Shown: positions 1 to 64,000 of the stretch, piece by piece | How positions within the stretch are numbered: the stretch's first letter is position 1 | Layout: every line of letters begins with the position of its first letter | Source: Streptomyces sp. WMMC940 | Lineage (GTDB): Bacteria; Actinomycetota; Actinomycetes; Streptomycetales; Streptomycetaceae | Assembly (NCBI RefSeq): GCF_027460265.1 | Contig: NZ_JAPZBC010000001.1 | Location: 5,250,001-5,314,000 of the forward strand | Direction of reading: 5' to 3' | DNA: 64,000 bases | Position numbers and translations under genes: made by a program | Notes under the pieces: generated by a model | Database searches by the model: none | What the model saw: the letters and a program-made list of their open reading frames with translations, nothing else | What the model was told of the DNA's origin: nothing

Positions 1-2
1 AT

Positions 3-1334
3 GCCGTCCCGTGGATGAAGCTCGGGAAGATCCCGTCCCTCATCAAGGCGGTCAACCGCACGATCGAGGCCGTCAAGGCCTTCAGGGCGGCCAAGAAGGC
101 TGCCGAGGCCGTGCTGAAGGCGGCCAAGGCAGCCGAGGCAACCGCACTGAAGGCCAAGAAGGCCGCTATCGAGAGGGCCAAGAAGGAGGCCGCCCAAAGA
201 GCGAAGAAGAAGGCCGCGGAAGCCGCCAAGAGAAAGGCCGACGAAGCGGCCGCCGCGAAGCGGAAGACGGGTAACTCCACCCAGAAGCAGTCCCAGGCCA
301 AGGCGGCGCCCAAGTCCTCCTCCCAGCCCGCAGCCGGCAAGGGCGGCGGAAGCAAGAGCTCCGGCGGCGGTGGCGGCGGCAAGTCCGGCGCCTCCTCCCG
401 CAGCAACGGAGGCTCCAGCGGTGGTGGCGGTTCCGGCAAGGCCAGCGGCGGCGGTGGCGGCGGTTCCTGCAGCACGGCCGACAACAGCTTCGTGCCCGGC
501 ACGAAGGTGTTGATGGCCGATGGTTCCACCAAGCCGATCGAGAAGGTCAAGACCGGCGACAAGATCAAGGCGACCGACCCGAGGACCGGGGAGACCCGGA
601 TCGAGACGGTCACCGCGGAGATCAAGGGTCAGGGCCTCAAGCACCTGGTTACCGTCACCATCGATGTCGACGGTGCGGCCGGCTCGAAGACGGCCCAGGT
701 CACCGCGACCGACGGCCACCCCTTCTGGGTCCCCGAACTCGGCAGGTGGATCGACGCCACCGACCTGACATCGGGCGAGTGGCTTCAGACCAGCACCGGT
801 ACCCATGTACAGGTCACCGCCGTCCGGCGGTGGACCGGTCAAGCCGCCAGGGTCCACAACCTGACCGTCTCGGACGTCCACACCTACTACGTGGTGGCGA
901 GCGGTGCCCCGATCCTGGTCCACAACTGTGGAAGGAGCCAGGACGGGTATCTGTACCGCGGTCTTGCCAGGGGTCACAACCGCTACGATGCCGCTGCTGA
1001 AGGCCGTGCGGTTCCCATCGGAGGCAACCGGACCATCGAACAGCACTCGGGTGCAAACCAGACGGACAGCAACTTCACGTCGTGGACGGATGACCCCGAC
1101 ACGGCCGCGGAAAGTGCCCAGACTCTGGGCGAGAACTGGGTTGGGGAAGGTGTGATGCTGCGCATCAGGGTGGCAAACATCGACCCTGCAATCGGGCCGT
1201 CGAGGAATATTCAGATCCACGACACGGAATATGAAAACTGGGGTGAAGACGAGCATCTCATTGTCGGTGAAATCGAGGCCGACGAGATCAGCTTCGACCT
1301 CGGGGAGACCTGGTCACCCGTCAGGCGGAGATGA
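3..1334 (+). CDS. Polymorphic toxin, 3' part: Hint pretoxin domain plus ART-like toxin domain (5' truncated by window)
   Basis: The frame is open to the left edge, so the true start lies outside the window; the first ATG seen is at 15. Counting from that ATG: residues 10-85 are Ala/Lys-rich and probably helical, 100-150 are a Gly/Ser linker, and 152-305 are a Hint (intein-like) autoprocessing domain. The Hint domain has Cys152, a TDGHPF motif (His235) and a closing HNC (303-305). Residues 306-439 are the releasable toxin. YRG (Arg315), FTSWT (Ser356) and EDE (411-413) fit the R-S-E pattern of ADP-ribosyltransferase toxins. Such proteins are exported and cleave off the C-terminal toxin on delivery. 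The Hint call is secure; the ART call is inferred from motifs only. Confidence 0.85.
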   Translation, partial: AVPWMKLGKIPSLIKAVNRTIEAVKAFRAAKKAAEAVLKAAKAAEATALKAKKAAIERAKKEAAQRAKKKAAEAAKRKADEAAAAKRKTGNSTQKQSQAKAAPKSSSQPAAGKGGGSKSSGGGGGGKSGASSRSNGGSSGGGGSGKASGGGGGGSCSTADNSFVPGTKVLMADGSTKPIEKVKTGDKIKATDPRTGETRIETVTAEIKGQGLKHLVTVTIDVDGAAGSKTAQVTATDGHPFWVPELGRWIDATDLTSGEWLQTSTGTHVQVTAVRRWTGQAARVHNLTVSDVHTYYVVASGAPILVHNCGRSQDGYLYRGLARGHNRYDAAAEGRAVPIGGNRTIEQHSGANQTDSNFTSWTDDPDTAAESAQTLGENWVGEGVMLRIRVANIDPAIGPSRNIQIHDTEYENWGEDEHLIVGEIEADEISFDLGETWSPVRRR

Positions 1335-1335
1335 G

Positions 1336-1716
1336 ATGAACGAAGTATCCGCGAGTGAACTGCTCGCCGCATGGGAGTCCGGATCCGAGGTCAGTGTACA
1401 GGCCAAAAATGCACTGCTTTCTGGAGCGCATTTCAACGTCTGGCTCGACCCCGTTCCGGCGCCGAGACTTCGGGGCGTCCTGCGCCGCAGGGTGACAGCC
1501 ACGCAACGGCGCGGCAGGACGGTCGTCGGGGCCACGGAATGCCTTGCGAATCTTGCCGAAATGGGCGAGCGGGGCCTTCTTGTGGGCTACGTGGACGACC
1601 GCGAACGAGCGGGATACTGGTTTCAGCTCTACGTCGATCCGCACCCGCTCAAAGTGATCGGATGCGTCGGGGTCGGCATCTCCCCCGGAGATGACCCCGT
1701 CACTGGTTCCGCATAA
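1336..1716 (+). CDS. Probable immunity protein for the upstream toxin
   Basis: A 126-residue protein starting one base after the toxin stop (TGA 1332-1334, ATG 1336), so the pair is almost certainly co-transcribed and translationally coupled. An in-frame ATG at 1231 lies inside the toxin gene and was rejected. The protein has no signal peptide or membrane segment. It is mixed alpha/beta with a conserved-looking C-terminal half (GYWFQLYVDPHPLKVIG). I recognise no named family. Position directly after a toxin C-terminus and before a strong terminator is the standard arrangement for a cognate immunity protein, which would bind and block the toxin in the cytoplasm. Confidence 0.7.
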   Translation: MNEVSASELLAAWESGSEVSVQAKNALLSGAHFNVWLDPVPAPRLRGVLRRRVTATQRRGRTVVGATECLANLAEMGERGLLVGYVDDRERAGYWFQLYVDPHPLKVIGCVGVGISPGDDPVTGSA

Positions 1717-1720
1717 GGAC

Positions 1721-1767
1721 CCAGCGGCCCCACCGGACCTCTTTCCGGTGGGGCCGCTGGTTTTTTT
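1721..1767 (+). terminator. Strong rho-independent terminator after toxin-immunity pair
   Basis: Perfect 16-bp stem (1721-1736 with 1745-1760), an 8-nt loop, then seven T residues (1761-1767). It starts 5 bases after the immunity stop and is the clearest intrinsic terminator in the window. Confidence 0.95.
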
Positions 1768-1791
1768 GACGGTTGACGGCGGGCTCGCCCC

Positions 1792-2436
1792 TCACCGCCC
1801 CCGCCCCTCCGCCTCCGACCTCAGCCCCTCCTCCATCACCGCCCGCGCGATCGGCGCCGCGTCCCCGCCCCCGCTGATGTCCGTGCGGTTCGCGTCCGCG
1901 TCCTCCACCACCACCGCGACCGCGACCGCCGGCTGGGCCGAGTCCGGGGTCTGGGCCCAGGCGATGAACCAGGCGTAGGGGGTGCCCGTGTTGCCGAGGC
2001 CGTGCTGGGCGGTGCCCGTCTTGCCGCCCACCCGGGCGTCGGAGATGGCGGCGTTGGTGCCGGTGCTGTCTTCGACCGCCGGGCCGCGGCCGTCGAGGCG
2101 TAGCCGGTCACCGGTGCGTACAACGGCCCCTTCGTGTACGTGCGTTGCGTTCCCAGCGCGGCTGCTGTCCACTGTCTAGGGAGCCGGGTTGACCGGATGG
2201 CCGTCCACCACGATCTCGCCGCGCGGCTGGCCCCAGCGCGTGACGGCGATCCGGCGGTTGGCCGGACTGTCGTCCAGCTCGTCCGCCTCCAGGACCATCA
2301 CCCGCGCCGCGTCGACGAGCAGCGCGATGAGCAGGACGAGGAGTCCGCCCGATCCGGATCCAGATCCCGGGAGCGCGTCGCCGCCGCCTGCGCACGGATC
2401 CCGGACCTCGACCCCGAGTGGATCGTCCCCGGCCAC
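1792..2436 (-). pseudogene. Remnant of a class B penicillin-binding protein (PbpA-like) with the middle deleted
   Basis: Read on the minus strand from 2436, the first part encodes a hydrophobic segment (LLVLLIALLVDA) and then NRRIAVTRWGQPRGEIVVDG, the N-terminal signature of PbpA-type transpeptidases. A TAG stop (2176-2178) follows. In the same frame, 2172-1792 encodes the C-terminal end of the transpeptidase domain: GGKTGTAQHG (the KTG box), PYAWFIAWAQ and a DISGGGDAAPIA tail. Intact PbpA is about 480-490 residues; roughly 250-300 central residues, including the SxxK and SxN boxes, are missing. The product cannot be an active enzyme. No partner cell-wall gene lies nearby. Confidence 0.85.
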
Positions 2437-2633
2437 GGACCGCTCATGACCCCGGACGACCTGCGGGGCTACATCACCGCCGGGCCGAGGAGATCACCGA
2501 CCCCGCGCTGCCGCTGTCCTTCTGGGGACTGCTCGACGAGATCCACGGAACGCTGCCCGCAGCCGGACGACTGGAACCGGCCCTGTCCGCCGCCACGCTC
2601 GCCCAGTACGCGCTGATGGAGGAGAACCGCTGA
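2368..2633 (+). pseudogene. Frameshifted remnant: MBL-fold hydrolase fragment joined to an orphan C-terminus
   Basis: One frame carries WIVPGHGPLMTPDDLRGYI (about 2416-2475), the PGHG motif and following helix of metallo-beta-lactamase-fold hydrolases. A different frame then continues with AEEITDPALPLSFWGLLDEI and ends YALMEENR at 2633. No single frame joins the two parts and no N-terminal metal-binding HxHxDH region is visible upstream, which is instead PbpA debris. It is either one gene with a frameshift or a junction of two deletions. Its stop overlaps the ATG of the next gene (TGATG), so the 3' piece was probably once co-translated with it. Confidence 0.5.
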
Positions 2634-3025
2634 TGACCGATGCCGACCACGTCCCGCTCGACAAGTACCAGGCGATGACCGAGGACGAGCTCTACGAGGA
2701 ACTGGGCCTGAGCCTGCTCGGCTCCGGCCCCGGTATGACGCCGGACGACCGGCGTGAGGCCCGCGGCTTCGGACGCGACTGGTTCCACAACCAGTACGAC
2801 CGGATCCGGCACGGCATCTGCCTCCACCCGAAGCTCCAGGGATACCGCAAGGACGGCTCCGACGTCCTGGTCGACGCAGGCGCCGTCTACGGCATCGCCG
2901 GCCACGTGGTCGACGATCCCGTCCAGGCGGCGATCGTCGGCGTGCTGGCCGTGCGCATCGGGCTGACGGTCTTCTGCGCCGGTGTCTCACCCGAGGAACC
3001 CCCTGGCGGGGCCTGCGGCCCCTGA
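2633..3025 (+). CDS. Hypothetical protein, 130 aa
   Basis: The start ATG (2633) overlaps the stop of the preceding remnant by one base. The N-terminal half is acidic and helical (MTEDELYEELGLSLLGSG, then a Trp/Tyr-rich stretch WFHNQYDRIRHGIC). The C-terminal half (about residues 80-115) is hydrophobic and could form one membrane helix or a buried core. I do not recognise the family. The layout of a short charged N-domain and a compact hydrophobic C-domain resembles effector-associated small proteins of Streptomyces, but that is only an impression. With its upstream partner broken, it may be an orphan. Confidence 0.5.
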   Translation: MTDADHVPLDKYQAMTEDELYEELGLSLLGSGPGMTPDDRREARGFGRDWFHNQYDRIRHGICLHPKLQGYRKDGSDVLVDAGAVYGIAGHVVDDPVQAAIVGVLAVRIGLTVFCAGVSPEEPPGGACGP

Positions 3026-3386
3026 CCGGCCGGTACACGGCGGTGCCCGACGGCGGAGCGCGCCGGGACAGGCGGGTGCGGAGTTCCAGCAGCCCGTGGC
3101 TGTGGTCTGCCCCGCGAAGGGGCGCCGGCCGCTCTGCCCGCAGAGGTTGGGACAGGCGATGGCGATCATGAACGTGTGATCCCGAAATGAGTGAGGGCCT
3201 CCTCCCGTCGTCAATGGGGGAGGGCCGTCCACAGTTTCAGGAAACCGGCAGGAACCACGCCCGGATTTCGATAGCGTGACGAATATGCCTGGATCGGGCG
3301 CCCGGGAGGGGTGGCGCCCCGATGGGGGTCGTCGGTGCCCGCAGGCCATCCGGTGACGCATGTGGGGGCAGGGGGCGGACACATCA
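3026..3386 (+). other. Intergenic region upstream of the GTPase operon
   Basis: No gene supported. An imperfect hairpin at 3196-3226 (11-bp arms with one mismatch and two G-T pairs, loop of 9) could be a weak terminator for the hypothetical gene. A patch of lower G+C at about 3263-3288 lies roughly 100 bases before the operon start and is the likeliest place for its promoter; no textbook -35/-10 pair is clear. Confidence 0.4.
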
Positions 3387-5675
3387 GTGGGAAACAACAA
3401 GGAACGACTCGACGCGGTGCTGCGCAGGCGCCGGGAGCATCTTCCCGTGGTTGACGAACAGATCGATCGATGGCGCCAAGTCGGGCGGCTGGTCATGGAA
3501 CTGGGAGCTGCGACCGCGGCTGTCCGCTCGGCCGGCCAGGAGAGCCCGGCGCACGCCGTGCTGGACTCACTGGACACGGCAGCGATGGGACGAGCGGCAC
3601 AGGACTGCCTGGACGTCCTGGCCACCGTCCGCAGCAGGGTGAGCAGGAGCACCGTCAACATCGGCGTGAGCGGCCGCGCCCGCAACGGAAAGAGCACGCT
3701 GCTGCAGTCGCTGTCCGGACTCGACGATCGTCAGATACCGAGCGGCCGCGGCCAGCCCGTGACGGCCGTCCGCAGTCGGATCTACCACTCCGCCACCGAC
3801 CGCGGCGCACGGTTGACGATGCACACCGAAACCTCGTTCATCCAGGACGTGATCGCTCCGTACCACACCGAGCTCGGAATCCAGCCGACGCCGTGCAACC
3901 TGCCGGAGTTCGCGAGCTTCGGCTATCCGCGCCCCGCCGACGGCGTGGGCGGGCCCGACCAGCCCCGGCTGGCACCGATCCTGGCTCGGGTGCGCGAGGC
4001 GCAGGAGGCCCTCGACTCGTACCGGCAGAACCTCACCGGGGAGGTGCGCACCGTGGACCTCTCGGACATCAGGGAGTGGGTGGCCTATCCGGAATCCGGC
4101 CCGGTGCCCGTGAAACGGCCGTACCTGGCGGTCAGGGACGCGGCGATCACGTGCCCTTTCCCCATCGAGGACGTGACCGCGCTGGGGCTTGTGGACATGC
4201 CCGGCCTGGGCGAACTGGTGCCGGAGGCCGAGGCGCACCACCTGGACGGTCTGCGCAACGACGTGGACTTCGTCATCGTCGTCAAGCGGCCCACGGACAC
4301 CAACTCCATGTGGGCGGAGGAGGACGCCCGCGCCCTGCAGTTGATCGGCAGCGTCTGCACCGTGGCCGACGTACGGGACTTCACCCTGGTCCTGGTCAAC
4401 ACGGGCGACTGCCTGCCTGAGAACATCAAGGCCCTCGAGGCCGACCTGCGGGAACGGCTGAACGGCCCGGACACCGACCGGGGTTACTGGGTGGTCCTCG
4501 CGGATGGAGCCGACTCCGACGCCGTGCGCGACGAGGTCCTCCAGCCGGTCCTGGAACACCTGGCGACCGCCCTGCCGCGTATGGACGAGGCGGTCATCGA
4601 GGACGCGGTGGCGGTCTGCCGCGAGCGCAGGGACCGCATCGTGGCGGAACTGGCCGCCTGGTCCGCCACGCTTCGCGCCGTGGCGGTCCCCACCTCCACG
4701 GAACTGACCATCGCCCGCGCCGAGGAACTGCGCGAAGAAGTGGCCGCCTCCCTCCAGGGATGGGTCGACACGCTGCGCGTCCGGGCCGAGGACGACTACG
4801 AGGACACCGAGTTCTCAGAGCGCGTCGGCGAGGTCCACCGGAGTGTCCGTGCATGGGTGCTCAGCGGATTCGGCGAAGGCGCCGAGGCGTGGAGGGAGCG
4901 GGCACTCAAACGCTTCCGCGTGGACCGGGCGTCCCTCCCCTTCGCCTCCGCGGAGCTGAACCGGGTGCGGGTGGAGATGGCGCGCCGTTTCTCGGCCGTG
5001 GACGACCTCCTCATGCGCCGCCAAGACGAGTACTGGGCGGGCCTGGTCGCCGCCCTCGGACCCAGGCTGGCACTGGTCGTCGACGGCACGGCCGACTGCG
5101 CAGCCCCCGGCCGGCCCCAGGACTTCCTGCCGGCCCTGGCCAGGGCCCTTAGGGAGGCGCCTGACCCCTGCCCGGTCCTGGCCGAGACACTCGACTTCGC
5201 GCTGGACGTACGACTCGACTACCGCACCCGAGTGCTGCCCCGGCTGCGTCGCGCCCTGGGTGTGCTGCACCCGGAAACGGACGACCCCTCCAGGGAGAAC
5301 GGCCCCACGACCCTGCTCGCCGTGCCACGGACGGAAGAAGGCGCCGAACTGCTGCTGGAAAGGGTCACCCAGCTGGCCCGGCAGGCCGCGTACGACGCCC
5401 AGGCGGTTCTGGCCCAGGAGCCGGAGACGGCAGCCCAGGCGCTGTTCGCCTACGGCGAGCAGTTCGAGGACGCCTTTGTGCGGTCGGAGTCGTCCCAGGC
5501 CGAGTTCAGGCGCCTTGTGGACGGGTTCCAGGACCGCATGTGGCCTGGCGACGGCGCAGGACCGCAGGCGGCGCCCGCGCAGGTGCGTCGCCTCCGGTCC
5601 CTGGTCGTGGAACTGCGCAACCTGATCATCGACACGGATCCGCGTGCTGTTCCGGCAGGAGGGAGCGGACGTTGA
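3387..5675 (+). CDS. Dynamin-like large GTPase, first gene of a four-gene conflict-type operon
   Basis: Start taken at GTG 3387, which follows a G-rich ribosome binding site (about 3363-3378); the in-frame ATG at 3360 has no clear site before it. The product is about 762 residues. Counted from 3387: residues 1-90 are helical; G1 is GVSGRARNGKS (93-103); a G2 Thr lies near 126; G3 is DMPG (270-273); a G4-like NTGD is at 338-341. A long helical region follows (about 400-760), rich in Glu/Arg and resembling a dynamin stalk. No strong membrane helix is seen. Family knowledge: bacterial dynamin-like proteins bind GTP and remodel or sense membranes, some in phage defence. Its stop overlaps the next start (TTGA). 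Confidence 0.8.
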   Translation: MGNNKERLDAVLRRRREHLPVVDEQIDRWRQVGRLVMELGAATAAVRSAGQESPAHAVLDSLDTAAMGRAAQDCLDVLATVRSRVSRSTVNIGVSGRARNGKSTLLQSLSGLDDRQIPSGRGQPVTAVRSRIYHSATDRGARLTMHTETSFIQDVIAPYHTELGIQPTPCNLPEFASFGYPRPADGVGGPDQPRLAPILARVREAQEALDSYRQNLTGEVRTVDLSDIREWVAYPESGPVPVKRPYLAVRDAAITCPFPIEDVTALGLVDMPGLGELVPEAEAHHLDGLRNDVDFVIVVKRPTDTNSMWAEEDARALQLIGSVCTVADVRDFTLVLVNTGDCLPENIKALEADLRERLNGPDTDRGYWVVLADGADSDAVRDEVLQPVLEHLATALPRMDEAVIEDAVAVCRERRDRIVAELAAWSATLRAVAVPTSTELTIARAEELREEVAASLQGWVDTLRVRAEDDYEDTEFSERVGEVHRSVRAWVLSGFGEGAEAWRERALKRFRVDRASLPFASAELNRVRVEMARRFSAVDDLLMRRQDEYWAGLVAALGPRLALVVDGTADCAAPGRPQDFLPALARALREAPDPCPVLAETLDFALDVRLDYRTRVLPRLRRALGVLHPETDDPSRENGPTTLLAVPRTEEGAELLLERVTQLARQAAYDAQAVLAQEPETAAQALFAYGEQFEDAFVRSESSQAEFRRLVDGFQDRMWPGDGAGPQAAPAQVRRLRSLVVELRNLIIDTDPRAVPAGGSGR

Positions 5676-6826
5676 CGCTGTCATTCAAGGCGTCGATGGT
5701 GGGGCCGTCCAGGGTCGGCAAGACGACTCTGCTCACCGCCATCCTGGCCGAGACCGAGACCATGCTCGCGGGCAGCGGCATCAGCCTCATCATGGACGAG
5801 GCGACCGAGATGAGGGTCCGCAAGAACCGCAAGGACCTACGACGGGCAATCGAGGCACGTGAGTTCGACGCCGCCTCGCTCGGCGGCAGCCAGTCGATGG
5901 CCCTGTACGACGTGGGCCTGCAAGCAGTCGGGGACGACTCGGCAGGGATCCCCTTCAGCATTCTCGACTACCCGGGCGGATGGCTCGACCCCTCCATGCG
6001 CGCCCGCGCGCCCCAGGCCAAGGAGAACTGGGCCGCGTGCGAGGCGCACATCACCGAAAGCCTGATGCTGCTGGTCCCCGTGGAGGCGGCCGTCCTGATG
6101 GAGGCGGTGACCCCGGCGCAGCGCCGGGCGGCAGCCGATCTGCTGGGCTTCGAGGATGTACAGGCGATGGCCCGTAAGTGGGCTCGCGCACGCAACCTGC
6201 CCGAACACCGGGACGAGCCGGCCGTATTGGTGCTCGCCCCGTTGAAGTGCGAGAAGTACTTCGACGACAACGGCGGCAAGGGGCGGGAGGGTGCACGACT
6301 GCGGCAACTGGTGCGGGAGAAGTACAAGACGATCGTCCGCGTGGTGCAGGAGGAGACGAAGAACCGCAGCGTTCGGGTGATCTACGCCCCCATCGACACC
6401 TACGGATGCGTGGACCTGATGGAGGGGGAGTGGATCGAGATGCGCGACGCCGACGGTGATCCCACTCTGGACTTCCGCGGCCACTACCGGTTCCGGGAGA
6501 TACCGCCCGAAGTCAGGCCAAAGGCCGCCGGCACCGTCATGCAGGAGTTGTGCCGGTGCGTCGTCTCCGGCCAGGAAACCATGGAACGGCGGCGGGCCGC
6601 GGCCGCGATGGCCACGTACCAGGCGGCCCTCGAGCGGCAGTCGGAACCGAAGGGGTTCTGGGGGGCGCTGGACTACTACGTCTTCGGTGAGGCGCTGGAG
6701 AACAGGAATACGCGGCTGGGCAGCCAACAGGTCATGACGGAGACCGCGCGCCGCCAGGAGCAGTTGAAGGCCGTGCTGGAGCGGATCGCCAGGGAACCCG
6801 CCGACGAGCGAGTGGAGGAGTGGTGA
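5672..6826 (+). CDS. TRAFAC-type GTPase (DO-GTPase-like) with DYPGG motif
   Basis: The start is TTG 5672, overlapping the previous stop by four bases (TTGA); this places the P-loop at residues 11-18, as expected for the family. No good ATG exists before the P-loop, and an upstream in-frame ATG (5540) lies well inside the first GTPase gene. The protein is 384 residues. GPSRVGKT is the P-loop and FSILDYPGGW (96-105) the switch II/G3 motif. APLKCEK (about 189-195) occupies the G4 position but is not a canonical NKxD. The C-terminus is charged and helical. DYPGG next to a second GTPase recalls the double-GTPase families described in bacterial conflict operons; assignment to a particular Pfam family is not certain. 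Confidence 0.75.
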   Translation: MTLSFKASMVGPSRVGKTTLLTAILAETETMLAGSGISLIMDEATEMRVRKNRKDLRRAIEAREFDAASLGGSQSMALYDVGLQAVGDDSAGIPFSILDYPGGWLDPSMRARAPQAKENWAACEAHITESLMLLVPVEAAVLMEAVTPAQRRAAADLLGFEDVQAMARKWARARNLPEHRDEPAVLVLAPLKCEKYFDDNGGKGREGARLRQLVREKYKTIVRVVQEETKNRSVRVIYAPIDTYGCVDLMEGEWIEMRDADGDPTLDFRGHYRFREIPPEVRPKAAGTVMQELCRCVVSGQETMERRRAAAAMATYQAALERQSEPKGFWGALDYYVFGEALENRNTRLGSQQVMTETARRQEQLKAVLERIAREPADERVEEW

Positions 6827-7629
6827 GAGGTCGGATGCGCGCCCACCTGATGACCCGGGGCACCCTGCGAGGCCAGGACTACACGTTCCTCGGTGAACCT
6901 CCGGCCGAACAATGGTGGGACACGGTCGCCCCCTGGGTCTTCCTGGAGAGCGAGGAACTGATCGTCCGGCGGCGCGGAGGAGACACCACGGGCCTCGTGA
7001 TAAGTGGCATCCCCTCGCGGCGCACCGATGTGCTCGGCACCCGCGTCCGGCACACGGTCGTGGTGAACGAGGCGCACCACGACCGGCAACTCGCTCTGTG
7101 GCTGGTGCGCTGTGGGCTGGATGACAGAGAACGAGGAAGGCTGGGGGAAGTCCTGGACGCCGCCTTCGACGGCGACTTCGTGGACGCCGTCATGTCCGGC
7201 GCGGACGAGGACGTCGAGATCCGGCTGCTCGACGCGCTTCGTCAAGCGGCCGAGGTCGCAGTCGAGGAGGAGACGGAGAAGGACATCACAGGATCGTGGG
7301 CGGGCGCCGTCCACGACGCAGTGGCGACCCGGGCCTTCCTGGCACGCGTCCGGCGCCTGCTGGCGGACGGGGCGCCCGGGTACGCCTTCACGACGCACGC
7401 CCTGGGCAGCCTCGACGGCGTGAAGCGAGTAGCGTCGACACTGCCGGACGACATCGCGGTCCTACTCCACGACAGCGACCTGCGGGGAGTCGAACGGCTG
7501 GGAAAAGCATCCCTCCCGGCACCGCGCCGGGATGGGACCACCAGCGGCAGAAGGACTCGCGCGATGGTGCTGGCGCTCGCCGGTGCGGCGATGGCACTGG
7601 CAGTCTGGTGGCTGATCCGGCAACTCTGA
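6823..7629 (+). CDS. Operon protein C: unknown soluble domain with C-terminal membrane anchor
   Basis: Starts at GTG 6823, overlapping the GTPase stop (GTGA); ATG 6835 with GAGAGG before it is an alternative. About 268 residues. Residues 1-95 form a beta-rich unit (RGTLRGQDYTFLGEPP, then LIVRRRGGD). An acidic helical middle follows (95-225). Residues about 245-262 are one hydrophobic helix (MVLALAGAAMALAVWWLI) with an Arg-rich stretch before it, so the protein is probably tail-anchored with its bulk in the cytoplasm. The family is not recognised. Fixed position after two GTPases suggests a GTPase partner or regulator that ties the complex to the membrane. Confidence 0.65.
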   Translation: MRGRMRAHLMTRGTLRGQDYTFLGEPPAEQWWDTVAPWVFLESEELIVRRRGGDTTGLVISGIPSRRTDVLGTRVRHTVVVNEAHHDRQLALWLVRCGLDDRERGRLGEVLDAAFDGDFVDAVMSGADEDVEIRLLDALRQAAEVAVEEETEKDITGSWAGAVHDAVATRAFLARVRRLLADGAPGYAFTTHALGSLDGVKRVASTLPDDIAVLLHDSDLRGVERLGKASLPAPRRDGTTSGRRTRAMVLALAGAAMALAVWWLIRQL

Positions 7630-8345
7630 TGTCGTCGCTGGCAGCCGAGCTCGAAAGCCCGGAGGACCGCTACACACTGGAGTTCTCCCTTCCAGGGCGG
7701 TCCTTGGCCGCGAAGCGGCGCTACCAGCTCGACGCAGCGATCTTCCTGCCCTTGGTCAAGGGCATCGTGCACCTGGAACGCGGGGCGCGCTTCGTCGAAG
7801 GCCGCGTAGTCCTGCTCGAGCGGCACAGGAAGCCGCATCAGGGCGAGGGATGGCACAAGGGCGAATACGTGTTCACCGTGCAGGGCAGTCCCGAGGAGAT
7901 CCGCGTCGAGTTCGACCTGTCCTTCACAAAGGGACTGGGTGAGGTGATCACCTCCTTCCTGGAAGCTGTCAGCCCGCATGAGTCCGACGACCTGTGCCGC
8001 CGCCTCGCCCGCCTCCTGCTGCGCGTCGATGAGCGAGTGGAACGGGCCGACAGCCTGTGCGACCGACTTGCCGAGGCGGAAGACCCCGCCGGCCGACTGG
8101 CGCATGCCGAAGCCCTGTGGGTCCACGCTCGGCTGCTGCTTCTCATCGGCCAGGACGCAGCGGGCGCGGAACGCGCCGCTGAGGGATCGTCGCAGGTCGC
8201 ACTATCAGGTCTGCCGACCAGCCCCCGTATGTCCCAGTCCGGGGAGGTGCTCGCTTCCGCCCTGAGGTGGTTCCGGCGGAGGGAGGCCGCGGAACGCGTC
8301 AGAAGGTGCCTGCTCGATGCCCCCGCCGACGGAAGGGAAGCCTGA
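7629..8345 (+). CDS. Operon protein D: unknown accessory protein
   Basis: The ATG at 7629 overlaps the previous stop by one base (TGATG). The protein is 238 residues. The N-terminal half is beta-rich with alternating hydrophobics (DAAIFLPLVKGIVHLERG, then GEYVFTVQGS), and the C-terminal half is helical and Arg/Glu-rich (about 115-235). No signal peptide, membrane helix or catalytic motif is visible, and no family is recognised. As the last gene of the overlapping set it is probably made in fixed ratio with the GTPases and may be a structural or sensor subunit. A gene remnant begins soon after the stop. Confidence 0.6.
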   Translation: MSSLAAELESPEDRYTLEFSLPGRSLAAKRRYQLDAAIFLPLVKGIVHLERGARFVEGRVVLLERHRKPHQGEGWHKGEYVFTVQGSPEEIRVEFDLSFTKGLGEVITSFLEAVSPHESDDLCRRLARLLLRVDERVERADSLCDRLAEAEDPAGRLAHAEALWVHARLLLLIGQDAAGAERAAEGSSQVALSGLPTSPRMSQSGEVLASALRWFRRREAAERVRRCLLDAPADGREA

Positions 8346-8433
8346 TCGAGGCGAGCCGGGCCTGACTGCTTGCAGGCGCACGTGTGAAGAAGAGGGGGTG
8401 ACCCAGCCCGAGCGGACCAAGACGCGCTGAGGG

Positions 8434-8860
8434 GTGTGCAGTTTCGTGTCCCTGGGCGACAAGCACGAGGTCAGTGGCAACGACCTGCTCCAGGGTGGGA
8501 GGGCGACGACACGACCGACCTGGCCCTGCTGCACCTGGAGTCGTTCGGCAATCCGCGCGCCTTCACCCGCACCGTCCGCCGCGTCCCCCGGCGGACGCCC
8601 GTCCTCACCGTGGAGGCGGGCCGCTCCGACGCCGGGCGCCGCGCCGCTGCCTCCCACACCGCCGCGGCCGCCACGCCGACGATGACCCGCCAGGCGCTGC
8701 TCACCCAGGCCGGAGTCACCGTCACGCGCACCATCGGTGAACTTCTCGACACCGCAGCCCTGCTGCACTCCCAGCCACTGCCGGCCGGGACCAGGGTGGC
8801 GGTGGTGGTGAACGCGGGCGGTGCCGGCGTACGCACCGAGGCGGGTCCGAGCGTGCCCGA
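8434..8860 (+). pseudogene. Remnant of an NDP-forming acyl-CoA synthetase/ligase-like protein
   Basis: FVSLGDKHEVSGNDLLQ appears in one frame (about 8443-8493). After a shift, another frame continues DLALLHLESFGNPRAF, then VRRVPRRTPVLTVEAGRS, then SHTAAAATPTMTRQALLTQA and ends near VAVVVNAGGAG (about 8820). These are successive motifs of the CoA-ligase domain found in ADP-forming acetyl-CoA synthetase-like proteins, some fused to GNAT acetyltransferases. The N-terminal CoA-binding and C-terminal ATP-grasp parts are absent, so this is roughly 130 residues of a 700-900 residue protein with a frameshift. Its place next to stress-protein genes fits a decayed dormancy-island member. Confidence 0.75.
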
Positions 8861-8918
8861 GCCGCCCGCCGAACTCCGCCGTGCTTCCGGACAGCCGCGG
8901 GCCCCTCGGGCCCTCCGC

Positions 8919-8932
8919 GGGACCTGTGGCCC
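8919..8932 (+). promoter_or_regulatory. Possible DevR/DosR-like box upstream of the first universal stress protein
   Basis: GGGACCTGTGGCCC matches the GGGAC-N4-GNCCC layout of the mycobacterial DosR box. It lies 68 bases before the stress-protein start. The same layout recurs before the response regulator (13106) and the second stress protein (15067). Confidence 0.4.
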
Positions 8933-9000
8933 CTCCTGCTCCGTGTCGGCGCCCGCCACTGTGGCGGCATCACCCCGCTCTCGGACTCGGAGGTCCCCGG

Positions 9001-9879
9001 ATGCCCCGCACCGTAACCGTCGGTCTCGACGGCTCGCGAGAGAGCATGGCGGCCGTCGGCTGGGCCGCGCGGGAGGCGCTCGCGCGCGGTCTGCCGTTGC
9101 GGCTCGTCCATGTCTGGGACTTGGCGCCGGACGTGCACACACCGCTCATCGGTCCGGACACACGGCGCCACTGGGCCGAGCGCACACCGCGCAAGGCCGC
9201 CGAGTGGGTGAGCAGGCACCATCCCGGGCTCGAGGTGGGGACGGTGCAGAAGTGCGGGGAGCCTGCCAAGGCCCTCTGCGAGGCGGCCGAAGAGGCTGAG
9301 CTGCTGGTCCTCGGATCCCGGGGGCTCGGCGCGATCACCGGCTTCGTCGTCGGGTCGGTGTCCTTGGCCGTCGTCGCCCGTACCGGCCGCCCCGTCGTGC
9401 TGGTCCGGAGCCGTGATCTGCAGGTGCCGGCCACCAAGCCCCCGGCGGACGACGGCGACGTCGTGCTCGGATTGGACATCTCCCATCCGTGCGAAAAGCT
9501 GTTGGAGTTCGCATTCGCCCATGCCCACCGGCACGGGGCCGGGTTGCGCGTGGTGCACAGCTGGAACTTTCCCTTGGCCTGGGGTCCGGATGCGGCAGCG
9601 GCAGCCGCTCTGCTCGAGGGCCAGGTGCAGGCGGCGAAGGCGGACGCCCTGGCTGCGGTGCTCCTTCCGTGGCGGCACGAGTTCCCCGAGGTGCAGGTCA
9701 CCGAGGACTGCCGCCTCGGCCGTCCCGCCCACGACCTGCCGGCCGCGGCGCACGATGCCCGCCTCGTCGTGGTCGGACGCCGCAGCCGCACGTCCTCGAT
9801 CGGTGCGCACACCGGCACCGTGACGCATTCCGTCCTGCATCACTGTGCCGCTCCGGTCGCCGTGGTCCCGCGCGACTGA
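9001..9879 (+). CDS. Tandem-domain universal stress protein
   Basis: A 292-residue protein with two UspA-type folds. Domain 1 (3-136) begins TVTVGLDGSRESMAAV and carries the nucleotide-binding loop LGSRGLGAITGFVVGS (104-119). Domain 2 (about 153-290) starts VVLGLDIS and has a degenerate loop VGRRSRTSS (258-266). Tandem Usp proteins of this length typify the DosR dormancy regulon of actinobacteria; they bind ATP and act in hypoxic or stationary-phase survival. The ATG at 9001 is chosen because the Usp beta-strand follows directly. The neighbouring kinase, regulator and second Usp gene support a dormancy role. Confidence 0.9.
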   Translation: MPRTVTVGLDGSRESMAAVGWAAREALARGLPLRLVHVWDLAPDVHTPLIGPDTRRHWAERTPRKAAEWVSRHHPGLEVGTVQKCGEPAKALCEAAEEAELLVLGSRGLGAITGFVVGSVSLAVVARTGRPVVLVRSRDLQVPATKPPADDGDVVLGLDISHPCEKLLEFAFAHAHRHGAGLRVVHSWNFPLAWGPDAAAAAALLEGQVQAAKADALAAVLLPWRHEFPEVQVTEDCRLGRPAHDLPAAAHDARLVVVGRRSRTSSIGAHTGTVTHSVLHHCAAPVAVVPRD

Positions 9880-10078
9880 CGGCACGGCGGACCGGCGCCG
9901 CCGCCCGCCTCCCGCGCAGCGGCGCCGCGCGTGATGTCGCGTCACAGGCGAATGGCCGGGCAGGCCCAGGCGAGGGCAGCACCACGCGGCGCCCATGGGC
10001 CGCGGGCGACCGGGACCGAAGGCCGGCCGTCGCTCGTCCCGCAGAGCCGGTGCCCCAGCCGCCGCTTTTCACCCGTAC

Positions 10079-10092
10079 GGGCCTATAGGCTG
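10079..10092 (+). promoter_or_regulatory. Weak DevR-box-like site before the sensor kinase
   Basis: GGGCCTATAGGCTG contains a perfect 10-bp palindrome GCCTATAGGC (10081-10090), 38 bases before the kinase start. It fits GGGNC-N4-GNCCC except in the last two bases. It could instead be a core promoter element. Confidence 0.3.
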
Positions 10093-10127
10093 ACCGCGGT
10101 CGGCGGGTGAAAGCGGAGGGGAGGCGT

Positions 10128-11852
10128 GTGAGCGTCGAGGAGTCGTTGTCACGTATGCCTCAGATGCGGCTCGACGAGCTGCTCGATGAGCTGCAGGCAC
10201 GCATCGACGCGGCCCGTGGCACGCGCGACCGGGTGCACAGCCTCCTGGAGGTCGTGGTCTCGGTGGGCCGCGAGCTCGATCTCTCCCAGGTGCTGCGGCG
10301 CATCGTGGAAGCCGCCGCGCAGCTGGTCGACGCGCAGTACGCGGCTCTGGGCGTGATCGGCCCGGACGGCCGGACGCTGTCTCAGTTCCTCACCGCGGGA
10401 CTGACGGAGGAGGAGATCGCCCGGATCGGGCCGCTGCCGGCCGGACACGGGCTGCTCGGTGAGTTGATCCGCAACCCCGAGCCCCTCCGCCTCACCGATC
10501 TCGGCGCCCACCCGGCGTCGTACGGTTTCCCCGCGCACCATCCGCCGATGCGTACGTTCCTCGGTGTGCCGATCAGGGTGCGCGAGGAGGTGTTCGGCAA
10601 CCTCTATCTGACCGACAAGCGGGGCGGCCAGGACTTCGACGCCGAGGACGAGGCGGTGATCGCCACGCTCTCCGTGGCCGCCGGTGTGGCCATCGACAAC
10701 GCCCGGCTGTACGAGGCGTCGCAGCGCCAGCAGCGGTGGTTGCAGGCGAACGCGGAGATCACCAAGGGCCTGCTCTCGGGCAAACCCCGGCTCGAGGTCC
10801 TGGAACTGATCGCCCGTCGCGCCCGGGAGATCACCGGCGCCCGCGTCGCTGACGTGTCCGTGCCCGTCACCGGTACCGACGACCTGGTCGTCGAGCTGGC
10901 CATCGGCGGCGACGACGACATGCGCCGGGGCTCGGTGGTGCCGGCCGAAGGCACCCTGTCGGGCGCCGCCTGCCAGGCGGGTACGCCGGTGACCACGGCG
11001 GCACTGGTCGATGATGCCCGCTGCGTGGCAGGATCCCGGCGCTTCGAGGGGCTGGGGCCGGCCGTGGCAGTTCCCCTGGGCACGGCGGCCAAGGACACCC
11101 GGGGAGTCCTGCTCCTGGCACGAGCCGCCGGCGATCCGGTCTTCACCGAGGGCGAGCTGCAGCCCCTGCTGGCCTTCGCCGGACAGGCCGCGCTGGCGCT
11201 GGAGCTGGCCGAGCGCCGACGTGACGCCGAGCAGCTCGCGCTGCTGGAGGACCGCGACCGCATTGCCCGTGACCTGCACGACCTGGCCATCCAACGGCTG
11301 TTCGCCACCGGCATGACACTGCAGAGCGCCGCGCGTCTCGTCGAGCACGCCGGCGCTGCGGAGCGTGTGCAGCGTGCGGTCGGGGACCTGGACGAAACCA
11401 TCAAGATCATCCGTTCCACGATCTTCGGCTTGAGGGCGCGGGAGGACGAGACCGAGCCGAGTCTGCGCGCCCGCGTCGCCCGCGCCGTCGGCGAGGCCGC
11501 AGCGGCGCTGGGATTCCCGCCACGCCTGAGCATGGAGGGCCTGCTGGACACGGACGTCCCTCCCGCGGTGGCCGACCACGTCATGGCAGCTCTCGGTGAA
11601 ACACTGAGCAACGCCGCCCGGCACGCGCGAGCGGCACGCGTGGAGGTCTCCCTGCAGGCCACGGCGAACGAGGTCGTCCTCACCGTGACCGACGACGGAA
11701 AGGGGATACCGGCCGACGGCAGGCGCAGCGGACTGCGCAACCTCGCCGAACGCGCGAGCAGTATGGGCGGCACCCTGGACATCCGTACCCCGGACGGGGG
11801 CGGCAGCAGGCTCATATGGCGGGCCCCGTTCGCCGCCGGCAACGCGGAGTGA
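10128..11852 (+). CDS. DevS/DosT-like GAF-GAF sensor histidine kinase
   Basis: Start taken at GTG 10128, five bases after GGAGGGGA; GTG 10107 is possible but lacks a site. About 574 residues. The order is helical N-terminus (RLDELLDELQARIDAARG), GAF1 (about 45-190), GAF2 (about 205-360), HisKA_3 with RDLHDLAIQRLFATG (His phosphoacceptor) and HATPase_c with LSNAARHARA and DDGKGIPADGRRSGL. This architecture and the opening helix match mycobacterial DevS/DosT and the S. coelicolor OsdK type, which sense O2/NO or redox through the first GAF domain and phosphorylate a NarL-type partner. That partner is probably the regulator at 13196. Haem binding cannot be judged from sequence alone. Confidence 0.9.
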   Translation: MSVEESLSRMPQMRLDELLDELQARIDAARGTRDRVHSLLEVVVSVGRELDLSQVLRRIVEAAAQLVDAQYAALGVIGPDGRTLSQFLTAGLTEEEIARIGPLPAGHGLLGELIRNPEPLRLTDLGAHPASYGFPAHHPPMRTFLGVPIRVREEVFGNLYLTDKRGGQDFDAEDEAVIATLSVAAGVAIDNARLYEASQRQQRWLQANAEITKGLLSGKPRLEVLELIARRAREITGARVADVSVPVTGTDDLVVELAIGGDDDMRRGSVVPAEGTLSGAACQAGTPVTTAALVDDARCVAGSRRFEGLGPAVAVPLGTAAKDTRGVLLLARAAGDPVFTEGELQPLLAFAGQAALALELAERRRDAEQLALLEDRDRIARDLHDLAIQRLFATGMTLQSAARLVEHAGAAERVQRAVGDLDETIKIIRSTIFGLRAREDETEPSLRARVARAVGEAAAALGFPPRLSMEGLLDTDVPPAVADHVMAALGETLSNAARHARAARVEVSLQATANEVVLTVTDDGKGIPADGRRSGLRNLAERASSMGGTLDIRTPDGGGSRLIWRAPFAAGNAE

Positions 11853-11886
11853 AGAGACGGGCGTCCCCGAGGGGGCGGCGCACGGC

Positions 11887-12351
11887 TCAGGCCGTGAGCC
11901 GTGAACCCGTGACCAGGTCGGGCTGGATGCGCACCGCTGCGTTCATCGAGGGGTGCACCACCCACGGACGGAGCCCTGCCGCGTACCGGGCGAGTTCCCC
12001 GGCGTCCGTGACCCGGCGGGCGTAGCCGGTGACGACGACGCTCCAGCCGAGATGGGTGTCGGGGTCGATGACGTCGGCCTCGTAGGCCACGACCACCCCC
12101 GCCTCGTCGTCGGGCGCCGCGATCGAGGAGAGCGTCGCGCATTCGTGCAGCTGGACGATGATGTCCTCGCCGTCCATGAGGTGGTTGACCGGGCGGACGG
12201 CGGGCAGGGCCCGTTCGGTGAAGACGATGCGTCCGAGCGAGACGGTCCCGAGCAGGCCCAGAGCCTCGGCGCGGTCGAGTCGCGTCATACGCCGGGGTGC
12301 CACCGTGAGGCGGCTCCCACCCGTCCGCTGCGTGGCTTGGTCGTCCATCAT
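11887..12351 (-). CDS. Pyridoxamine 5'-phosphate oxidase-like flavin/F420-binding protein
   Basis: A 154-residue protein. ATG 12351 (or the adjacent ATG 12348) follows AAAGGGTGGG on the minus strand; upstream in-frame sequence is low-complexity and rejected. The motif series RLDRAEALGLLGTVSLGRIVF, PAVRPVNHLMDGEDIIVQL, then VVVAYEADVID and GWSVVVTGYARRV is typical of the short split-barrel PNPOx-like proteins abundant in actinomycete dormancy regulons. These bind FMN, FAD or F420 and reduce unknown substrates; they rarely act in vitamin B6 synthesis. It is transcribed towards the kinase gene, and the two stops face each other with 34 bases between. Confidence 0.85.
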   Translation of the reverse strand: MMDDQATQRTGGSRLTVAPRRMTRLDRAEALGLLGTVSLGRIVFTERALPAVRPVNHLMDGEDIIVQLHECATLSSIAAPDDEAGVVVAYEADVIDPDTHLGWSVVVTGYARRVTDAGELARYAAGLRPWVVHPSMNAAVRIQPDLVTGSRLTA

Positions 12352-12539
12352 GCCCACCCTTTGCTCCTGCTCCGTGTCTCGAAGCAGCCCGCCGCCGTGA
12401 CAGCCAGCGTTCCGGAGGGGGTGTTGCGGCGACAGGGCCGAACGGACCCTTCCGGCCGTCCGGTCTCCGGGACGACCAGTGCCGGCACGCCCCGGAGCGG
12501 ACCGTGGGCGGGCAAAGGAGCAGGGGACGGTGTCGTCCA

Positions 12540-12840
12540 CGCCGAGCAGGCGAAGAACGTCGCACAATGGCGCGGCACAGCGCACAGGTGAGGTCGCCCG
12601 CCCGTCGCCGCACAGTGTCGATGCACCCGTACGAACAGGTCGGCTCCTGAGTTGCCCCAGAACATCACGCCCGACGGGTCGAGGCGCAGCTCGCGGGCCA
12701 TACCGACGGCGAAGCAAGCCAGATCCAGGGCGACTTGTCGGCGGTGGCCATGTCGAGCTCCCCGGAGAGGGCGACTGCCGTGGTGCCGTCGTTCGGTGCT
12801 GTCGTGGTCGGGTGACCGGAGCCTGAGTGGGACCTCTCCG
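12540..12840 (-). pseudogene. Degraded STAS-domain (anti-anti-sigma-like) gene
   Basis: On the minus strand one frame gives TTAVALSGELDMATADKSPW, the first strand and helix of a STAS domain. A second frame (from about 12701) gives ELRLDPSGVMFWGNSGADLF, then RVHRHCAATGGRPHLCAVP, which aligns with the usual LDLSGVTFCDSSGLN block and the final strands. At least one frameshift separates the halves and the phosphorylatable DSSG is changed to GNSG. No credible start codon remains. A STAS protein would fit a stress-regulation island, but this copy looks dead. Confidence 0.6.
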
Positions 12841-12850
12841 CCAAGGCGTC

Positions 12851-13105
12851 GCCGGTCGGCTCGGCCGACGCTCGAAAGCCCATCAGCTGAGCGGTCGTGG
12901 CCGGCAGGCCCTCAGGCCCCTGACACAGGGCCGCTGGTCCCTCCGGGCCAGTGACGGCGTCCCAGGGGGAGGCCCGGTGGAGTCCCCCCGCACCAGGGAC
13001 GACGGCGCCGAAGCCGGTCAGTCTCCCTGTGTGTCGGCCATCTGACGGGGTGACGGAGCGACAGGGACGGTCGGCGCAGGGGAGCTTCTCCGGGCAGGGG
13101 AAGCA
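12851..13105 (+). other. Non-coding stretch before the response regulator
   Basis: No gene with convincing family features on either strand; the long open frames here are G+C-driven shadows. It probably holds the regulator's promoter in its right half, next to the motif at 13106. Confidence 0.4.
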
Positions 13106-13119
13106 GGGCCGTTCGACCC
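13106..13119 (+). promoter_or_regulatory. Possible DevR/DosR-like box before the response regulator
   Basis: GGGCCGTTCGACCC fits GGGNC-N4-GNCCC and lies 76 bases before the regulator ATG, a distance compatible with autoregulation. Confidence 0.35.
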
Positions 13120-13195
13120 TGGCCGTCCGGCCCGTACGAGGGCACCATGCAGAGGGTCCGCCCGGCGGACGAACCCAGCCGATACGGAGTGTGTG

Positions 13196-13927
13196 ATGAC
13201 GGACAGCAGTGGCGGACCCATCGAGAAGGGCCCGGTCAGGGTGTTCCTCCTGGACGACCACGAGGTGGTGCGCCGCGGTGTGCACGACCTGCTGGACGCC
13301 GAGCCCGGCCTCACCGTGGTCGGCGAAGCGGCCACCGTCGAACAGGCGCTGGTGCGGGTGCCGGCGCTGCGCCCGCAGGTCGCGGTACTGGACGTGCGCC
13401 TCCCGGACGGCGACGGTGTGAGCGTATGCCGCGAGTTGCGCTCCCGGATGCCCGATCTGGCCTGCCTGATGCTCACCTCGTTCGACGACGAGGAGGCGCT
13501 GCTGGACGCCATCATGGCCGGGGCGTCCGGCTATGTCCTCAAGCAGATCACCGGCACCGACCTCGTCCACGCCGTGCGGACGGTGGCCTCCGGCCAGTCC
13601 ATGCTGGATCCCGGCGCCACGGCCCGTGTGATGGCACGTCTGCGAGGCGATGCCGGGCGGGACGAACAGCCGCAGGGGCTGCCCGCGTTGACCGACCGCG
13701 AGCGGGAGATCCTGGCGCTCGTGGGCGAGGGACTGACCAACCGGGAGATCGGCAAGCAGCTCTACCTGGCGGAGAAGACGGTCAAGAACAACATCTCCCG
13801 GCTGCTGGCCAAGCTGGGTGTGGAGCGGCGGGTACAGGCCGCCGTCATCGCCACGCGGGCACTGGCTGCCCGTGGGGGCCAGGCGGGCCCGGCCTCCCCG
13901 GCGCGTGAGGCCCGCCCGCGGAACTGA
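13196..13927 (+). CDS. DevR/DosR-like NarL-family response regulator
   Basis: ATG 13196 follows GGAG at 13187-13190; the overlapping GTG 13193 is less likely. 243 residues. The receiver domain (14-130) has the DD acidic pair (20-21), phosphoacceptor Asp66 in [12 protein letters not shown], the [20 protein letters not shown] block, and Lys in YVLKQITG. The LuxR-type helix-turn-helix (about 165-220) reads [20 protein letters not shown], then [14 protein letters not shown]. The YVLKQ and [13 protein letters not shown] signatures are those of DevR/DosR. It should be phosphorylated by the GAF-GAF kinase at 10128 and bind the GGGNC-N4-GNCCC sites nearby; the pairing is inferred from position and family. 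Its S. coelicolor counterpart is OsdR-like. Confidence 0.9.
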
Positions 13928-13975
13928 GGCCCCCGTCTCCGTAACCGGAGGCCCCGATCCGCGCCCCGCGCAAGA

Positions 13976-14014
13976 GGCCGACCCCGGTTCCGGAGAGGAA
14001 CCGGGGCGTCGGCC
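13976..14014. terminator. Bidirectional hairpin between the convergent regulator and stress-protein genes
   Basis: A long near-perfect stem (GGCCGACCCCGGTTCC with its complement ending at 14014, one bulge) lies between two stops that face each other. It has no T-run, as is common in Streptomyces. Confidence 0.7.
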
Positions 14015-14107
14015 GTCGGACGAGGGGTGCCGGCAGGGACCAGGCACGGGCCCGTATCGCCGGACCTGGTGCCGGGTGACCCCGGCCCGGAGCGGACGGA
14101 CCGGTAC

Positions 14108-14977
14108 TCAGGCGTGCGGCACCACTGCGACGGGGCAGCGGGCGTGATGCAGGGCGGCATGGGCCACCGATCCGATGCGGGTACCGACGGGGGAGCGGCG
14201 TACCCGGCGGCCCAGCACGAGCAACTGTGCCCGGGCGGCGGCCGACAGCAGCACCTGCCCCGCGCTTCCGATTTCCACGTGCGCGATCACCGGCACGGTG
14301 GGGAACTTCTCCCGCCACGGAGCGAGCGCCCGCTCCAGCGTCTTCCTCTCGAACGGTTCCAGCCCTCCCGCCGCGTCGGCGAGGCGCATCGAACCCGGGC
14401 TGTAGGCGAAGACGGGCGGCAGGCTCCAGGCCCGTACTGCTCGCACGGTCGCGCCTCGTGCCGCGGCAGCCTCGAAGGCGAACTCCATTACGGCGTCACC
14501 GTCCCCGGACTCACCCTGCTGGCCCACGACGACCTCGTCGCCTTCCGGCTCGTGCTGCCCGTCGTGGCCCCGGACCGACACCACCGGGCGCGTCGCGCTC
14601 GCGATCACCTGCTGACCGTACGAGCCGAGCAGGAAACCGGCGATCGCCCCGTGCCCGTGGGAGCCGATGACCAGCATGCCGGCCCGCTCAGCCTCACAGA
14701 GCAGGGCGGAAACCGCCGTATCGGGCACCACTTCGGTGGTGACCGAGAGGTCCGGATACCGGTCGGACACGCGTGTCCCGGCCTCCAGCAGCACGGCGTT
14801 GGCGGAGTCGGCCTGCACGTTCCTGTCCTGGACGACGGGGACGTCCAGGGGCTGCCAGAGCCAGGCGTGCACGATGCGCAGGGGCATCCCGCGGAGCGTG
14901 GCCTCGCGGGCCGCCCAGTCAGCCGCGGCCAGGCCCTCCCGGGATCCGTCCACTCCTACAGTGACAGGGCGAGTCAT
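14108..14977 (-). CDS. Tandem-domain universal stress protein (second copy)
   Basis: 289 residues; ATG 14977 follows GGAGG seven bases upstream. Domain 1 opens RPVTVGVDGSREGLAAADWA and carries the ATP loop IGSHGHGAIAGFLLGS. Domain 2 ends with LGRRVRRSPVGTRIGSVAHA and the usual CPVAVVPHA tail. It is clearly paralogous to the protein at 9001 but diverged, which suggests an old duplication. Together with kinase, regulator and PNPOx-like protein it completes a compact dormancy set. An additional in-frame extension upstream to 15346 is Arg/Pro-rich and was rejected. Confidence 0.9.
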   Translation of the reverse strand: MTRPVTVGVDGSREGLAAADWAAREATLRGMPLRIVHAWLWQPLDVPVVQDRNVQADSANAVLLEAGTRVSDRYPDLSVTTEVVPDTAVSALLCEAERAGMLVIGSHGHGAIAGFLLGSYGQQVIASATRPVVSVRGHDGQHEPEGDEVVVGQQGESGDGDAVMEFAFEAAAARGATVRAVRAWSLPPVFAYSPGSMRLADAAGGLEPFERKTLERALAPWREKFPTVPVIAHVEIGSAGQVLLSAAARAQLLVLGRRVRRSPVGTRIGSVAHAALHHARCPVAVVPHA

Positions 14978-15066
14978 GCGATGGCCTCCGTACGCCTCGG
15001 GCGGGCACGACCGCTTCGGCCGCCCCCTGGTACTTCGATCCTCACGGGCCGGGGGCCGTCCGACGA

Positions 15067-15080
15067 GGGCCGGTCGGCCC
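15067..15080 (-). promoter_or_regulatory. Possible DevR/DosR-like box before the second stress protein
   Basis: GGGCCGGTCGGCCC is an exact GGGNC-N4-GNCCC match 90 bases upstream of the minus-strand start at 14977. Confidence 0.35.
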
Positions 15081-15274
15081 GACCTGCGGACCCGTTCGGC
15101 CGGCGGTGCCCGCCTGGCGTCTCCGGCCGAACGGGACGGTCCCCGCAGTCCGGTGCCGTTCGCGGCTTGTGCGTGCACGAGGCGCGGCGTGAGGAGTTCG
15201 CACGACCTCCGCGGTGACGTCTCCGCCGGTCGACGCCCTGTCCGCGGGAGTACGGCCCGCGACGCGCGGTCGAC

Positions 15275-15314
15275 GTGGCGGTGTGGCGGTGTGGCGAGGT
15301 GGCGACGTGGCGGT
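15275..15314 (+). repeat. Five tandem copies of octamer GTGGCGNN
   Basis: Units at 15275, 15283, 15291, 15299 and 15307 share GTGGCG and end GT, GT, AG, AC, GT. They lie between the stress-protein promoter and the small gene at 15365, in a gene-free stretch (14978-15364). The rest of that stretch is G+C-rich with no other feature seen. Confidence 0.8.
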
Positions 15315-15364
15315 GTGGGCCGGGATTGCCGACGAGGCGGCCTCATCGGAAGAGTGCCGTGACG

Positions 15365-15619
15365 ATGACGTCACGCACGGCCGAACCGGACCGTGACGGC
15401 CCAGCCGAGGCCGCTGCGTCCCTCGCCGACCAGGACCGGCTGATCCAGTACCTGGAGCGGTTCATCCAGGACCTGATCACTCTCGGCGGGCGGATCGCCC
15501 TGCTCATCGGGGAACCGGAGGGCCAGGGCCGGGTGGGCCTGCTGCTGCGGCCGGCGGCCGCGCGGGAGGCCGCCGATGCCGCTCCGGACGAGGCGGACAC
15601 CGCCGAAACGCAGGCGTAG
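15365..15619 (+). CDS. Small conserved-looking hypothetical protein, 84 aa
   Basis: Start at ATG 15365 after GGAAG (about 15350), with GTG 15359 as an alternative. The body is an amphipathic helix (DQDRLIQYLERFIQDLITLG) followed by GRIALLIGE and a short acidic tail. Codon use has the strong third-position G+C bias expected of coding sequence. No family recognised. A GTGGCG repeat array precedes it. Confidence 0.5.
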   Translation: MTSRTAEPDRDGPAEAAASLADQDRLIQYLERFIQDLITLGGRIALLIGEPEGQGRVGLLLRPAAAREAADAAPDEADTAETQA

Positions 15620-15834
15620 GAGCGGTGGGCGGGGCGCTGGGCCGGACTCGCCGCCGTCGAGAAGGCACCGCCTGACCGCGCGGAGCGGCGCGGGCCTCCG
15701 CGCACCGGCCCTCCGGCTCTCGTCGCGCACCGGCCCGCTCTCCCTTCGCGCACCGCCCCGCTCGCCCTCCGCGGTCCGGGCCCGCCGGCCGGGTGATTTC
15801 CCGGTGGGCGTGGCACCGTCGACGTCGTTTCGGC

Positions 15835-16671
15835 TCATGATTGCCGGGGCGGTACGCGTTTGGGCAGGGCGTTGGTGACTGGCGTCTCTGTGGTGTCGGG
15901 GGTGGGGCTGGCCGTGGGCGAGGTGCCCGTGCTGCCGCTGGGGCTTGGTGTGATGGGAGGTGTCGGTGGGGGTGATGGGGCGGGGCGGTTGGTGGAGGGG
16001 CGGGTGCTCGGTTCTGTGGTCGCTGGTGGTGGAGCGGTGTCGGGGGTGGGTTTCGGAGTGCGGGTGGCGGGGGGCTCCGGGGTGGTGGGGGTGGTGCGAG
16101 GGGGTCCGGGTGCAGCGTCGTTGCGTTCTCGGGCGGCTCCCCTGGCGGGGTGGGTGGTCGGACGTTCCGGTGGGGCCGAGGCCGTCGGCCGTGCGGTGCC
16201 GTGTTCCCGGGGTTCGTCGGGGGGTGGCAGGTCCGGGCTCGGTGCGGCCAGCGGGAGGCCGGCGGAGCCGTCGGCCAGCAGCGAGGACGTGCCCAGGCCG
16301 CCCAGCACCGCGAAGGCGGCAGCGGCGAGCGTCCGGCCGCCGTACGTCCTCCACCGCCGCGGCCGGGGACGGTGGGCGTCGGCCACATGTGTCGCGGCCC
16401 CGTGGTCGGGGGCCGTGGCCACGGGTGTCGTCGCCGTCGGGCCCGGCGGAGTGGCCGGCTCGGCCGCGACCGGGGGAGCGGCATGCGCCGTGGCCGGGGC
16501 AGCGGCGGGCGACCCGCCGGGAGCCGGTTCCTCGTCGGGGCGGGTCTCCGCCATCGCCGTGGCGACCGGCGGAATCCCGTCCGCGCCGGCCATGGCGGAG
16601 TCGTAGGCACCGCATTCGGGGCACGTCACGGCGCCGTTGAGGGTGCGGTGGCAGGGAACGCAGTAGTCCAT
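15835..16671 (-). CDS. Zinc-ribbon membrane protein with Pro/Thr-rich outer region (paralogue of 29911-30630)
   Basis: 278 residues. It starts MDYCVPCHRTLNGAVTCPEC, a four-cysteine zinc ribbon (Cys4, 7, 17, 20). A charged linker, one membrane helix (about 114-133: TLAAAAFAVLGGLGTSSLLA) and a 140-residue Pro/Thr/Ser-rich tail follow. The layout predicts a type II-like topology with the ribbon inside and a disordered wall-facing tail. A second protein in this window (29911) has the same first 20-residue pattern and topology. Function is unknown; zinc-ribbon membrane proteins of this type are recurrent in Streptomyces. Confidence 0.7.
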   Translation of the reverse strand: MDYCVPCHRTLNGAVTCPECGAYDSAMAGADGIPPVATAMAETRPDEEPAPGGSPAAAPATAHAAPPVAAEPATPPGPTATTPVATAPDHGAATHVADAHRPRPRRWRTYGGRTLAAAAFAVLGGLGTSSLLADGSAGLPLAAPSPDLPPPDEPREHGTARPTASAPPERPTTHPARGAARERNDAAPGPPRTTPTTPEPPATRTPKPTPDTAPPPATTEPSTRPSTNRPAPSPPPTPPITPSPSGSTGTSPTASPTPDTTETPVTNALPKRVPPRQS

Positions 16672-17102
16672 GGGCGCGACCGCTCAGTACGCGGGCCGCG
16701 GGCGGCAGCCGTGGGCCGCCGGACGCGCCGGGCAGTGGACCGCGGACGCCGGGCGGAACCGGGTGCGGTGCGGAAGGAACCTTGGCATGTGCGGACCTCG
16801 CTCACTCACCGGTCTGGGTGGGGTCACCGGTTACCGGGGTCAACGAGGGCCCGCGAGCGGGCGTTCAACCGTCGGCGGAAACGTGGCACGGGTAACTTCC
16901 CCGCCCGTGGGGGCCGTTGGCTGGCGCGCCCGGCCGGGCGCCCGCCCCGGACGAGGGCACGGGCCACCGCGCCGGGTGGGTGTGCGGGACCTTCCAGCGG
17001 GAGGGCGGTGCGTCGCCCGGACGGCCCCAAGTGCCGCACGGGCGGTTCACCCACCGAGCGCCGTCGCCCCCGGCGGGTGAGGCTGCCCGTGGAGGTGCCC
17101 TC
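16672..17102 (+). other. Intergenic region between divergent zinc-ribbon and amine-oxidase genes
   Basis: 431 bases with no supported gene. It must hold both divergent promoters. Apart from a GGTCACCGG/CCGGGGTC-type palindromic patch near 16823-16841, I see nothing specific. Confidence 0.4.
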
Positions 17103-18458
17103 ATGGAGCAGACGACGGCGGACGTGTGTGTGGTCGGTGCCGGATTCGCGGGTCTGGCGGCCGCGCGGAACCTGGCGCACGCGGGCCGGGAGGTGATCGT
17201 GCTCGAAGCCCGGGACCGCGTGGGCGGCCGGGTGTGGAACCGGGAACTGCCCGACGGCACCGTCGTCTCCGCGGGTGGGACCTGGCTCGGGGACGGCCAG
17301 GCGAGGATGTTCCGGCTCGCCCGGGAGTACGGGCTCCGGGCGTATCCGCAGTACGACGACGGCGACCACGTCCTGCGCCTCGACGGCGTCGACCACCGCT
17401 ACCGGGGGAGCATCCCCAAGGCCGGTCCGGCGGCGCTCGCCTCCCTGGGACTGGCCTTCGCGCGGTTGAACGCGATGGCGCGGCGGCTCCCCGCCGACGC
17501 CCCCTGGCTGGCCCCGAACGCGCGGACGCTCGACGCCCGCACGCTCGGGCAGTGGCTCGCCGATCCGCTCAACGTGCCCTCCGGGACGGCGCACACCGTG
17601 CTGAAGGCGACGATGAGCCTGCTGTTCTGCACCGACCCCGCCGAGGTCTCCCTGCTGGGGGCGCTGGTCCTGGCACGGGGCGGCGGCGGGTTCGACTACT
17701 ACACCGACAGCGGCAGGACCGAGACGCATCTCCTCGACGGCGGGACCCCGGAGCTGGCCCGGCGGATGGCGGAAGGGCTGGGCGACGCCGTACGTCTGGC
17801 CAGTCCGGTCCGGCGGATCGTCCAGAACGGGAACGACGCCGAGGTGAGCACGGACGTGCTGACGGTACGGGCGCGCCGGGTCATCGTCGCCGTACCGCCG
17901 GTGCTCGCCGGGCGCATCCTGTTCGAGCCGGCGCTGCCGCCCGCCGCGGTCCATCTGAGGCAGCGGATGGCGCCCGGCTCGATCATCCGCGTCCACACCT
18001 CGTACCCCGAGCCGTTCTGGCGCGGTCAGCGCCTGTCCGGGCAGACGCTCGCTCCCCTGTCGGCCGTCCCCGTGACCATCGACCAGACCCCACCCGGGGG
18101 CAGGCCGGGCGTGCTGAGCAGCTACGCCTTCGGATCCGGGGCCGTTCGGCTCGGCCGGCTGGACCCCAAGGAGCGCCGGGACGTGTGGCTGCACGCGCTC
18201 GCGGAGCGCTTCGGCCCGGAGGCCCTGCATCCTCTGGGACACCTGGAGACGGACTGGTCCGCGCAGGCGTGGTCCGGGGGCGGGATGATCGGCCACTTCC
18301 CGCCCGGGGCACTGACCGGCTACGGCCGTGCTCTGCGCGAGCCGGTCGGCCGGATCCACTGGGCGGGCACGGAGACCGCGACGCAGATGCACGGGCTGAT
18401 GGAGGGCGCGGTGCGCTCCGGAGAGCGTGCCGCCCGGGAGGTCCTGGCCCTGCACTGA
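17103..18458 (+). CDS. Flavin-dependent amine oxidase (monoamine oxidase family)
   Basis: 451 residues; ATG 17103 follows GGAGGTGCCCTC. The FAD-binding Rossmann motif VVGAGFAGLAAARNLAHAGR (10-29) is followed by EARDRVGGR (35-43), diagnostic of amine oxidases. RRVIVAVPPVLAGRI in the middle and HWAGTETATQMHGLMEGAVR near the end complete the FAD fold. Members oxidise primary or secondary amines with O2, giving an imine and H2O2; the substrate cannot be told. A single-gene unit is likely, since the next gene starts 191 bases on with its own ribosome binding site. Confidence 0.9.
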   Translation: MEQTTADVCVVGAGFAGLAAARNLAHAGREVIVLEARDRVGGRVWNRELPDGTVVSAGGTWLGDGQARMFRLAREYGLRAYPQYDDGDHVLRLDGVDHRYRGSIPKAGPAALASLGLAFARLNAMARRLPADAPWLAPNARTLDARTLGQWLADPLNVPSGTAHTVLKATMSLLFCTDPAEVSLLGALVLARGGGGFDYYTDSGRTETHLLDGGTPELARRMAEGLGDAVRLASPVRRIVQNGNDAEVSTDVLTVRARRVIVAVPPVLAGRILFEPALPPAAVHLRQRMAPGSIIRVHTSYPEPFWRGQRLSGQTLAPLSAVPVTIDQTPPGGRPGVLSSYAFGSGAVRLGRLDPKERRDVWLHALAERFGPEALHPLGHLETDWSAQAWSGGGMIGHFPPGALTGYGRALREPVGRIHWAGTETATQMHGLMEGAVRSGERAAREVLALH

Positions 18459-18649
18459 CTCCCCCCACGATCCCGCCCGGGGCGGCGGGGGACGCCCGGC
18501 CCGCCGCGGGCAGTGCCGCACCGTGGGGTCCGGCCCCGTCCCGCCCCCGGCCCTCCGGGACGTCCCGGCCGGACGGGTGGGGGAAGATGGGGAGGAACGA
18601 CCCCGGTGAGTGCTGATGCACCTGGAATCGAGGGATTCAGGGAGGCCTC

Positions 18650-20446
18650 ATGCCGCGCACCGACGACGCCCGTCCGGTCGGTGCCGAGGAACAGGTGCCC
18701 GTCCCGCACGATGACGTAACGACGCTCAAGCACGTCATCGAGCAGGAGATCGCCGCCCTGCGCGCCGACGTGGGGGGCTCCACCCCCGCGCGGGCGACCC
18801 GGCCGTCCCCGGGCGGGAGTGAAGCCCCCCACGTCGGCGCGGACGCCGCCGTGCCGCGGGACGGCGGGCCCACCGGGCGGGCCCGCGGGCAGGACCGGGA
18901 TCGGGGCCCCGGAGCCGCGGACGGCGGCGATCCCTGGGCGTGCCTCACCGCCGCGCTCCCGGCCGTACCGCTGGCCACCGCCCTCCTCGCGCCGGTGTGG
19001 GACGACGGCAGGGGAGAGGAGGGGGCGACCCTGGTCGACTTCGTCATCGCGGCCGGTAACCGCGTCCGGTCCGCCGAATGGCTCGAACCCCTGGGCCTGC
19101 TGGTGGGGCAGCGGCTGCTGACCGTACGGCCCGGGGCGGCCTCCGCCGGACTGGTCGAGGCCCTCGCCCACGTCCTGAGGACCGGCCGGCCCCTGCACGG
19201 GTGGGCCCTGGACTACACGGAGCGGCGGGAGGGGCGCCTCAGGAGGGTCCAGCTGCTGTGCGACGCGGCCGCGAGCGGGGACCGGATCCTGGCGACCTGG
19301 CGCCCCGCGCTCACCGAGGCCGACCTCCTCACCAGCGACGCGCAGAAGCTGGTGTCCATGGGGTGGGGGAACTGGGACCTGCTGTCCGGGGCGACCAACT
19401 GGTCGGACGGGCTGCACCGCATCTTCCGCACGGCTCCCGGCCGGACGTGGTCGCTGACGGAACTGTGCGACGCACTGCTCCCCGAGGACGTCCCGCGGTT
19501 CGCACAGTGCGTCAGGGCCCTGCTCGCCGGGAGCGACACACCCTGGACCCGTGTCCGGTTCGTCGTCGGGGACGAGGTCCGCACCCTGGACGTGCTCGGC
19601 CGGCCGCTCGCCGGCACCGACGGCCGTCCGTGGGCGATCCACCTCGTGGCGAGGGACCTGACGCCCCAGACGCGCAGCCTCCAGCGCCTGGCGGAGACCC
19701 GCAGGGAGACCGAGGAACTGCGCCAGCAGGCCGCCGCCGAACGCGAGGTGGCCTCCCAACTGCGCGAGGCGCTGCTGCCGACCCACTCCGCCCAGCTCGC
19801 CGAGGCGGGCGTCACCGTCGCCGCGGCCTACCTCCCGTCCGAGCACGAGGTCGCGGTCGGCGGTGACTGGTACAAGTGCCGGCTGCTGGCCGACGGCCGG
19901 GTGCTCCTGGCCATCGGGGACGCCAGCGGCCACGGCCTGGGGGCCGTCGCACGGATGGCCCAGCAGCGTCACGCACTGGCCGGGCTGGCCCAGACCGGGG
20001 CGGAGCCGGGGACCATGGCGACGTGGCTGAACCAGCTGATGTGCGGAGATCCCACCGCCCTCACCGCCACCGCCGTGGTCGGGTTCATCGAGCGCCGCAC
20101 CCTGCACTGGGCGTGCGCCGGCCATCCGCCGCCGGTACTGCGCCGGGGCGGCGGGGCCGCGCTCCTTCCGGGCGACCACGCAGGACCCCTGCTCGGGCTG
20201 ATCCCCGGGTACGCGTACGAGACCGCCACCGTGCCGCTGGAGCCGGACGACCTCCTGCTCCTCTACACCGACGGCCTGATCGAACGGCGCGACGAGGACA
20301 TCGAGGAGTCGCTCGACGGTCTCGTCCGCAGCCTCGCGCGCGAAGGGCCGCTGTCGCCGCAGGAGACCGTCGACGACCTGATCTCCGCCCATGCCGCTTC
20401 CGGCCTGGAGGACGACGCGTGCCTACTGGCCCTGCGGATCGACTGA
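18650..20446 (+). CDS. PAS-containing PP2C-type serine phosphatase (RsbU/SpoIIE family)
   Basis: 598 residues; ATG 18650 follows GGAGGCCTC. Residues 20-40 form a helix and 45-95 a Pro/Gly-rich disordered stretch. About 100-205 and 230-335 look like PAS-type sensor units (GWGNWDLLSGATNWSDGLHR). A coiled linker (340-370: RRETEELRQQAAAEREVASQ) leads into the SpoIIE phosphatase (375-598) with VAVGGDWYKCRLLADG, LLAIGDASGHGLGAV and LLLLYTDGLIERRDEDI. These enzymes dephosphorylate anti-anti-sigma proteins to switch on stress sigma factors. No intact STAS partner is adjacent; the nearest is the remnant near 12.7 kb. Confidence 0.9.
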   Translation: MPRTDDARPVGAEEQVPVPHDDVTTLKHVIEQEIAALRADVGGSTPARATRPSPGGSEAPHVGADAAVPRDGGPTGRARGQDRDRGPGAADGGDPWACLTAALPAVPLATALLAPVWDDGRGEEGATLVDFVIAAGNRVRSAEWLEPLGLLVGQRLLTVRPGAASAGLVEALAHVLRTGRPLHGWALDYTERREGRLRRVQLLCDAAASGDRILATWRPALTEADLLTSDAQKLVSMGWGNWDLLSGATNWSDGLHRIFRTAPGRTWSLTELCDALLPEDVPRFAQCVRALLAGSDTPWTRVRFVVGDEVRTLDVLGRPLAGTDGRPWAIHLVARDLTPQTRSLQRLAETRRETEELRQQAAAEREVASQLREALLPTHSAQLAEAGVTVAAAYLPSEHEVAVGGDWYKCRLLADGRVLLAIGDASGHGLGAVARMAQQRHALAGLAQTGAEPGTMATWLNQLMCGDPTALTATAVVGFIERRTLHWACAGHPPPVLRRGGGAALLPGDHAGPLLGLIPGYAYETATVPLEPDDLLLLYTDGLIERRDEDIEESLDGLVRSLAREGPLSPQETVDDLISAHAASGLEDDACLLALRID

Positions 20447-20477
20447 CCGCGCGGGGCCCGGAGGCCGGTCGGACGTC

Positions 20478-20657
20478 TCAGTGGTGCCTGGTGTGCCTGC
20501 GCACCTGGTCGGCCGCCTTCTCCGCCATCTCCTGCGCCTTGCCGCGCAGCATGTCGCTCCGGCCCGAGCGCTGCATGGACTTGTCGCCCATGGTCTTCCC
20601 GAGGGTTTCCTTCAGCTTGCCCTTGATCTGCCGCGCCTTGGCGTTGTGCTTGCTCAT
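20478..20657 (-). CDS. CsbD-like small stress protein, 59 aa
   Basis: Read on the minus strand: MSKHNAKARQIKGKLKETLG, continuing KTMGDKSMQRSGRSDMLRGK and ending in a basic helix and RRHTRHH. The KARQIKGKLKETLGK opening and repeated GK(A/L) helix match CsbD-type general stress proteins, which are small, hydrophilic and helical. In Bacillus csbD is under sigma-B control; in Streptomyces, homologues are induced by osmotic stress. It is convergent with the phosphatase gene (stops 31 bases apart). Confidence 0.8.
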   Translation of the reverse strand: MSKHNAKARQIKGKLKETLGKTMGDKSMQRSGRSDMLRGKAQEMAEKAADQVRRHTRHH

Positions 20658-20882
20658 CAGGATCGGTGTCCTCTCGGGTCCGTGGTGCGTCCACGCACCG
20701 GTTAACCCTGCGCCTGTTCACCCTGCGCCTACCCGGGTTGGCCCGCAACCCGCGCACCTGTACGCCCATGGACCCGTACGCCCACGCGTCCGCACCCGCG
20801 CCGTCCCCGGCTGTGATGGAGTGGCCCCTGGAGGGCCCGCAGGACGTCCGGCGCGGGCAGGAGCGAGCCCGGGAGGCGCCAC

Positions 20883-21623
20883 ATGGCACGTCCGGTCACC
20901 GTCGTCACGGGCGGGAGCCGCGGCATCGGCGCGGCCACCTGTGTCCGGCTGGCCGGCGACGGCCACGACCTGGCCCTCGGGTACGTCAGCAACGCGGCGG
21001 CCGCCGAGGAGGTCGCGAGGGCCGTGCGCGCCGCCGGCGCGCGCTGCGTCACCGTACGGGCGGACACCTCCGACGAGACGGCGGTCGAGCGGCTGTTCGA
21101 CATCGCGGCGGCGGAACTCGGTGCCGTGACCGGGCTGGTGAACAACGCCGGTGTCACCGGCCCGCTCGGTCGGCTCGTCGACGCCCGCACCGAGGACCTG
21201 CGCCGGGTCATCGACGTGAACCTGCTGGGCTGTCTGCTGTGCTGCCGGCGCGCGGCCCGCGACATGGCCGCGCACGGTTCCGGCGCGATCGTCAACATCT
21301 CCTCGGTCGCCGCGACGCTCGGCGCGCCCGGGGAGTACGTCCACTACGCGGCGACGAAGGCGGCGACCGACGCCCTGACCGTCGGCCTGGCCAAGGAACT
21401 CGGCCCGCAGGGCATCCGCGTCAACGCCGTCGCCCCCGGCACCGTCAACACCGACATGCACGCCGCCATGGGCGATCCAGACCGGCCCAGGAAGGTGGCC
21501 GCGGTGACCCCGCTCGGCCGACCGGGAGAGCCGTCCGAGATCGCCGGGGCCGTCTCCTGGCTCCTCTCGGACGACGCCTCCTTCACGACGGGGACGGTCC
21601 TGCGGGTCTCCGGCGGCCGCTGA
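20883..21623 (+). CDS. SDR-family NAD(P)-dependent oxidoreductase (FabG-like)
   Basis: 246 residues; ATG 20883 follows GGGAGGCGCC. Classical SDR signatures: TGGSRGIGAA cofactor loop (9-18), NNAG (about 86-89), catalytic Ser in NISSVAATLG, YVHYAATKAA supplying Tyr and Lys, and a C-terminal VSGGR. Such enzymes reduce 3-oxoacyl or related carbonyls with NAD(P)H. With no fatty-acid gene next to it, a role in secondary or detoxifying metabolism is as likely as fatty-acid synthesis. The next item is only a transporter fragment. Confidence 0.9.
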   Translation: MARPVTVVTGGSRGIGAATCVRLAGDGHDLALGYVSNAAAAEEVARAVRAAGARCVTVRADTSDETAVERLFDIAAAELGAVTGLVNNAGVTGPLGRLVDARTEDLRRVIDVNLLGCLLCCRRAARDMAAHGSGAIVNISSVAATLGAPGEYVHYAATKAATDALTVGLAKELGPQGIRVNAVAPGTVNTDMHAAMGDPDRPRKVAAVTPLGRPGEPSEIAGAVSWLLSDDASFTTGTVLRVSGGR

Positions 21624-21675
21624 GCGCGCCCGGGCCGGCCCCTCGGCGGGGGCCGGGCGTCCCCGGGACGCCCGC

Positions 21676-21924
21676 GCCCCACCGCTCACCACCATGCTGC
21701 AGGCGACCGCGCCGGACGAGATGCGCGGCCGCCTGCAGGGGGTCTTCGTCTTCGTGGCGGGCGGCCCCCGCCTCGGCGACTTCCTCGCCGGCTCGGTCGC
21801 CGACGTCACCTCGCCCGCCGCCGCCGTCACCGGCGGCGGGCTCGCCTGCGTCCTCGCCGTCGCCCTCCTGGCGCTGCGCGGTCGCGGCTTCCTGCGCTAC
21901 GACGCCCGCCGGCCGACGCCGTGA
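21676..21924 (+). pseudogene. C-terminal fragment of an MFS transporter (EntS-like)
   Basis: About 80 residues: TTMLQATAPDEMRGRLQGVF, then a glycine-rich helix GGPRLGDFLAGSVAD and a last membrane helix ending FLRYDARRPTP. This matches the final two transmembrane segments of enterobactin-exporter-like MFS proteins of about 420 residues. Nothing upstream encodes the first ten helices, so it is a deletion remnant. The frame is clean, which suggests recent loss. Confidence 0.75.
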
Positions 21925-21966
21925 GTCCCGGGGGAGGGTCCTCCCGCTCGGCGGGATCGGGCGGGA

Positions 21967-23232
21967 TCAGAACGAACGGAGCCGGAGCAGGGGCTCCTTG
22001 ACGCCGTCACCGTCCTCCGACGGCCAGGTCCAGTCCGTGCCGCCCGCCGCCACCAGGGCCGACCTGACCTCGGCGGGGGAGGCGCCGGGGTGGGTGGCCC
22101 GGTGGAGGGCCGCGCCGCCCGCGACGTGGGGTGCTGCCATGGAGGTGCCGGACAGGGTGGAGTAGCCGCCGTTCATGAAGGTGGAACGGATGCACACGCC
22201 GGGGGCGATCAGGTCCACGTCGCGCCCGTAGTTGGAGAAGTTGGCGAAGGTGTCGTCCCGGTCCGACCGGCACGTGGGGCTGCCGAGGCCGCCCGGCTTG
22301 CCGTCGAAGTCGGCCAGCGCGCTGACCGTGATCACCTCGTCGTAGGCGGCCGGGACGAAGCCGGCCGCGTCGGTGTGGTCGTTGCCGGCGGCGACGGCGT
22401 AGGTGACGCCCTTCGCCACCGAGTTGCAGATCGCCTGGTGCATGGCGTCGTTGTTGGTCTTGCCGCAGTTGCCGTCGTCCGTGCCCGAGCCGCCCAGGCT
22501 CATGTTGACGACGTCGATCTCGTCGGCGTGCTCGGTGACGTGGTCGATGCCGCAGATGACGTTCGAGGTGCTGCCGGAACCGAACGGGCTGAGCACCTGG
22601 ACCGGCCAGAGCCGTACGCCCGGTGCCACGCCGACCACCCCCGTGCCGTTGTCGAGGGCACCGATCGTGCCGGCCACATGCGTGCCGTGACCGTGCATGT
22701 CCATGGGCGGAAGGATCGGCAGCCAGCAGTTCTTGCCCCCGGCCTCGTGCACGTTGAGATCCGGGTGGTCCGCGTCGATACCGGTGTCGATGACCGCCAC
22801 GTCCGCGTCGACCCGGGTGTCCTTGCCGTCGATCGCGGCGGTCGCGCTGAGGTCGGCCTCCACCCTGTCCACCCCGGTCGGCACCGACTGGGCGGCGATC
22901 CGCACCGGAAGGTCGGGCTCCACGGACCGGACCCCCGGCTCGTCCGCGAGCGCGGCCGCCGTGGCCGCGGTCATCGACGCCGCGTAGCCCTGCAGGGCGT
23001 GCCGGTAGACGTGCACCACCACGGCGCCCATGGACGACGCCCGCCCGACGGCCGCGTTCACGGCGGCGTCGGCGCTCTCGGCCGCGGGGGTGTGCTCGAG
23101 CGTCACGATGTACCGGCCGGTGGTCTGACCGGTGGTCTGACCGGACTGGGCGGTCGTGCCGGCGACCGCGGTGGCCGACGGGGCGGCCGCGAGTGCGAGG
23201 ACGAGCAGCGCAGCGCCGAAGATCTTGGGCAT
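21967..23232 (-). CDS. Secreted subtilisin-like serine protease (S8) with I9 propeptide
   Basis: 421 residues. A signal peptide (1-24, ending SATAVAG) is followed by an inhibitor-I9-type propeptide (about 40-112: RYIVTLEHTP to VRSVEPDLPV). The catalytic domain has Asp in VAVIDTGIDADHPDL, His in HGHGTHVAGTIGA, oxyanion Asn in VAAGNDHTDAAG and Ser in LSGTSMAAPHVAGG. The start ATG 23232 follows GAAAGGT on the minus strand. The enzyme is exported, the propeptide folds and inhibits it, then is cleaved. A family C-terminal domain is absent here, but a remnant of one lies just beyond its 5' end on the other strand. Confidence 0.93.
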   Translation of the reverse strand: MPKIFGAALLVLALAAAPSATAVAGTTAQSGQTTGQTTGRYIVTLEHTPAAESADAAVNAAVGRASSMGAVVVHVYRHALQGYAASMTAATAAALADEPGVRSVEPDLPVRIAAQSVPTGVDRVEADLSATAAIDGKDTRVDADVAVIDTGIDADHPDLNVHEAGGKNCWLPILPPMDMHGHGTHVAGTIGALDNGTGVVGVAPGVRLWPVQVLSPFGSGSTSNVICGIDHVTEHADEIDVVNMSLGGSGTDDGNCGKTNNDAMHQAICNSVAKGVTYAVAAGNDHTDAAGFVPAAYDEVITVSALADFDGKPGGLGSPTCRSDRDDTFANFSNYGRDVDLIAPGVCIRSTFMNGGYSTLSGTSMAAPHVAGGAALHRATHPGASPAEVRSALVAAGGTDWTWPSEDGDGVKEPLLRLRSF

Positions 23233-23399
23233 CCCAGACCTTTCTTGAGGAAGTCGTCGGAGGCCGACCGGCCTTCACCGGCCTTCTTCCGGAAGGTCAA
23301 CGTGTTCGGCGCTTACAGCTAGCAGTTCCCGGGCGGTGCGACGGTCCGACATCCGGGCGGTCACCGGATTGCTGACCACTCGTCATCCATATAGCTGTG

Positions 23400-23685
23400 T
23401 CATATTCCCCGCCGGGCGCAAGCCCGACGTCGGGATCCTCTCCGAGTGCGTCGAGGGCGCCACCGGCTCCGACCGGACCCCCTGGGCGGCGCTGGAGGTG
23501 ACGTACGACGGCGGGTCGAACCGGCACAGGTGCGGCTCGACCGTGAGCGCGGGGCTTTCGCCGCGTGGGAGGCGTCGTTCACGGTGCCGAGGGACGCCGG
23601 GTTCGTCTCGCTGCGGGCCTCCGCGGCGGAAGACCGGGGCGGCTCGGTGAAGCGGGAGATCATCCGGGCGGCCGGCGCGGAGTGA
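23400..23685 (+). pseudogene. Frameshifted C-terminal fragment of an S8-protease-type protein
   Basis: One frame gives LSECVEGATGSDRTPWAALE then VTYDGG. A second gives PAQVRLDRERGAFAAWEASF then TVPRDAGFVSLRASAAEDRGG and REIIRAAGAE, ending at 23685. The pattern YDGG-TW-x-VSLRA-D-GGSVK-IIRA is the beta-sandwich tail seen on large Streptomyces secreted subtilases. No catalytic part remains. It stands head to head with an intact subtilase whose own tail is short, so a past rearrangement of protease genes is plausible. Confidence 0.6.
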
Positions 23686-23811
23686 CACGCCGGGGGGCAC
23701 GGTCGAAGGCGGACCCGGTACGGCGAAGCGGCGCCGTACCGGGCCGTTCCACGTCCCGCCGGTGATCGGCGGCCAGAGAGCGGCCCTGGGCGGCGGGCCG
23801 GGTCCGCGGGA

Positions 23812-24057
23812 TCAGCAGGGCGGCGGGTCCCCGGCGGGACGCTTGGCGCGGCGGCGGGTGTCGACCGACCACATATGGGTGCAGCCGGGGCACTGCAGAT
23901 GGACCACCGCGCCCTTGTTGGAGATCAGATAGCGCCAGTGCTCCGCGCAGTTGCGCCGTTCGGCGCAGGGGGCGCAGTCCCGCGCGTCGTCGCAGGCCGG
24001 GCAGGGCAGCCAGGCGCGGCGGGCGATGTCGGCCTGCGGATCAATGGGAAGGCGCAC
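23812..24057 (-). CDS. Small cysteine-rich (probable zinc-binding) conserved protein
   Basis: 81 residues from GTG 24057, which follows GGAAGGGGG; an ATG at 24084 is an alternative. It contains WLPCPACDDARDCAPCAERR, then NCAEHW, and VVHLQCPGCTHMWSVDTRR. Eight cysteines in CxxC-type pairs suggest two zinc sites. The GTG lies inside the 3' end of the upstream gene (17-base overlap), so the two are translationally coupled. No enzymatic motif is seen. Function unknown. Confidence 0.65.
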   Translation of the reverse strand: MRLPIDPQADIARRAWLPCPACDDARDCAPCAERRNCAEHWRYLISNKGAVVHLQCPGCTHMWSVDTRRRAKRPAGDPPPC

Positions 24058-24292
24058 GGCCCGGGCCCCCTTCCGGAAGGACACCGGCGGCCACGAGCAT
24101 GTCGTATGTCCGCTGCTGGCCGGCGTCGAGACCGGAGTAGAGCAGCGTGTAGGCCGCCTCCTCGCCCTCCAGCGCGGCCACGGGATCCCAGTCCGGTCCC
24201 AGCGCGGCCACCACCTCGGCCCGGCGCCGGGCCTCCTCGAAGGTCAGGTCGATCTCGAACGGGGTCAGGTCGGGCGAACGGTCCTGGTCCAT
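24041..24292 (-). CDS. DUF6400-like small conserved protein
   Basis: 83 residues; ATG 24292 follows GGAAG with eight bases between. The sequence LTPFEIDLTFEEARRRAEVV, then ALGPDWDPVAALEGE and YSGLDAGQQRTYDMLVAAGV, matches a small Streptomyces family I recall as DUF6400. The family number is from memory. The protein is soluble, acidic and helical. It is the first gene of a two-gene overlapping unit with the cysteine-rich protein. Confidence 0.7.
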   Translation of the reverse strand: MDQDRSPDLTPFEIDLTFEEARRRAEVVAALGPDWDPVAALEGEEAAYTLLYSGLDAGQQRTYDMLVAAGVLPEGGPGRAPSH

Positions 24293-24494
24293 GGGCGACA
24301 CTTCCGGTCGTGCTGTGGTGCGGTTGCCCCTCCGGGCGTCTGCCACGTCTACCAGAGGGCCGCCGTGCGAGGGAAGGGTTGCCTAAGTTGCTGTGACGCA
24401 CCTCATGGCCCAAGGGCTCCACGGGTCACTCACAGCACGGCGACCGGACGTGCCGACCGGACCACCCGGACCTCTCACGCGGCGGGGGCGCCGG

Positions 24495-24565
24495 ACGGTC
24501 CGCACGGGGCACAGGGCACGGGGCACGGTCCGCACAGGGCACGGTCCGCATGGAATACGGACCGC
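24495..24565 (-). repeat. ACGGTCCGCA direct repeats and hairpin downstream of the carboxyltransferase
   Basis: ACGGTCCGCA occurs at 24495, 24525 and 24541 with GGGCAC spacers. The last copy forms a hairpin, CGGTCCG (24542-24548) with CGGACCG (24558-24564). This lies just after the carboxyltransferase stop and may be its terminator. The rest of 24293-24587 shows no gene. Confidence 0.55.
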
Positions 24566-24587
24566 ACGGACGTCCGCGTCGCTCGGT

Positions 24588-25955
24588 TCACTCGGCCCGG
24601 GCCACGATCCCCCGCACCAGCCCCAGCTCCACGAGATCCCGCGGCCGCAGCCGTAGCTGGTCCGCGGTCGCCGGGGTCTCGGACGGGTCGCGCTTGAGGA
24701 TCGCCGCGGCGAGTTCGGGCGCGATGACCGAGAAGTAGCTGTCGGGCGTGACCCAGGTGTTCGCCGGGGCCGCCAGCGCCAGCGCCCCGCCGGAACCGCC
24801 CTCGCCGATCACCAGGGTCGTCACCGGGACGCGCACCGACGCCACCGCCGCGAAGACGTCGGCGATGGCCGCGCCCGCGCCGGTCCGCTCGGCCTCGGCG
24901 TCGTTCGCGGCACCGGGCGTGTCCACGAGGGTGAGCACCGGGATCCCCAACCGGTCGGCGAGCCGGATCAGCCGGGAGGCCGTGCGGTACCCGGCGGGCC
25001 GGGTCGCGGTCCCGGCCTGGGCCGCGTACGCCACGACCCGGCCTTCCCGCAGCCCGAAGCCGCAGATCATCCCCGGGTCCGTACCGCCGCACCGATCGCC
25101 GTGGAGGTCCGCACGCTCGTCGAACCAGGCGTCGAGGTACGCCCCCGCGCGGGGGCGGTGCGGAGCCCGCGCGCGCCGCACGGCCTCCCATCCGGTGGCC
25201 GCCGCGCCGTACGCGCCGTCCAGCGCGAGGGGCGGCGGGACGGGCACGCCCGGCACCGGACCCGCGGCGCCGCCCATGAGCAGCCGCAGCCACAGCGACA
25301 GCGCCGGACGCAGCCGGTCCGGGGGGACGATCGCGTCGATCTGCCCGGCGGCCAGCTGGCCCTCGGCCGTGTACGCCGAAGGGTCCGCGTCCGGAGGCCT
25401 GACCCGGGACCCGGCGAACCCGACCTGCGCTCCCGGGAGCGCGAGGACCACGTCCGCGCCCGCCCCGAGCGTGGCCCAGCCGCCACCGGTGGCGGGGTCG
25501 CGCAGCACCGCGAGCTGCGGCAGTCCGGCCGCACGGGTCAGCGCCGACGCCCGGGCCACCCGCTGGAGCTGGCTCAGGGCGACCATGCCCTCCTGCATCC
25601 TGCTGCCGCCCGTCGCGACCAGCGACACCAGCGGCAGCCGCTCGGCACGGGCGTGCGCGTACGCCCCCTCCAGCAGCTCCCCGGTCCGCCGGCCCAGCGA
25701 CCCGCCGAGGAACCGGAACTCGAACGAGACCAGCACGGCGCGCCGGCCCCCGATGTCCGCCGTGCCCCAGACGACGGACTCCCGCTCACCGGTGCGCGCC
25801 GCGGCCCGCGCCCGCGACTGCGCGTATCCGTCCCACCCGAGCGGTCCGTCGCCGAGAGGGCCGTCGGCGGACGGGTCGTCCGCGCTCGCCGGGTGCTCCT
25901 CGAAGACATCGGTGACCAGGGCCGTCGCCTCGCGCGCCGTGAGACCGTCAGCCAT
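24588..25955 (-). CDS. Fused acetyl/propionyl-CoA carboxylase-type carboxyltransferase
   Basis: 455 residues with two crotonase-like halves. The N-half (about 50-215, beta/AccD-like) has FEFRFLGGSLGRRTGELLEG and ATGGSRMQEGMVALSQ. The C-half (about 260-450, alpha/AccA-like) has DRCGGTDPGMICGFG, LVDTPGAANDAEAERTGAGA and VIGEGGSGGALALA. These motifs hold the acyl-CoA and carboxybiotin sites. The usual zinc finger of AccD is absent. It overlaps matB by 8 bases, so both enzymes are made together and probably feed one malonyl-CoA-related pathway. No biotin carboxylase gene is nearby. Confidence 0.85.
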   Translation of the reverse strand: MADGLTAREATALVTDVFEEHPASADDPSADGPLGDGPLGWDGYAQSRARAAARTGERESVVWGTADIGGRRAVLVSFEFRFLGGSLGRRTGELLEGAYAHARAERLPLVSLVATGGSRMQEGMVALSQLQRVARASALTRAAGLPQLAVLRDPATGGGWATLGAGADVVLALPGAQVGFAGSRVRPPDADPSAYTAEGQLAAGQIDAIVPPDRLRPALSLWLRLLMGGAAGPVPGVPVPPPLALDGAYGAAATGWEAVRRARAPHRPRAGAYLDAWFDERADLHGDRCGGTDPGMICGFGLREGRVVAYAAQAGTATRPAGYRTASRLIRLADRLGIPVLTLVDTPGAANDAEAERTGAGAAIADVFAAVASVRVPVTTLVIGEGGSGGALALAAPANTWVTPDSYFSVIAPELAAAILKRDPSETPATADQLRLRPRDLVELGLVRGIVARAE

Positions 25956-27432
25956 GGGGGAGGGCCCGCTTCATGATCTTGCCCATGTCGTTGCGGGGGA
26001 GCGTGTCGAGGAAGCGGACCGTGCGCGGCCGTTTGTGCGGGGCGAGCTGGGACGCGACGTGGTCCGCCAACTCGTCGCCGGACGGCGGGTCCGCGGGATC
26101 GACGGGCACCACCCACGCCACGACCCGCTCGCCCAGGTCGTCGTCCGGTTCGCCGGTCACGGCGGCCTCCCGCACCCGCGGGTGCTCCAGCAGCGCGTTC
26201 TCGATCTCACCGGCGCCGATCTTGTAGCCGCCGCTCTTGATCAGGTCCGTTGCCTTGCGGCCCACGAGCCGCACCTGCCCGTCCGGGGCCCGGACCGCCA
26301 TGTCGCCCGTGCGGAACCAGCCGCCGTCGAACGCCGCGGCCGTCGCGTCCGGCCGGTTCAGATAGCCGGTGAACAGGTTCGGCCCCCTCACCTGGATCTC
26401 GCCGACCGTCTCCCCGTCCAGGTCCGTGATCTCCGACCCGTCCTCTTCCACCAGCCGCAGTTCCACACCCGGCAGTGGGAGGCCGACCGATCCGGGGCAC
26501 GGCTCGCCGTCCACCCGGACGCTCGTGTTCATCAGCGTCTCGGTCATCCCGTACCGCTCGACGACCCGCCGGCCCGTCGCCGCGAACAGCCGCTCGTGGT
26601 CGTGGACGGGCAGTGCCGCCGAACCCGACACCAGCAGGCGCGCGCCCGAGAGGGACCTCGTCAGCTCCGGGTCGCCGTCCACCGCCTCCGCCAGCCGGTG
26701 GTACATCGTCGGCACCCCGAAGAGCATCGTCCCGCCCGCGGCGAGCTCCCGCCCCACGCCGCCGGCCGAGAACGTCCCGAGGTGCCGCACCGAGCCGCCC
26801 CGCCGCAGTGGCCCGAGGACGCCGAGGACCAGCCCGTGCACGTGGAACAGCGGCAGCGCCTGGACGAGGACGTCGTCGCCGGTCCACGCCCATGCGTCCG
26901 CCAGCGCGTCCAGCGTGGCCGCGATCGCCCTGCGCGGCAGCACCGCGCCCTTGGGCGGACCGGTGGTCCCGGAGGTGTAGACGACCAGGGCCGGGGAATC
27001 CGGGGCCGGCTCGGCGGGCAGTGCACGGTGGCCACCCGCCGGCTCGTCCCCCGACCCGGCGACACGGACGTCGATCCGTTCCGCCCCGGCCAGCACGGGA
27101 GGCAGCTCGTCGCCCTGGCGCGCGAGCACCAGCCGCGGCGCGCTGTCCCCGACGATGTGGGCCAGTTCCCGCTCTCCGGTACGCGGGTTGAGCGGTACGG
27201 CGGGCACCCCCGCGAGCAGCGCGGCGACCACGCCGACGGCCGTCTCGAGCGTGGGCGTGGCCCAGACCGCGACCGGGCCCGCTCCGGAGATCCGTTCCGC
27301 CGTCCTCCCGGCGGCGGAGGCCAGCCCGCCGTACGTCAGCGACCGGTCGCCGAAGCGCAGCGCGGGCCGGTGCCGCACTCCGTCGGACGTGCCGTCCGCG
27401 GTGGCCGCCAGGGCCGGGAAGAGAGCACTCAC
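25948..27432 (-). CDS. matB: Malonyl-CoA synthetase (MatB-like acyl-CoA ligase)
   Basis: 494 residues, ANL superfamily. Motifs: P-loop-like VYTSGTTGPPKGAVLP, ERYGMTETLMNTS, GGWFRTGDMAV, GRKATDLIKSGGYKIGAGEI, and the C-terminal catalytic Lys in PRNDMGKIMKR. The length and sequence correspond closely to the S. coelicolor malonyl-CoA ligase (SCO2444 from memory), which makes malonyl- and methylmalonyl-CoA from the free diacids with ATP and CoA. The first gene of a two-gene unit with the carboxyltransferase, its ATG 27432 follows GAGGACGACCC. The pairing suggests salvage plus carboxylation routes to extender units. Confidence 0.9.
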   Translation of the reverse strand: MSALFPALAATADGTSDGVRHRPALRFGDRSLTYGGLASAAGRTAERISGAGPVAVWATPTLETAVGVVAALLAGVPAVPLNPRTGERELAHIVGDSAPRLVLARQGDELPPVLAGAERIDVRVAGSGDEPAGGHRALPAEPAPDSPALVVYTSGTTGPPKGAVLPRRAIAATLDALADAWAWTGDDVLVQALPLFHVHGLVLGVLGPLRRGGSVRHLGTFSAGGVGRELAAGGTMLFGVPTMYHRLAEAVDGDPELTRSLSGARLLVSGSAALPVHDHERLFAATGRRVVERYGMTETLMNTSVRVDGEPCPGSVGLPLPGVELRLVEEDGSEITDLDGETVGEIQVRGPNLFTGYLNRPDATAAAFDGGWFRTGDMAVRAPDGQVRLVGRKATDLIKSGGYKIGAGEIENALLEHPRVREAAVTGEPDDDLGERVVAWVVPVDPADPPSGDELADHVASQLAPHKRPRTVRFLDTLPRNDMGKIMKRALPHG

Positions 27433-28017
27433 GGGTCGTCCTCCTCAAGTCGCTTCCGCACCGTTTCGCGGGGCAGGCGGTGGGCGCCCGCGGCCCCACC
27501 ATTCTCCCCGCGATCACCTACTCGTGCGTAACAAATGCTCGGACCCGCGAGGGGCGAGGTGCGGCGACAGGTCGGAGGAGCGACTCCCATGCGGCGTCCG
27601 TGCCCCCTCGCGGCGGACGCTCGTCCCCGGCCGTACCGCGCGGAGCGGCGGTTTCCGGTGTTCTGGCGTCAGGTGGTCCGGTCCGGTGCCCTCCGCGGTG
27701 GTGCCGCCGGGGTGCCGCCGGGGGCTGTGCCGGCCCGGCTCGGCGATTCCGGGGCCGCGTCGTGCGTGACGGTGTGGCGCTGGGCGCGGCGGCCGTCGGG
27801 GAGGCGTGGGGCGCGGTGGCTCGACCTCGACATCGACCGCGGTGGGCCCCGGCCGCCGGTGCGCCGCCGCGAGTACGGCCGCGCAGTGCCGTAAGGATCG
27901 TCTCGCCGCGCTCCGCGCCCACGAGCGCGCGTCCGCCGGCCCGGCGAAGCGCACCGCGGGCGGACGCCGGGGTGGCCGCCGCGCCGCCGGCCTCCCGCAG
28001 CGGGCACGGGCCCGCAC
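27433..28017 (-). other. 585-base gene-poor stretch between the mreB-like gene and matB
   Basis: Open frames here (both strands) are Arg/Pro/His-rich, lack ribosome binding sites and resemble no family. A less G+C-rich segment near 27505-27540 (containing ACCTACTCGTGCGTAACAAA) lies about 90 bases upstream of matB and is the probable promoter zone. Confidence 0.5.
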
Positions 28018-29055
28018 TCAGGCGGTGAGCGGGGAGAGGACCATCGAGCTGATGTTGCCCTCCAGCATCTCCCCGAGTCCCAGCACCGCACACACATCGG
28101 GGCGTTCGGCGATGAGGACCGGCATCCCGGTCGCGTCGCGGAGCATCTGGTCGAGCCCGGGCAGCAGAGCGCTGCCGCCGACCATCATGATGCCGCGGTC
28201 GGCGAGATCGGCGACGAGGTCGGGCGGGCAGTCCCGCAGGATCCTTCCGATGCCGTCCAGCACGGCGGTCAGCGGCGTGTGGATCGCGTCCCGCACCGCC
28301 GCGGTGTCGACCCGCACCGAGCGCGCCAGACCGGTTGCCACGTCCCGGCCGTGGATCTCGGTGGTCGAGGGGCCCTGGAGGGTGAGGCCGTTCTCGCTCA
28401 GCGCGACCTGGAGGGGGCGTACGGACTGGCTCGGCAGCATCAGTTCGTGCTGGTGGCGCAGGTGCTGGATGACGGCGTGGTCCACGGCCTCGCCGCCGAC
28501 CGGGATACGCGCCGCGGTCACGATGGAACCGAGGGACAGCACGGCGACCTGCGTGGTGGCCGCACCACACATCATGATCATCGTCGCGGTCGGCTGCTCC
28601 ACCGGCAGACCGCAGCCGACGGCCGCGGCGATCAGTGTGTCGACCAGCTCGACCCGCCGGGCCCCGAGTCCGACCAGCGTCTCCACGGTGGCGCGCTGGG
28701 CGAGCGGATCGGCCTCGTGCGGTGTGCACGCTGCGGCGCGCAGCCTCGGCTTGCGGCGCAGCTGCCTGCGCAGCTTCTCGCCGAGCAGATGGCGCAGCAT
28801 GCGCTGGGCCATGTCGATGTCGACGACGGTGCCGCCGGACACGGGGCGCATCACCCGGATGTAGTCGGGGGTACGGCCGGTCATCTGCTCGGCGAACTCG
28901 CCGACGGCGATGAGGGCGCCGTTGCGGATGTTGACGGCGGCGACGCTGGGCTGGTCGACGACCAGTCCCGCGCCCTTCACATAGACCCGGGTCCGCGCGG
29001 CACCCAGGTCCACGGCGACGTGGCAGCGGCGCAACTGCTCAAGACTGACGGTCAT
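28018..29055 (-). CDS. MreB/Mbl-like actin homologue
   Basis: 345 residues; ATG 29055 follows GGGAGGACC. Actin-fold signatures are VAVDLGAARTRVYVKG (phosphate 1), MIMMCGAATTQVAVLSLG (phosphate 2), RIPVGGEAVDHAVI and MMVGGSALLPGLDQML (adenosine). It corresponds to the Mbl-like protein of S. coelicolor (SCO2451 from memory), shorter and more diverged than the mreBCD-linked MreB. Family role: filament-forming protein needed for spore-wall integrity and stress resistance. It stands alone here, without mreC or mreD. Confidence 0.88.
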   Translation of the reverse strand: MTVSLEQLRRCHVAVDLGAARTRVYVKGAGLVVDQPSVAAVNIRNGALIAVGEFAEQMTGRTPDYIRVMRPVSGGTVVDIDMAQRMLRHLLGEKLRRQLRRKPRLRAAACTPHEADPLAQRATVETLVGLGARRVELVDTLIAAAVGCGLPVEQPTATMIMMCGAATTQVAVLSLGSIVTAARIPVGGEAVDHAVIQHLRHQHELMLPSQSVRPLQVALSENGLTLQGPSTTEIHGRDVATGLARSVRVDTAAVRDAIHTPLTAVLDGIGRILRDCPPDLVADLADRGIMMVGGSALLPGLDQMLRDATGMPVLIAERPDVCAVLGLGEMLEGNISSMVLSPLTA

Positions 29056-29214
29056 GGCAGGTCCTCCCGAGACGGTTCCCTCCTCGCATCCTGCGATCGC
29101 CCGGGGCGTGACGCGCGCTGGGCTGCGCCGGTCGGGGGTGGGACTCCGCCGGGAACGCCGGGGGCCGGGCGGACGCCGGGCGCGTGATGTCGAACGCCGG
29201 TCGCGAGCGTCGGA

Positions 29215-29772
29215 TCAGGAGTCGTACGCCACGTGCTGCAGCAGGCCCCAGGTGAACTCCGCCACGCACGACCGGCCGTCGGGCACGCCGAACGCCAGCC
29301 GCCAGCGGGTGGGGGCGGTGCCCTCCATCGGCCGCACCGGGGCGAAGGCCGCGGCGACCTCGTCGACCGTGCAGCGCCAGGGGCGCAGGTCGTCCGCGGT
29401 ACGCAGCTCGGGCCCGGCGGCCCCCGGCGCCCGTACGAGCCATTCGTTCCAGACCGCCCCGCCGGGCCCGGCCAGCACCTCGAACCGCAGGTCCGGCCAC
29501 AGGGGCACCGGCCACCGCAGCGCGTCGCACTCCAGGTCGCCGATCCTGCGGTGCGCCGTGGCCTCGGGCTCGCCGAGCACGGAGCGGTACCGGGAGAGGG
29601 CGCCGCGGGCACGCGGGGAGCGGACGGTCGCCTGCCAGCGGCGGTTCGCCTCCCGCATCTCGGCGGCCGACGCGCCCAGCTCACGGCGTGCCTCCTCGAC
29701 CAGTCCCGGCTGGTGGTCGGCCATCCGGCGGAGCAGGACGAGCTGGAACGCGCGGGGCCCGAAGCTGTTCAT
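29215..29772 (-). CDS. Hypothetical conserved protein, 185 aa
   Basis: ATG 29772 gives MNSFGPRAFQLVLLRRMADH; longer frames upstream run across the divergent promoter and were rejected. The N-terminal third is a charged helix (LVEEARRELGASAAEMREAN), followed by an alpha/beta part with Trp-rich segments (VWNEWLVRAPG, CVAEFTWGLLQHVAYDS). No signal peptide or metal motif is seen. It lies between the mreB-like gene and a divergent zinc-ribbon membrane protein, a set that seems conserved in Streptomyces. Function not recognised. Confidence 0.7.
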   Translation of the reverse strand: MNSFGPRAFQLVLLRRMADHQPGLVEEARRELGASAAEMREANRRWQATVRSPRARGALSRYRSVLGEPEATAHRRIGDLECDALRWPVPLWPDLRFEVLAGPGGAVWNEWLVRAPGAAGPELRTADDLRPWRCTVDEVAAAFAPVRPMEGTAPTRWRLAFGVPDGRSCVAEFTWGLLQHVAYDS

Positions 29773-29910
29773 GCCCTCATCGTGCCCGTATGGGCCGGTC
29801 CGCGACGCCGCTCCGGCCAGCCGACGTGCCGTGGAACTGCAGATTCCACACAGGATCCTCACAGTCACGCCTACCTCAGGTGTCACATCGCTGCATACGC
29901 TCCCGGAGCC

Positions 29911-30630
29911 ATGGATTACTGCCACCAGTGCCGCCGACACCTCAACGGAGCCTTGGCGTGCGCGGGCTGCGGTACTCCCGCCGAGGAACTGCGCCACTTC
30001 CGCCCCGTCTCCGCCGCGACGGAGAGCGACGTCGTCGTCGAACTGGGCGGCGCCCACCGCGACGAGGACGGGCCGCCCGCCGGGCGCCGCCGTGCCGGCG
30101 GCCGCCGTATCCGCAGGGCCGCAGGCACCCGCAGGGCCCGTCGCAAACGCGGGCGGAAGGTACTCATAGGGACACTCGGGCTGGCGCTCGCCGCGGGCGC
30201 GCTGAGCCTGGCGGAACTGGCCCGGGAGTCCTCGGGCGGCGGTGACGACACCGCCGTCGAGGTGCGTGAGCAGGAGTCCCTGGAGGTCGACGACATACCC
30301 GAGCCGACCGGCAGCGCGGAGCCGCCGCCCGGGCCGAGCGCGGTGAGCGAGCCGCCCAGGACGTCGCCCGCCGCTGTCAGGCCGACGGGTTCGGTCGGGC
30401 GCGGCAGCACCAGACCGACGGTGGAGGCGTCCGCGCCTCAGGAGGAGCCGAGCGAGTCGGAGCCGGTCGTGCCCGACCCGCCCGACGACGACGGCACCCC
30501 GTCTTCGAGCGGCGATCCGTCGCAGCAGCCCTCGCAGTCGGCTTCACCCCCGCCGCCCCCGCCGGCCGCCGAGCCGGCCCCCTCCCCGACGCCGACGAAG
30601 GACTGCTGGCTCATCTTCTGGTGCTCGTAA
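29911..30630 (+). CDS. Zinc-ribbon membrane protein with Pro/Ser-rich tail
   Basis: 239 residues. Opens MDYCHQCRRHLNGALACAGC, a four-cysteine ribbon (Cys4, 7, 17, 20). An Arg-rich linker (85-110), one membrane helix (about 113-130: LIGTLGLALAAGALSLAELA) and an acidic Pro/Ser tail follow, ending DCWLIFWCS with two more cysteines. The plus-strand ATG is preceded only by GGAG very close to it. The paralogue at 15835 shares the first 20-residue pattern but ends without cysteines. The ribbon should face the cytoplasm and the tail the wall. Function unknown. Confidence 0.8.
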   Translation: MDYCHQCRRHLNGALACAGCGTPAEELRHFRPVSAATESDVVVELGGAHRDEDGPPAGRRRAGGRRIRRAAGTRRARRKRGRKVLIGTLGLALAAGALSLAELARESSGGGDDTAVEVREQESLEVDDIPEPTGSAEPPPGPSAVSEPPRTSPAAVRPTGSVGRGSTRPTVEASAPQEEPSESEPVVPDPPDDDGTPSSSGDPSQQPSQSASPPPPPPAAEPAPSPTPTKDCWLIFWCS

Positions 30631-30865
30631 CCCGCGGAGCTTGCTGCGGCCCTGACCCCCCACGCGCCCCCTCCGAAGACCCTCGGGACCCTCCACGCGT
30701 CCCCTCCGGGCGTCCCCCGAATCCGTCCCGCGCCCTCTCGGCGAACGCGCGCCCCCTCCGGCGGTGAGGGCGCCGACGCCATCCGGACCCCGGATGCGGA
30801 CCGGCGCCCGGATGTCGGCCTCCGGTCACCGTTCTCGCTCCGCCCAGCCGTTCTCGACCGCGCGC

Positions 30866-31306
30866 CTACGCGCCGGCCTCGGCGTCGCCCAGCATCCGCT
30901 TCAGCAGGTCCCGCAGCGTCCTGCGCTCCTGGGCCGACAGCTCCGCGAGCGGCTCGCGCGCGAAGTGCAGGGCGTCGCGGAGCTCGCGCGCCGTCCGGCG
31001 GCCCTCCTCCGTGGCCGCGGCTATCTTCACCCGGCGGTCGGCCGGGTCCGGCCGGCGTTCCACCAGGCCGCGCGCCTCCAGCCGGTCGATGATTCCCGTG
31101 ACGTTCGACGGCTCGCACCTCAGCTTCCGGGCGATCCGGCGCATGGCGGTCGGCTCCATGGACAGCAGTCCGAGCACCCTGGCCTGCGCCCCGGTGAGGT
31201 GGTAGCGGGCGGCGGCCTCCTCGTACTCGTCGTGGTAGCGAGCCACGACGGTGCCGATGAGATCGACGACCTCGAGGGTCAGCGGGTCCGTGCGTGTGGT
31301 GGCCAT
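30866..31306 (-). CDS. MarR-family transcriptional regulator
   Basis: 146 residues; ATG 31306. The winged helix covers LTGAQARVLGLLSMEPTAMR, RKLRCEPSNVTGIIDRLEAR and VERRPDPADRRVKIAAATEE, the standard MarR DNA-binding unit with the DxR wing motif. The N-terminal helix lacks the reactive cysteine of OhrR; the only cysteine lies in the recognition-helix region (LRCEPSN). It is divergent from the oxidoreductase-ohr pair with 89 bases between, and probably represses that pair and itself. Confidence 0.9.
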   Translation of the reverse strand: MATTRTDPLTLEVVDLIGTVVARYHDEYEEAAARYHLTGAQARVLGLLSMEPTAMRRIARKLRCEPSNVTGIIDRLEARGLVERRPDPADRRVKIAAATEEGRRTARELRDALHFAREPLAELSAQERRTLRDLLKRMLGDAEAGA

Positions 31307-31327
31307 GCCGTCAGCATACCCGGATAC

Positions 31328-31360
31328 TTGACAACGTGAAATATTCAGTCGCATGGTTGT
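31328..31360 (+). promoter_or_regulatory. Promoter and nested palindromes between marR and the oxidoreductase gene
   Basis: TTGACA (31328-31333) is a good -35. Overlapping it are nested inverted repeats: ACAAC (31331-31335) with GTTGT (31356-31360), and TGAA with TTCA around ATA inside. This is a typical MarR operator placement, blocking RNA polymerase. The -10 is not clear. Confidence 0.55.
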
Positions 31361-31395
31361 TTCAGGACATGAAGCATTTCTAGGAGGCCCGCACC

Positions 31396-32415
31396 ATGCC
31401 CGCACTTCCCGCGACCAGCCGCGAATGGCACCTCGTTTCCCGCCCCCACGGCTGGCCCGAGCCGGGGGACGTCGCCCTGCGCGAGGCCCCGGTGAGCGAA
31501 CCGGGCGAGGGGCGCATCCTCGTCCGCAACCTGCACTTCTCCGTCGACCCGTACATGCGCGGCCGCATGAACGACGTGAAGTCGTACGTACCGCCGTTCC
31601 AGCTCGACCAGCCCATGGAGGGCGGCGCGGTCGGCGAGGTCGTCGCCTCGAACGCGGAGGGCTTCGCGGTCGGCGACCACGTCCTGCACGGCCTGGGCTG
31701 GCGCGAGTACGCGGACGTGGAGGCCCGGCACGCGGTCAAGGTCGACGCCTCCGTCGCCCCGCTCTCGGCCTACCTCGGCGTGCTCGGCATGCCGGGCCTC
31801 ACCGCCTACGCCGGCCTGTTCGAGGTCGCGTCGTTCAAGGAGGGCGACGCGGTCTTCGTCTCCGGCGCCGCCGGTGCGGTCGGCAGCCAGGTCGGCCAGA
31901 TGGCGAAGCTGAAGGGCGCCTCGCGCGTCATCGGCTCGGCCGGCTCCGACGAGAAGGTCAAGCTCCTCGTCGAGGAGTACGGCTTCGACGCCGCCTTCAA
32001 CTACAAGAAGGGCCCCGTCGCCGAGCAGCTGAAGAACGCCGCTCCCGACGGCATCGACGTCTACTTCGACAACGTCGGCGGGGAGCACCTCGAGGCCGCT
32101 ATCTCCTCGCTCAACGTCCACGGCCGCGCCACCATCTGCGGAATGATCGCCCAGTACAACGCGACCGAGCCCACCCCCGGCCCGCGCAACCTCGCCCTGG
32201 TCATCGGCAAGCGCCTGCGGCTGCAGGGAATGCTCGTCAACGACCACCGCGCGCTCCAGGGCCAGTTCGTCCAGGAGGTCGGCGGCTGGCTGGCCTCGGG
32301 CGCGCTGAAGTACGACGAGACGGTCGTCGAGGGCATCGAGAACGGCTTCGACGCGTTCCTCGGCCTGCTGCGCGGCCAGAACACCGGCAAGATGATCGTC
32401 TCGCTGACCCGCTAG
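31396..32415 (+). CDS. NADP-dependent oxidoreductase (zinc-free MDR, prostaglandin-reductase-like)
   Basis: 339 residues; ATG 31396 follows AGGAGGCCCGC. It has the PTGR/LTB4DH signatures VDPYMRGRMNDVKSYVPPF, LGMPGLTAYAGLFEVASFKE, the NADP motif VSGAAGAVGSQVGQMAKLKG and IDVYFDNVGGEHLEAAIS. Zinc-ligand residues are missing, as in this subfamily. These enzymes reduce the double bond of alpha,beta-unsaturated ketones and aldehydes, a detoxification of reactive electrophiles. It is followed 64 bases later by ohr, so one transcript could handle electrophiles and organic peroxides together. Confidence 0.92.
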   Translation: MPALPATSREWHLVSRPHGWPEPGDVALREAPVSEPGEGRILVRNLHFSVDPYMRGRMNDVKSYVPPFQLDQPMEGGAVGEVVASNAEGFAVGDHVLHGLGWREYADVEARHAVKVDASVAPLSAYLGVLGMPGLTAYAGLFEVASFKEGDAVFVSGAAGAVGSQVGQMAKLKGASRVIGSAGSDEKVKLLVEEYGFDAAFNYKKGPVAEQLKNAAPDGIDVYFDNVGGEHLEAAISSLNVHGRATICGMIAQYNATEPTPGPRNLALVIGKRLRLQGMLVNDHRALQGQFVQEVGGWLASGALKYDETVVEGIENGFDAFLGLLRGQNTGKMIVSLTR

Positions 32416-32479
32416 GCTCGGCACAGCCGTCGCGGTCGTGGGCGCGAGCCGCGGCGAACGACAGAAGGAACCCAGACCC

Positions 32480-32902
32480 ATGTCGATCCAGCAGTCCGAC
32501 GTCCTGTACACCGCCGTCGCCACGGCGGAGAACGGCCGTGACGGCCGTGTCGCCACCGACGACGGCAAGCTCGACGTCGTCGTCAACCCGCCCAAGGAAA
32601 TGGGCGGTTCCGGCGCCGGCACGAACCCGGAGCAGCTCTTCGCCGCCGGCTACAGCGCCTGCTTCCAGGGCGCGCTCGGCGTCGTCGCCCGCCAGGAGAA
32701 CGCCGACATCTCCGGCTCGACGGTCACCGCCGAGGTCGGTATCGGCAAGAACGACGAGGGCTTCGGCATCATCGTGAGGATCTCCGCGGTCATCCCGAAC
32801 GTCGACGCCGCCACCGCCCGTGAGCTGGTCGAGAAGGCCCACCAGGTGTGCCCGTACTCCAAGGCCACCCGGGGCAACATCACGGTCGGGCTCGCGGTCT
32901 GA
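32480..32902 (+). CDS. ohr: Organic hydroperoxide resistance protein (Ohr/OsmC family)
   Basis: 140 residues; ATG 32480 follows AGAAGGAACCC. NPEQLFAAGYSACFQGAL contains peroxidatic Cys61, and VCPYSKATRGN contains resolving Cys124; both are conserved in Ohr. The enzyme reduces fatty-acid and other organic hydroperoxides using lipoylated protein as electron donor. The likely controller is the MarR protein at 30866 rather than a classical OhrR, since no OhrR-type cysteine is present there. A strong terminator follows. Confidence 0.93.
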   Translation: MSIQQSDVLYTAVATAENGRDGRVATDDGKLDVVVNPPKEMGGSGAGTNPEQLFAAGYSACFQGALGVVARQENADISGSTVTAEVGIGKNDEGFGIIVRISAVIPNVDAATARELVEKAHQVCPYSKATRGNITVGLAV

Positions 32903-32943
32903 CCCACCCGCGCCGGGTCCGCCCGGCGCGCGCGGTCGACGCA

Positions 32944-32983
32944 CGGGACGAGGCCGCACCCCGAGGGGTGCGGCCTCGTCCCG
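32944..32983 (+). terminator. Perfect 18-bp hairpin terminator after ohr
   Basis: 32944-32961 pairs exactly with 32966-32983 around a 4-base loop; no T-run follows. It closes the oxidoreductase-ohr unit. Confidence 0.85.
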
Positions 32984-33080
32984 TCACCGGCCCGCGCCGC
33001 CGGTCACCGGCCCGCGCCGCCGGTCACCGGCCCGCGCCGCCGGTCACCGGCCCGCGCCGCCGGACACCGGCCCGGGCCCG
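32981..33080 (+). repeat. Five tandem 20-bp units next to the ohr terminator
   Basis: Three identical units CGGTCACCGGCCCGCGCCGC (33001-33060) are flanked by a first copy with one change (32981-33000) and a last copy with several changes (33061-33080). The array sits between the ohr terminator and the EI24-type gene. It contains no spacers and is not CRISPR. Confidence 0.9.
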
Positions 33081-33171
33081 CGTCACGGGTGGGCGCGGTC
33101 GCCGTCGATCCGCCCCGTCCACAGCCTCCCGGCCTTCGTCCACAGGCCCATGACCGGGAGTTCCGCACCAC

Positions 33172-33188
33172 GTATAAGGTGTGGCGCA
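33172..33188 (+). promoter_or_regulatory. -10-like element placing a leaderless start
   Basis: TATAAG at 33172-33177 lies 10 bases before the ATG at 33188, and there is no ribosome binding site. A transcript starting at or just before the ATG is expected. Confidence 0.4.
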
Positions 33189-34081
33189 TGCGTGATCTGG
33201 GTGCGGGCTTCGGCTACTTGGTGAAGGGGCAGGGGTGGGTCGGCCGCCACGGCCGGTGGTTCGGCATCGGGCTGCTGCCCGGGCTGATCACCCTCGTGCT
33301 GTACGCCGGAGCCCTCGTCGGGCTCGCCTACGGCGCCGACGACCTCGTGAGCTGGGCCACCCCGTTCGCGGCGGACTGGTCGTCGCCGTGGCAGGGGCTG
33401 TTCCGCGGCTTCCTCACGGCCCTGCTGTGGGTCTTCGGTCTCTTCCTCGCCGTGATCACGTTCACCGCCGTGACGCTGCTGGTGGGCCAGCCGTTCTACG
33501 AGTCGCTCTCCGAGGCCGTCGACCGCGCCGAGGGCGGTGAGGTCCCGCGGTCCGGGCTGCCGCTCTGGCGCGAGTTGTGGATCTCCGCGCGGGACAGCCT
33601 GCGGATCGTGATCCGTGTCGCCCTCTACGGCGTGCTGCTCTTCGCGCTCGGCTTCGTCCCCGTCGTCGGCCAGACCGTCGTCCCCGTGCTCGGCTTCTGC
33701 GTCACCGGCTTCTTCCTCGCCGAGGAGCTCACCGCCGTGGCCCTGCAGCGGCGACGCGTCGAGCTCAAGGAGCGTCTCGCGCTGCTGCGCGGCCGGCGCT
33801 TGCTCACCCTCGGGTTCGGCGTTCCGCTGGCGCTGGCCTTCCTCGTCCCGTTCGTCGCGGTGCTGCTGATGCCGGGCGCGGTCGCGGGCGCCACCCTGCT
33901 GGTGCGCGAGCTGACGGAGGACGGGGAAGAGGAGGAGCCCGAGCCCCGGGCGCCGGGCCAGCACCCGTACGCGGCCCCGGACCCCCACGCGCACCCCGGG
34001 ACCGGGCAGGACCCGTACCCGAGCCGCCACGTCCCGCCCACCGCCCCGTACGGCACCGGCAAGGACGAGGCCCGCTCCTAG
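33188..34081 (+). CDS. EI24-domain membrane protein
   Basis: 297 residues; ATG 33188. Starts MRDLGAGFGYLVKGQGWVGR and has several membrane helices (about 25-45, 75-100, 140-165, 168-185, 205-235). The motif TLLVGQPFYESLSEAVDR after the second helix is characteristic of the EI24/CysZ-like family. The C-terminal 60 residues are acidic then His/Pro/Tyr-rich and cytoplasmic. Bacterial members are poorly defined; CysZ imports sulfate, while actinobacterial members have no proven role. It appears monocistronic, with a weak hairpin (34134-34154) after it. Confidence 0.85.
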   Translation: MRDLGAGFGYLVKGQGWVGRHGRWFGIGLLPGLITLVLYAGALVGLAYGADDLVSWATPFAADWSSPWQGLFRGFLTALLWVFGLFLAVITFTAVTLLVGQPFYESLSEAVDRAEGGEVPRSGLPLWRELWISARDSLRIVIRVALYGVLLFALGFVPVVGQTVVPVLGFCVTGFFLAEELTAVALQRRRVELKERLALLRGRRLLTLGFGVPLALAFLVPFVAVLLMPGAVAGATLLVRELTEDGEEEEPEPRAPGQHPYAAPDPHAHPGTGQDPYPSRHVPPTAPYGTGKDEARS

Positions 34082-34133
34082 CCGGCCGCCGGCCGGCACG
34101 CGGACTCCGAGCGCGCTCCGGACGCGTCTCGCA

Positions 34134-34154
34134 CCGAGGGTGCCGCGCCCTCGG
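34134..34154. terminator. Short hairpin between convergent genes
   Basis: CCGAGGG (34134-34140) pairs with CCCTCGG (34148-34154) around seven bases, in the 122-base gap between two facing stops. Confidence 0.4.
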
Positions 34155-34203
34155 GTCCGCGCCGGACGTGCCGGAGCTCAGGGCGAATCATCTCCGGTGC
34201 GGC

Positions 34204-35481
34204 TCAGCGCCGCGCCGCCGCCACCGCCACGATGGCCCGGACCTGGTCGATGATGTCCAGCCGGTTCCGTACGAACCCGGGGTCGGTCACCGCGCCCGTC
34301 GCCGGGTCCGTGTTGCCGGCCCCGAACTCGAGCACCGGAGTGTGCACATGACCGCCGGGCAGTGTGTCGTGCAGGCCGAGACGGTCGCGCAGCAGCGTGG
34401 CCCGGTAGGCGATCTCGTTGGACAGGTAGTTCCCGCCGCCTCCCGCGCGGGCCGTGGAACCGGGGGTGGGGCCTTCGGGGCGGACCACCGGACCGGTGCC
34501 TCCCGCGGGTATCTCGGTGACGGACGTGTTGTCGTACACCGGGAAGCGGCCGGTCTCCGCGGCGACGACGGCCGCGTACGGCAGGGTCGTCGAGGTCCAC
34601 TGCGGCTGTGCGCCGGACCCGGGCACCGGCACGGTCCCGGTGCGCGAGACGTTCTCGTTGTCCGGGAAACCGCCGCGCCAGGCACCGTTGGTCCGCTCGA
34701 TGTCGAAACGCCCGGCCCGCCCCTGGCTCACGGTCGCGAACAGATCCGCCTCGGGCAGCCGGTGGCGCAGGGTCCGCTCGACGGTGCCGGCCGCGAAGTC
34801 CGTCCAGCGCACCGGGAAGACCGCGGTCTCCACCCGGGCCAGACCGCCGTCGGCGGTACGCAGCCAGGTGCCGTCGAGGGCGAGCGCCGCCGCCCCGCTC
34901 GGGTTGCTGATCCTGATGTCGCGGTCCAGCGTGAACGGGTCGAAGCCGGTGAGCACGATGCGTTTGAAGCCCTTGCCGCCGAGGGCTTTCCCCGCTCCCG
35001 GGAAGTCCATGGTGTCCTGGCCCCGGGAGGTCCGTTCCAGCCGGCCGAGCAGCCGGTCGCGCGCCTCGGCGGACAGGGCGAAGTCCGGCTCCCAGAGGCG
35101 TAGTTCACGGATCATGCCGAGCCGGGCCCAGTACAGCGGACGGTCGTCGTCGCGGCTGAGGTCCCCGCCCGCGGGGCCCCTGCCCCGCGCCCGGTCGACG
35201 GCCCGCCGCCACAGTGCCGACCCCTGGCGGTCGACGGCCCGGCGGGCCTCGGCGTACGAGTCCGCCGCCCGCAACGCCCCGGCGAACCCGCCCGCCACGG
35301 AGTCGAATCCGCTGCGCCGCAGGATCTCCTGCGGCGCGGCCCGGTCCAGCCGCTGCTCCTCCACGGTCGCCGCGGCCGGCGCCCCCGCCCGCGCCACCGG
35401 TCCGTCCGCGCTCGCCGGCGCCGTACCGGCCATCGTGCCCACCACCGCCGTCACGACCAGCAACCCGAGTGTCCGCCGCAC
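34204..35481 (-). CDS. Secreted pyroglutamyl-peptidase (C15)-like protein with Ser at the nucleophile position
   Basis: 425 residues from GTG 35481, preceded by GGAGGGA; this start gives a clean signal peptide (MRRTLGLLVVTAVVGTMAG to APASA). The ATG at 35520 would bury it. After a 145-residue helical N-region, the C15 fold begins with VLTGFDPF (177-183) and NPSGAAAL. It continues VSQGRAGRFDIERTN (Glu262) and GFPDNE, then NYLSNEIAYRATLL (351-364), GGHVHTPVLEF (His378 or His380). In family members the segment reads YxCN; here it is YLSN (Ser354). Hence it may be a non-catalytic or serine-using homologue. Intracellular C15 enzymes are about 210 residues. Confidence 0.8.
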   Translation of the reverse strand: MRRTLGLLVVTAVVGTMAGTAPASADGPVARAGAPAAATVEEQRLDRAAPQEILRRSGFDSVAGGFAGALRAADSYAEARRAVDRQGSALWRRAVDRARGRGPAGGDLSRDDDRPLYWARLGMIRELRLWEPDFALSAEARDRLLGRLERTSRGQDTMDFPGAGKALGGKGFKRIVLTGFDPFTLDRDIRISNPSGAAALALDGTWLRTADGGLARVETAVFPVRWTDFAAGTVERTLRHRLPEADLFATVSQGRAGRFDIERTNGAWRGGFPDNENVSRTGTVPVPGSGAQPQWTSTTLPYAAVVAAETGRFPVYDNTSVTEIPAGGTGPVVRPEGPTPGSTARAGGGGNYLSNEIAYRATLLRDRLGLHDTLPGGHVHTPVLEFGAGNTDPATGAVTDPGFVRNRLDIIDQVRAIVAVAAARR

Positions 35482-35838
35482 GCCGCATCCCTCCGCCGAA
35501 ACCGTCCTGCCCGAAGTCATCAGTATGGAAAAGGAGTTGGGGGCGTGACCAGAGGGGAAGCCGGTGCTGTCCGGCAGGGGCGGCGGCCCGGTCGGAGCGG
35601 AACGCGCACGGCGCATCCCCAACGCGACACACATCACGTGGGTCCCGATCGGTTCGGCGCGCCTGCACGACTCATGACGGAGAATCAGCATCCTGGAGAC
35701 TCGTCCCCGGTTCCCACGCGGTCCGGTGCACCCGCCGGCCGAAGGGGCGCACCGCGATCCGTGACCATCCGGGCCCCGATCACCCCGGGGCGGTCCCTGA
35801 CAGCCGCCCCGGGGCCGCCGCGGCGCGGGCGCGCGTGA
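35482..35838 (-). other. Intergenic region upstream of the C15-like gene
   Basis: 357 bases, no supported gene on either strand. A lower-G+C segment at about 35515-35545 before the GTG start is the likeliest promoter site. Confidence 0.4.
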
Positions 35839-36762
35839 TCAGTTCGACTCGGCCGGGGGCCGCGGCGCGGTGATGTTCCGGTAGGCGATCTCCGCCAGCC
35901 GGCTCTGGCCGTTCCGGCTCGGGTGGAACCAGTCCCAGGGGCTCAACTGCTCGCCGGTGAACCGGTAGTCGAAGACGGCGTCGCCGTCGTACCGGCAGCG
36001 CGGATCCTTCGCGCACACGTCCCGCAGCGCCCGGTTGTAGGCGACGACGCGCTCGTGCACGAGGTCCCGGCGCTCCTGGGCGGCCCGGCCCAGGTCGTCC
36101 GCGTCCCCGAGCATCGAGGCGCAGATGCCCAGTTTCCAGATCTGCTTGCCGAGCGGGTTGCCGCGCCCGGTCGACCACAGCCGCTTCAGGTCCGGCACGC
36201 TCGACACGTACACGTGCGCCTTGGGCGCGCTGCGCCGCAGCGAGCGCAGCGCGGCCCTGAACGACTCGGTGAACTCCCCGACCGGCGTCATCTGCGCCGG
36301 TGTGTCACGGCACGCGTCGTTGGCTCCCACCATCACCGTCACCAACTCCGGCCTGCGGACGGCCGCCTCCGTCATCTGCGCGGGCAGATCGGCCATCCGC
36401 GCCCCGGACCGCGCGTGGTTCCAGGCCCGCCGCTTCACGGCCGTCGTTCCCAGCAGCCGCTGCGCGAGGCTGCGCACGGTGGTGTCGGTGCCGGTCGCCC
36501 AGGACGCCTCGGGACAGTCGGCGAACAGCGAGCAGGCGTCGAAGCCGCGGGTGATGGAGTCGCCGACCGCGGCCAGCGAGCCGGGGGCGCGGTCCCAGAC
36601 GCGTGTCGGGGAGGGCTTCGGGCGCTTCACCGGCTCGCGCTGCGTTCCGGGGGGCGCGTCACATCCGACCGGCCCGGCCGTGATCACCACGGTCGCCGCG
36701 ACGGCACAGGCCAGGGCGGTACGCCACCGACGCGGCCGCCGGCTGCGCCGGATTTCACACAT
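35839..36762 (-). CDS. Exported SGNH/GDSL-family hydrolase
   Basis: 307 residues; ATG 36762 follows GGGGGAGGGC. The N-terminus is Arg-rich (RRSRRPRRW) then hydrophobic (ALACAVAATVVITAG), ending near VGC34, so it is a signal peptide, possibly with a lipid-modified cysteine. SGNH blocks: AAVGDSITRGFDACS (Ser nucleophile), VMVGANDACRDTP (Asn block) and PWDWFHPSRNGQ (Asp-x-x-His). Six or more cysteines in the mature part suggest disulfides, as in Streptomyces secreted esterases and phospholipases A1. The substrate cannot be deduced. Confidence 0.88.
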   Translation of the reverse strand: MCEIRRSRRPRRWRTALACAVAATVVITAGPVGCDAPPGTQREPVKRPKPSPTRVWDRAPGSLAAVGDSITRGFDACSLFADCPEASWATGTDTTVRSLAQRLLGTTAVKRRAWNHARSGARMADLPAQMTEAAVRRPELVTVMVGANDACRDTPAQMTPVGEFTESFRAALRSLRRSAPKAHVYVSSVPDLKRLWSTGRGNPLGKQIWKLGICASMLGDADDLGRAAQERRDLVHERVVAYNRALRDVCAKDPRCRYDGDAVFDYRFTGEQLSPWDWFHPSRNGQSRLAEIAYRNITAPRPPAESN

Positions 36763-37016
36763 CTGCCCTCCCCCGAGGCGTCCTGGCGGGTGAATGCTTG
36801 GTGCGTACGGGGCCCGGGAGGGGTGGTACGACACACCTGGGCCCCCGTCGCACGGTAGCTTTGCCCACGTCGAACCAGAGGCACTTGGCTCGCCGGCTCC
36901 AGTAAATTACATCACGTCATATGCTGCCCGATTTCCGGTGTTTGCGGGGATTCGCACTTGATGTTGTTTACTGAGGCCGCTGGGAAGGTGATCCTCGTCC
37001 CACACTGGAGGTCCCG
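36763..37016 (+). promoter_or_regulatory. Divergent promoter region with an A+T-rich patch
   Basis: 36899-36970 is distinctly A+T-rich for this genome (AGTAAATTACATCACGTCAT, later TTGATGTTGTTTACT). It lies 50-120 bases before the GTG at 37017 and is the likely promoter of the DUF3145 gene; TTGATG at 36959 could be a -35. Confidence 0.45.
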
Positions 37017-37511
37017 GTGACGACACGCGGCGTTCTCTATGTTCACTCCGCGCCACGCGCCCTGTGCCCGCACGTCGAATGGGCGGTCGCGGGCGTGCTC
37101 GGCGTACGGGTCCAGCTCGACTGGATCCGCCAGCCCGCGTCCCCCGGCACCTGGAGAGCCGAGTTCTCCTGGCAGGGCGAGAGCGGCACGGCTTCCAAGC
37201 TGGCGTCCGCGCTGCGCGGCTGGCAACTGCTCCGCTTCGAGGTGACCTCGGAGCCCAGCGCCACCGCGGAGGGCGAGCGCTACAGCGCCACTCCCGACCT
37301 CGGCATCTTCCACGCCGTCACCGGCATCCACGGCGACATCCTCATCCCCGAGGACCGCCTCCGGGCGGCCCTCGCGCGCTCCGCCCAGGGCGAGACGGAG
37401 CTCGAGGCGGAGATCTCCAAGCTGCTCGGCAAGCCCTGGGACGACGAGCTCGAGCCGTTCCGGTACGCGGGTGAGGGCGCCCCGGTCCGCTGGCTCCACC
37501 AGGTGGTCTGA
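37017..37511 (+). CDS. DUF3145-family conserved actinobacterial protein
   Basis: 164 residues; GTG 37017 after GGAGGTCCC. RGVLYVHSAPRALCPHVEWA and the segment GTASKLASALRGWQLLRFEV, then DLGIFHAVTGIHGDILIPED, correspond to DUF3145, a family conserved across actinomycetes. It is a soluble alpha/beta protein without known catalytic motifs. Its position facing the fatty-acid operon is also conserved in Streptomyces as I recall, but it is transcribed in the opposite direction and need not share its function. Confidence 0.85.
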   Translation: MTTRGVLYVHSAPRALCPHVEWAVAGVLGVRVQLDWIRQPASPGTWRAEFSWQGESGTASKLASALRGWQLLRFEVTSEPSATAEGERYSATPDLGIFHAVTGIHGDILIPEDRLRAALARSAQGETELEAEISKLLGKPWDDELEPFRYAGEGAPVRWLHQVV

Positions 37512-38012
37512 CCCCCGTCCGCCCGTCCGACCCGTCGCCACCGGCCGGTCCGACCACCGAATCCGTCCGGGCGGCCGACGCGCCGCCCGGTTCCGCGTCT
37601 CCGCCCACGCGCGTCGCCGCGCGGCTGCCGCGCTTCGGCTCCGCGTTCCGCCGGCGCGCCGCCCCTCGCCTGCCGGCATCCCACCGGCTGCCGCCCTCCA
37701 TCGGCCGTCGCCCTCTCCGCGAGCCGACGCCGACTCCGCGGCGCTCTCTCCCGAACCGTGCGCCCGTCCGGACACGCCCGCACCCCGGCGTCGTGGAGGG
37801 GCGGGTACCGGACCGACGGGCGCGGCCGACGGCCCGGCCCTCCCGGTCCCGTGCCGGACCGGCTGACTGCCGAACCAGCCGGCCGCCGAGCCGCCGTGGC
37901 CGTCGGGGTCACCGAGCCGCTGAACCATCCGACCTCGGGCCGCCAAGCGGCCGAACCGGCCGGCCGCCGGTGCCGCCCGGCCGCCGGTGAACCGTCCCAC
38001 ACCACGAGCGGA
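37512..38012. other. Gene-free stretch between DUF3145 and fabF
   Basis: About 500 bases of extreme G+C with no supported gene. It contains imperfect repeats of the type CCGAACCGGCCGGCCGCCG (around 37870 and 37950). Confidence 0.45.
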
Positions 38013-38039
38013 CCCCGCCTCCCACGATGGGAGGCGGGG
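38013..38039. terminator. Hairpin terminator of the fab operon
   Basis: Perfect 12-bp stem (38013-38024 with 38028-38039) and 3-base loop, 33 bases beyond the fabF stop on the minus strand. It could also serve the convergent gene. Confidence 0.75.
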
Positions 38040-38071
38040 CCCGGTGCTCGTCGTCGTGCGACGGACGTGCG

Positions 38072-39334
38072 TCAGACGGTGCGGAAGGCCAGCACCACGT
38101 TGTGGCCGCCGAAGCCGAACGAGTTGTTGACCGCGGCGATCGTGCCCTCGGGCAGCGCACGCGGCTCACCGCGGACGACGTCCGCCTCGATCTCGTCGTC
38201 CATGTCGTCGACGTTCACGGTCGGCGGGGCCTGCCGGTGGTGCAGTGCCAGAACCGTCGCGACGGTCTCGATACCGCCGGCGCCACCCAGCAGATGACCC
38301 GTCATCGACTTCGTCGCCGAGATCGCGACATGGTCGAGGTCGTCGCCCAGCACCTTGCGCAGCGCCTTGATCTCGGCGATGTCGCCCTGGGGCGTGGAGG
38401 TCGCATGGGCGTTGAGGTGGACCACCTCGGACGGCTTCAGGCCCGTGTTGTCCAGCAGGTTCTGCACCGCGGCGGCGACACCGCGGCCGGTCGGCTCGGG
38501 CTGCGCGATGTGGTGGCTGTCCGCGGACAGGCCCTGGCCCAGGGCCTCGCAGTAGACGCGTGCGCCGCGCGCGGCCGCGTGCTCCGCGGACTCCAGGACG
38601 ACGACACCCGCGCCCTCGCCCAGCACGAAGCCGTCACGGGCCTTGTCGTACGGCCGCGAGGCCCGCTCGGGCTCGTCGTTGTTCTTGGACATCGCCATCA
38701 TGTTGGCGAACGCGGCGATCGGCAGCGGGTGGATCGCGGCCTCGGTGCCGCCCGCGACCACGACGTCGGCGCGGCCGTTGCGGATCATCTCGATGGCGTA
38801 GCCGATCGCCTCGGCGCCCGACGCACAGGCGGAGACGGGGGTGTGCACGCCGGCCTGGGCGTTCACCTCCAGACCGACATTGGCGGAGGGGCCGTTGGGC
38901 ATCAGCATCGGCACGGTGTGCGGGGAGACCCGGCGTACGCCCTTCTCCTTCAGCACGTCGTACTGGTCGAGCAGGGTGGTGACGCCGCCGATGCCGGAGG
39001 CGATGACCGCGCCGAGGCGGTCGGGGAGGATGTTCTCGTCCTCGCCGGCCGGGGCGGTGAAGCCCGCGTCGGCCCACGCCTCACGGGCGGCGATCAGCGC
39101 GAACTGGGCCGAGCGGTCCAGTTTGCGTGCCTGCGGCCGGGGCAGGACGTCGCCCGGGTCGACCGCCGCCGGGGCGGCGATGCGGACGGGCAGCTCCTCG
39201 AAGCGCTCGCCTTCGAGGGGCTTGACGCCGGAACGTCCCGCGATCAGACCTTCCCAGGTCGATGCGGAGTCGCCACCCAGCGGTGTGGTTGCGCCGATAC
39301 CGGTGACGACCACGGTGCGATTGGTCGAGCTCAC
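38072..39334 (-). CDS. fabF: 3-oxoacyl-ACP synthase II (FabF)
   Basis: 420 residues; GTG 39334 follows GGAGAAAGAAT. The Cys-His-His triad is in VSACASGAEA (Cys), LNAHATSTPQGD (His) and NSFGFGGHN (His). GLEVNAQAGVHTPVSACASG and KSMTGHLLGGAGG are standard KAS II blocks. It condenses malonyl-ACP with acyl-ACP in chain elongation. It is the last gene of fabD-fabH-acpP-fabF, the single primary fatty-acid set of Streptomyces, and lies 79 bases after acpP. Confidence 0.97.
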   Translation of the reverse strand: MSSTNRTVVVTGIGATTPLGGDSASTWEGLIAGRSGVKPLEGERFEELPVRIAAPAAVDPGDVLPRPQARKLDRSAQFALIAAREAWADAGFTAPAGEDENILPDRLGAVIASGIGGVTTLLDQYDVLKEKGVRRVSPHTVPMLMPNGPSANVGLEVNAQAGVHTPVSACASGAEAIGYAIEMIRNGRADVVVAGGTEAAIHPLPIAAFANMMAMSKNNDEPERASRPYDKARDGFVLGEGAGVVVLESAEHAAARGARVYCEALGQGLSADSHHIAQPEPTGRGVAAAVQNLLDNTGLKPSEVVHLNAHATSTPQGDIAEIKALRKVLGDDLDHVAISATKSMTGHLLGGAGGIETVATVLALHHRQAPPTVNVDDMDDEIEADVVRGEPRALPEGTIAAVNNSFGFGGHNVVLAFRTV

Positions 39335-39413
39335 AGGAATTCTTTCTCCACGGTCTATGAGGGTTCGTGAATCAGCGGCGCCACCGCTGGGTGGCGTACC
39401 TGATCGGCCTGGA

Positions 39414-39662
39414 TCAGGCCTGGTGCTTCAGGATGTACTCGGCTGCGTCGCCGACGGTCTTGAGGTTCTTGACGTCCTCGTCCGGGATCTTGACGTCGAA
39501 GCGCTCCTCGGCGGCGACGACGACCTCGACCATGGACAGCGAGTCGACGTCCAGGTCGTCGGTGAAGGACTTGTCCAGCTGGACGTCCTCCGCCGGGATA
39601 CCGGCGATCTCGTTGACGATCTCGGCGAGACCTTCGACGATCTCTTCCTGAGTGGCGGCCAT
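39414..39662 (-). CDS. acpP: Acyl carrier protein (fatty acid)
   Basis: 82 residues, the usual ACP length; ATG 39662 follows GGAGC. The 4'-phosphopantetheine Ser is in DDLDVDSLSMVEVVVAAEE; the whole protein is acidic and four-helical. It carries acyl chains between FabD, FabH and FabF. Its place between fabH and fabF is the invariant actinomycete order. Confidence 0.97.
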   Translation of the reverse strand: MAATQEEIVEGLAEIVNEIAGIPAEDVQLDKSFTDDLDVDSLSMVEVVVAAEERFDVKIPDEDVKNLKTVGDAAEYILKHQA

Positions 39663-39742
39663 GTGGCGCTCCTTCGGTGTGTAGCTGAGGGTTGAACTGG
39701 CTTGCCCGGAGGACCGGAGATCCGGAAGATCCGGATGCTTGC

Positions 39743-40744
39743 CTAGGGGAGGGTAACGACCGTCGCGGCGTAGACGAGACCCGCCCCGAAGCCGATGACG
39801 AGCGCGGTGTCGCCGCTCTTCGCCTGCCCGGTCGCCAGAAGCCGCTCCATCGCGAGCGGAATCGAGGCGGCCGAGGTGTTGCCGGTGGTCTCCACGTCCC
39901 GGGCGACCGTGACGTGCTCCGGCAGTTTCAGAGTCTTCACCATCGAGTCGATGATCCGCATGTTCGCCTGGTGCGGGATGAAGACGTCGAGTTCGTCCGC
40001 GGTGATCCCGGCCGCGTCCAGCGCCTGCTGCGCGACCTTCGCCATCTCGAACACGGCCCAGCGGAACACCGCCTGGCCCTCCTGTGTGATGGCGGGGAAC
40101 CGCTCGACCACGCCGTCGCGGTAGTCCGTCCACGGCACGGTCTGCTTGATGGTCTCCGACTTGTCGCCCTCGGAACCCCACACGGTGGGGCCGATCCGGG
40201 GCTCCTTCGCGGGACCGACGACGACGGCGCCCGCACCGTCACCGAAGAGGAACGCCGTGGCGCGGTCCTCCAGGTCGGTCAGGTCGCTGAGCCGCTCGAC
40301 GCCGATGACCAGCACGTACTCCGCGGAACCCTCGACGACCATGCCCTTGGCGAGGGTCAGGCCGTAGCCGAAGCCCGCGCAGCCCGCGGAGATGTCGAAC
40401 GCTGCGGGCCTGACCGCGCCGATCCTGTCCGCGATCTCGGTGGCGACGGCCGGGGTCTGCTTGAAGTGCGACACGGTCGAGACGATCACGCCGCCGATCT
40501 GCTCCGGGGCGAGCCCGGCGTCGGCGATGGCCTTGCCGGCCGCCTCGACCGACATCGCCGTCACGGTCTCCTCGTCGTTCGCCCAGTGACGGGTGGAGAT
40601 GCCCGAGCGGGAGCGGATCCACTCGTCGGAGGAGTCGATCGTCTCGAGGATCACCTCGTTGGGCACCACCCGGGTCGGGCGGTAGCCGCCGACACCCATG
40701 ATGCGTGCGTACGGGGCGCCCTTGCTGGGCTTGATCTTCGACAT
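39743..40744 (-). CDS. fabH: 3-oxoacyl-ACP synthase III (FabH)
   Basis: 333 residues; ATG 40744 follows AAGGAGCC. The catalytic triad is in DISAGCAGFGYGL (Cys), FIPHQANMRIIDSM (His) and ETTGNTSAASIPLA (Asn). It starts each fatty acid by joining an acyl-CoA primer (branched in Streptomyces) to malonyl-ACP, so it sets the iso/anteiso profile. An 17-base gap to fabD indicates co-transcription. Confidence 0.97.
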   Translation of the reverse strand: MSKIKPSKGAPYARIMGVGGYRPTRVVPNEVILETIDSSDEWIRSRSGISTRHWANDEETVTAMSVEAAGKAIADAGLAPEQIGGVIVSTVSHFKQTPAVATEIADRIGAVRPAAFDISAGCAGFGYGLTLAKGMVVEGSAEYVLVIGVERLSDLTDLEDRATAFLFGDGAGAVVVGPAKEPRIGPTVWGSEGDKSETIKQTVPWTDYRDGVVERFPAITQEGQAVFRWAVFEMAKVAQQALDAAGITADELDVFIPHQANMRIIDSMVKTLKLPEHVTVARDVETTGNTSAASIPLAMERLLATGQAKSGDTALVIGFGAGLVYAATVVTLP

Positions 40745-40761
40745 GCTGTCTCGGCTCCTTG

Positions 40762-41706
40762 TCAGGCGCCCGCCGCGTCCGCGGCGGGTGAACCGGTCTC
40801 GGCGAGCAGCGTGCGGGCCGCGTCGAGGTCGTCGGGGGTCTTCAGCGCGAGCGTCGTGACGCCCGGCAGAGCGCGCTTGGCGAGACCGGTGAGGGTACCG
40901 CCCGGGCACACCTCGACGAGGGCGGTCACCCCGAGCTCCTTGAAGGTCTCCATGCACAGGTCCCAGCGGACCGGGTTGGCGACCTGGCCGACCAGCCGGG
41001 CCACGACCTCGTCGCCGTCGGCGACGGCGCGCCCGTCCTTGTTGGACACGTACGGCACCTTCGGGTCGGCCGGTGCGAGGGCCTTCGCGGCCTCCTCCAG
41101 CTTCGCGACCGCGGGGGCCATGTGGTGCGTGTGGAACGCCCCGGCGACCTTGAGCGCGACGACCTTCCTGACACCCTCGGGCTTGTCCGCCTCCAGCGCG
41201 GCGAGCTGCTCCTTGGTGCCCGCGGCGACGATCTGCCCGGCGCCGTTGACGTTCGCGGCGGTCAGCCCCAGCTTCTCCAGGTGCGCGACGCTCACCTCGG
41301 GGTCGCCCCCGAGCAGGGCCGACATCCCCGTCTCCGTGACGGCGGCGGCCTCGGCCATCGCCAGGCCGCGGGTCCGTACGAGGCGGAGCGCGGCGGTGTC
41401 GTCGAGGACGCCCGCGAAGACGGCGGCCGTGATCTCGCCGACGCTGTGACCTGCGACGGCGCCCGGCGCGACCTCTCCGAGCGCGGAGGCCGACAGCAGA
41501 CCGGACGCGACGAGCAGCGGCTGGGCCACGGCCGTGTCGCGGATCTCGTCCGCGTCGGCCTTCGTGCCGTAGTGGGCGAGATCGAGCCCGATGGCGTCGG
41601 ACCAGGCCGCGATGCGGTCGGAGGCGCCGGGGAGTTCGAGCCAGGGAGTCAGGAAGCCGGGCGTCTGAGCGCCTTGGCCGGGAGCGACGAGTACGAGCAC
41701 CCTCAC
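40762..41706 (-). CDS. fabD: Malonyl-CoA:ACP transacylase (FabD)
   Basis: 314 residues from GTG 41706; longer in-frame sequence upstream has no family similarity. LVAPGQGAQTPGFL is the opening oxyanion motif, AGHSVGEITAAVFAG holds catalytic Ser, and VAGAFHTHHMAPA the His. It loads malonyl groups onto AcpP. In Streptomyces FabD is also thought to supply polyketide synthases that lack their own transferase. First enzyme gene of the operon, 83 bases after fasR. Confidence 0.96.
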   Translation of the reverse strand: MRVLVLVAPGQGAQTPGFLTPWLELPGASDRIAAWSDAIGLDLAHYGTKADADEIRDTAVAQPLLVASGLLSASALGEVAPGAVAGHSVGEITAAVFAGVLDDTAALRLVRTRGLAMAEAAAVTETGMSALLGGDPEVSVAHLEKLGLTAANVNGAGQIVAAGTKEQLAALEADKPEGVRKVVALKVAGAFHTHHMAPAVAKLEEAAKALAPADPKVPYVSNKDGRAVADGDEVVARLVGQVANPVRWDLCMETFKELGVTALVEVCPGGTLTGLAKRALPGVTTLALKTPDDLDAARTLLAETGSPAADAAGA

Positions 41707-41789
41707 ACTCTCTCTTGTGGATGGTCCCGGCCGCCCGTGGGGACAGGGACCAAGAACCGTCAGGGGAATTGTTGGTGTCCGACAAAATC

Positions 41790-42986
41790 CTAGAGTTGCT
41801 GATCTCCGTCTACCAGACGCCCGAGGATGAGCGCGATCCGCAGAGTGAACGCGGAGCGGACATCGGAGGGTGACCATCCGGTGACGTCAGTCACACGTCG
41901 GAGCCGGTAGCGGACGGTGTTGGGGTGCACGAACAGCATCCGCGCCGCGCCCTCCAGACTGCTCGCCTGCTCCAGATACACACTCAGGGTCTCGAGGAGG
42001 GCCGAGCCCGCCTCCTCGAGCGGTCTGTAGATCTCCTCCACCAGTTGTTCTCGCGCGGACGGATCACCCGCGATCGCGCGCTCCGGAAGGAGATCATCCG
42101 CCAGTACGGGGCGCGGCGCGTCCTGCCACGCGGAACACGCCTTCAGTCCGGCCGCCGCGGCCTGCGCCGATCTCGTCGCCGCCAGCAGATCGGGGACGAC
42201 GGGGCCGGCGACCACCGGACCGGCCGCGTACGGGCCGATCAGCGCCTTCGCGACGTGCAGCGGGTTGTCGCTGCCACCCGCGATCACGACCAGCCGGTCC
42301 CCGAGCACCCCGGTCAGCACCTGGAGCTTGGCGTGCCGGGCGGCGCGCCGGATCGCCTCCACCGTCAACTCGCTGTCCCCGTCGGGCGCGGTGCCGAGCA
42401 CGACGCACACATGCTCCGGGGCGTTCCAGCCGAGCGCCGCGGCGCGGCTGACGGCACCCTCGTCCGCCTCGCCCGACAGCACGGCGTTCACCACCAGCGA
42501 CTCCAGCCGGGCGTCCCAGGCGCCGCGGGCCTCGGCGGCCTGCGCGTACACCTGGGCGGTCGCGAAGGCGATCTCCCGCGCGTAGACCAGCAGCGCCTCG
42601 CGCAGCACGGACTCGTCGCCCGGGGCGGCGACCTCCTCGATCGCGGACTCCATCACCTCGATGGTCGTCCGCACCATCTCCACGGTCTGGCGCAGCGTGA
42701 TCGCACGGGTCAGTTCGCGCGGTGCCGTGCCGAAGACGTCCGTCGAGATCGCCTGCGGGGTCTCGGGGTGCCGGAACCACTCGGTGAACGCGGCGATACC
42801 GGCCTGGGCGACCAGGCCGATCCACGACCGGTTCTCCGGGGGCATCGCCCGGTACCACGGCAGCGTCTCGTCCATGCGGGCGATCGCGTTCGCCGCGAGG
42901 CGCCCGGACGACTGCTCCAGGCGCTTCAGGGTCGCGGAGTGCGGATGGGCGGCGTTCGGGGGCGGAGCCGGTTCGGGATGGGGCAC
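41790..42986 (-). CDS. fasR: PucR/CdaR-type regulator of fatty-acid genes (FasR-like)
   Basis: 398 residues; GTG 42986. The N-terminal two thirds form a RsbRD/GGDEF-like helical region. The C-terminal helix-turn-helix LEGAARMLFVHPNTVRYRLR, then VTDVTGWSPSDVRSAFTLRI, is the PucR_2 HTH_30 signature. In S. coelicolor the gene directly before fabD encodes FasR, which activates the fab promoter and affects actinorhodin through malonyl-CoA use; the same role is inferred here from identity of position and domain. It is transcribed in the same direction as the fab genes. Confidence 0.92.
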   Translation of the reverse strand: MPHPEPAPPPNAAHPHSATLKRLEQSSGRLAANAIARMDETLPWYRAMPPENRSWIGLVAQAGIAAFTEWFRHPETPQAISTDVFGTAPRELTRAITLRQTVEMVRTTIEVMESAIEEVAAPGDESVLREALLVYAREIAFATAQVYAQAAEARGAWDARLESLVVNAVLSGEADEGAVSRAAALGWNAPEHVCVVLGTAPDGDSELTVEAIRRAARHAKLQVLTGVLGDRLVVIAGGSDNPLHVAKALIGPYAAGPVVAGPVVPDLLAATRSAQAAAAGLKACSAWQDAPRPVLADDLLPERAIAGDPSAREQLVEEIYRPLEEAGSALLETLSVYLEQASSLEGAARMLFVHPNTVRYRLRRVTDVTGWSPSDVRSAFTLRIALILGRLVDGDQQL

Positions 42987-43219
42987 GGGGACAAGAGTGC
43001 CTTATCCGGACGCCACCGCGGAGACGCGGGGTCCGGCACGGGGCCCGGTACCCCACAGGGCGGTCCGCGGGTGCCCGGTCGGTGGGGCGGGCGGAACCGG
43101 GCACGGGTGCCGGGGACCGCCGCCGGCGGACGCACCGCCGACGGCGCCCTCGGCAGCCGGGGCGGAGCCGGGACGCGGGGGCCACCCCGACCGGTCGTTG
43201 CGTCTACGGTGGAGGCGTG

Positions 43220-43873
43220 ATGTCCATACGGCGCGCCGGTGAGCGCTACCTCGGCGGGGACGCGTCCGCCGGCATCGAGTCCCTGCACTCCTTCTCGTTC
43301 GGCCGCTTCTACGACCCGGACAACCTCCGCTTCGGCGCGGTCATCGCCTGCAACGAGGAGCGGCTCGCCCCCGGTGCCGGGTTCGACGAGCACCCGCACA
43401 GCCACACGGAGATCGTGACGTGGGTGGTGGACGGCGAGCTGACCCACCGGGACTCCGCGGGCCACGCCACCGTGGTACGGCACGGCGACGTCCAACGACT
43501 CAGCTCCGCCGGCGGCGTCCGGCACGTCGAGCGCAACGACGCCGACGTACCGCTCACGTTCGTGCAGATGTGGCTCGCCCCGAGGGACCCGGGCGGCGAG
43601 CCGTCGTACGAGATCGTCCGCGGCATCGCCGACTCGACGCCCTACGCACTCCCGGAGGCCGGGGCGATGCTGCACGTGCGCCGTCTCACCGGCGACGAGC
43701 GGACCGCCGTACCGGACGCCCCCTTCGTGTACGTCCACGTCGTCCGCGGGGTCGTGCGGATCGACGGCGAGGCCCTCGGCCCGGGGGACGCCGCCAGGAT
43801 CACCGACGCCGTCGGCCTCGAACTCACCGCGGCCGCGCCCGCGGAGGTGCTGATGTGGGAGCTGTCCGGCTGA
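43220..43873 (+). CDS. Pirin-family protein
   Basis: 217 residues; ATG 43220 (GTG 43217 is adjacent) after GGAGG. The bicupin carries the metal-binding motif DEHPHSHTEIVTWVVDGELT, with His-x-His and Glu/His ligands, followed by GDVQRLSSAGGVRHVERN and LTFVQMWLAP. Bacterial pirins bind Fe and some are quercetin 2,3-dioxygenases or modulators of pyruvate dehydrogenase. No partner gene indicates which applies. Its promoter lies in the 233-base gap shared with fasR. Confidence 0.9.
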   Translation: MSIRRAGERYLGGDASAGIESLHSFSFGRFYDPDNLRFGAVIACNEERLAPGAGFDEHPHSHTEIVTWVVDGELTHRDSAGHATVVRHGDVQRLSSAGGVRHVERNDADVPLTFVQMWLAPRDPGGEPSYEIVRGIADSTPYALPEAGAMLHVRRLTGDERTAVPDAPFVYVHVVRGVVRIDGEALGPGDAARITDAVGLELTAAAPAEVLMWELSG

Positions 43874-44066
43874 CGGGTCCGGTCGGCGGACCCGGGCGCG
43901 CCCCGACGCCCGGCCCGCGGGGGAGGTGACGAACCCCGTACCGGACAGCCGTCCCGCCCTCGGCCTCCCGGCTCCCCGGCGCGGAGGCGGTCGCGTGCGG
44001 GGGGATCCGGTGGACCGGTGCCGCGGGCGTCGGGCCGTACGCGTTCCGTACCCGTCGGCGGTACGC

Positions 44067-44882
44067 CTACCGGCCGAGTTCGGCGAGCACCGCGTCGGTG
44101 AAGGAGGGCCAGGACTCGACCGCCCAGGGCCCGAAGGCACGGTCGGTCAGCGCCACGCACGCGGCGCCGGCGTCCGGGTCGATCCACAGGAACGTGCCGG
44201 ACTGGCCGAAGTGGCCGAACGTGCGGGGCGAGGACGACGCGCCGGTCCAGTGCGGGGACTTGCCGTCGCGGATCTCGAAGCCGAGCCCCCAGTCGTTCGG
44301 CTTCTGGTGGCCGTAGCCGGGCAGGACGCCCGCCAGGCCGGGATGCACCACCGACATCGCCTCCAGGACGGTCCTGGGGTCGAGCAGCCGCGGGGCCTGC
44401 ACCTCGGCCGCGAAACGCACGAGGTCGTCGACCGTCGAGACGCCGTCCTTCGCGGGCGAGCCGTCGAGCGTCGTCGACGTCATGCCCAGCGGCTCCAGCA
44501 CCGCCTGGCGCAGATACTCGGCGAACGGGATGTCCGTGACCTTCGCGATGTGGTCGCCGAGCACCTCGAAACCGGCGTTGGAGTAGAGCCGGCGGGTCCC
44601 GGGAGGTGCGGTGACCCGGTGCTCGTCGAACGCGAGGCCGCTGGTGTGCGCGAGCAGGTGCCGCACGGTGGAGCCGTCGGGGCCGGCCGGCTCGTCCAGC
44701 TCCACCGCGCCCTCCTCGTACGCGACGAGTGCGGCGTACGCCGCAAGCGGCTTGGTGACCGAGGCCAGCGGGAAGCGGTGTCCCGTGGGGCCGTGGGCAC
44801 CGGCGACGGTGCCGTCCGCGCGCACGACGGCGGCGGCCGCGGTGGGGACGGGCCAGTTCTCGATCAGTTCCAGGCTCTGCAT
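44067..44882 (-). CDS. Serine hydrolase of the class C beta-lactamase/EstB family
   Basis: 271 residues; ATG 44882. SVTK (41-44) is the catalytic SxxK, YSN (100-102) the second motif, and HFGQSG near residue 240 replaces KTG, as in esterase-type members. No signal peptide is present, so the enzyme is cytoplasmic and unlikely to protect from beta-lactams; an esterase or D-amino peptidase role is more likely. It stands divergent from merR with 132 bases between. Confidence 0.9.
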   Translation of the reverse strand: MQSLELIENWPVPTAAAAVVRADGTVAGAHGPTGHRFPLASVTKPLAAYAALVAYEEGAVELDEPAGPDGSTVRHLLAHTSGLAFDEHRVTAPPGTRRLYSNAGFEVLGDHIAKVTDIPFAEYLRQAVLEPLGMTSTTLDGSPAKDGVSTVDDLVRFAAEVQAPRLLDPRTVLEAMSVVHPGLAGVLPGYGHQKPNDWGLGFEIRDGKSPHWTGASSSPRTFGHFGQSGTFLWIDPDAGAACVALTDRAFGPWAVESWPSFTDAVLAELGR

Positions 44883-44976
44883 GGGTACGAGCCTAGAGGG
44901 TGGGCCGCACGGCTGGATCCGGGGTCCGTACCCGGCACGGGCAGCCGCCGCCGGGCGCGCACCGCCGGGTTCTCGC

Positions 44977-44995
44977 TTGCCTCGAGTGCACTCGA
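44977..44995 (+). promoter_or_regulatory. MerR-type operator-promoter
   Basis: TCGAGTGCACTCGA (44982-44995) is a perfect 14-bp palindrome directly after a -35-like TTGCCT (44977-44982). This is the layout of MerR-family promoters, where the regulator binds in the long spacer. The merR start follows 19 bases later, so autoregulation is likely. Confidence 0.6.
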
Positions 44996-45014
44996 ACCTT
45001 CTGGCGTGGAGGCC

Positions 45015-45527
45015 ATGACGGTGCTGGAGACCACATCCGCGACGACCGACATCCGCGCATCGGCGCCCCCCGCCCACCCCCGGCCCGACGGGCAGGACCA
45101 CTACACCATCAGCGAGGTCGCCGACCGGACCGGCCTGAGCGCGCACACGCTGCGCTGGTACGAGCGGATCGGCCTGATGCCGCACATCGACCGCTCGCAC
45201 ACCGGACAGCGGCGCTTCAGGAACCGCGACCTGGACTGGCTGACCTTCGTCGGCAGGCTCCGGCGGACCGGGATGCCCGTCGCGGACATGGTCCGCTACG
45301 CCGAGCCGGTGCGCGAGGGCGAGCACACCTACGAGCAGCGGCAGGAGCTGCTGGAGTCGACGCGGCGCGACGTCCGCGCCCGGATCGGCGAACTCCAGGA
45401 CACCCTCGCCGTCCTCGACTACAAGATCGATTTCTATGCGGGCGCCCGTCGGGCGCCGGAGAGGACGGGAGGGGTGGTGGGGGACAGGTACCCGGACATG
45501 TCCTTGACGTCGGACTCCCGCGAGTAG
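45015..45527 (+). CDS. MerR-family transcriptional regulator
   Basis: 170 residues; ATG 45015 follows GGAGGCC. The winged helix HYTISEVADRTGLSAHTLRW, then YERIGLMPHIDRSHTGQRRF, is canonical. The dimerisation helix spans about 105-140. No C-terminal metal-binding cysteines, so it belongs to the small-molecule or redox type. The N-terminal 28 residues are a disordered extension. Members with this sequence usually control a neighbouring reductase, but none is adjacent; the nearby targets could be itself and the divergent serine hydrolase. Confidence 0.9.
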   Translation: MTVLETTSATTDIRASAPPAHPRPDGQDHYTISEVADRTGLSAHTLRWYERIGLMPHIDRSHTGQRRFRNRDLDWLTFVGRLRRTGMPVADMVRYAEPVREGEHTYEQRQELLESTRRDVRARIGELQDTLAVLDYKIDFYAGARRAPERTGGVVGDRYPDMSLTSDSRE

Positions 45528-45581
45528 CACGCCCGGGGTCCCGCCCGGCCCGGACGAGCGCGCCGGGCCCGGCACGACCGC

Positions 45582-46787
45582 CTACGTCAGGCCCAGGGCG
45601 AACGCCGTGAAGCCCACTGCGAGGACGCCCGCAGCCACTCGGCGGGACACGCCGACGTCGCGCCACGGAGGCTCGAAGACCCGTGCGTACCGCCCGATCA
45701 GGCCCAGCAGCACGGCGAACACGGGCAGCCAGGCCGTGCGCGCTATCACCCAGCCCAGCGTGTCGGGCGCCGTCGTCAGCCCGGGGACCGGCCCCGCGTA
45801 CGACGCCGGTACCGCAGCGGCCAGCATCGCGCTCTGGTGCCAGCAAAGGATCGTCATCGCCGAGAGGTTGACGACCACGACCGGCGCCCACAGCGCGGGC
45901 CGCTCCAGCAGCCGGCCGAGGCGTTCGCGGAGGAGGATCGCCGCGCCGCTCTGCGCCGAGGCGAGCGCGAGGACCAGCAGGGACGGGGGGTGGGAGTTGG
46001 TGCGGGCCTCGCCGGGAACGCCCACCATCGACGCCGGGTAGTGGAAGACGGCGAGCAGCACGGCGAACAGGACCGCCCCGCCCGCGGCCGCCAGCGCCGC
46101 GCCGCGCCGGCCGACGCGCCCCTCGCCCCAGGAGACGCCGAGTTGGTAGGCGAAGAGCCAGCCGGGGAGGATGTTCAGCACGCTCAGCCAGGACGGCACG
46201 GCGTCGGCGTACGGCCCGTACCGCAGGAGGTCGACGGTGGCGACCGACAGCAGCAGAGGTGCTGCGGCCCAGCCGCCGAGGCGCCGGGCGGCCCGTACGC
46301 AGAGCGGCGTGAGGGCGGTGACGACGACGTACACGCCCACGAACCACAGCGGCTGGACGACGAGCGTCGCCCCGGTCCGCAGGGTGTCCTCCGGCACGCC
46401 CGCCGCCGTCAGTACCGCGATCAGCGCCGCCCACACGGCGGTCACGCCCAGCACGGGGCGTCCGAGCCGTGCCGCGCGGCCCTTCAGCCACGCGGCGGTA
46501 CCGGACGGGCGGCGGCGGTAGGAGAGGGCCGAGGCGTGGCCGCCCACCAGGAAGAAGATCCCCAGCATCTGCAGCACCCAGCTGACGGGCGCGAACGCGC
46601 CGAAGGCCGACAGCGGGCTCGCGTTGTGGATCGCGCCGTCCGCGTCGAGGGTGAAGCCCCCGAGCATCCAGTGCCCGGCCGGCACCGCCAGTAGGGCGAG
46701 GGCGCGCAGTCCGTCGATCGCACGGTCGCGGTGCGGAGGAGTCGACGCCTCGATCCTCGCGACGAGAGGGGCGAGCGTCGTCCTCAT
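45582..46787 (-). CDS. Acyltransferase 3 family membrane protein
   Basis: 401 residues with about ten membrane helices. The conserved early segment RAIDGLRALALLAVPAGHWM contains the R-D-GLR-AL and His motifs of O-acyltransferases. The ATG (46787) overlaps the stop of the upstream hydrolase gene (ATGA), so both are made from one mRNA. Family members transfer acyl groups across the membrane onto exported sugars or peptidoglycan; the acceptor is unknown. Confidence 0.88.
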   Translation of the reverse strand: MRTTLAPLVARIEASTPPHRDRAIDGLRALALLAVPAGHWMLGGFTLDADGAIHNASPLSAFGAFAPVSWVLQMLGIFFLVGGHASALSYRRRPSGTAAWLKGRAARLGRPVLGVTAVWAALIAVLTAAGVPEDTLRTGATLVVQPLWFVGVYVVVTALTPLCVRAARRLGGWAAAPLLLSVATVDLLRYGPYADAVPSWLSVLNILPGWLFAYQLGVSWGEGRVGRRGAALAAAGGAVLFAVLLAVFHYPASMVGVPGEARTNSHPPSLLVLALASAQSGAAILLRERLGRLLERPALWAPVVVVNLSAMTILCWHQSAMLAAAVPASYAGPVPGLTTAPDTLGWVIARTAWLPVFAVLLGLIGRYARVFEPPWRDVGVSRRVAAGVLAVGFTAFALGLT

Positions 46788-47869
46788 CGGGCCTCTCCCC
46801 GGGCGATCGAGGCGAACGCGCGCAGCGACGAGGTGCCGGGCGCGAAGTAGCCGGCGTGGCCGGCGGTGTCGTCGGCCGGCACCTGACGGGCGCCGAACTC
46901 CGGTGCGGTGGGGTCGGTTCCGTGGCCGAGGCCGGCGAACTCGACGTTCGGCACCTTGGAGATCCAGTCGGACGGGGCCTTGGCGGCCCAGACACGCGCG
47001 CCGGTGTGCAGGTCGGCGACGCTCTCCGCGCGCATCCCGGGCGAGCCGAGCACGACGACGTCCGTGACACCCGCCCGTTCCGCGGCGAGGCCGCAGACGA
47101 CGGATCCGTAGCTGTGGCAGAACAGGGCGGGGCGGACCGCGCCGGCCGCGGCGACGCCTCGGGTGAAGCCGGCCAGCCGCTCGGCCCCGGCCTCGGCCAG
47201 GGCTCCGGTGGCGGCGTCGAGGCCCACCCCGACGGGAGTGGTGTAACCGGCCCAGGCGATCACGGCGACGGTCCCCGCTCGGTCGTTCCCGTCGCGGTCG
47301 TCCGCGCCGCCGCTCCCCGTGCCCCCGTTCGACGGGACGTTTCCGGCGGCGCCCCCGCCGCTGTCGTTCGCCGCCTCGTACAGCGAGCGGGCCATCTCAC
47401 GGGTACGGTCGAAGGTCCCGGCGTCGATGTCCGAGCCCGGGACGACCACGGCGACGCGGCGGGCCTCGGCGAGGTCCCCGAAGACCTCGACGAGCTGTCC
47501 GCGGCCACGCGGGTCGTAGGCGAGGATCTGCCGGCCGTCCGTATCGGCCCCCAGCGCACGGGCGTTGGCCCGGTACCGCAGGGCGGCCGGCGCGCCGTCC
47601 AGATTGCCGACCACCGACGGGTGCCGTGCGACCAGGTCTTGCCGCTGATGTTCCGTCAGCCCGGCGAAGAAGCGCGCGACTTCATCCGGCGACGCGCTGC
47701 CGGGATCGGGCAGGGCGTGGCCCAGTGAGCCGTCCGCCCGCCAATCCTCCGTACCCGGCGGCGGCCCCGTGACCGGTGTCTGGGTGGTGCCCGACGCCCA
47801 TCCCGCCGTTCCGGTGACGACGGCCGTCGCGACCGCCGCTGCGACCAGAGTCCTCCTGAACCGTCGCAT
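46784..47869 (-). CDS. Exported alpha/beta-hydrolase (DUF1023)
   Basis: 361 residues; ATG 47869 follows GGAAGGGGGGACC. Signal peptide 1-26 (TLVAAAVATAVVTGTAGWAS). The DUF1023 core has GRGQLVEVFGDLAEARRVAV, TVAVIAWAGYTTPVGVGLDA, the nucleophile elbow FCHSYGSVVCGL (Ser) and VVLGSPGMRAESVADL. A Gly/Asn-rich insertion lies at about 170-195. His in LGHGTDPTAPEFG completes a likely triad. Paralogous to the protein at 51361, with which it flanks a two-component system. Substrate unknown; exported DUF1023 proteins are numerous in Streptomyces. Confidence 0.88.
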   Translation of the reverse strand: MRRFRRTLVAAAVATAVVTGTAGWASGTTQTPVTGPPPGTEDWRADGSLGHALPDPGSASPDEVARFFAGLTEHQRQDLVARHPSVVGNLDGAPAALRYRANARALGADTDGRQILAYDPRGRGQLVEVFGDLAEARRVAVVVPGSDIDAGTFDRTREMARSLYEAANDSGGGAAGNVPSNGGTGSGGADDRDGNDRAGTVAVIAWAGYTTPVGVGLDAATGALAEAGAERLAGFTRGVAAAGAVRPALFCHSYGSVVCGLAAERAGVTDVVVLGSPGMRAESVADLHTGARVWAAKAPSDWISKVPNVEFAGLGHGTDPTAPEFGARQVPADDTAGHAGYFAPGTSSLRAFASIARGEAR

Positions 47870-47941
47870 GGTCCCCCCTTCCTCGTCCGTCCTGCCGACG
47901 GCGAGGAAGGTAGGGACGGGGAGGGTGGGGGAGCGTCACAC

Positions 47942-47993
47942 CGGGGAGCCAACTCCGGGGTGGTACCGGGGTACTTCGGGGTGACACCGGGGT
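47942..47993 (-). repeat. Phased CGGGGT direct repeats upstream of the DUF1023 hydrolase
   Basis: CGGGGT at 47956, 47967, 47977 and 47988, plus CGGGGA at 47942; the last four are 10-11 bases apart, about one helical turn. They lie 73-125 bases before the hydrolase start, suited to a regulator binding one DNA face. Confidence 0.6.
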
Positions 47994-48080
47994 AGGGGGA
48001 CGGGGCGGCCGCGCAAGGTTCGGCCGGACCGCAGCGAGGCGCGGTTCCCGCGGGAGCCGCCCGCCCGCGGCCCTCCGCGG

Positions 48081-48761
48081 CTACCGGTCGCCCGGCGTCA
48101 CCAGCCCCGACTCGTAGGCGAAGACCACTGCTTGAGCACGGTCGCGCAGCCCGAGCTTCGACAGCACCCGGCCGATGTGGGTCTTGACCGTCTGCTCGGC
48201 GAGGACGAGCCGGCCCGCGATCTCCTGGTTGGACAGCCCGCGGGCGATCAGCTCCAGGACCTCCGTCTCGCGCGGGGTGAGCCCGCCCAGCCGCAGCGAG
48301 GCGCCCTCCTTGCGGGGAGCGGGACGCTGGGCCGCGAAGTCGGCGATGAGTCGCCGGGTAACGGACGGCGCCAGCAGCGCCTCGCCCGCCGCCACCACCC
48401 GGACCGCGGAGATCAGATCGGCCGGCGGGGCGTCCTTCAGCAGGAAGCCGGACGCGCCCGCGCGCAGCGCCTCGTACACGTAGTCGTCCACGTCGAAGGT
48501 GGTCAGCATCAGCACCTTCGGCACGCGCACCACGCGCGGCGGCGGAGCCAGGATCTCCCGGGCCGCGGCCAGCCCGTCCAGCTCCGGCATCCGTACGTCC
48601 ATCAGGACCACGTCGGGGAGCGCGGCGCGGGCGACCTCGATGCCCCGGCGGCCGTCCGGGGCCTCGCCGACGACGTCGATGTCCGACTGCGCGGCCAGCA
48701 GCGCGGCGAACCCCGCGCGCACCATGGCCTGGTCGTCGACGATGATCACGCGGATGGTCAA
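48081..48761 (-). CDS. NarL-family response regulator
   Basis: 226 residues from TTG 48761, overlapping the kinase stop (TTGA). This start places IRVIIVDDQAMVRAGF directly after it, as expected. Phosphoacceptor Asp is in DVVLMDVRMPELDG, with Thr and Lys in MLTTFDVDDYVYEALRAGAS and FLLKDAPPADL. The LuxR-type HTH is LTPRETEVLELIARGLSNQE, then EQTVKTHIGRVLSKLG. Partner of the upstream kinase. Likely targets include its own promoter and perhaps the flanking DUF1023 hydrolases. Confidence 0.93.
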   Translation of the reverse strand: MTIRVIIVDDQAMVRAGFAALLAAQSDIDVVGEAPDGRRGIEVARAALPDVVLMDVRMPELDGLAAAREILAPPPRVVRVPKVLMLTTFDVDDYVYEALRAGASGFLLKDAPPADLISAVRVVAAGEALLAPSVTRRLIADFAAQRPAPRKEGASLRLGGLTPRETEVLELIARGLSNQEIAGRLVLAEQTVKTHIGRVLSKLGLRDRAQAVVFAYESGLVTPGDR

Positions 48762-50209
48762 CGGGGTTCCTTCCCGGTCGTGGCGCCGGTCCCGGTCGTG
48801 GCGCCGGTCCCGGTCGTGGCGCCGGTCCCGGTCGTCCCGGGCGGGCTCGTGGGCACCAGGGGCATGCGGGCGGCGACCCGGAAGCCGCCGTCCGGCAGCG
48901 GCCCGGTGTCCAGGGTGCCGCCGGTCAACCGTACGCGTTCGCGCATCCCGACCAGTCCGTGTCCGGTCCCGGAGGTCTCCAGCGGTGAACCGGGCTCCGC
49001 GGCGGGGCCGTTGACGACGAGCACCGTGAGATGGGTGCCGTCCGCGCCGACCGACACCCGCGTCGCCGCACCGGGTGCGTGCCGTACCACGTTCGCCAGT
49101 GCCTCCTGCACGACGCGGTACGCGGAGAGGTCCAGGGTCTGCGGTACGTCGCCCAGATCCGCCGGGAGCGACAGTTCGGCCGGTACCCCGGCCCGTACCG
49201 TCGCCTCCACCAGCTGCTGCAGCCGGCCGAGGCCCGGCTGCGGGGCACGCTCGCCCTCGGAACCCTCGCTGCGCAGCACCGCGAGCAACCGCCTCATCTC
49301 GGTCAGGGACTCCCGTGCTCCGGCCGCGATCGTGGCGAACTCCTCCTGGGCGGCGCCGGGCAGTCCGTCGATCCGGTACGGCGCCGAGTCGGCCTGCACG
49401 GTGATCACCGACATGTGGTGGGCGACCACGTCGTGCAGTTCGCGGGCGATGCGGGCCCGTTCCTCCAGCAGGGTGCGCCGGGCTCGCTCGGCCTCGCTGA
49501 TGGTCTCCTGCTCGGCGAGCCTCCGCTGCACCTCGCCGCGGGTCCGCAGGGTGTCGGCGACCAGCAGGACGATGCCGCTCAGCACGAACAGCAGTACGTG
49601 GACGCCGTCGCCGAGCCGCTGCGAGACCAGCTCGAAGAGGAAGCCCGCCGCGCCCGTCACCAGCCAGACGGCCACGAGGGTGCGCCGCCGTTCGCGGAGC
49701 CCCAGGCACAGCATCAGCAGCAGATAGCCGACGACGGTCATCGGCGGCCACGGCCAGCTCCTGCCCTCCGTGCCGTCCGCGCCCAGCAGGGCCAACGCGC
49801 CGAGCACATCGGCGGCGAAGATGATCCACCAGGCCTGCAGCGGCCGGGTCACGGCCAGCAGCAGCGGTGCGGTCTGAGCCGTGGCCAGGGCTCCGGCGAG
49901 GGCGCCGCCGAGCCGGTAGTCCTGGGCCAGGACGTTGATCGTGACGGGCAGCAGGGAGCTCACGGCGACCGGCCCCAGCACGTGGGGCAGCCACCGCCGG
50001 ATGCGCGAGGACGTCCTCGGCGGACCGGGCGACGGGGCGGGCGTGGTCAGCGCGGTGCCGAACGTACGCAGGGACTCCCGCGCGGCGGAACGGACGTGCC
50101 GTGCCGGAGCGGAGCGGGCGGCGTCGCGCAGCACGGTCCGCGGCCCAGACGCCCTGGCCGGGGCCGGCTGGGGACCGCCGTTCTCGGCGGCGGGGGGCGT
50201 GGTGGTCAT
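48758..50209 (-). CDS. NarL-type sensor histidine kinase
   Basis: 483 residues; ATG 50209. The N-terminal 70 residues are Pro/Ala-rich and cytoplasmic; five or six membrane helices follow (75-215). Then HisKA_3 with ERARIARELHDVVAHHMSVI (His) and HATPase_c with VVQEALANVVRHAPGAAT and GTGHGLVGMRERVRLTGGTL. The sensor part has no large extracellular loop, so it probably senses within the membrane, like DesK or LiaS types. The C-terminus carries three TTGTGA repeats from an 18-bp DNA repeat. Pairs with the response regulator by overlapping reading frames. Confidence 0.93.
   Translation of the reverse strand: MTTTPPAAENGGPQPAPARASGPRTVLRDAARSAPARHVRSAARESLRTFGTALTTPAPSPGPPRTSSRIRRWLPHVLGPVAVSSLLPVTINVLAQDYRLGGALAGALATAQTAPLLLAVTRPLQAWWIIFAADVLGALALLGADGTEGRSWPWPPMTVVGYLLLMLCLGLRERRRTLVAVWLVTGAAGFLFELVSQRLGDGVHVLLFVLSGIVLLVADTLRTRGEVQRRLAEQETISEAERARRTLLEERARIARELHDVVAHHMSVITVQADSAPYRIDGLPGAAQEEFATIAAGARESLTEMRRLLAVLRSEGSEGERAPQPGLGRLQQLVEATVRAGVPAELSLPADLGDVPQTLDLSAYRVVQEALANVVRHAPGAATRVSVGADGTHLTVLVVNGPAAEPGSPLETSGTGHGLVGMRERVRLTGGTLDTGPLPDGGFRVAARMPLVPTSPPGTTGTGATTGTGATTGTGATTGKEPR
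48776..48835 (-). repeat. 18-bp tandem repeat in the kinase 3' end
   Basis: Three full copies and part of a fourth of TGGCGCCGGTCCCGGTCG (plus-strand reading), encoding repeated TTGTGA in the kinase tail. Copy number is likely to vary between strains without breaking the frame. Confidence 0.85.
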
Positions 50210-50264
50210 GGCCGCTTCAGCGTAGGCATTTCGGAGTGGCCGCCGCGTCCTACCCGGGGGCCGG

Positions 50265-50296
50265 GCGGGATGTCATACCCCGGTATGACATCCCGC
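50265..50296. promoter_or_regulatory. Perfect 15-bp inverted repeat upstream of the two-component system
   Basis: GCGGGATGTCATACC (50265-50279) and its exact complement (50282-50296) are separated by two bases. It lies 56 bases before the kinase start, where a response regulator dimer could bind for autoregulation; it could also act as a terminator for the DUF4429 gene. Confidence 0.6.
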
Positions 50297-50392
50297 GGCG
50301 CGCCGGCCCTTTGCCCATCGCAGCACGGCAGGGCCCGGCCCGGTGCGGTGGGGTGTGGCCGGTTCGCCGTCCGCGGTGCCATCGGTGCGGTG

Positions 50393-51274
50393 CTACAGCT
50401 CCGCCAGGAGCTCGGCCTTCTTGGAACGGAACTCGTCGTCCGTCACCAGCCCCGCGCCGTGCAGTTCGCCGAGGTGCCGCATCCGCTCCGCGACGCCCGC
50501 CGGATCGCGCGGGGGCGCGGTTGCGGCCGGCAGCGCGGGCGCGGCCTCGCGGACCGCCTCCAGGACCGCCGCCGCGAACGGCAGCGACTCGTGCACCGGT
50601 CCGTAGCCCAGGCCGAAGACGACCGCTGCCGGGTCCTGGTCGGCCTGCGCGGGCCGGTCCCCGGGCCCTGCCGGACCGGAGCCGGGGGCACCGCCGCGGA
50701 GCAGCAGGCGCAGATGGCCGTCGAAGACCTCGGGGGAGCGCCACTCGACCCCGGCCAGCTCGGACACGGAGTAGTTCTGGTCGCCGGCCTTCCACTTCGC
50801 GGACGAGGCACCCGTCCAGGACCAGCGGAAGGACACCCTGTCCCCGTCGAACACGGCCTTGCCGTCGTACGCCTTGAACCGGAGGGGCGCGCCGACGGAC
50901 GGGACCAGGTACCGGGCGGCGGGCCCGGTGCCCGGGCCGGGCAGGACGGCGCTCAGTGCGTCGGCGTAGTACTCGGCCAGCGTCTCGCGCTCCGCGGGCA
51001 GCACCAGCCGGTACGGGTCCGCGCTCTCCTTCAGTTGGCCCGCAGCCGCGTCCATCAGCGGATCGGCGCCCGGTCTCGGCACCGCCTGCAGCACCACCGT
51101 GCCGCGTTTGCCCGGGGAGAGGGTCACCGACTCGAGCGCTTCGAAAGGGACGTGCCGTTCGTCCAGCACCTGGAACAGCTTTGGCGTACCGCGGTTCCCC
51201 CGGGTGAAGCGGATGAGCACGGAGTCCGGTTCGAACTCCCAGGTGGCTTGAATTCCGGCCAGCACATCACCCAT
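50393..51274 (-). CDS. DUF4429/SHOCT-domain protein
   Basis: 293 residues from ATG 51274 (ATG 51283 adds three residues). Two PH-like DUF4429 units, about 10-100 (WEFEPDSVLIRFTRGNRGTP) and 125-215 (LRFKAYDGKAVFDGDRVSFR), are followed by a linker and a C-terminal SHOCT helix pair, LGELHGAGLVTDDEFRSKKA. SHOCT domains usually mediate oligomerisation or membrane-protein regulation. No catalytic residues. It lies between the two-component system and a DUF1023 hydrolase, all on the minus strand. Confidence 0.88.
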   Translation of the reverse strand: MGDVLAGIQATWEFEPDSVLIRFTRGNRGTPKLFQVLDERHVPFEALESVTLSPGKRGTVVLQAVPRPGADPLMDAAAGQLKESADPYRLVLPAERETLAEYYADALSAVLPGPGTGPAARYLVPSVGAPLRFKAYDGKAVFDGDRVSFRWSWTGASSAKWKAGDQNYSVSELAGVEWRSPEVFDGHLRLLLRGGAPGSGPAGPGDRPAQADQDPAAVVFGLGYGPVHESLPFAAAVLEAVREAAPALPAATAPPRDPAGVAERMRHLGELHGAGLVTDDEFRSKKAELLAEL

Positions 51275-51360
51275 GCGCCTCATCGTATGCGGCGTGCGCC
51301 CGCGCGTCGCCCCCGAGAACAAGACGGTCATATGCGCCGCGCCACAAGGCTCTACGCGCG

Positions 51361-52572
51361 TCAGATCACTTCCGCGCCGTAAATTCCGCTGCGGCACGCG
51401 GAGTCGCCGCCGGCGCAGCGGACCGTCCCGTACGAACCGACGCCTATCTCGGCGAAGTTGCTGAGGCTCTCCGTACCCGGCTCGAAATAGCCGGTGTGGC
51501 CGACCGCTCCCGCCGCCGACAGCACCCGTGCCCCGAAGTCCGGGGCCATCGGGTCGGCGCCGTGGCCGAGCCCACCGACCTTCAGGTACGGCACGTCCTC
51601 GATCCAGTCGTCGCTGTCCCGCATCGCCCACACGCGCGCGTCCGTGCCCAGCTGGGCCGCGGTCTCGGCCCGCATGCCTGGGCTGCCGGCGACCGCCATG
51701 TCGCTGACCCGTCCGGGCAGTTCACGCGCGGCGACTCCGCACACCACCGAGCCGTAGCTGTGGCAGAACAGCGACACCTCGGCCCGGCCGGGCAGCGCCC
51801 CCGTCAGGGCGACCAGGCGGCTCGCCCCGTTCGCGGCGAGCCGGCCGGTGGAGGCGTCCAGCCCGACGCCCGCGGGTGAGACGTAGTCGGCCCAGGCGAT
51901 GACGGCGGTGCGCACGGAGGGCGCGGCGACGCGCTCGGCCCGGTAGAGCGACTGCGCCATGCCCACCGGGGCCGAGTACTTGCGCTTGCTCCGCTCGAAG
52001 GTCAGCACGTTGGTGTCGACGCCGGGGACGACCACGGAGACCCGCTGTGCCCGGTCGAGGTCCCCGAAGACCTCGGCGATCCTGCCCTTCCCGGTCGGGT
52101 CGAAGGCGAGGATCTGGCGACCGGGGCTCAGCAGCGACTCGTACCGGTGCGTGCGCCGGCCCGCCTCGTGGCGCCCTTCGGCGGAGAGCCGGCCGTCGCG
52201 CATCCGCCGCATCTCCACCTGGCGTGCCTCGGCCAGCGCGATCCGGTTGGCGCGGTAGCGCAGCGTCACCGGAGCGCCGTTGAGATTGCCCACGACAAGG
52301 GGGTGGCGCTCCGCCAGCGAGGCCGCCTGCCCGTCCCCGAGGGAGGAGAAGAAACCGGCCAGGACGCCGGGGGACGACTCCGGGTCCGGCAGCGTGCGAT
52401 GCCCGATGCGGGCCTCCTCCCATGCGGCGAGCGCGGTCGCCCGGGCGTCGACGGGGGCGCGTTGATGCCGTACAGCGGTCCAACCGGTGGTCGCCAGCAG
52501 CACGAACACGACGGCGAGAGCGAGGAGGGCGCGCCGGACGTTCGGTGTGGGGGAGGAGTCGAAAGCAGTCAC
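51361..52572 (-). CDS. Membrane-anchored or exported alpha/beta-hydrolase (DUF1023), second copy
   Basis: 403 residues; GTG 52572. An uncleaved-looking N-terminal helix (RALLALAVVFVLLATTGWTA) precedes the same core as the 46784 protein: GKGRIAEVFGDLDRAQRVSV, TAVIAWADYVSPAGVGLDAS, FCHSYGSVVCGVAARELP with the Ser elbow, and GLGHGADPMAPDFGARV. It lacks the Gly/Asn insertion of its paralogue and has an extra basic segment (about 115-145). A C-terminal Cys pair (VRCAGGDSACRSG) may form a disulfide outside the cell. Confidence 0.87.
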   Translation of the reverse strand: MTAFDSSPTPNVRRALLALAVVFVLLATTGWTAVRHQRAPVDARATALAAWEEARIGHRTLPDPESSPGVLAGFFSSLGDGQAASLAERHPLVVGNLNGAPVTLRYRANRIALAEARQVEMRRMRDGRLSAEGRHEAGRRTHRYESLLSPGRQILAFDPTGKGRIAEVFGDLDRAQRVSVVVPGVDTNVLTFERSKRKYSAPVGMAQSLYRAERVAAPSVRTAVIAWADYVSPAGVGLDASTGRLAANGASRLVALTGALPGRAEVSLFCHSYGSVVCGVAARELPGRVSDMAVAGSPGMRAETAAQLGTDARVWAMRDSDDWIEDVPYLKVGGLGHGADPMAPDFGARVLSAAGAVGHTGYFEPGTESLSNFAEIGVGSYGTVRCAGGDSACRSGIYGAEVI

Positions 52573-53182
52573 TGGGCGAACAGCCTAGGGGGAGCCCGGG
52601 GGCGCTCACGGTGACCGTGAGAGAGATCACGCGTCTGGGGGCGGATGACCGGTGTGCGGCTACTCCGTGTGTGCGCCGGGCTCACTTTCCGGTGCTTCGA
52701 CGGCGTCCGGTCGCGCCGGGACGGTCGCGCCCGGACGGTCGCGCTCCGGCGGCGTCCGTCGGCGTGGTACGGCCACTCCCGTTGCCGGGGTCCACCGAGG
52801 TCACCCACGACACATTCGTCTCGGGCATGGGCGTGGCCTGCACCGTCGCCGGCAACGTCGCGGTCGTCGCCGCCGTGGTGGCGATCTCCGCCAAGCGGGG
52901 CGAGAACGCGGGGGCGGGTGCGGGCGCGGCCCACGTCTGACCGCTGCCCGTGCACCGTGGGCCGTCAACTCCCCCGTGTACGACAGCCCCGCCGGGCGGT
53001 TCCGGCGGGCTGTCGCCTATCAGGATGAACCGGTCCGGTGGGTCTTCCGGTGCGCCCGCGCCACGGGTCAGGGTGCGGACGGGCGACCCGGGACGGGGCC
53101 CGGACGGACGGCCCTGCGGGGCCGGACGGTCACCGGCTCCGCACGGGCACCTGCCGACACACCGACACGGGGGTTGATCCTC
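52573..53182 (+). other. Gene-poor stretch before the I36-type gene
   Basis: 610 bases. The only item worth listing is the short frame 52827-52940; otherwise no gene is supported. A palindromic patch GACCGTGAGAGAGATCACG near 52612-52630 is the only low-complexity-free structure noted. Confidence 0.4.
52827..52940 (+). CDS. Possible small membrane peptide, 37 aa
   Basis: MGVACTVAGNVAVVAAVVAI then SAKRGENAG and a Gly/Ala end: one hydrophobic helix followed by a positive charge. No clear ribosome binding site, and an upstream in-frame extension is possible. It may be a real small protein or chance. Confidence 0.25.
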   Translation: MGVACTVAGNVAVVAAVVAISAKRGENAGAGAGAAHV

Positions 53183-53653
53183 ATGCGTACGACCGTCCTC
53201 ACCACCGCGGCCCTGGCCGCCCTGTGCCTGCTCACACCGGCGTCCACGGCCTCGTCGGCCTCGCCGGCGTCCACGGCGTCCAAGGCATCGCCGGCCACTC
53301 CGGCGTCCACGGCCTCGGCGTCCCCGGCACCCCCACCGGCGGTGCGGTCCGGCCCCGCCGCGCCGCCGCGACTCGGCGGTTGTGCGCCCGGTGAGCTGTG
53401 CCTCTGGGTGAAACCGGACTTTGCCGGGGCGCGCCAGGTCCACGAGCTGTCCGGTATCGACATCGAGTCCTGCGTCCCGCTCCCGACGGGCGCCGGCGCC
53501 CAGTCCCTCGCCAACCGCACCGGCCGCCCCGTCACCGCCTACCAGTCCGCGGAGTGCGCGGAGACCGGTGAGTTCGACACGTACCCGGGCGGCGGGACCT
53601 GGGTGCCGCAGTCCCCGTACCGGGTCCGGGCGTTCAAGGTGTGGGAGAACTAG
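53183..53653 (+). CDS. Secreted peptidase-inhibitor I36-type protein
   Basis: 156 residues; ATG 53183. Signal peptide 1-23 (TTVLTTAALAALCLLTPAST), then a 30-residue Ala/Ser/Pro repeat stretch (ASP, STAS units). A beta/gamma-crystallin-like I36 domain follows (65-156) with GELCLWVKPDFAGARQVHEL, Cys94 and AYQSAECAET. Domain cysteines probably form disulfides. The type member inhibits metalloproteases, but many homologues have no proven target. Its 3' end overlaps that of the convergent channel gene by 20 bases. Confidence 0.85.
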   Translation: MRTTVLTTAALAALCLLTPASTASSASPASTASKASPATPASTASASPAPPPAVRSGPAAPPRLGGCAPGELCLWVKPDFAGARQVHELSGIDIESCVPLPTGAGAQSLANRTGRPVTAYQSAECAETGEFDTYPGGGTWVPQSPYRVRAFKVWEN

Positions 53654-54440
53654 GAGAACCAGGAGAACGCGTGGCAGTGGGCGGCGGTACGGTGGGCCGC
53701 TCGGCCAGGGCCGCCGGGTCCGCCGACAGCCGGGCCACGTCCGCCCGCAGCTCCCTGACCTCCTGGGTCAGGGCCTCCAGGAGGGCCGTCTGGCGGCGCT
53801 CCTCGGCGTCGTCGCGCTCGAAACGGGAGATGAACCAGGCCGCGATGTTGGCGGTCACGACACCGAGCAGGGCGATCCCCGACAGCATGAGCCCGACCGC
53901 GAGCACCCGCCCCAGGCCCGTCGTCGGCGCGTGGTCGCCGTAGCCGACGGTCGTCGTCGTGGTGAACGACCACCACACCGCGTCACCCAGCGTCCGGATG
54001 TTCCCATCGGGCGCGTCCCGCTCGACGGCCAGGACGGCGAGCGAGCCGAACATCATCAGCCCGGTCACCGCACCGGCCACGTATGTCGTGAGCGTGATCT
54101 GCGGGGCCATCCGGGCCCGCCGCCCGACCAGGAGGAGCGTGGAGACCACGCGCAGCAGCCGCAGCGGCTGCACCAGCGGCAGGAGCACCGCGAGCAGGTC
54201 CAGCGGGTGCCTCCGCACGAAGAGCCACTTGTAGGGAGCCAGCCACAGCCGTGCCAGATAGTCCACGGCGAAGGCGCTCCACACGGTCCACTCGACGGCC
54301 TGGCAGCCCCGATGGACCCACGCGGGGGCGTCCGACAGCACGATCGGCACCGCGTACGCGATGCCGAAGACCACGGCGAGAACCAGCAGCGGGCCCTGGG
54401 TGCGGGCCTCCCAGCGCACCTGCGCCGTTCTTTCCTTCAT
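53634..54440 (-). CDS. Two-TM/voltage-sensor-type potassium channel
   Basis: 268 residues; ATG 54440. Helices at about 17-35, 48-66, 78-103 (with several Arg, an S4-like helix RLLRVVSTLLLVGRRARM), 121-140 and 180-200. The selectivity filter TTTTTVGYGD lies in the pore loop between the last two. The C-terminus has a coiled coil (ALLEALTQEVRELRADVARL) for tetramer assembly. TVGYGD is the K+ filter. The layout suits a compact Kv-like or Kch-type channel of the cytoplasmic membrane. Confidence 0.9.
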   Translation of the reverse strand: MKERTAQVRWEARTQGPLLVLAVVFGIAYAVPIVLSDAPAWVHRGCQAVEWTVWSAFAVDYLARLWLAPYKWLFVRRHPLDLLAVLLPLVQPLRLLRVVSTLLLVGRRARMAPQITLTTYVAGAVTGLMMFGSLAVLAVERDAPDGNIRTLGDAVWWSFTTTTTVGYGDHAPTTGLGRVLAVGLMLSGIALLGVVTANIAAWFISRFERDDAEERRQTALLEALTQEVRELRADVARLSADPAALAERPTVPPPTATRSPGSPSSPTP

Positions 54441-54511
54441 GCCCGGAATCGTAGGCGGGTGCGGAGGGAGCCCTCCCCCCGCACCCGCCCACGACAGGGC
54501 GTCCGGGACGC

Positions 54512-57259
54512 CTACGCGTCGCCGCCCGCGGCACCCGGGTCGGCCGCCGACACGTCCAGCAGCTGGTAGCGGTCCACGGCCTGCTTCAGCACCGAGCGGT
54601 CGACCTTGCCCTCCTGGGCGAGCTCGGTGAGGACCGCCAGCACGATCGACTGGGCGTCGATGTGGAAGTACCGGCGGGCCGCGCCCCGGGTGTCGGCGAA
54701 GCCGAAGCCGTCCGCACCCAGCGAGGTGTAGCGACCGGGCACCCAGCGCGCGATCTGGTCCGGAACGGAGCGCATCCAGTCGGACACGGCCACGAACGGT
54801 CCCTCGGAGCCGCCGAGCTTCTGCGTCACGTACGGGACGCGCTGCTCCTCCTCGGGATGGAGCAGGTTGTACTCCTCGGCCGCCACGGCCTCCCGCCGCA
54901 GCTCGTTCCAGGAGGTCGCCGACCAGACGCCCGCCCTGACGTTCCACTCCTCGGCCAGGATCCGCTGGGCCTCCAGGGCCCACGGGACGGCGACTCCGGA
55001 CGCCATGATCTGTGCCGGGATCTGTCCCGCCTCGCCCTCCCTGAAGCGGTGGAGGCCCTTGAGGATGCCTTCCACGTCGACGTTCTCGGGCTCCGACGGG
55101 TGCTGGATGGGCTCGTTGTAGACGGTCAGGTAGTAGAAGACGTCCTCGCCGTGCGGGTGCTCGGCGTCCCCGCCGTACATCCGGCGCAGGCCGTCCTGGA
55201 CGATGTGCGCGATCTCGAAGCCGTACGCCGGGTCGTACGCGACGCAGGCCGGGTTCGTGGAGGCCAGCAGCTGGGAGTGGCCGTCCGCGTGCTGCAGACC
55301 CTCACCGGTCAGGGTCGTGCGCCCGGCCGTCGCGCCGAGGACGAATCCACGCGAGAGCTGATCGGCCATCTGCCAGAACTGATCACCGGTCCGCTGGAAG
55401 CCGAACATCGAGTAGAAGACGTAGACCGGGATCAGCGGCTCGCCGTGGGTGGCGTAGGCGGAGCCTGCCGCGATCAGCGAGGCGGTGCAGCCCGCCTCCG
55501 AGATGCCGTCGTGCAGCATCTGCCCGGTCGGCGACTCCTTGTACGCCAGGAGCAGCTCACGGTCCACGGCCTCGTACTGCTGGCCGAGCGGGTTGTAGAT
55601 CTTCGCACTCGGGAAGAACGAGTCCATGCCGAACGTGCGGTACTCGTCCGGCGCGATCAGCACGAACCGCTTGCCGATCTCCTTGTCCCGCATGAGGTCC
55701 TTCAGCAGCCGGACGAACGCCATGGTGGTGGCGATCGACTGCTGGCCGGAACCCTTCTTCACGGCCGCGTACGCCTTGTCGTCCGGCAGGGCCAGCGGCT
55801 GGGACCGCACGACGCGGGTCGGGACGTACCCGCCCAGGCCCTTGCGGCGGTCGTGCATGTACTGGATCTCCTCCGAGTCGCGACCCGGGTGGTAGTACGG
55901 CGGCAGGCCGGACTCCAGCTCGCCGTCGCTGATCGGGAGGTGCAGCCGGTCGCGGAAGCCCTTGAGGTCGTCGACCGTCAGCTTCTTCATCTGGTGGGTC
56001 GCGTTGCGGCCCTCGAAGTTCGGGCCCAGCGTCCAGCCCTTGACCGTCTGGGCCAGGATCACCGTCGGCTGGCCCTTGTGGGCGCGGGCCGCGGAGTAGG
56101 CGGCGAAGATCTTCCGGTGGTCGTGGCCGCCGCGGCCGAGGTGGAGGATCTGGTGGTCGGTCATGCTCTCGACCATGGCGCGCAGCCGCTGGTCGTCGCC
56201 GAAGAAGTGCCGGCGGATGTAGTCGCCGGTCTCCGTGGCGTACGTCTGGAACTGGCCGTCCGGCGTGGTGTTCAGCTTGTTGACCAGCACACCGTCGCGG
56301 TCCCGCGCGAGCAGCGGGTCCCAGGTGCGGTCCCAGATCAGCTTGATCACGTTCCAGCCGGCGCCTCGGAAGATCGACTCCAGCTCCTGGATGATCTTGC
56401 CGTTGCCGCGCACCGGGCCGTCGAGCCGCTGCAGATTGCAGTTCACCACGAACGTCAGGTTGTCCAGGCCCTCACGGGCGGCGATCGACAGCTGGCCGAG
56501 CGACTCCGGCTCGTCCATCTCTCCGTCGCCGAGGAACGCCCACACGTGCGAGCGCGAGGTGTCGGCGATCCCGCGCGCCTCCATGTAGCGGTTCATCCGC
56601 GCCTGGTAGATCGCGCCGATCGGGCCGAGGCCCATCGAGACGGTCGGGAACTCCCAGAAGTCCGGCATCAGCCGCGGGTGCGGGTACGACGACAGGCCGT
56701 TCGGGAACTTCGACCTCTCCTGGCGGAAGGCGTCGAGCTGGGTCTCGTTCAGCCGGTCCAGCAGGAACGCGCGGGCGTAGACGCCGGGCGAGGCGTGGCC
56801 CTGGAAGAAGATCTGGTCGCCGCCGTCCCCCTCGTCCTTGCCGCGGAAGAAGTGGTTGAAGCCCACGTCGTAGAGGGACGCGGAGGAGGCGAAGGTGGCG
56901 ATGTGGCCGCCGACGCCGATCCCGGGGCGCTGGGCGCGGGACACCATCACCGCGGCGTTCCAGCGGGTGGCGTTCAGGATCTTCCGCTCGATCTCCTCGT
57001 TCCCGGGGAAGAACGGCTCGTCCTTGGTCGCGATGGTGTTCACGTAGTCCGTGCTGCGCATCTCGGGCACGGCCACGCGCTTCTCGCGGGCCCGCTCGAT
57101 CAGTCGCAGCATGAGGTAGCGGGCCCGCTCACGGCCGCGCTCGTCGACGGCGGCGTCGAGCGAGTCGAGCCACTCCTGGGTCTCCTCCGGATCGAAGTCC
57201 GGGACCTGGCTCGGAAGGCCGCCAATGATGATCGGGTTGCGATCTGATCCGGAAGCCAC
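54512..57259 (-). CDS. aceE: Pyruvate dehydrogenase E1 component, homodimeric type (AceE)
   Basis: 915 residues; GTG 57259 follows AAGGAAC. The full length matches the homodimeric AceE family. The thiamine-diphosphate motif appears as [20 protein letters not shown] followed by [17 protein letters not shown]. The E1 catalytic His region ([12 protein letters not shown]) and [20 protein letters not shown] are also present. It decarboxylates pyruvate and passes the acetyl group to lipoyl-E2, which is not in the window. It is divergent from DUF3052 with 338 bases between; the same neighbours (aceE, DUF3052, ahpE) occur in Mycobacterium tuberculosis. Confidence 0.97.
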
Positions 57260-57597
57260 GCTGTTCCTTCGCTGGTCGGTTGGTATGTCGTTACGCGCTC
57301 CCCATCGTGTACCCCCGGGGAGCAAAACGTCATCTCTACCGAACGGTAACCAACCGGCCCCGATTGGCGAACCGTGGGCGCGGAAGCGTACAAAGGGTGC
57401 GAAGGGGTGAGTCCGACTCACCGGGGCTGACGGAAGCCCGTCCCGGAGTTGGGGCGACACGGCCGCAAACGTCACCGTTTCGGCGGTCTCGGCGGCCGGG
57501 TACTTGCGCGATCCGTCCAGCCCGTGTGGACTACGGCCAATGCCTCGCGTACGCGCGCGGCTGAAGCATTTTCCGAAACAAGATCAGGAGGCAAGCC
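57260..57597. promoter_or_regulatory. Divergent aceE / DUF3052 promoter region
   Basis: No gene. It holds a 10-bp palindrome ACCGAACGGT at 57338-57347 within a lower-G+C segment (57320-57350), and an inverted pair CCCCGG/CCGGGG near 57312. One of these may be a regulator site for aceE. Confidence 0.4.
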
Positions 57598-58026
57598 GTG
57601 AGCGCGACCGCGGACCACGCGGAGGAGCGGACCAACCCGGCGGCGAGGCTGGGGTTCGAGCCCGGACAGGTGGTCCAGGAGATCGGCTACGACGACGACG
57701 TCGAGCACGAGCTCCGCGAGGGCATCGAATCCGCAATCGGCCAGGAAATCGTCGACGAGGACTACGACGACGTCGCTGACGTCGTCCTGCTGTGGTTCCG
57801 CGACGAGGACGGCGACCTTACGGACGCGCTCGTGGACGCCATCGGCCTCGTCGACGAGGGCGGACTCGTCTGGCTCATGACGCCGAAGACCGGCCGTGAC
57901 GGCTACGTCGAGCCCAGTGACATCAACGAGGCCTCGCAGACCGCCGGCCTCTCGCAGACCAAGAGCATCAACGCGGGCAAGGACTGGACCGGCAGCAGGC
58001 TGGCCACTCCCAAGGCCAAGCGCTGA
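57598..58026 (+). CDS. DUF3052-domain conserved protein
   Basis: 142 residues; GTG 57598 after AGGAGGCAAGCC. Acidic protein: RLGFEPGQVVQEIGYDDDVE, then DYDDVADVVLLWFRDEDGDL and GLVWLMTPKTGRDGYVEPSD, a C-terminal SQTKSINAGKDWTGSRL. The family is conserved in actinobacteria. In mycobacteria the orthologue lies between ahpE and aceE, and an RNA-polymerase-linked or FHA-partner role has been discussed but I know of no settled function. Terminator at 58041-58073 ends the transcript. Confidence 0.87.
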   Translation: MSATADHAEERTNPAARLGFEPGQVVQEIGYDDDVEHELREGIESAIGQEIVDEDYDDVADVVLLWFRDEDGDLTDALVDAIGLVDEGGLVWLMTPKTGRDGYVEPSDINEASQTAGLSQTKSINAGKDWTGSRLATPKAKR

Positions 58027-58040
58027 TCCACAGCTGACCA

Positions 58041-58073
58041 GGGTCCCCGCCGGCCGACCGCCGGCGGGGACCC
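58041..58073 (+). terminator. Perfect 13-bp hairpin after DUF3052
   Basis: 58041-58053 pairs exactly with 58061-58073 around a 7-base loop, 14 bases after the stop. Confidence 0.85.
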
Positions 58074-58173
58074 TGTGCGTAGGCTGGGGCATCCAGCGGA
58101 CCGGAGCCGCGGCGGCCCACGGCCGAGGCGGTGCTCCGGCGCCGAAAGCGGCCAACGAAGGGATGCACCAGTC

Positions 58174-58632
58174 ATGGCGATCGAGGTCGGCACCAAGGCC
58201 CCGGACTTCGAGCTGAAGGACAACCACGGGCGGACCGTGACCCTCTCCGAGTTCCGCGGTGAGAAGAACGTGGTGCTGCTCTTCTACCCCTTCGCCTTCA
58301 CCGGCGTGTGCACGGGCGAGCTCTGCGCGCTCCGCGACGAGCTGCCGAGGTTCGTCAACGACGACACCCAGTTGCTCGCCGTCTCCAACGACTCCGTCCA
58401 CACCCTGCGCGTCTTCGCCGAGCAGGAGCGCCTCGAGTACCCGCTGCTGTCGGACTTCTGGCCGCACGGCGCGACCTCGCGCGCGTACGGCGTCTTCGAC
58501 GAGGACAAGGGCTGCGCGGTGCGCGGCACGTTCGTCATCGACAGGGAGGGCGTGGTGCGCTGGACCGTCGTCAACGGCCTGCCCGACGCCCGCGACCTGA
58601 ACGACTACCTCAAGGCACTGGACACCCTGTGA
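58174..58632 (+). CDS. Peroxiredoxin (AhpE-like)
   Basis: 152 residues; ATG 58174. Peroxidatic Cys46 in PFAFTGVCTGEL (PxxxTxxC pattern), with Arg (LCALRDELPRF). The single-domain length and YPFAFTGVC match mycobacterial AhpE, a one-Cys peroxiredoxin; here Cys51 (TGELC) adds a second cysteine near the active site. It reduces H2O2 and organic peroxides, using mycothiol-linked or thioredoxin reductant. Its neighbourhood with DUF3052 and aceE is conserved in Mycobacterium. Confidence 0.92.
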   Translation: MAIEVGTKAPDFELKDNHGRTVTLSEFRGEKNVVLLFYPFAFTGVCTGELCALRDELPRFVNDDTQLLAVSNDSVHTLRVFAEQERLEYPLLSDFWPHGATSRAYGVFDEDKGCAVRGTFVIDREGVVRWTVVNGLPDARDLNDYLKALDTL

Positions 58633-58680
58633 CGGCCGTCGACACCCTGTGATCCTCGGGCCGACCACCTGTCTCGCCCG

Positions 58681-58707
58681 GGAACCGGTCACTAGGATCC
58701 AGTCGTT
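58681..58707 (+). promoter_or_regulatory. ECF-sigma-like promoter before terD
   Basis: GGAAC (58681-58685), 19 bases, then GTT (58705-58707, within CGTT). This resembles the SigR/SigE-type -35 and -10 layout (GGAAT/GGAAC then GTT). It lies 58 bases before the terD start. Confidence 0.3.
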
Positions 58708-58764
58708 GATCCGAATGCCAACGCACGACGGGGGCGCTGCCCCTGAAACCACATGGGAGGACTC

Positions 58765-59340
58765 GTGGGAGTCAGCCTCAGCAAGGGCGGCAACGTCTCG
58801 CTGACCAAGGCCGCCCCCAACCTGACCGCGGTCACCGTCGGTCTGGGCTGGGACGTCCGCACCACCACCGGCACCGACTTCGACCTCGACGCCAGCGCCC
58901 TGCTGACGAACGCCGAGGGCAAGGTCGGGGCCGACGGCAACTTCGTGTTCTTCAACAACCTGAAGAGCCCCGACGGTTCGGTGGAGCACACCGGTGACAA
59001 CCTCACCGGTGAGGGCGAGGGCGACGACGAGCAGATCAAGGTCAATCTGGCCGGGGTCCCCGCCGACGTCCAGAAGATCGTTTTCCCGGTGTCGATCTAC
59101 GACGCCGAGACCCGTCAGCAGTCCTTCGGCCAGGTCCGCAACGCCTTCATCCGCGTGGTGAACCAGGCCAACGGCGAGGAGCTCGCCCGGTACGACCTGA
59201 GCGAGGACGCCTCGACCGAGACCGCCATGGTCTTCGGTGAGCTGTACCGCAACGGCGCGGAGTGGAAGTTCCGTGCCATCGGCCAGGGCTACGCCTCGGG
59301 CCTGCGCGGCATCGCGCAGGACTTCGGCGTCAACGTCTGA
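58765..59340 (+). CDS. terD: TerD-family tellurium resistance/stress protein
   Basis: 191 residues; GTG 58765 with GGGAGG 4 bases before, giving the conserved [20 protein letters not shown] opening (the ATG at 58753 precedes the site). [11 protein letters not shown] and [14 protein letters not shown] are calcium-binding loops; [18 protein letters not shown] and [20 protein letters not shown] complete the fold. TerD proteins form calcium-bound cytoplasmic or membrane-associated complexes in stress response. First of two nearly identical genes. Confidence 0.95.
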
Positions 59341-59430
59341 GCCGAGATCACCTGAAGTGTCCGGCGCCGCACACATCCGTGCGGCGCCGGACTCGCCTGT
59401 AGTTCCGTACGTTCAGGGGAGGACACCGAC

Positions 59431-60006
59431 ATGGGCGTCACGCTCGCCAAGGGAGGCAATGTCTCCCTCTCCAAGGCCGCACCGAACCTCACCCAGGTCC
59501 TCGTGGGGCTCGGCTGGGACGCGCGCTCCACCACCGGAGCGCCCTTCGACCTCGACGCCAGCGCCCTGCTCTGCCAGTCGGGCCGGGTGCTGGGGGACGA
59601 GTTCTTCGTCTTCTACAACAACCTGACGAGCCCGGAGGGCTCCGTCACGCACACCGGGGACAACCTCACGGGCGAGGGCGACGGGGACGACGAGTCCCTG
59701 ATCGTCGACCTGACGAAGGTACCCGCGCACTGCGACAAGATCATCTTTCCTGTCTCGATCCATGAGGCGGACAACCGCGGCCAGACGTTCGGCCAGGTCA
59801 GCAACGCCTTCATCCGCGTGGTGAACCAGGCCGACGGCCAGGAGCTCGCCCGGTACGACCTGAGTGAGGACGCCTCCACCGAAACAGCGATGATCTTCGG
59901 CGAGCTCTACCGGTACGGGGGCGAGTGGAAGTTCCGGGCGGTGGGCCAGGGGTACGCGTCGGGGCTCCGGGGCATCGCTCTAGACTTCGGGGTCAACGTT
60001 TCCTGA
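59431..60006 (+). CDS. terD: TerD-family protein, second tandem copy
   Basis: 191 residues; ATG 59431 after [32 protein letters not shown], then [11 protein letters not shown] and [20 protein letters not shown]. Identity to the first copy is high throughout, highest in the C-terminal half (shared [26 protein letters not shown]). The 90-base gap and equal length point to a tandem duplication. The two may form hetero-oligomers. The gene lies between the first terD and the TerC-like gene. Confidence 0.95.
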
Positions 60007-60165
60007 AGCACTGCTCCGCTTGGTCAAAAACGGGGGTCGGCGGCCCTGGGACCCTCACGGGATCCGGAGGCCCGCCCCCGGGACGATGCAGCGCAAAGCC
60101 GCGTGCGGCGCGGGGGGAATCCCGCCCTCGGCGGGGGAGCTCCGTACACAACGATTGGGTAGCCA

Positions 60166-61299
60166 GTGGTACTGAAAACCTTCGGCTGGTCGTTCGCAGT
60201 CACTGCGCTCGGCCTGGTCGCTGCGGTGTTCTACGGGGGCTGGACGGCCTTCGGGCTCGTCGCGATCCTGTCCATCCTGGAGGTCTCGCTCTCCTTCGAC
60301 AACGCGGTGGTCAACGCCGGCGTGCTGAAGAAGATGAGCGAGTTCTGGCAGAAGATCTTCCTCACCATCGGCATCCTGATCGCCGTCTTCGGCATGCGGC
60401 TGGTGTTCCCCGTCGTGATCGTCTCGATCACGGCGCAACTCGGTCCCATCGAGGCGATCGACCTCGCCCTGACCGACCACGCCCGCTACGAGGAACTGGT
60501 CACCGACGCCCACCCCGCCATCGCGGCGTTCGGCGGCATGTTCCTGCTCATGATCTTCCTCGACTTCATCTTCGAGGACCGGGACATCAAATGGCTCGCA
60601 TGGCTGGAGCGGCCCCTGGCCAAGCTGGGCAAGATCGACATGCTGGCGGCCTGTGTCGCGCTGATCATCCTGCTGATCACCGCCACCACCTTCGCCGTCC
60701 ACGCCCACCAGTACGGCGGGGTGCACGTCGACAAGTCGTCCACGGTGCTGCTCGCCGGCGTCGCCGGCCTCGTCACGTACATGGTCGTGGGCGGTCTCTC
60801 CGGCTTCTTCGAGGACAAGCTCGAAGAGGAGGAGGAGCGCGAGCACGAGGCCGAAGAGGAGGCCAAGCGGGCCGGGAAGCCGCTCTCGGCCGCCAAGCTC
60901 GTCGGCAAGGCCGCGTTCTTCATGTTCATGTACCTCGAGGTGCTGGACGCGTCCTTCTCCTTCGACGGCGTCATCGGCGCCTTCGCGGTCAGCAACGACC
61001 CGGTCGTCATCGCGCTCGGCCTCGGCATCGGCGCCATGTACGTCCGGTCCCTCACGGTCTACCTGGTCCGCCAGGGCACCCTCGACGACTACGTCTACCT
61101 CGAGCACGGCGCCCACTACGCGATCGGCGCGCTGGCCGCGATCCTGCTGATCACCATCCAGTACGAGGTCCCCGAAGTCGTCACCGGCCTCATCGGTGTG
61201 GCCCTGATCGCCTGGTCCTTCTGGTCCTCCGTGCGGCGCAACCAGCGCCTGAGGGTGCCCGAGGAGAAGGAAGAGGTACTCGCGGCAAAGGAAGTGTGA
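60166..61299 (+). CDS. TerC/DUF475-like integral membrane protein
   Basis: 377 residues; GTG 60166. Nine or so helices. SFDNAVVNAGVLKKM and LEVLDASFSFDGVIGAFAVS are the paired acidic SFDNA/SFDGV motifs of TerC-type proteins, thought to bind metal in the membrane. A charged cytoplasmic loop (about 220-245: DKLEEEEEREHEAEEEAKRA) separates the halves. Family: metal-ion handling (Mn2+ in TerC members) and tellurite resistance. It follows the terD pair, and the three are likely partners at the membrane. Confidence 0.9.
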   Translation: MVLKTFGWSFAVTALGLVAAVFYGGWTAFGLVAILSILEVSLSFDNAVVNAGVLKKMSEFWQKIFLTIGILIAVFGMRLVFPVVIVSITAQLGPIEAIDLALTDHARYEELVTDAHPAIAAFGGMFLLMIFLDFIFEDRDIKWLAWLERPLAKLGKIDMLAACVALIILLITATTFAVHAHQYGGVHVDKSSTVLLAGVAGLVTYMVVGGLSGFFEDKLEEEEEREHEAEEEAKRAGKPLSAAKLVGKAAFFMFMYLEVLDASFSFDGVIGAFAVSNDPVVIALGLGIGAMYVRSLTVYLVRQGTLDDYVYLEHGAHYAIGALAAILLITIQYEVPEVVTGLIGVALIAWSFWSSVRRNQRLRVPEEKEEVLAAKEV

Positions 61300-61326
61300 C
61301 ACCGCGGGGTTTGAGGAACGCTCTCA

Positions 61327-61367
61327 GCGGGGCGGCCGGGAGGCACATGGTCTCCGGGCCGCCCCGC
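61327..61367 (+). terminator. Hairpin after the TerC-like gene
   Basis: GCGGGGCGGCC (61327-61337) pairs exactly with GGCCGCCCCGC (61357-61367); 19-base loop, 27 bases after the stop. Confidence 0.65.
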
Positions 61368-61452
61368 GCGGCTGCCGGGCCCCCGCGGCACGGGGCCGCG
61401 CGGTGTATCCGGGACGGCTCCGGGAGGGGGCCGGTGCAGTCAGGGGTGGGAC

Positions 61453-62190
61453 ATGGCGTTCTGGGACGGTTTGTGGCGCGGCAGGACAGCGCAGTTCGAC
61501 TCGGGCAGCGCCTCGACCAACTCCATCCAGCTGACCAAACGGCGCCCCCAGGTCTCGCTCTCCAAGCAGAGCGCCGCCACCGGCAACCTCCGCGTCAACC
61601 TCTCCTGGCGGATGCGCACCTCCGACATCGAAGGCCGGTCGCGGCAGAGCGGACGGCTGCTGCGCAATCCGTCGAAGCTCTTCCGCCCCGAAGTGGTCCA
61701 GGCGCACACCCAGGGCGTCGTCAACGTCGACCTGGACCTCGGCTGCCTGTACGAGATGACGGACGGCAGCAAGGGCGTGGTGCAGCCGCTCGGCAGCCTC
61801 TTCGGCAGCCTGAACGAGCCGCCGTACGTCCGCCTCAGCGGTGACGACCGGTTCGGCGCGCCCTCCGGGGAGACGCTGTTCGTCAACCTGGACCACCGGG
61901 AGTCGATCAGGCGCCTGCTGTTCTTCGTCTACATCTACGACCGCACGCCCGCGTTCGACCGCACGCACGCGAAGGTGACGCTCTATCCCAGCAACGGACC
62001 GCGGGTGGAGATCGAACTGGACGAACGCGCCCCACAGGCCCGCTCGTGTGCCGTGTTCATGGTCGAGAACGTCAAGGGCGAGCTGGTCGTGCGCCGCGAG
62101 GTGAAGTTCGTCTACGGCTTCCAGGCCGAGCTGGACCGGCTGTACGGCTGGGGCCTGCAGTGGGGCCGCGGCTACAAGACCAAGACCTGA
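61453..62190 (+). CDS. TerA-like tellurium resistance family protein
   Basis: 245 residues; ATG 61453 after GGGGTGGG. A 30-residue leader (MAFWDGLWRGRTAQFDSGSA) precedes a TerD-like beta fold: TGNLRVNLSWRMRTSDIE, NVDLDLGCLYEMTDGSKGVV, YVRLSGDDRFGAPSGE and LLFFVYIYDRTPAFDRTHAK. The acidic loops are shifted compared with TerD, as in TerA members, which pair with TerD in multi-protein stress complexes. It ends in a basic tail (WGRGYKTKT). Confidence 0.87.
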   Translation: MAFWDGLWRGRTAQFDSGSASTNSIQLTKRRPQVSLSKQSAATGNLRVNLSWRMRTSDIEGRSRQSGRLLRNPSKLFRPEVVQAHTQGVVNVDLDLGCLYEMTDGSKGVVQPLGSLFGSLNEPPYVRLSGDDRFGAPSGETLFVNLDHRESIRRLLFFVYIYDRTPAFDRTHAKVTLYPSNGPRVEIELDERAPQARSCAVFMVENVKGELVVRREVKFVYGFQAELDRLYGWGLQWGRGYKTKT

Positions 62191-62331
62191 GACTTCCTGC
62201 CCGCCCACGGGCCGCGGTCCCGGGCGCACGTCATCGTCGGAGGAACGTTGCGGGGCGGGCGCACGTCACCGACGGAGGAACGTCCCGGGTGGGGGCGGAT
62301 CGGCGCGGGACGAACGCCTCCGCCGGGCGGG

Positions 62332-63210
62332 CTACTCCCGGATGAACTGCGGCCCCATCGGAGGCAGCCGGAAGTCCGGGTCCGGCGCGGGTCCGGCCGC
62401 GGCGGCGGGCTGCGGGTAGCCGTACGCGGGCTGTGCGGCGGGGGAGGCGGGCTGCGGGTAGCCGTACGCGGGCTGTGCGGCGGGGGAGGCGGGCTGCGGG
62501 TAGCCGTACGCGGGCTGTGTCGCGGGGGAGGCGGGCTGCGGGTAGCCGTACGCCGGCTCGGCCTGCGGCTGCGCCTGGGGCTGCGGCTGTGCCTCCGCTC
62601 GGGACGGTGCCTGGTCCTGCCCCGCCGGCTCGGGCGCGGAAGCGTCGGCGGACGGCTCGCTGTCGTCCACCGAGATGCCGAAGGCCGTGGCCAGGCCGAT
62701 CAGCCCGGTCGGATAGCCCTGCCCCACCGCGCGGAACTTCCATCCGTCGCCGCGCCGGTACAGCTCGCCGCAGATGACCGCGGTCTCCTCGCCCGTCTCC
62801 GCCCGGACGTCGAAGACGGCCAGCGGCTCGCCGTCCGGCACCGCCGCGTCGTACAGCATGATCCGCAGGTCCGGCACCCCGGAGAACGTGCCCCCGTCGG
62901 ACGACGCCGCGAGCACCACCTGGTCCACGGAGGCGTCGAGCGAGCCGACGTCCGCCTGGACCGTGTCGGTGAGCCCCTCGGCGGTGCGCTTCTTGGGCAG
63001 CAGCCGCACGAACCCGGAGGGGTGCCGGGGCTGGTTGTAGAAGACGAAGTCCTCGTCGGCGCGCACACGGCCGTCGGCGCCCAGCAGCAGGGCGGAGGCG
63101 TCCACGTCGGGGACTCCGGCCCCGGGGGTCCAGCGCAGCACCGCCCGGATCGAGGCCGCGCCGAGCGGAACGTTGGAACCCTTCAGCATCGCGTGCGTCA
63201 TGCCCGTCAT
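62332..63210 (-). CDS. TerD-domain protein with Tyr/Pro-rich repeats
   Basis: 292 residues from ATG 63210 (GGGAGGGCAGG before it); the ATG at 63201 (MTHAMLKGSNVPL) is an equally plausible start. The TerD domain (5-178) has DVDASALLLGADG, NQPRHPSGFVRLLPKKR and [20 protein letters not shown]. The C-terminal third is disordered: an Ala/Gln/Pro linker and four repeats of QPAYGYPQPASPAA type. It is on the opposite strand to the other Ter genes. Tyr/Pro repeats could mediate self-association or binding to membranes or SH3-like partners. Confidence 0.9.
   Translation of the reverse strand: MTGMTHAMLKGSNVPLGAASIRAVLRWTPGAGVPDVDASALLLGADGRVRADEDFVFYNQPRHPSGFVRLLPKKRTAEGLTDTVQADVGSLDASVDQVVLAASSDGGTFSGVPDLRIMLYDAAVPDGEPLAVFDVRAETGEETAVICGELYRRGDGWKFRAVGQGYPTGLIGLATAFGISVDDSEPSADASAPEPAGQDQAPSRAEAQPQPQAQPQAEPAYGYPQPASPATQPAYGYPQPASPAAQPAYGYPQPASPAAQPAYGYPQPAAAAGPAPDPDFRLPPMGPQFIRE
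62406..62560 (-). repeat. 42-bp tandem repeat encoding YGYPQP units
   Basis: Almost identical 42-bp units in the 3' end of the TerD-repeat gene, each encoding 14 residues with YGYPQP. Copy-number change would keep the frame. Confidence 0.85.
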
Positions 63211-63516
63211 CCTGCCCTCCCGCGCCCCGTGCGGACAACGCGGGGCCGGCTCCCTGGCGCCGTACGCGTTCGCAGGACCAGCTCCGGCCCCCTCCGGTCC
63301 CACGGGGCACCGCCGTGCGGCGCACCGTGGGACCCGCACGGACATCGAGGGAAACGGCCGGGCATGCCCCGCGGCGGCGGAGGGCAGTCTGAGTCGGGGA
63401 CCGAAGTGCACGAGTTACCTCGAGTTCATACGGCCGGGGAACTCGCGACACCTGTTCCTACGTACTATTACCGGCCACCCAACCACAGGGCCGCACAGGC
63501 AGTACGGGGGATTCAG
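63211..63516. other. Divergent region between the TerD-repeat and CitE-like genes
   Basis: 306 bases, no gene. The segment 63410-63480 is less G+C-rich (TCGAGTTCATACGG, later CGTACTATTACCGGC) and probably contains the CitE-like promoter. Confidence 0.45.
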
Positions 63517-64000
63517 ATGCGTCATTTCGGGCATATCCCGGCCACTGCCCGGAAGGAACTGTTCCATCAGGAGCCGGCGGAATTCGACGCCGGCTCCCCC
63601 GCGCGCATGCTCTCAGTGGCGCTCGGCGCCACGCTCTACAGCCCCGCGACCCGGCCGCGACTCGCGGACGACGTGCTCAAGCAGGCGGCGCGCGGAGTGG
63701 TCTCCATGGTCCTCTGCCTGGAGGATTCCATCGACGACGCCGACGTCCCCGCCGCCGAGGAGAACCTCGTCCGCCAGTTCGCCGCCCTCGACGAGCGCGG
63801 GGCCGAGCCGCCGCTGCTGTTCGTCCGGGTGCGCGAGCCCGGCCAGATCGAGAACCTCGCCCGGCGTCTCGGTGGGGCGAGCCGACTCCTGACCGGATTT
63901 GTACTTCCCAAATTCACCGCAGAGCGAGGACGCCCCTTCCTGGAGGCGGCCACCGCCGCCGAATCCGTGATCGGCCGCACGCTCTACGTGATGCCGGTGC
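63517..64000 (+). CDS. HpcH/HpaI aldolase/citrate lyase (CitE)-like protein, 3' truncated by window
   Basis: The first 161 residues are visible; the frame runs off the right edge. ATG 63517. MLSVALGATLYSPATRPRLA, VSMVLCLEDSIDDADVPAAE with the conserved Glu-Asp metal site, and LLFVRVREPGQIENLARRLG are CitE-family blocks. In ter clusters a CitE-like lyase accompanies ATP-grasp and phosphoribosyltransferase proteins in a proposed nucleoside-like biosynthetic module; those partners would lie beyond the window. The adjacency to TerD genes supports membership of that module. Confidence 0.88.
   Translation, partial: MRHFGHIPATARKELFHQEPAEFDAGSPARMLSVALGATLYSPATRPRLADDVLKQAARGVVSMVLCLEDSIDDADVPAAEENLVRQFAALDERGAEPPLLFVRVREPGQIENLARRLGGASRLLTGFVLPKFTAERGRPFLEAATAAESVIGRTLYVMPV

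What the first reader, a model, noticed from the sequence alone, without database searches (positions are those of the whole stretch)
3387..8345. Four-gene double-GTPase operon as a candidate undescribed conflict or membrane system
Four genes overlap at every junction (TTGA, GTGA, TGATG): a dynamin-like GTPase, a TRAFAC-type GTPase with DYPGG, a tail-anchored protein and a beta/alpha protein with no recognised family. Two GTPases plus a membrane anchor in one translationally locked unit, set beside a toxin module and gene debris, fits a defence or self/non-self system that acts at the membrane. Dynamin-like and double-GTPase conflict systems are known; this combination with proteins C and D is not one I can name.
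Basis: partly seen in the sequence, partly recalled or inferred. Interest (0 to 1): 0.78.

Follow-up and report, generated by a model that had tools for sequence, protein, structure and literature searches.

The report
Dynamin-plus-GTPase switch operon in Streptomyces
Four overlapping Streptomyces genes (a dynamin-like protein, a second GTPase, a membrane-anchored partner and a fast-changing adaptor) belong to a group that travels together between bacteria and sometimes sits beside suspected cell-killing immune genes, so they may be an undescribed form of bacterial immune switch, though this is untested.

Summary
In detail: four + strand genes at 3387-8345 with TTGA, GTGA and TGATG junctions. 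They form a unit. Of 13 genomes with a clear dynamin-like A (whole-genome searches), B lies beside A in 12 and C, by profile, in 11; the twelfth has a C-like gene. The unit is rare (A in 9 of 343 Streptomyces genomes, own included). A and B also lie on a conjugative cyanobacterial plasmid. B is a divergent relative of the DO-GTPases of published 'GTPase-centric' conflict systems: distant kin pass the Pfam cut-off, window B does not, and it lacks the defining Walker-B glutamate. C is not GAP1 by sequence; its model has longin-like topology (weak scores) and a tail anchor. D, a beta domain plus TPR-like helices, evolves fastest and was found in 7 of 26 loci. Some neighbours are CHAT caspase-like proteases (4 of 14 Streptomycetaceae loci, 0.06 expected), CATRA, STAND, TIR or patatin genes; other loci show none. 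The window keeps only the end of a peptidase-like gene that a relative carries whole. Best reading: a dynamin-coupled variant of GTPase-switched conflict systems. Defence activity is untested.

The parts
3387..5675 (+). gene A: dynamin-like large GTPase, 762 aa (GRARNGKS, DMPGLGE)
   Evidence: PF00350 16.9 bits, below the 27 cut-off; the Stanieria homologue scores 34.1 bits, above cut-off
5672..6826 (+). gene B: DO-GTPase2/YcjX-like TRAFAC GTPase, 384 aa (GPSRVGKT, DYPGG, PLKCEKY); start overlaps A stop (TTGA)
   Evidence: PF19993 hit by 9 of 11 family members at E<=0.1, best 9.7e-6; the window member is not among those listed; Aulosira and Nonomuraea B over the cut-off
6823..7629 (+). gene C: longin-like N-domain (model residues 6-114), alpha/beta C-domain, C-terminal transmembrane helix 241-267; start overlaps B stop (GTGA)
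   Evidence: (pLDDT 87.2)
7629..8345 (+). gene D: beta domain (9-96) plus TPR-like helices (about 122-229), 238 aa; start overlaps C stop (TGATG)
   Evidence: (pLDDT 83.5)
2633..3025 (+). small gene upstream of A (130 aa), 86% identical over 122 residues to the gene in the same place in Streptomyces sp. CHD11 (L005); membership of the unit is uncertain
   Evidence: no Pfam family
2466..2632 (+). last 59 codons of an upstream gene that is 456 aa, with an HExxH-type motif, in L005; no match to the rest of that gene was found in window 1-20000
2478..8366 (+). extent of the block shared with L005 (two pieces, 2478-3010 at 87% and 3236-8366 at 84% nucleotide identity); no further match to L005 in window 1-20000

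Best explanation
The operon is a horizontally moving, GTP-driven switch for a conflict (probably anti-phage, cell-suicide-type) response at the cytoplasmic membrane: a dynamin-coupled variant of the GTPase-centric conflict systems. Proposed mechanism. (1) C is held in the membrane by its C-terminal helix, with its longin-like domain in the cytosol, where it acts as regulator and docking site of GTPase B, as longin/roadblock proteins do for other small GTPases. (2) Membrane disturbance or an invader product is sensed by C and/or the dynamin A. A assembles on the membrane in a GTP-dependent way and, with B as the second switch, sets a threshold. (3) The switched complex is read by the fast-evolving D, whose beta domain faces the switch and whose TPR-like helices recruit an effector encoded next door: CHAT caspase-like protease, zincin-like peptidase, STAND/TIR or patatin, depending on the locus. 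(4) The effector stops or kills the infected hyphal compartment. Shown here: the gene unit, its co-occurrence, the family kinships, the predicted folds, the CHAT enrichment and the rate order A,B < C < D. Inferred: steps 1-4 as a mechanism, and phage as the trigger. The window copy is probably switch-only: most of the peptidase-like gene seen in L005 is gone.
For: Co-occurrence: of 13 genomes found by searching with A, B is beside it in 12 and C in 11 by profile plus one C-like gene. B homology begins at A's stop codon: 16 of 19 loci overlap by exactly 4 nt with the starts I chose. Pairwise distances of A, B and C correlate at r 0.96-0.97 over 18 loci (not corrected for species kinship). Kinship: B to DO-GTPase2. 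A relatives beside DO-GTPases in Nostoc (DO-GTPase1 40.9 bits, over cut-off) and Stanieria (24.8 bits, below cut-off). Neighbours: CHAT in L008, L009, L030, L032 and L052 (Pfam, over cut-off) and L053 (own profile only); CATRA in L008 and L009; TIR protein in L006; hydrolase with weak STAND hits in L010; nSTAND1-WD40 in L035; patatin in L012. CHAT at 4 of 14 Streptomycetaceae loci against 0.06 expected, P about 8e-7 (density). Patchy: A in 9 of 343 Streptomyces genomes; plasmid copies. The A tree splits Streptomyces copies into three clades, one of them with Nonomuraea and the cyanobacteria. Rates: dN/dS A 0.25, B 0.21, C 0.33, D 0.49 against L005.
Confidence: 0.57

Rival explanations
1. Membrane surveillance or repair system without an effector: A and C act directly on damaged membrane, as Bacillus DynA does, and B only times assembly; the effectors next door are hitch-hikers in defence islands.
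For: DynA, a membrane-remodelling dynamin, gives phage resistance (PMC8844932, start of abstract seen in the listing). The window has no intact effector yet A-D stay under purifying selection. At several loci no effector was noticed.
Against: CHAT genes overlap the operon end or lie in line with it at short distance in L008, L030 and L052 and are enriched. D carries a TPR-like array, as adjacent TPR-CHAT proteins at other loci do.
Confidence: 0.2
2. Housekeeping envelope-stress or polarity module, like YcjX/YcjF of enterobacteria or the GTPase-roadblock conservons of Streptomyces.
For: B has weak YcjX hits (PF04317, 2 of 11 members, best 3e-4). Four overlapping genes with a GTPase and a longin-like protein recall the conservons (recalled).
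Against: A is in only 9 of 343 Streptomyces genomes, also on plasmids, with flanking genes mostly unshared and copies split into several clades within one genus. No Roadblock, DUF742 or YcjF-type model hit for A-D.
Confidence: 0.1
3. Addiction or inter-bacterial conflict module (plasmid maintenance, kin discrimination, or regulator of the polymorphic toxin upstream).
For: A polymorphic-toxin-like gene ends 2 kb upstream; plasmid copies exist.
Against: The toxin gene lies outside the block shared with L005, and the clustering put it in no family shared with the other loci examined there.
Confidence: 0.07

Closest known systems
DO-GTPase/GAP1 GTPase-centric conflict systems (Kaur et al. 2020, PMC7159879; abstract, passages)
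   Same: TRAFAC GTPase of the DO-GTPase superfamily, a second protein encoded just downstream, frequent membrane anchoring, variable neighbours. Two cyanobacterial relatives of A lie beside DO-GTPase-type genes (one over, one below cut-off).
   Different: The second GTPase is a dynamin; the word 'dynamin' occurs 0 times in that paper's main text. C is 268 aa, has no GAP1 Pfam hit and is unrelated to GAP1-N2 by profile. No Walker-B glutamate in window B. No FNIII or GASH hit in A-D.
Bacterial dynamin-like defence proteins: DynA of Bacillus (PMC8844932, start of abstract) and LeoA/LeoBC (PADLOC)
   Same: Dynamin-type large GTPase, presumed membrane action. 1 of 14 A relatives hits LeoA (1.1e-5) and 3 of 14 hit LeoBC (best 6.2e-4).
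   Different: Window A itself has no hit at that limit. Here it is coupled to a DO-GTPase-like B and a tail-anchored C.
YcjX (PF04317) of the phage-shock regulon (regulon recalled)
   Same: DYPG-type Walker B (YcjX motif recalled); 2 of 11 B relatives hit PF04317 weakly.
   Different: No YcjF partner model hit; mobile and patchy distribution.
MglA/MglB and Streptomyces conservons (recalled; start of an MglB abstract seen)
   Same: A bacterial GTPase regulated by a longin/roadblock-class partner encoded beside it.
   Different: Different GTPase family; C has a tail anchor and no Roadblock Pfam hit; a dynamin is included.
CATRA / TPR-CHAT systems (CATRA named as a caspase-dependent ternary conflict system in PMC8195603, passage)
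   Same: CHAT and CATRA genes lie near A-D in L008 and L009.
   Different: They are neighbours at some loci only; none is in the window unit.

Membership tests
DO-GTPase conflict system | GTPase matching the DO-GTPase Pfam models above cut-off | tested here: inconclusive
   Window B gives no PF19993/PF19975 hit at E<=1. 9 of 11 family members hit PF19993, best 9.7e-6 (bit scores not shown). Distant relatives in Aulosira (36.4 bits) and Nonomuraea (44 bits) pass the cut-off of 27; the G710 relative (24.1 bits) does not.
DO-GTPase conflict system | Conserved glutamate in Walker B (Kaur et al.) | tested here: not met
   Window DYPGG. Of 17 B genes in which the motif was read, only L010 and L048 have E there (not read by the pattern in L030, L031 and L052). 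The Stanieria neighbour L050 has it.
DO-GTPase conflict system | GAP1 protein with N, M and C domains downstream | tested here: not met
   C is 268 aa with no Pfam hit at E<=1; profile comparison with GAP1-N2 gives probability 1.5%; GAP1-N1 was not compared. Both show a b-b-a-b-b-b order, for GAP1-N2 only by eye.
DO-GTPase conflict system | GASH or FNIII component | tested here: inconclusive
   No such Pfam hit in A-D; not every neighbour was scanned.
DO-GTPase conflict system | Variable effectors next to a constant switch | tested here: inconclusive
   CHAT, TIR, STAND-type, patatin and zincin-like genes at some relatives; only a truncated remnant in the window.
Dynamin superfamily | Dynamin_N domain above Pfam cut-off | tested here: inconclusive
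   Window A 16.9 bits, cut-off 27; Stanieria A 34.1 bits, over cut-off; G1 and DxPG motifs present.
Dynamin superfamily | Stalk-mediated self-assembly and membrane binding | not testable with these tools
YcjX/YcjF | YcjX model above cut-off and YcjF partner | tested here: not met
   No PF04317 hit for window B and no YcjF-type hit for A, C or D at E<=1; 2 of 11 B relatives hit PF04317, best 3e-4.
Longin-domain GTPase regulator | Longin fold (b1-b2-a1-b3-b4-b5-a2-a3; order recalled) | tested here: inconclusive
PADLOC-listed anti-phage systems | Match to a PADLOC model | tested here: not met
   Best for A-D: LeoBC 0.031 and PDC-S01 0.028.
Streptomyces conservon | Roadblock, DUF742 and conservon GTPase models | tested here: not met
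   None hit in A-D at E<=1.

The most novel reading that the evidence does not exclude
A previously undescribed immune switch of multicellular bacteria in which a dynamin and a DO-GTPase-like GTPase, regulated by a tail-anchored longin-type protein, convert membrane assault into activation of interchangeable effectors (caspase-like CHAT, zincin, TIR/STAND, phospholipase). It would be a bacterial counterpart, in logic, of longin/Rag-type and dynamin-like (GBP/Mx/IRG) GTPase immunity, shared by actinomycetes and cyanobacteria through plasmids.
Probability: 0.3. Interest if true: 0.85.

Novelty: new variant of a known kind. Interest (0 to 1): 0.63.

Why it matters
The GTPase-centric conflict systems were predicted from genomes, and I know of no worked-out mechanism for them (recalled, not searched). 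A compact four-gene version with a dynamin, a tail anchor and, in relatives, an adjacent caspase-like protease is small enough to reconstitute. If it defends, it would tie dynamin-like and longin-regulated GTPases, both central to eukaryotic membrane traffic and immunity, to one bacterial immune switch.

Tried and rejected
C as a shortened GAP1: not supported by sequence (probability 1.5% to GAP1-N2; GAP1-N1 not compared). A solved GAP1-N2 relative to compare folds with: none in the PDB by profile. Solved relatives of B and C by profile: none convincing for B (best E 0.26), none for C; for A the best is E 0.0083 to a translation factor, mitofusin-2 at 0.018. D and the fourth genes of L028, L029 and L035 as one family: not supported (probability 0.2%), so I do not claim that D is conserved outside the window's clade. 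The toxin upstream as part of the system: set aside, it lies outside the shared block. Phage carriage: no match with B in 50,697 phage records; none in viral contigs with short patterns from B or A.

Hits dropped before counting: 5 of the 14 genomes (E 1.3e-4 to 9.1e-4, fragments of 70-114 residues); 4 of the 7 genomes (E 5.2e-5 to 2.6e-4, short), plus a second short match in the own genome; 1 of the 5 genomes (E 1.7e-4). The first look scores only a few candidates per genome (2 to 12), so absence counts are lower bounds. The phylum search with C found only the own genome in 396; it scored at most 6 candidates a genome and I give it no weight.

Circularity: the C profile (A8) contains the G710 (L031) protein, whose C was not found with the earlier profile, so I count that one as C-like only. 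The D profile was built from the seven loci in which it is found; D was first found there by single-sequence search except in the window itself. The start-stop 4-mer at A's stop (18 of 19) is partly expected by chance, since it needs only TGA after A, G or T.

In print or not: searched, and two papers by word ('dynamin' 0 times in each). Searches failed. The library lacks most subscription journals, so I do not claim the combination is unpublished. The YcjX regulon and motif, the conservons, the longin strand order and the GBP/Mx/IRG comparison are recalled.
Full report
1. Observation. GTG 3387 aligns with the starts chosen for L008 and L009. All four evolve under constraint (dN/dS 0.16-0.71 over three comparisons with the window), so they are genes. 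No Pfam or NCBIfam model passes its cut-off for any of them and PADLOC gives nothing better than E 0.028. It is a Streptomyces: G099, listed as same genus, is identical over the compared stretch to Streptomyces cahuitamycinicus (L009).

2. The genes are one unit. A scan of one genome per species with B gave eight named loci. A, B and C lie together in all eight; D was found in six of them. Searching 343 Streptomyces genomes with A alone reported 14 genomes, of which 9, the own one included, are clear (E<1e-40). For G547, G624 and G573 the fetched stretches (A, B and the start of C) are identical to L005, L006 and L008; the other clear ones were fetched. Adding the clear genomes (G793, G841, G927, G976) gives 13. 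B is beside A in 12 of 13 (in G710 it is weak, 42.6 bits; in G069 a transposase gene, IS110 type by eye, lies between A and B). C is there by profile in 11 of 13; G710 has a C-like gene in place. The exception, G927 (L070), has A next to a kinase-like gene (weak APH/ABC1 hits) and genes I read by eye as PP2C-like and vWA-like (no Pfam hit). Over all 26 loci read (25 with A, one with B-C only), A is found in 25, B in 20, C in 18 (one circular, G710), D in 7. Searched with B, 4 of 150 genomes hit; three of them have A, one (G001, L032) has B-C without A. With the starts I chose, A and B overlap by exactly 4 nt in 16 of 19 loci, by 10 in L030; L029 is interrupted and L048 has a 51-nt gap. Distance matrices of A, B and C correlate at r 0.96-0.97 over 18 loci; this is expected of genes inherited together but is not corrected for species kinship.

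3. It moves. A is in 9 of 343 Streptomyces genomes. An A-B-C operon with a small fourth gene is on a 360-kb linear plasmid of S. aurantiacus. The conjugative plasmid of the cyanobacterium Aulosira laxa NIES-50 has A, B (E 2.7e-13 to the B profile), then a 328-aa protein with a C-terminal hydrophobic segment and a 152-aa gene; that third gene is C-like by position, size and anchor only, not by profile. The A tree splits Streptomyces copies into three clades and joins Nonomuraea and one Streptomyces copy with the cyanobacterial ones (midpoint root and long branches, so details are unsure). Flanking genes are mostly unshared between the loci. The block shared with L005 runs from 2478 to 8366 of the window.

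5. Neighbours. L008: a CHAT gene whose called start overlaps the end of D, and CATRA. L009: two CHAT genes and CATRA. L030: a 140-aa gene, a TPR gene, a CpXC-CHAT gene and another TPR gene in line after C. L052: two TPR-CHAT genes in line before A. L032 (B-C without A): CHAT-WD40, M48 peptidase, and a vWA hit below cut-off. L053 (cyanobacterial, A only): a CHAT-profile hit (E 1.3e-19, own profile). L006: a TIR protein with weak AAA/STAND hits. L010: a hydrolase with weak STAND hits and an FHIPEP hit. L035: nSTAND1-WD40. L012: patatin. L005: a 456-aa gene with HEYAH and a following acidic motif, read by eye as a zincin (no Pfam hit). CHAT genes number 91 in 350 Mb of 41 Streptomyces genomes, so 14 Streptomycetaceae loci should hold 0.06; 4 of 14 do (P about 8e-7; without L032, 3 of 13, P about 4e-5). 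The loci are not fully independent; the density came from a Pfam genome search, the locus hits from Pfam and an own profile run on all ORFs. Apart from CHAT, not every neighbour gene was scanned. In the window only the last 59 codons of the L005-type peptidase-like gene remain, next to a PBP fragment on the other strand; the 130-aa gene after it is open and aligned over 122 of its residues.

6. Interpretation. The kinship of B, the association of A relatives with DO-GTPase-type genes on two cyanobacterial plasmids (Nostoc over cut-off, Stanieria below it), the mobility, the effector neighbours at some loci and the rate order fit the constant-switch/variable-effector pattern described for GTPase-centric conflict systems. 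What differs is the dynamin, the small tail-anchored longin-like partner in place of GAP1, and the lost glutamate. I therefore file it as a new variant of that kind of system, not as a DO-GTPase/GAP1 system. Function at the membrane is likely from the tail anchor and the dynamin. Anti-phage function is the best guess, not shown.

Noticed in passing
window 15-1334 (continues upstream; 1777 aa open in L034): Large polymorphic-toxin-like protein with a pretoxin-HINT domain (PF07591 1.4e-19) and an unassigned C-terminal domain; an open frame of 126 codons at 1336-1713 follows (no Pfam hit) and could be its immunity partner.
   Followed up: partly
window 1795-2172 (-): Fragment of a penicillin-binding protein transpeptidase domain (PF00905), apparently debris at the edge of the shared block.
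   Followed up: partly
window 9001-13924: Universal stress protein, GAF sensor kinase, pyridoxamine-oxidase-like gene and LuxR-type response regulator: looks like a dormancy/stress cluster next to the operon.
   Followed up: partly
L070 8255-13745 (-): A relative of dynamin A in line with kinase-like, PP2C-like and vWA-like genes and no B or C found; PP2C and vWA are readings by eye without Pfam support.
   Followed up: partly
L051 (Nostoc sp. ATCC 53789 plasmid pNsp_h): Relative of A divergently placed beside a cluster with two DO-GTPase-like genes (40.9 and 22.7 bits, cut-off 27) and a gene annotated vWA.
   Followed up: partly
L050 11232-14210 (Stanieria plasmid): 992-aa protein just after a DO-GTPase-like gene and a relative of A; its start reads like a GAP1 N-domain by eye, but there is no Pfam hit.
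   Followed up: no
GAP1-N2 sequences in L036-L047: GAP1-N2 shows, by eye, the same strand/helix order as the longin-like N-domain of C; no profile similarity. Folding GAP1-N2 would test whether GAP1 is a longin-type GTPase regulator.
   Followed up: no
window 46848-46940: ARAGORN calls a 93-base tRNA-Ala (ggc), unusually long; possibly a false call.
   Followed up: no
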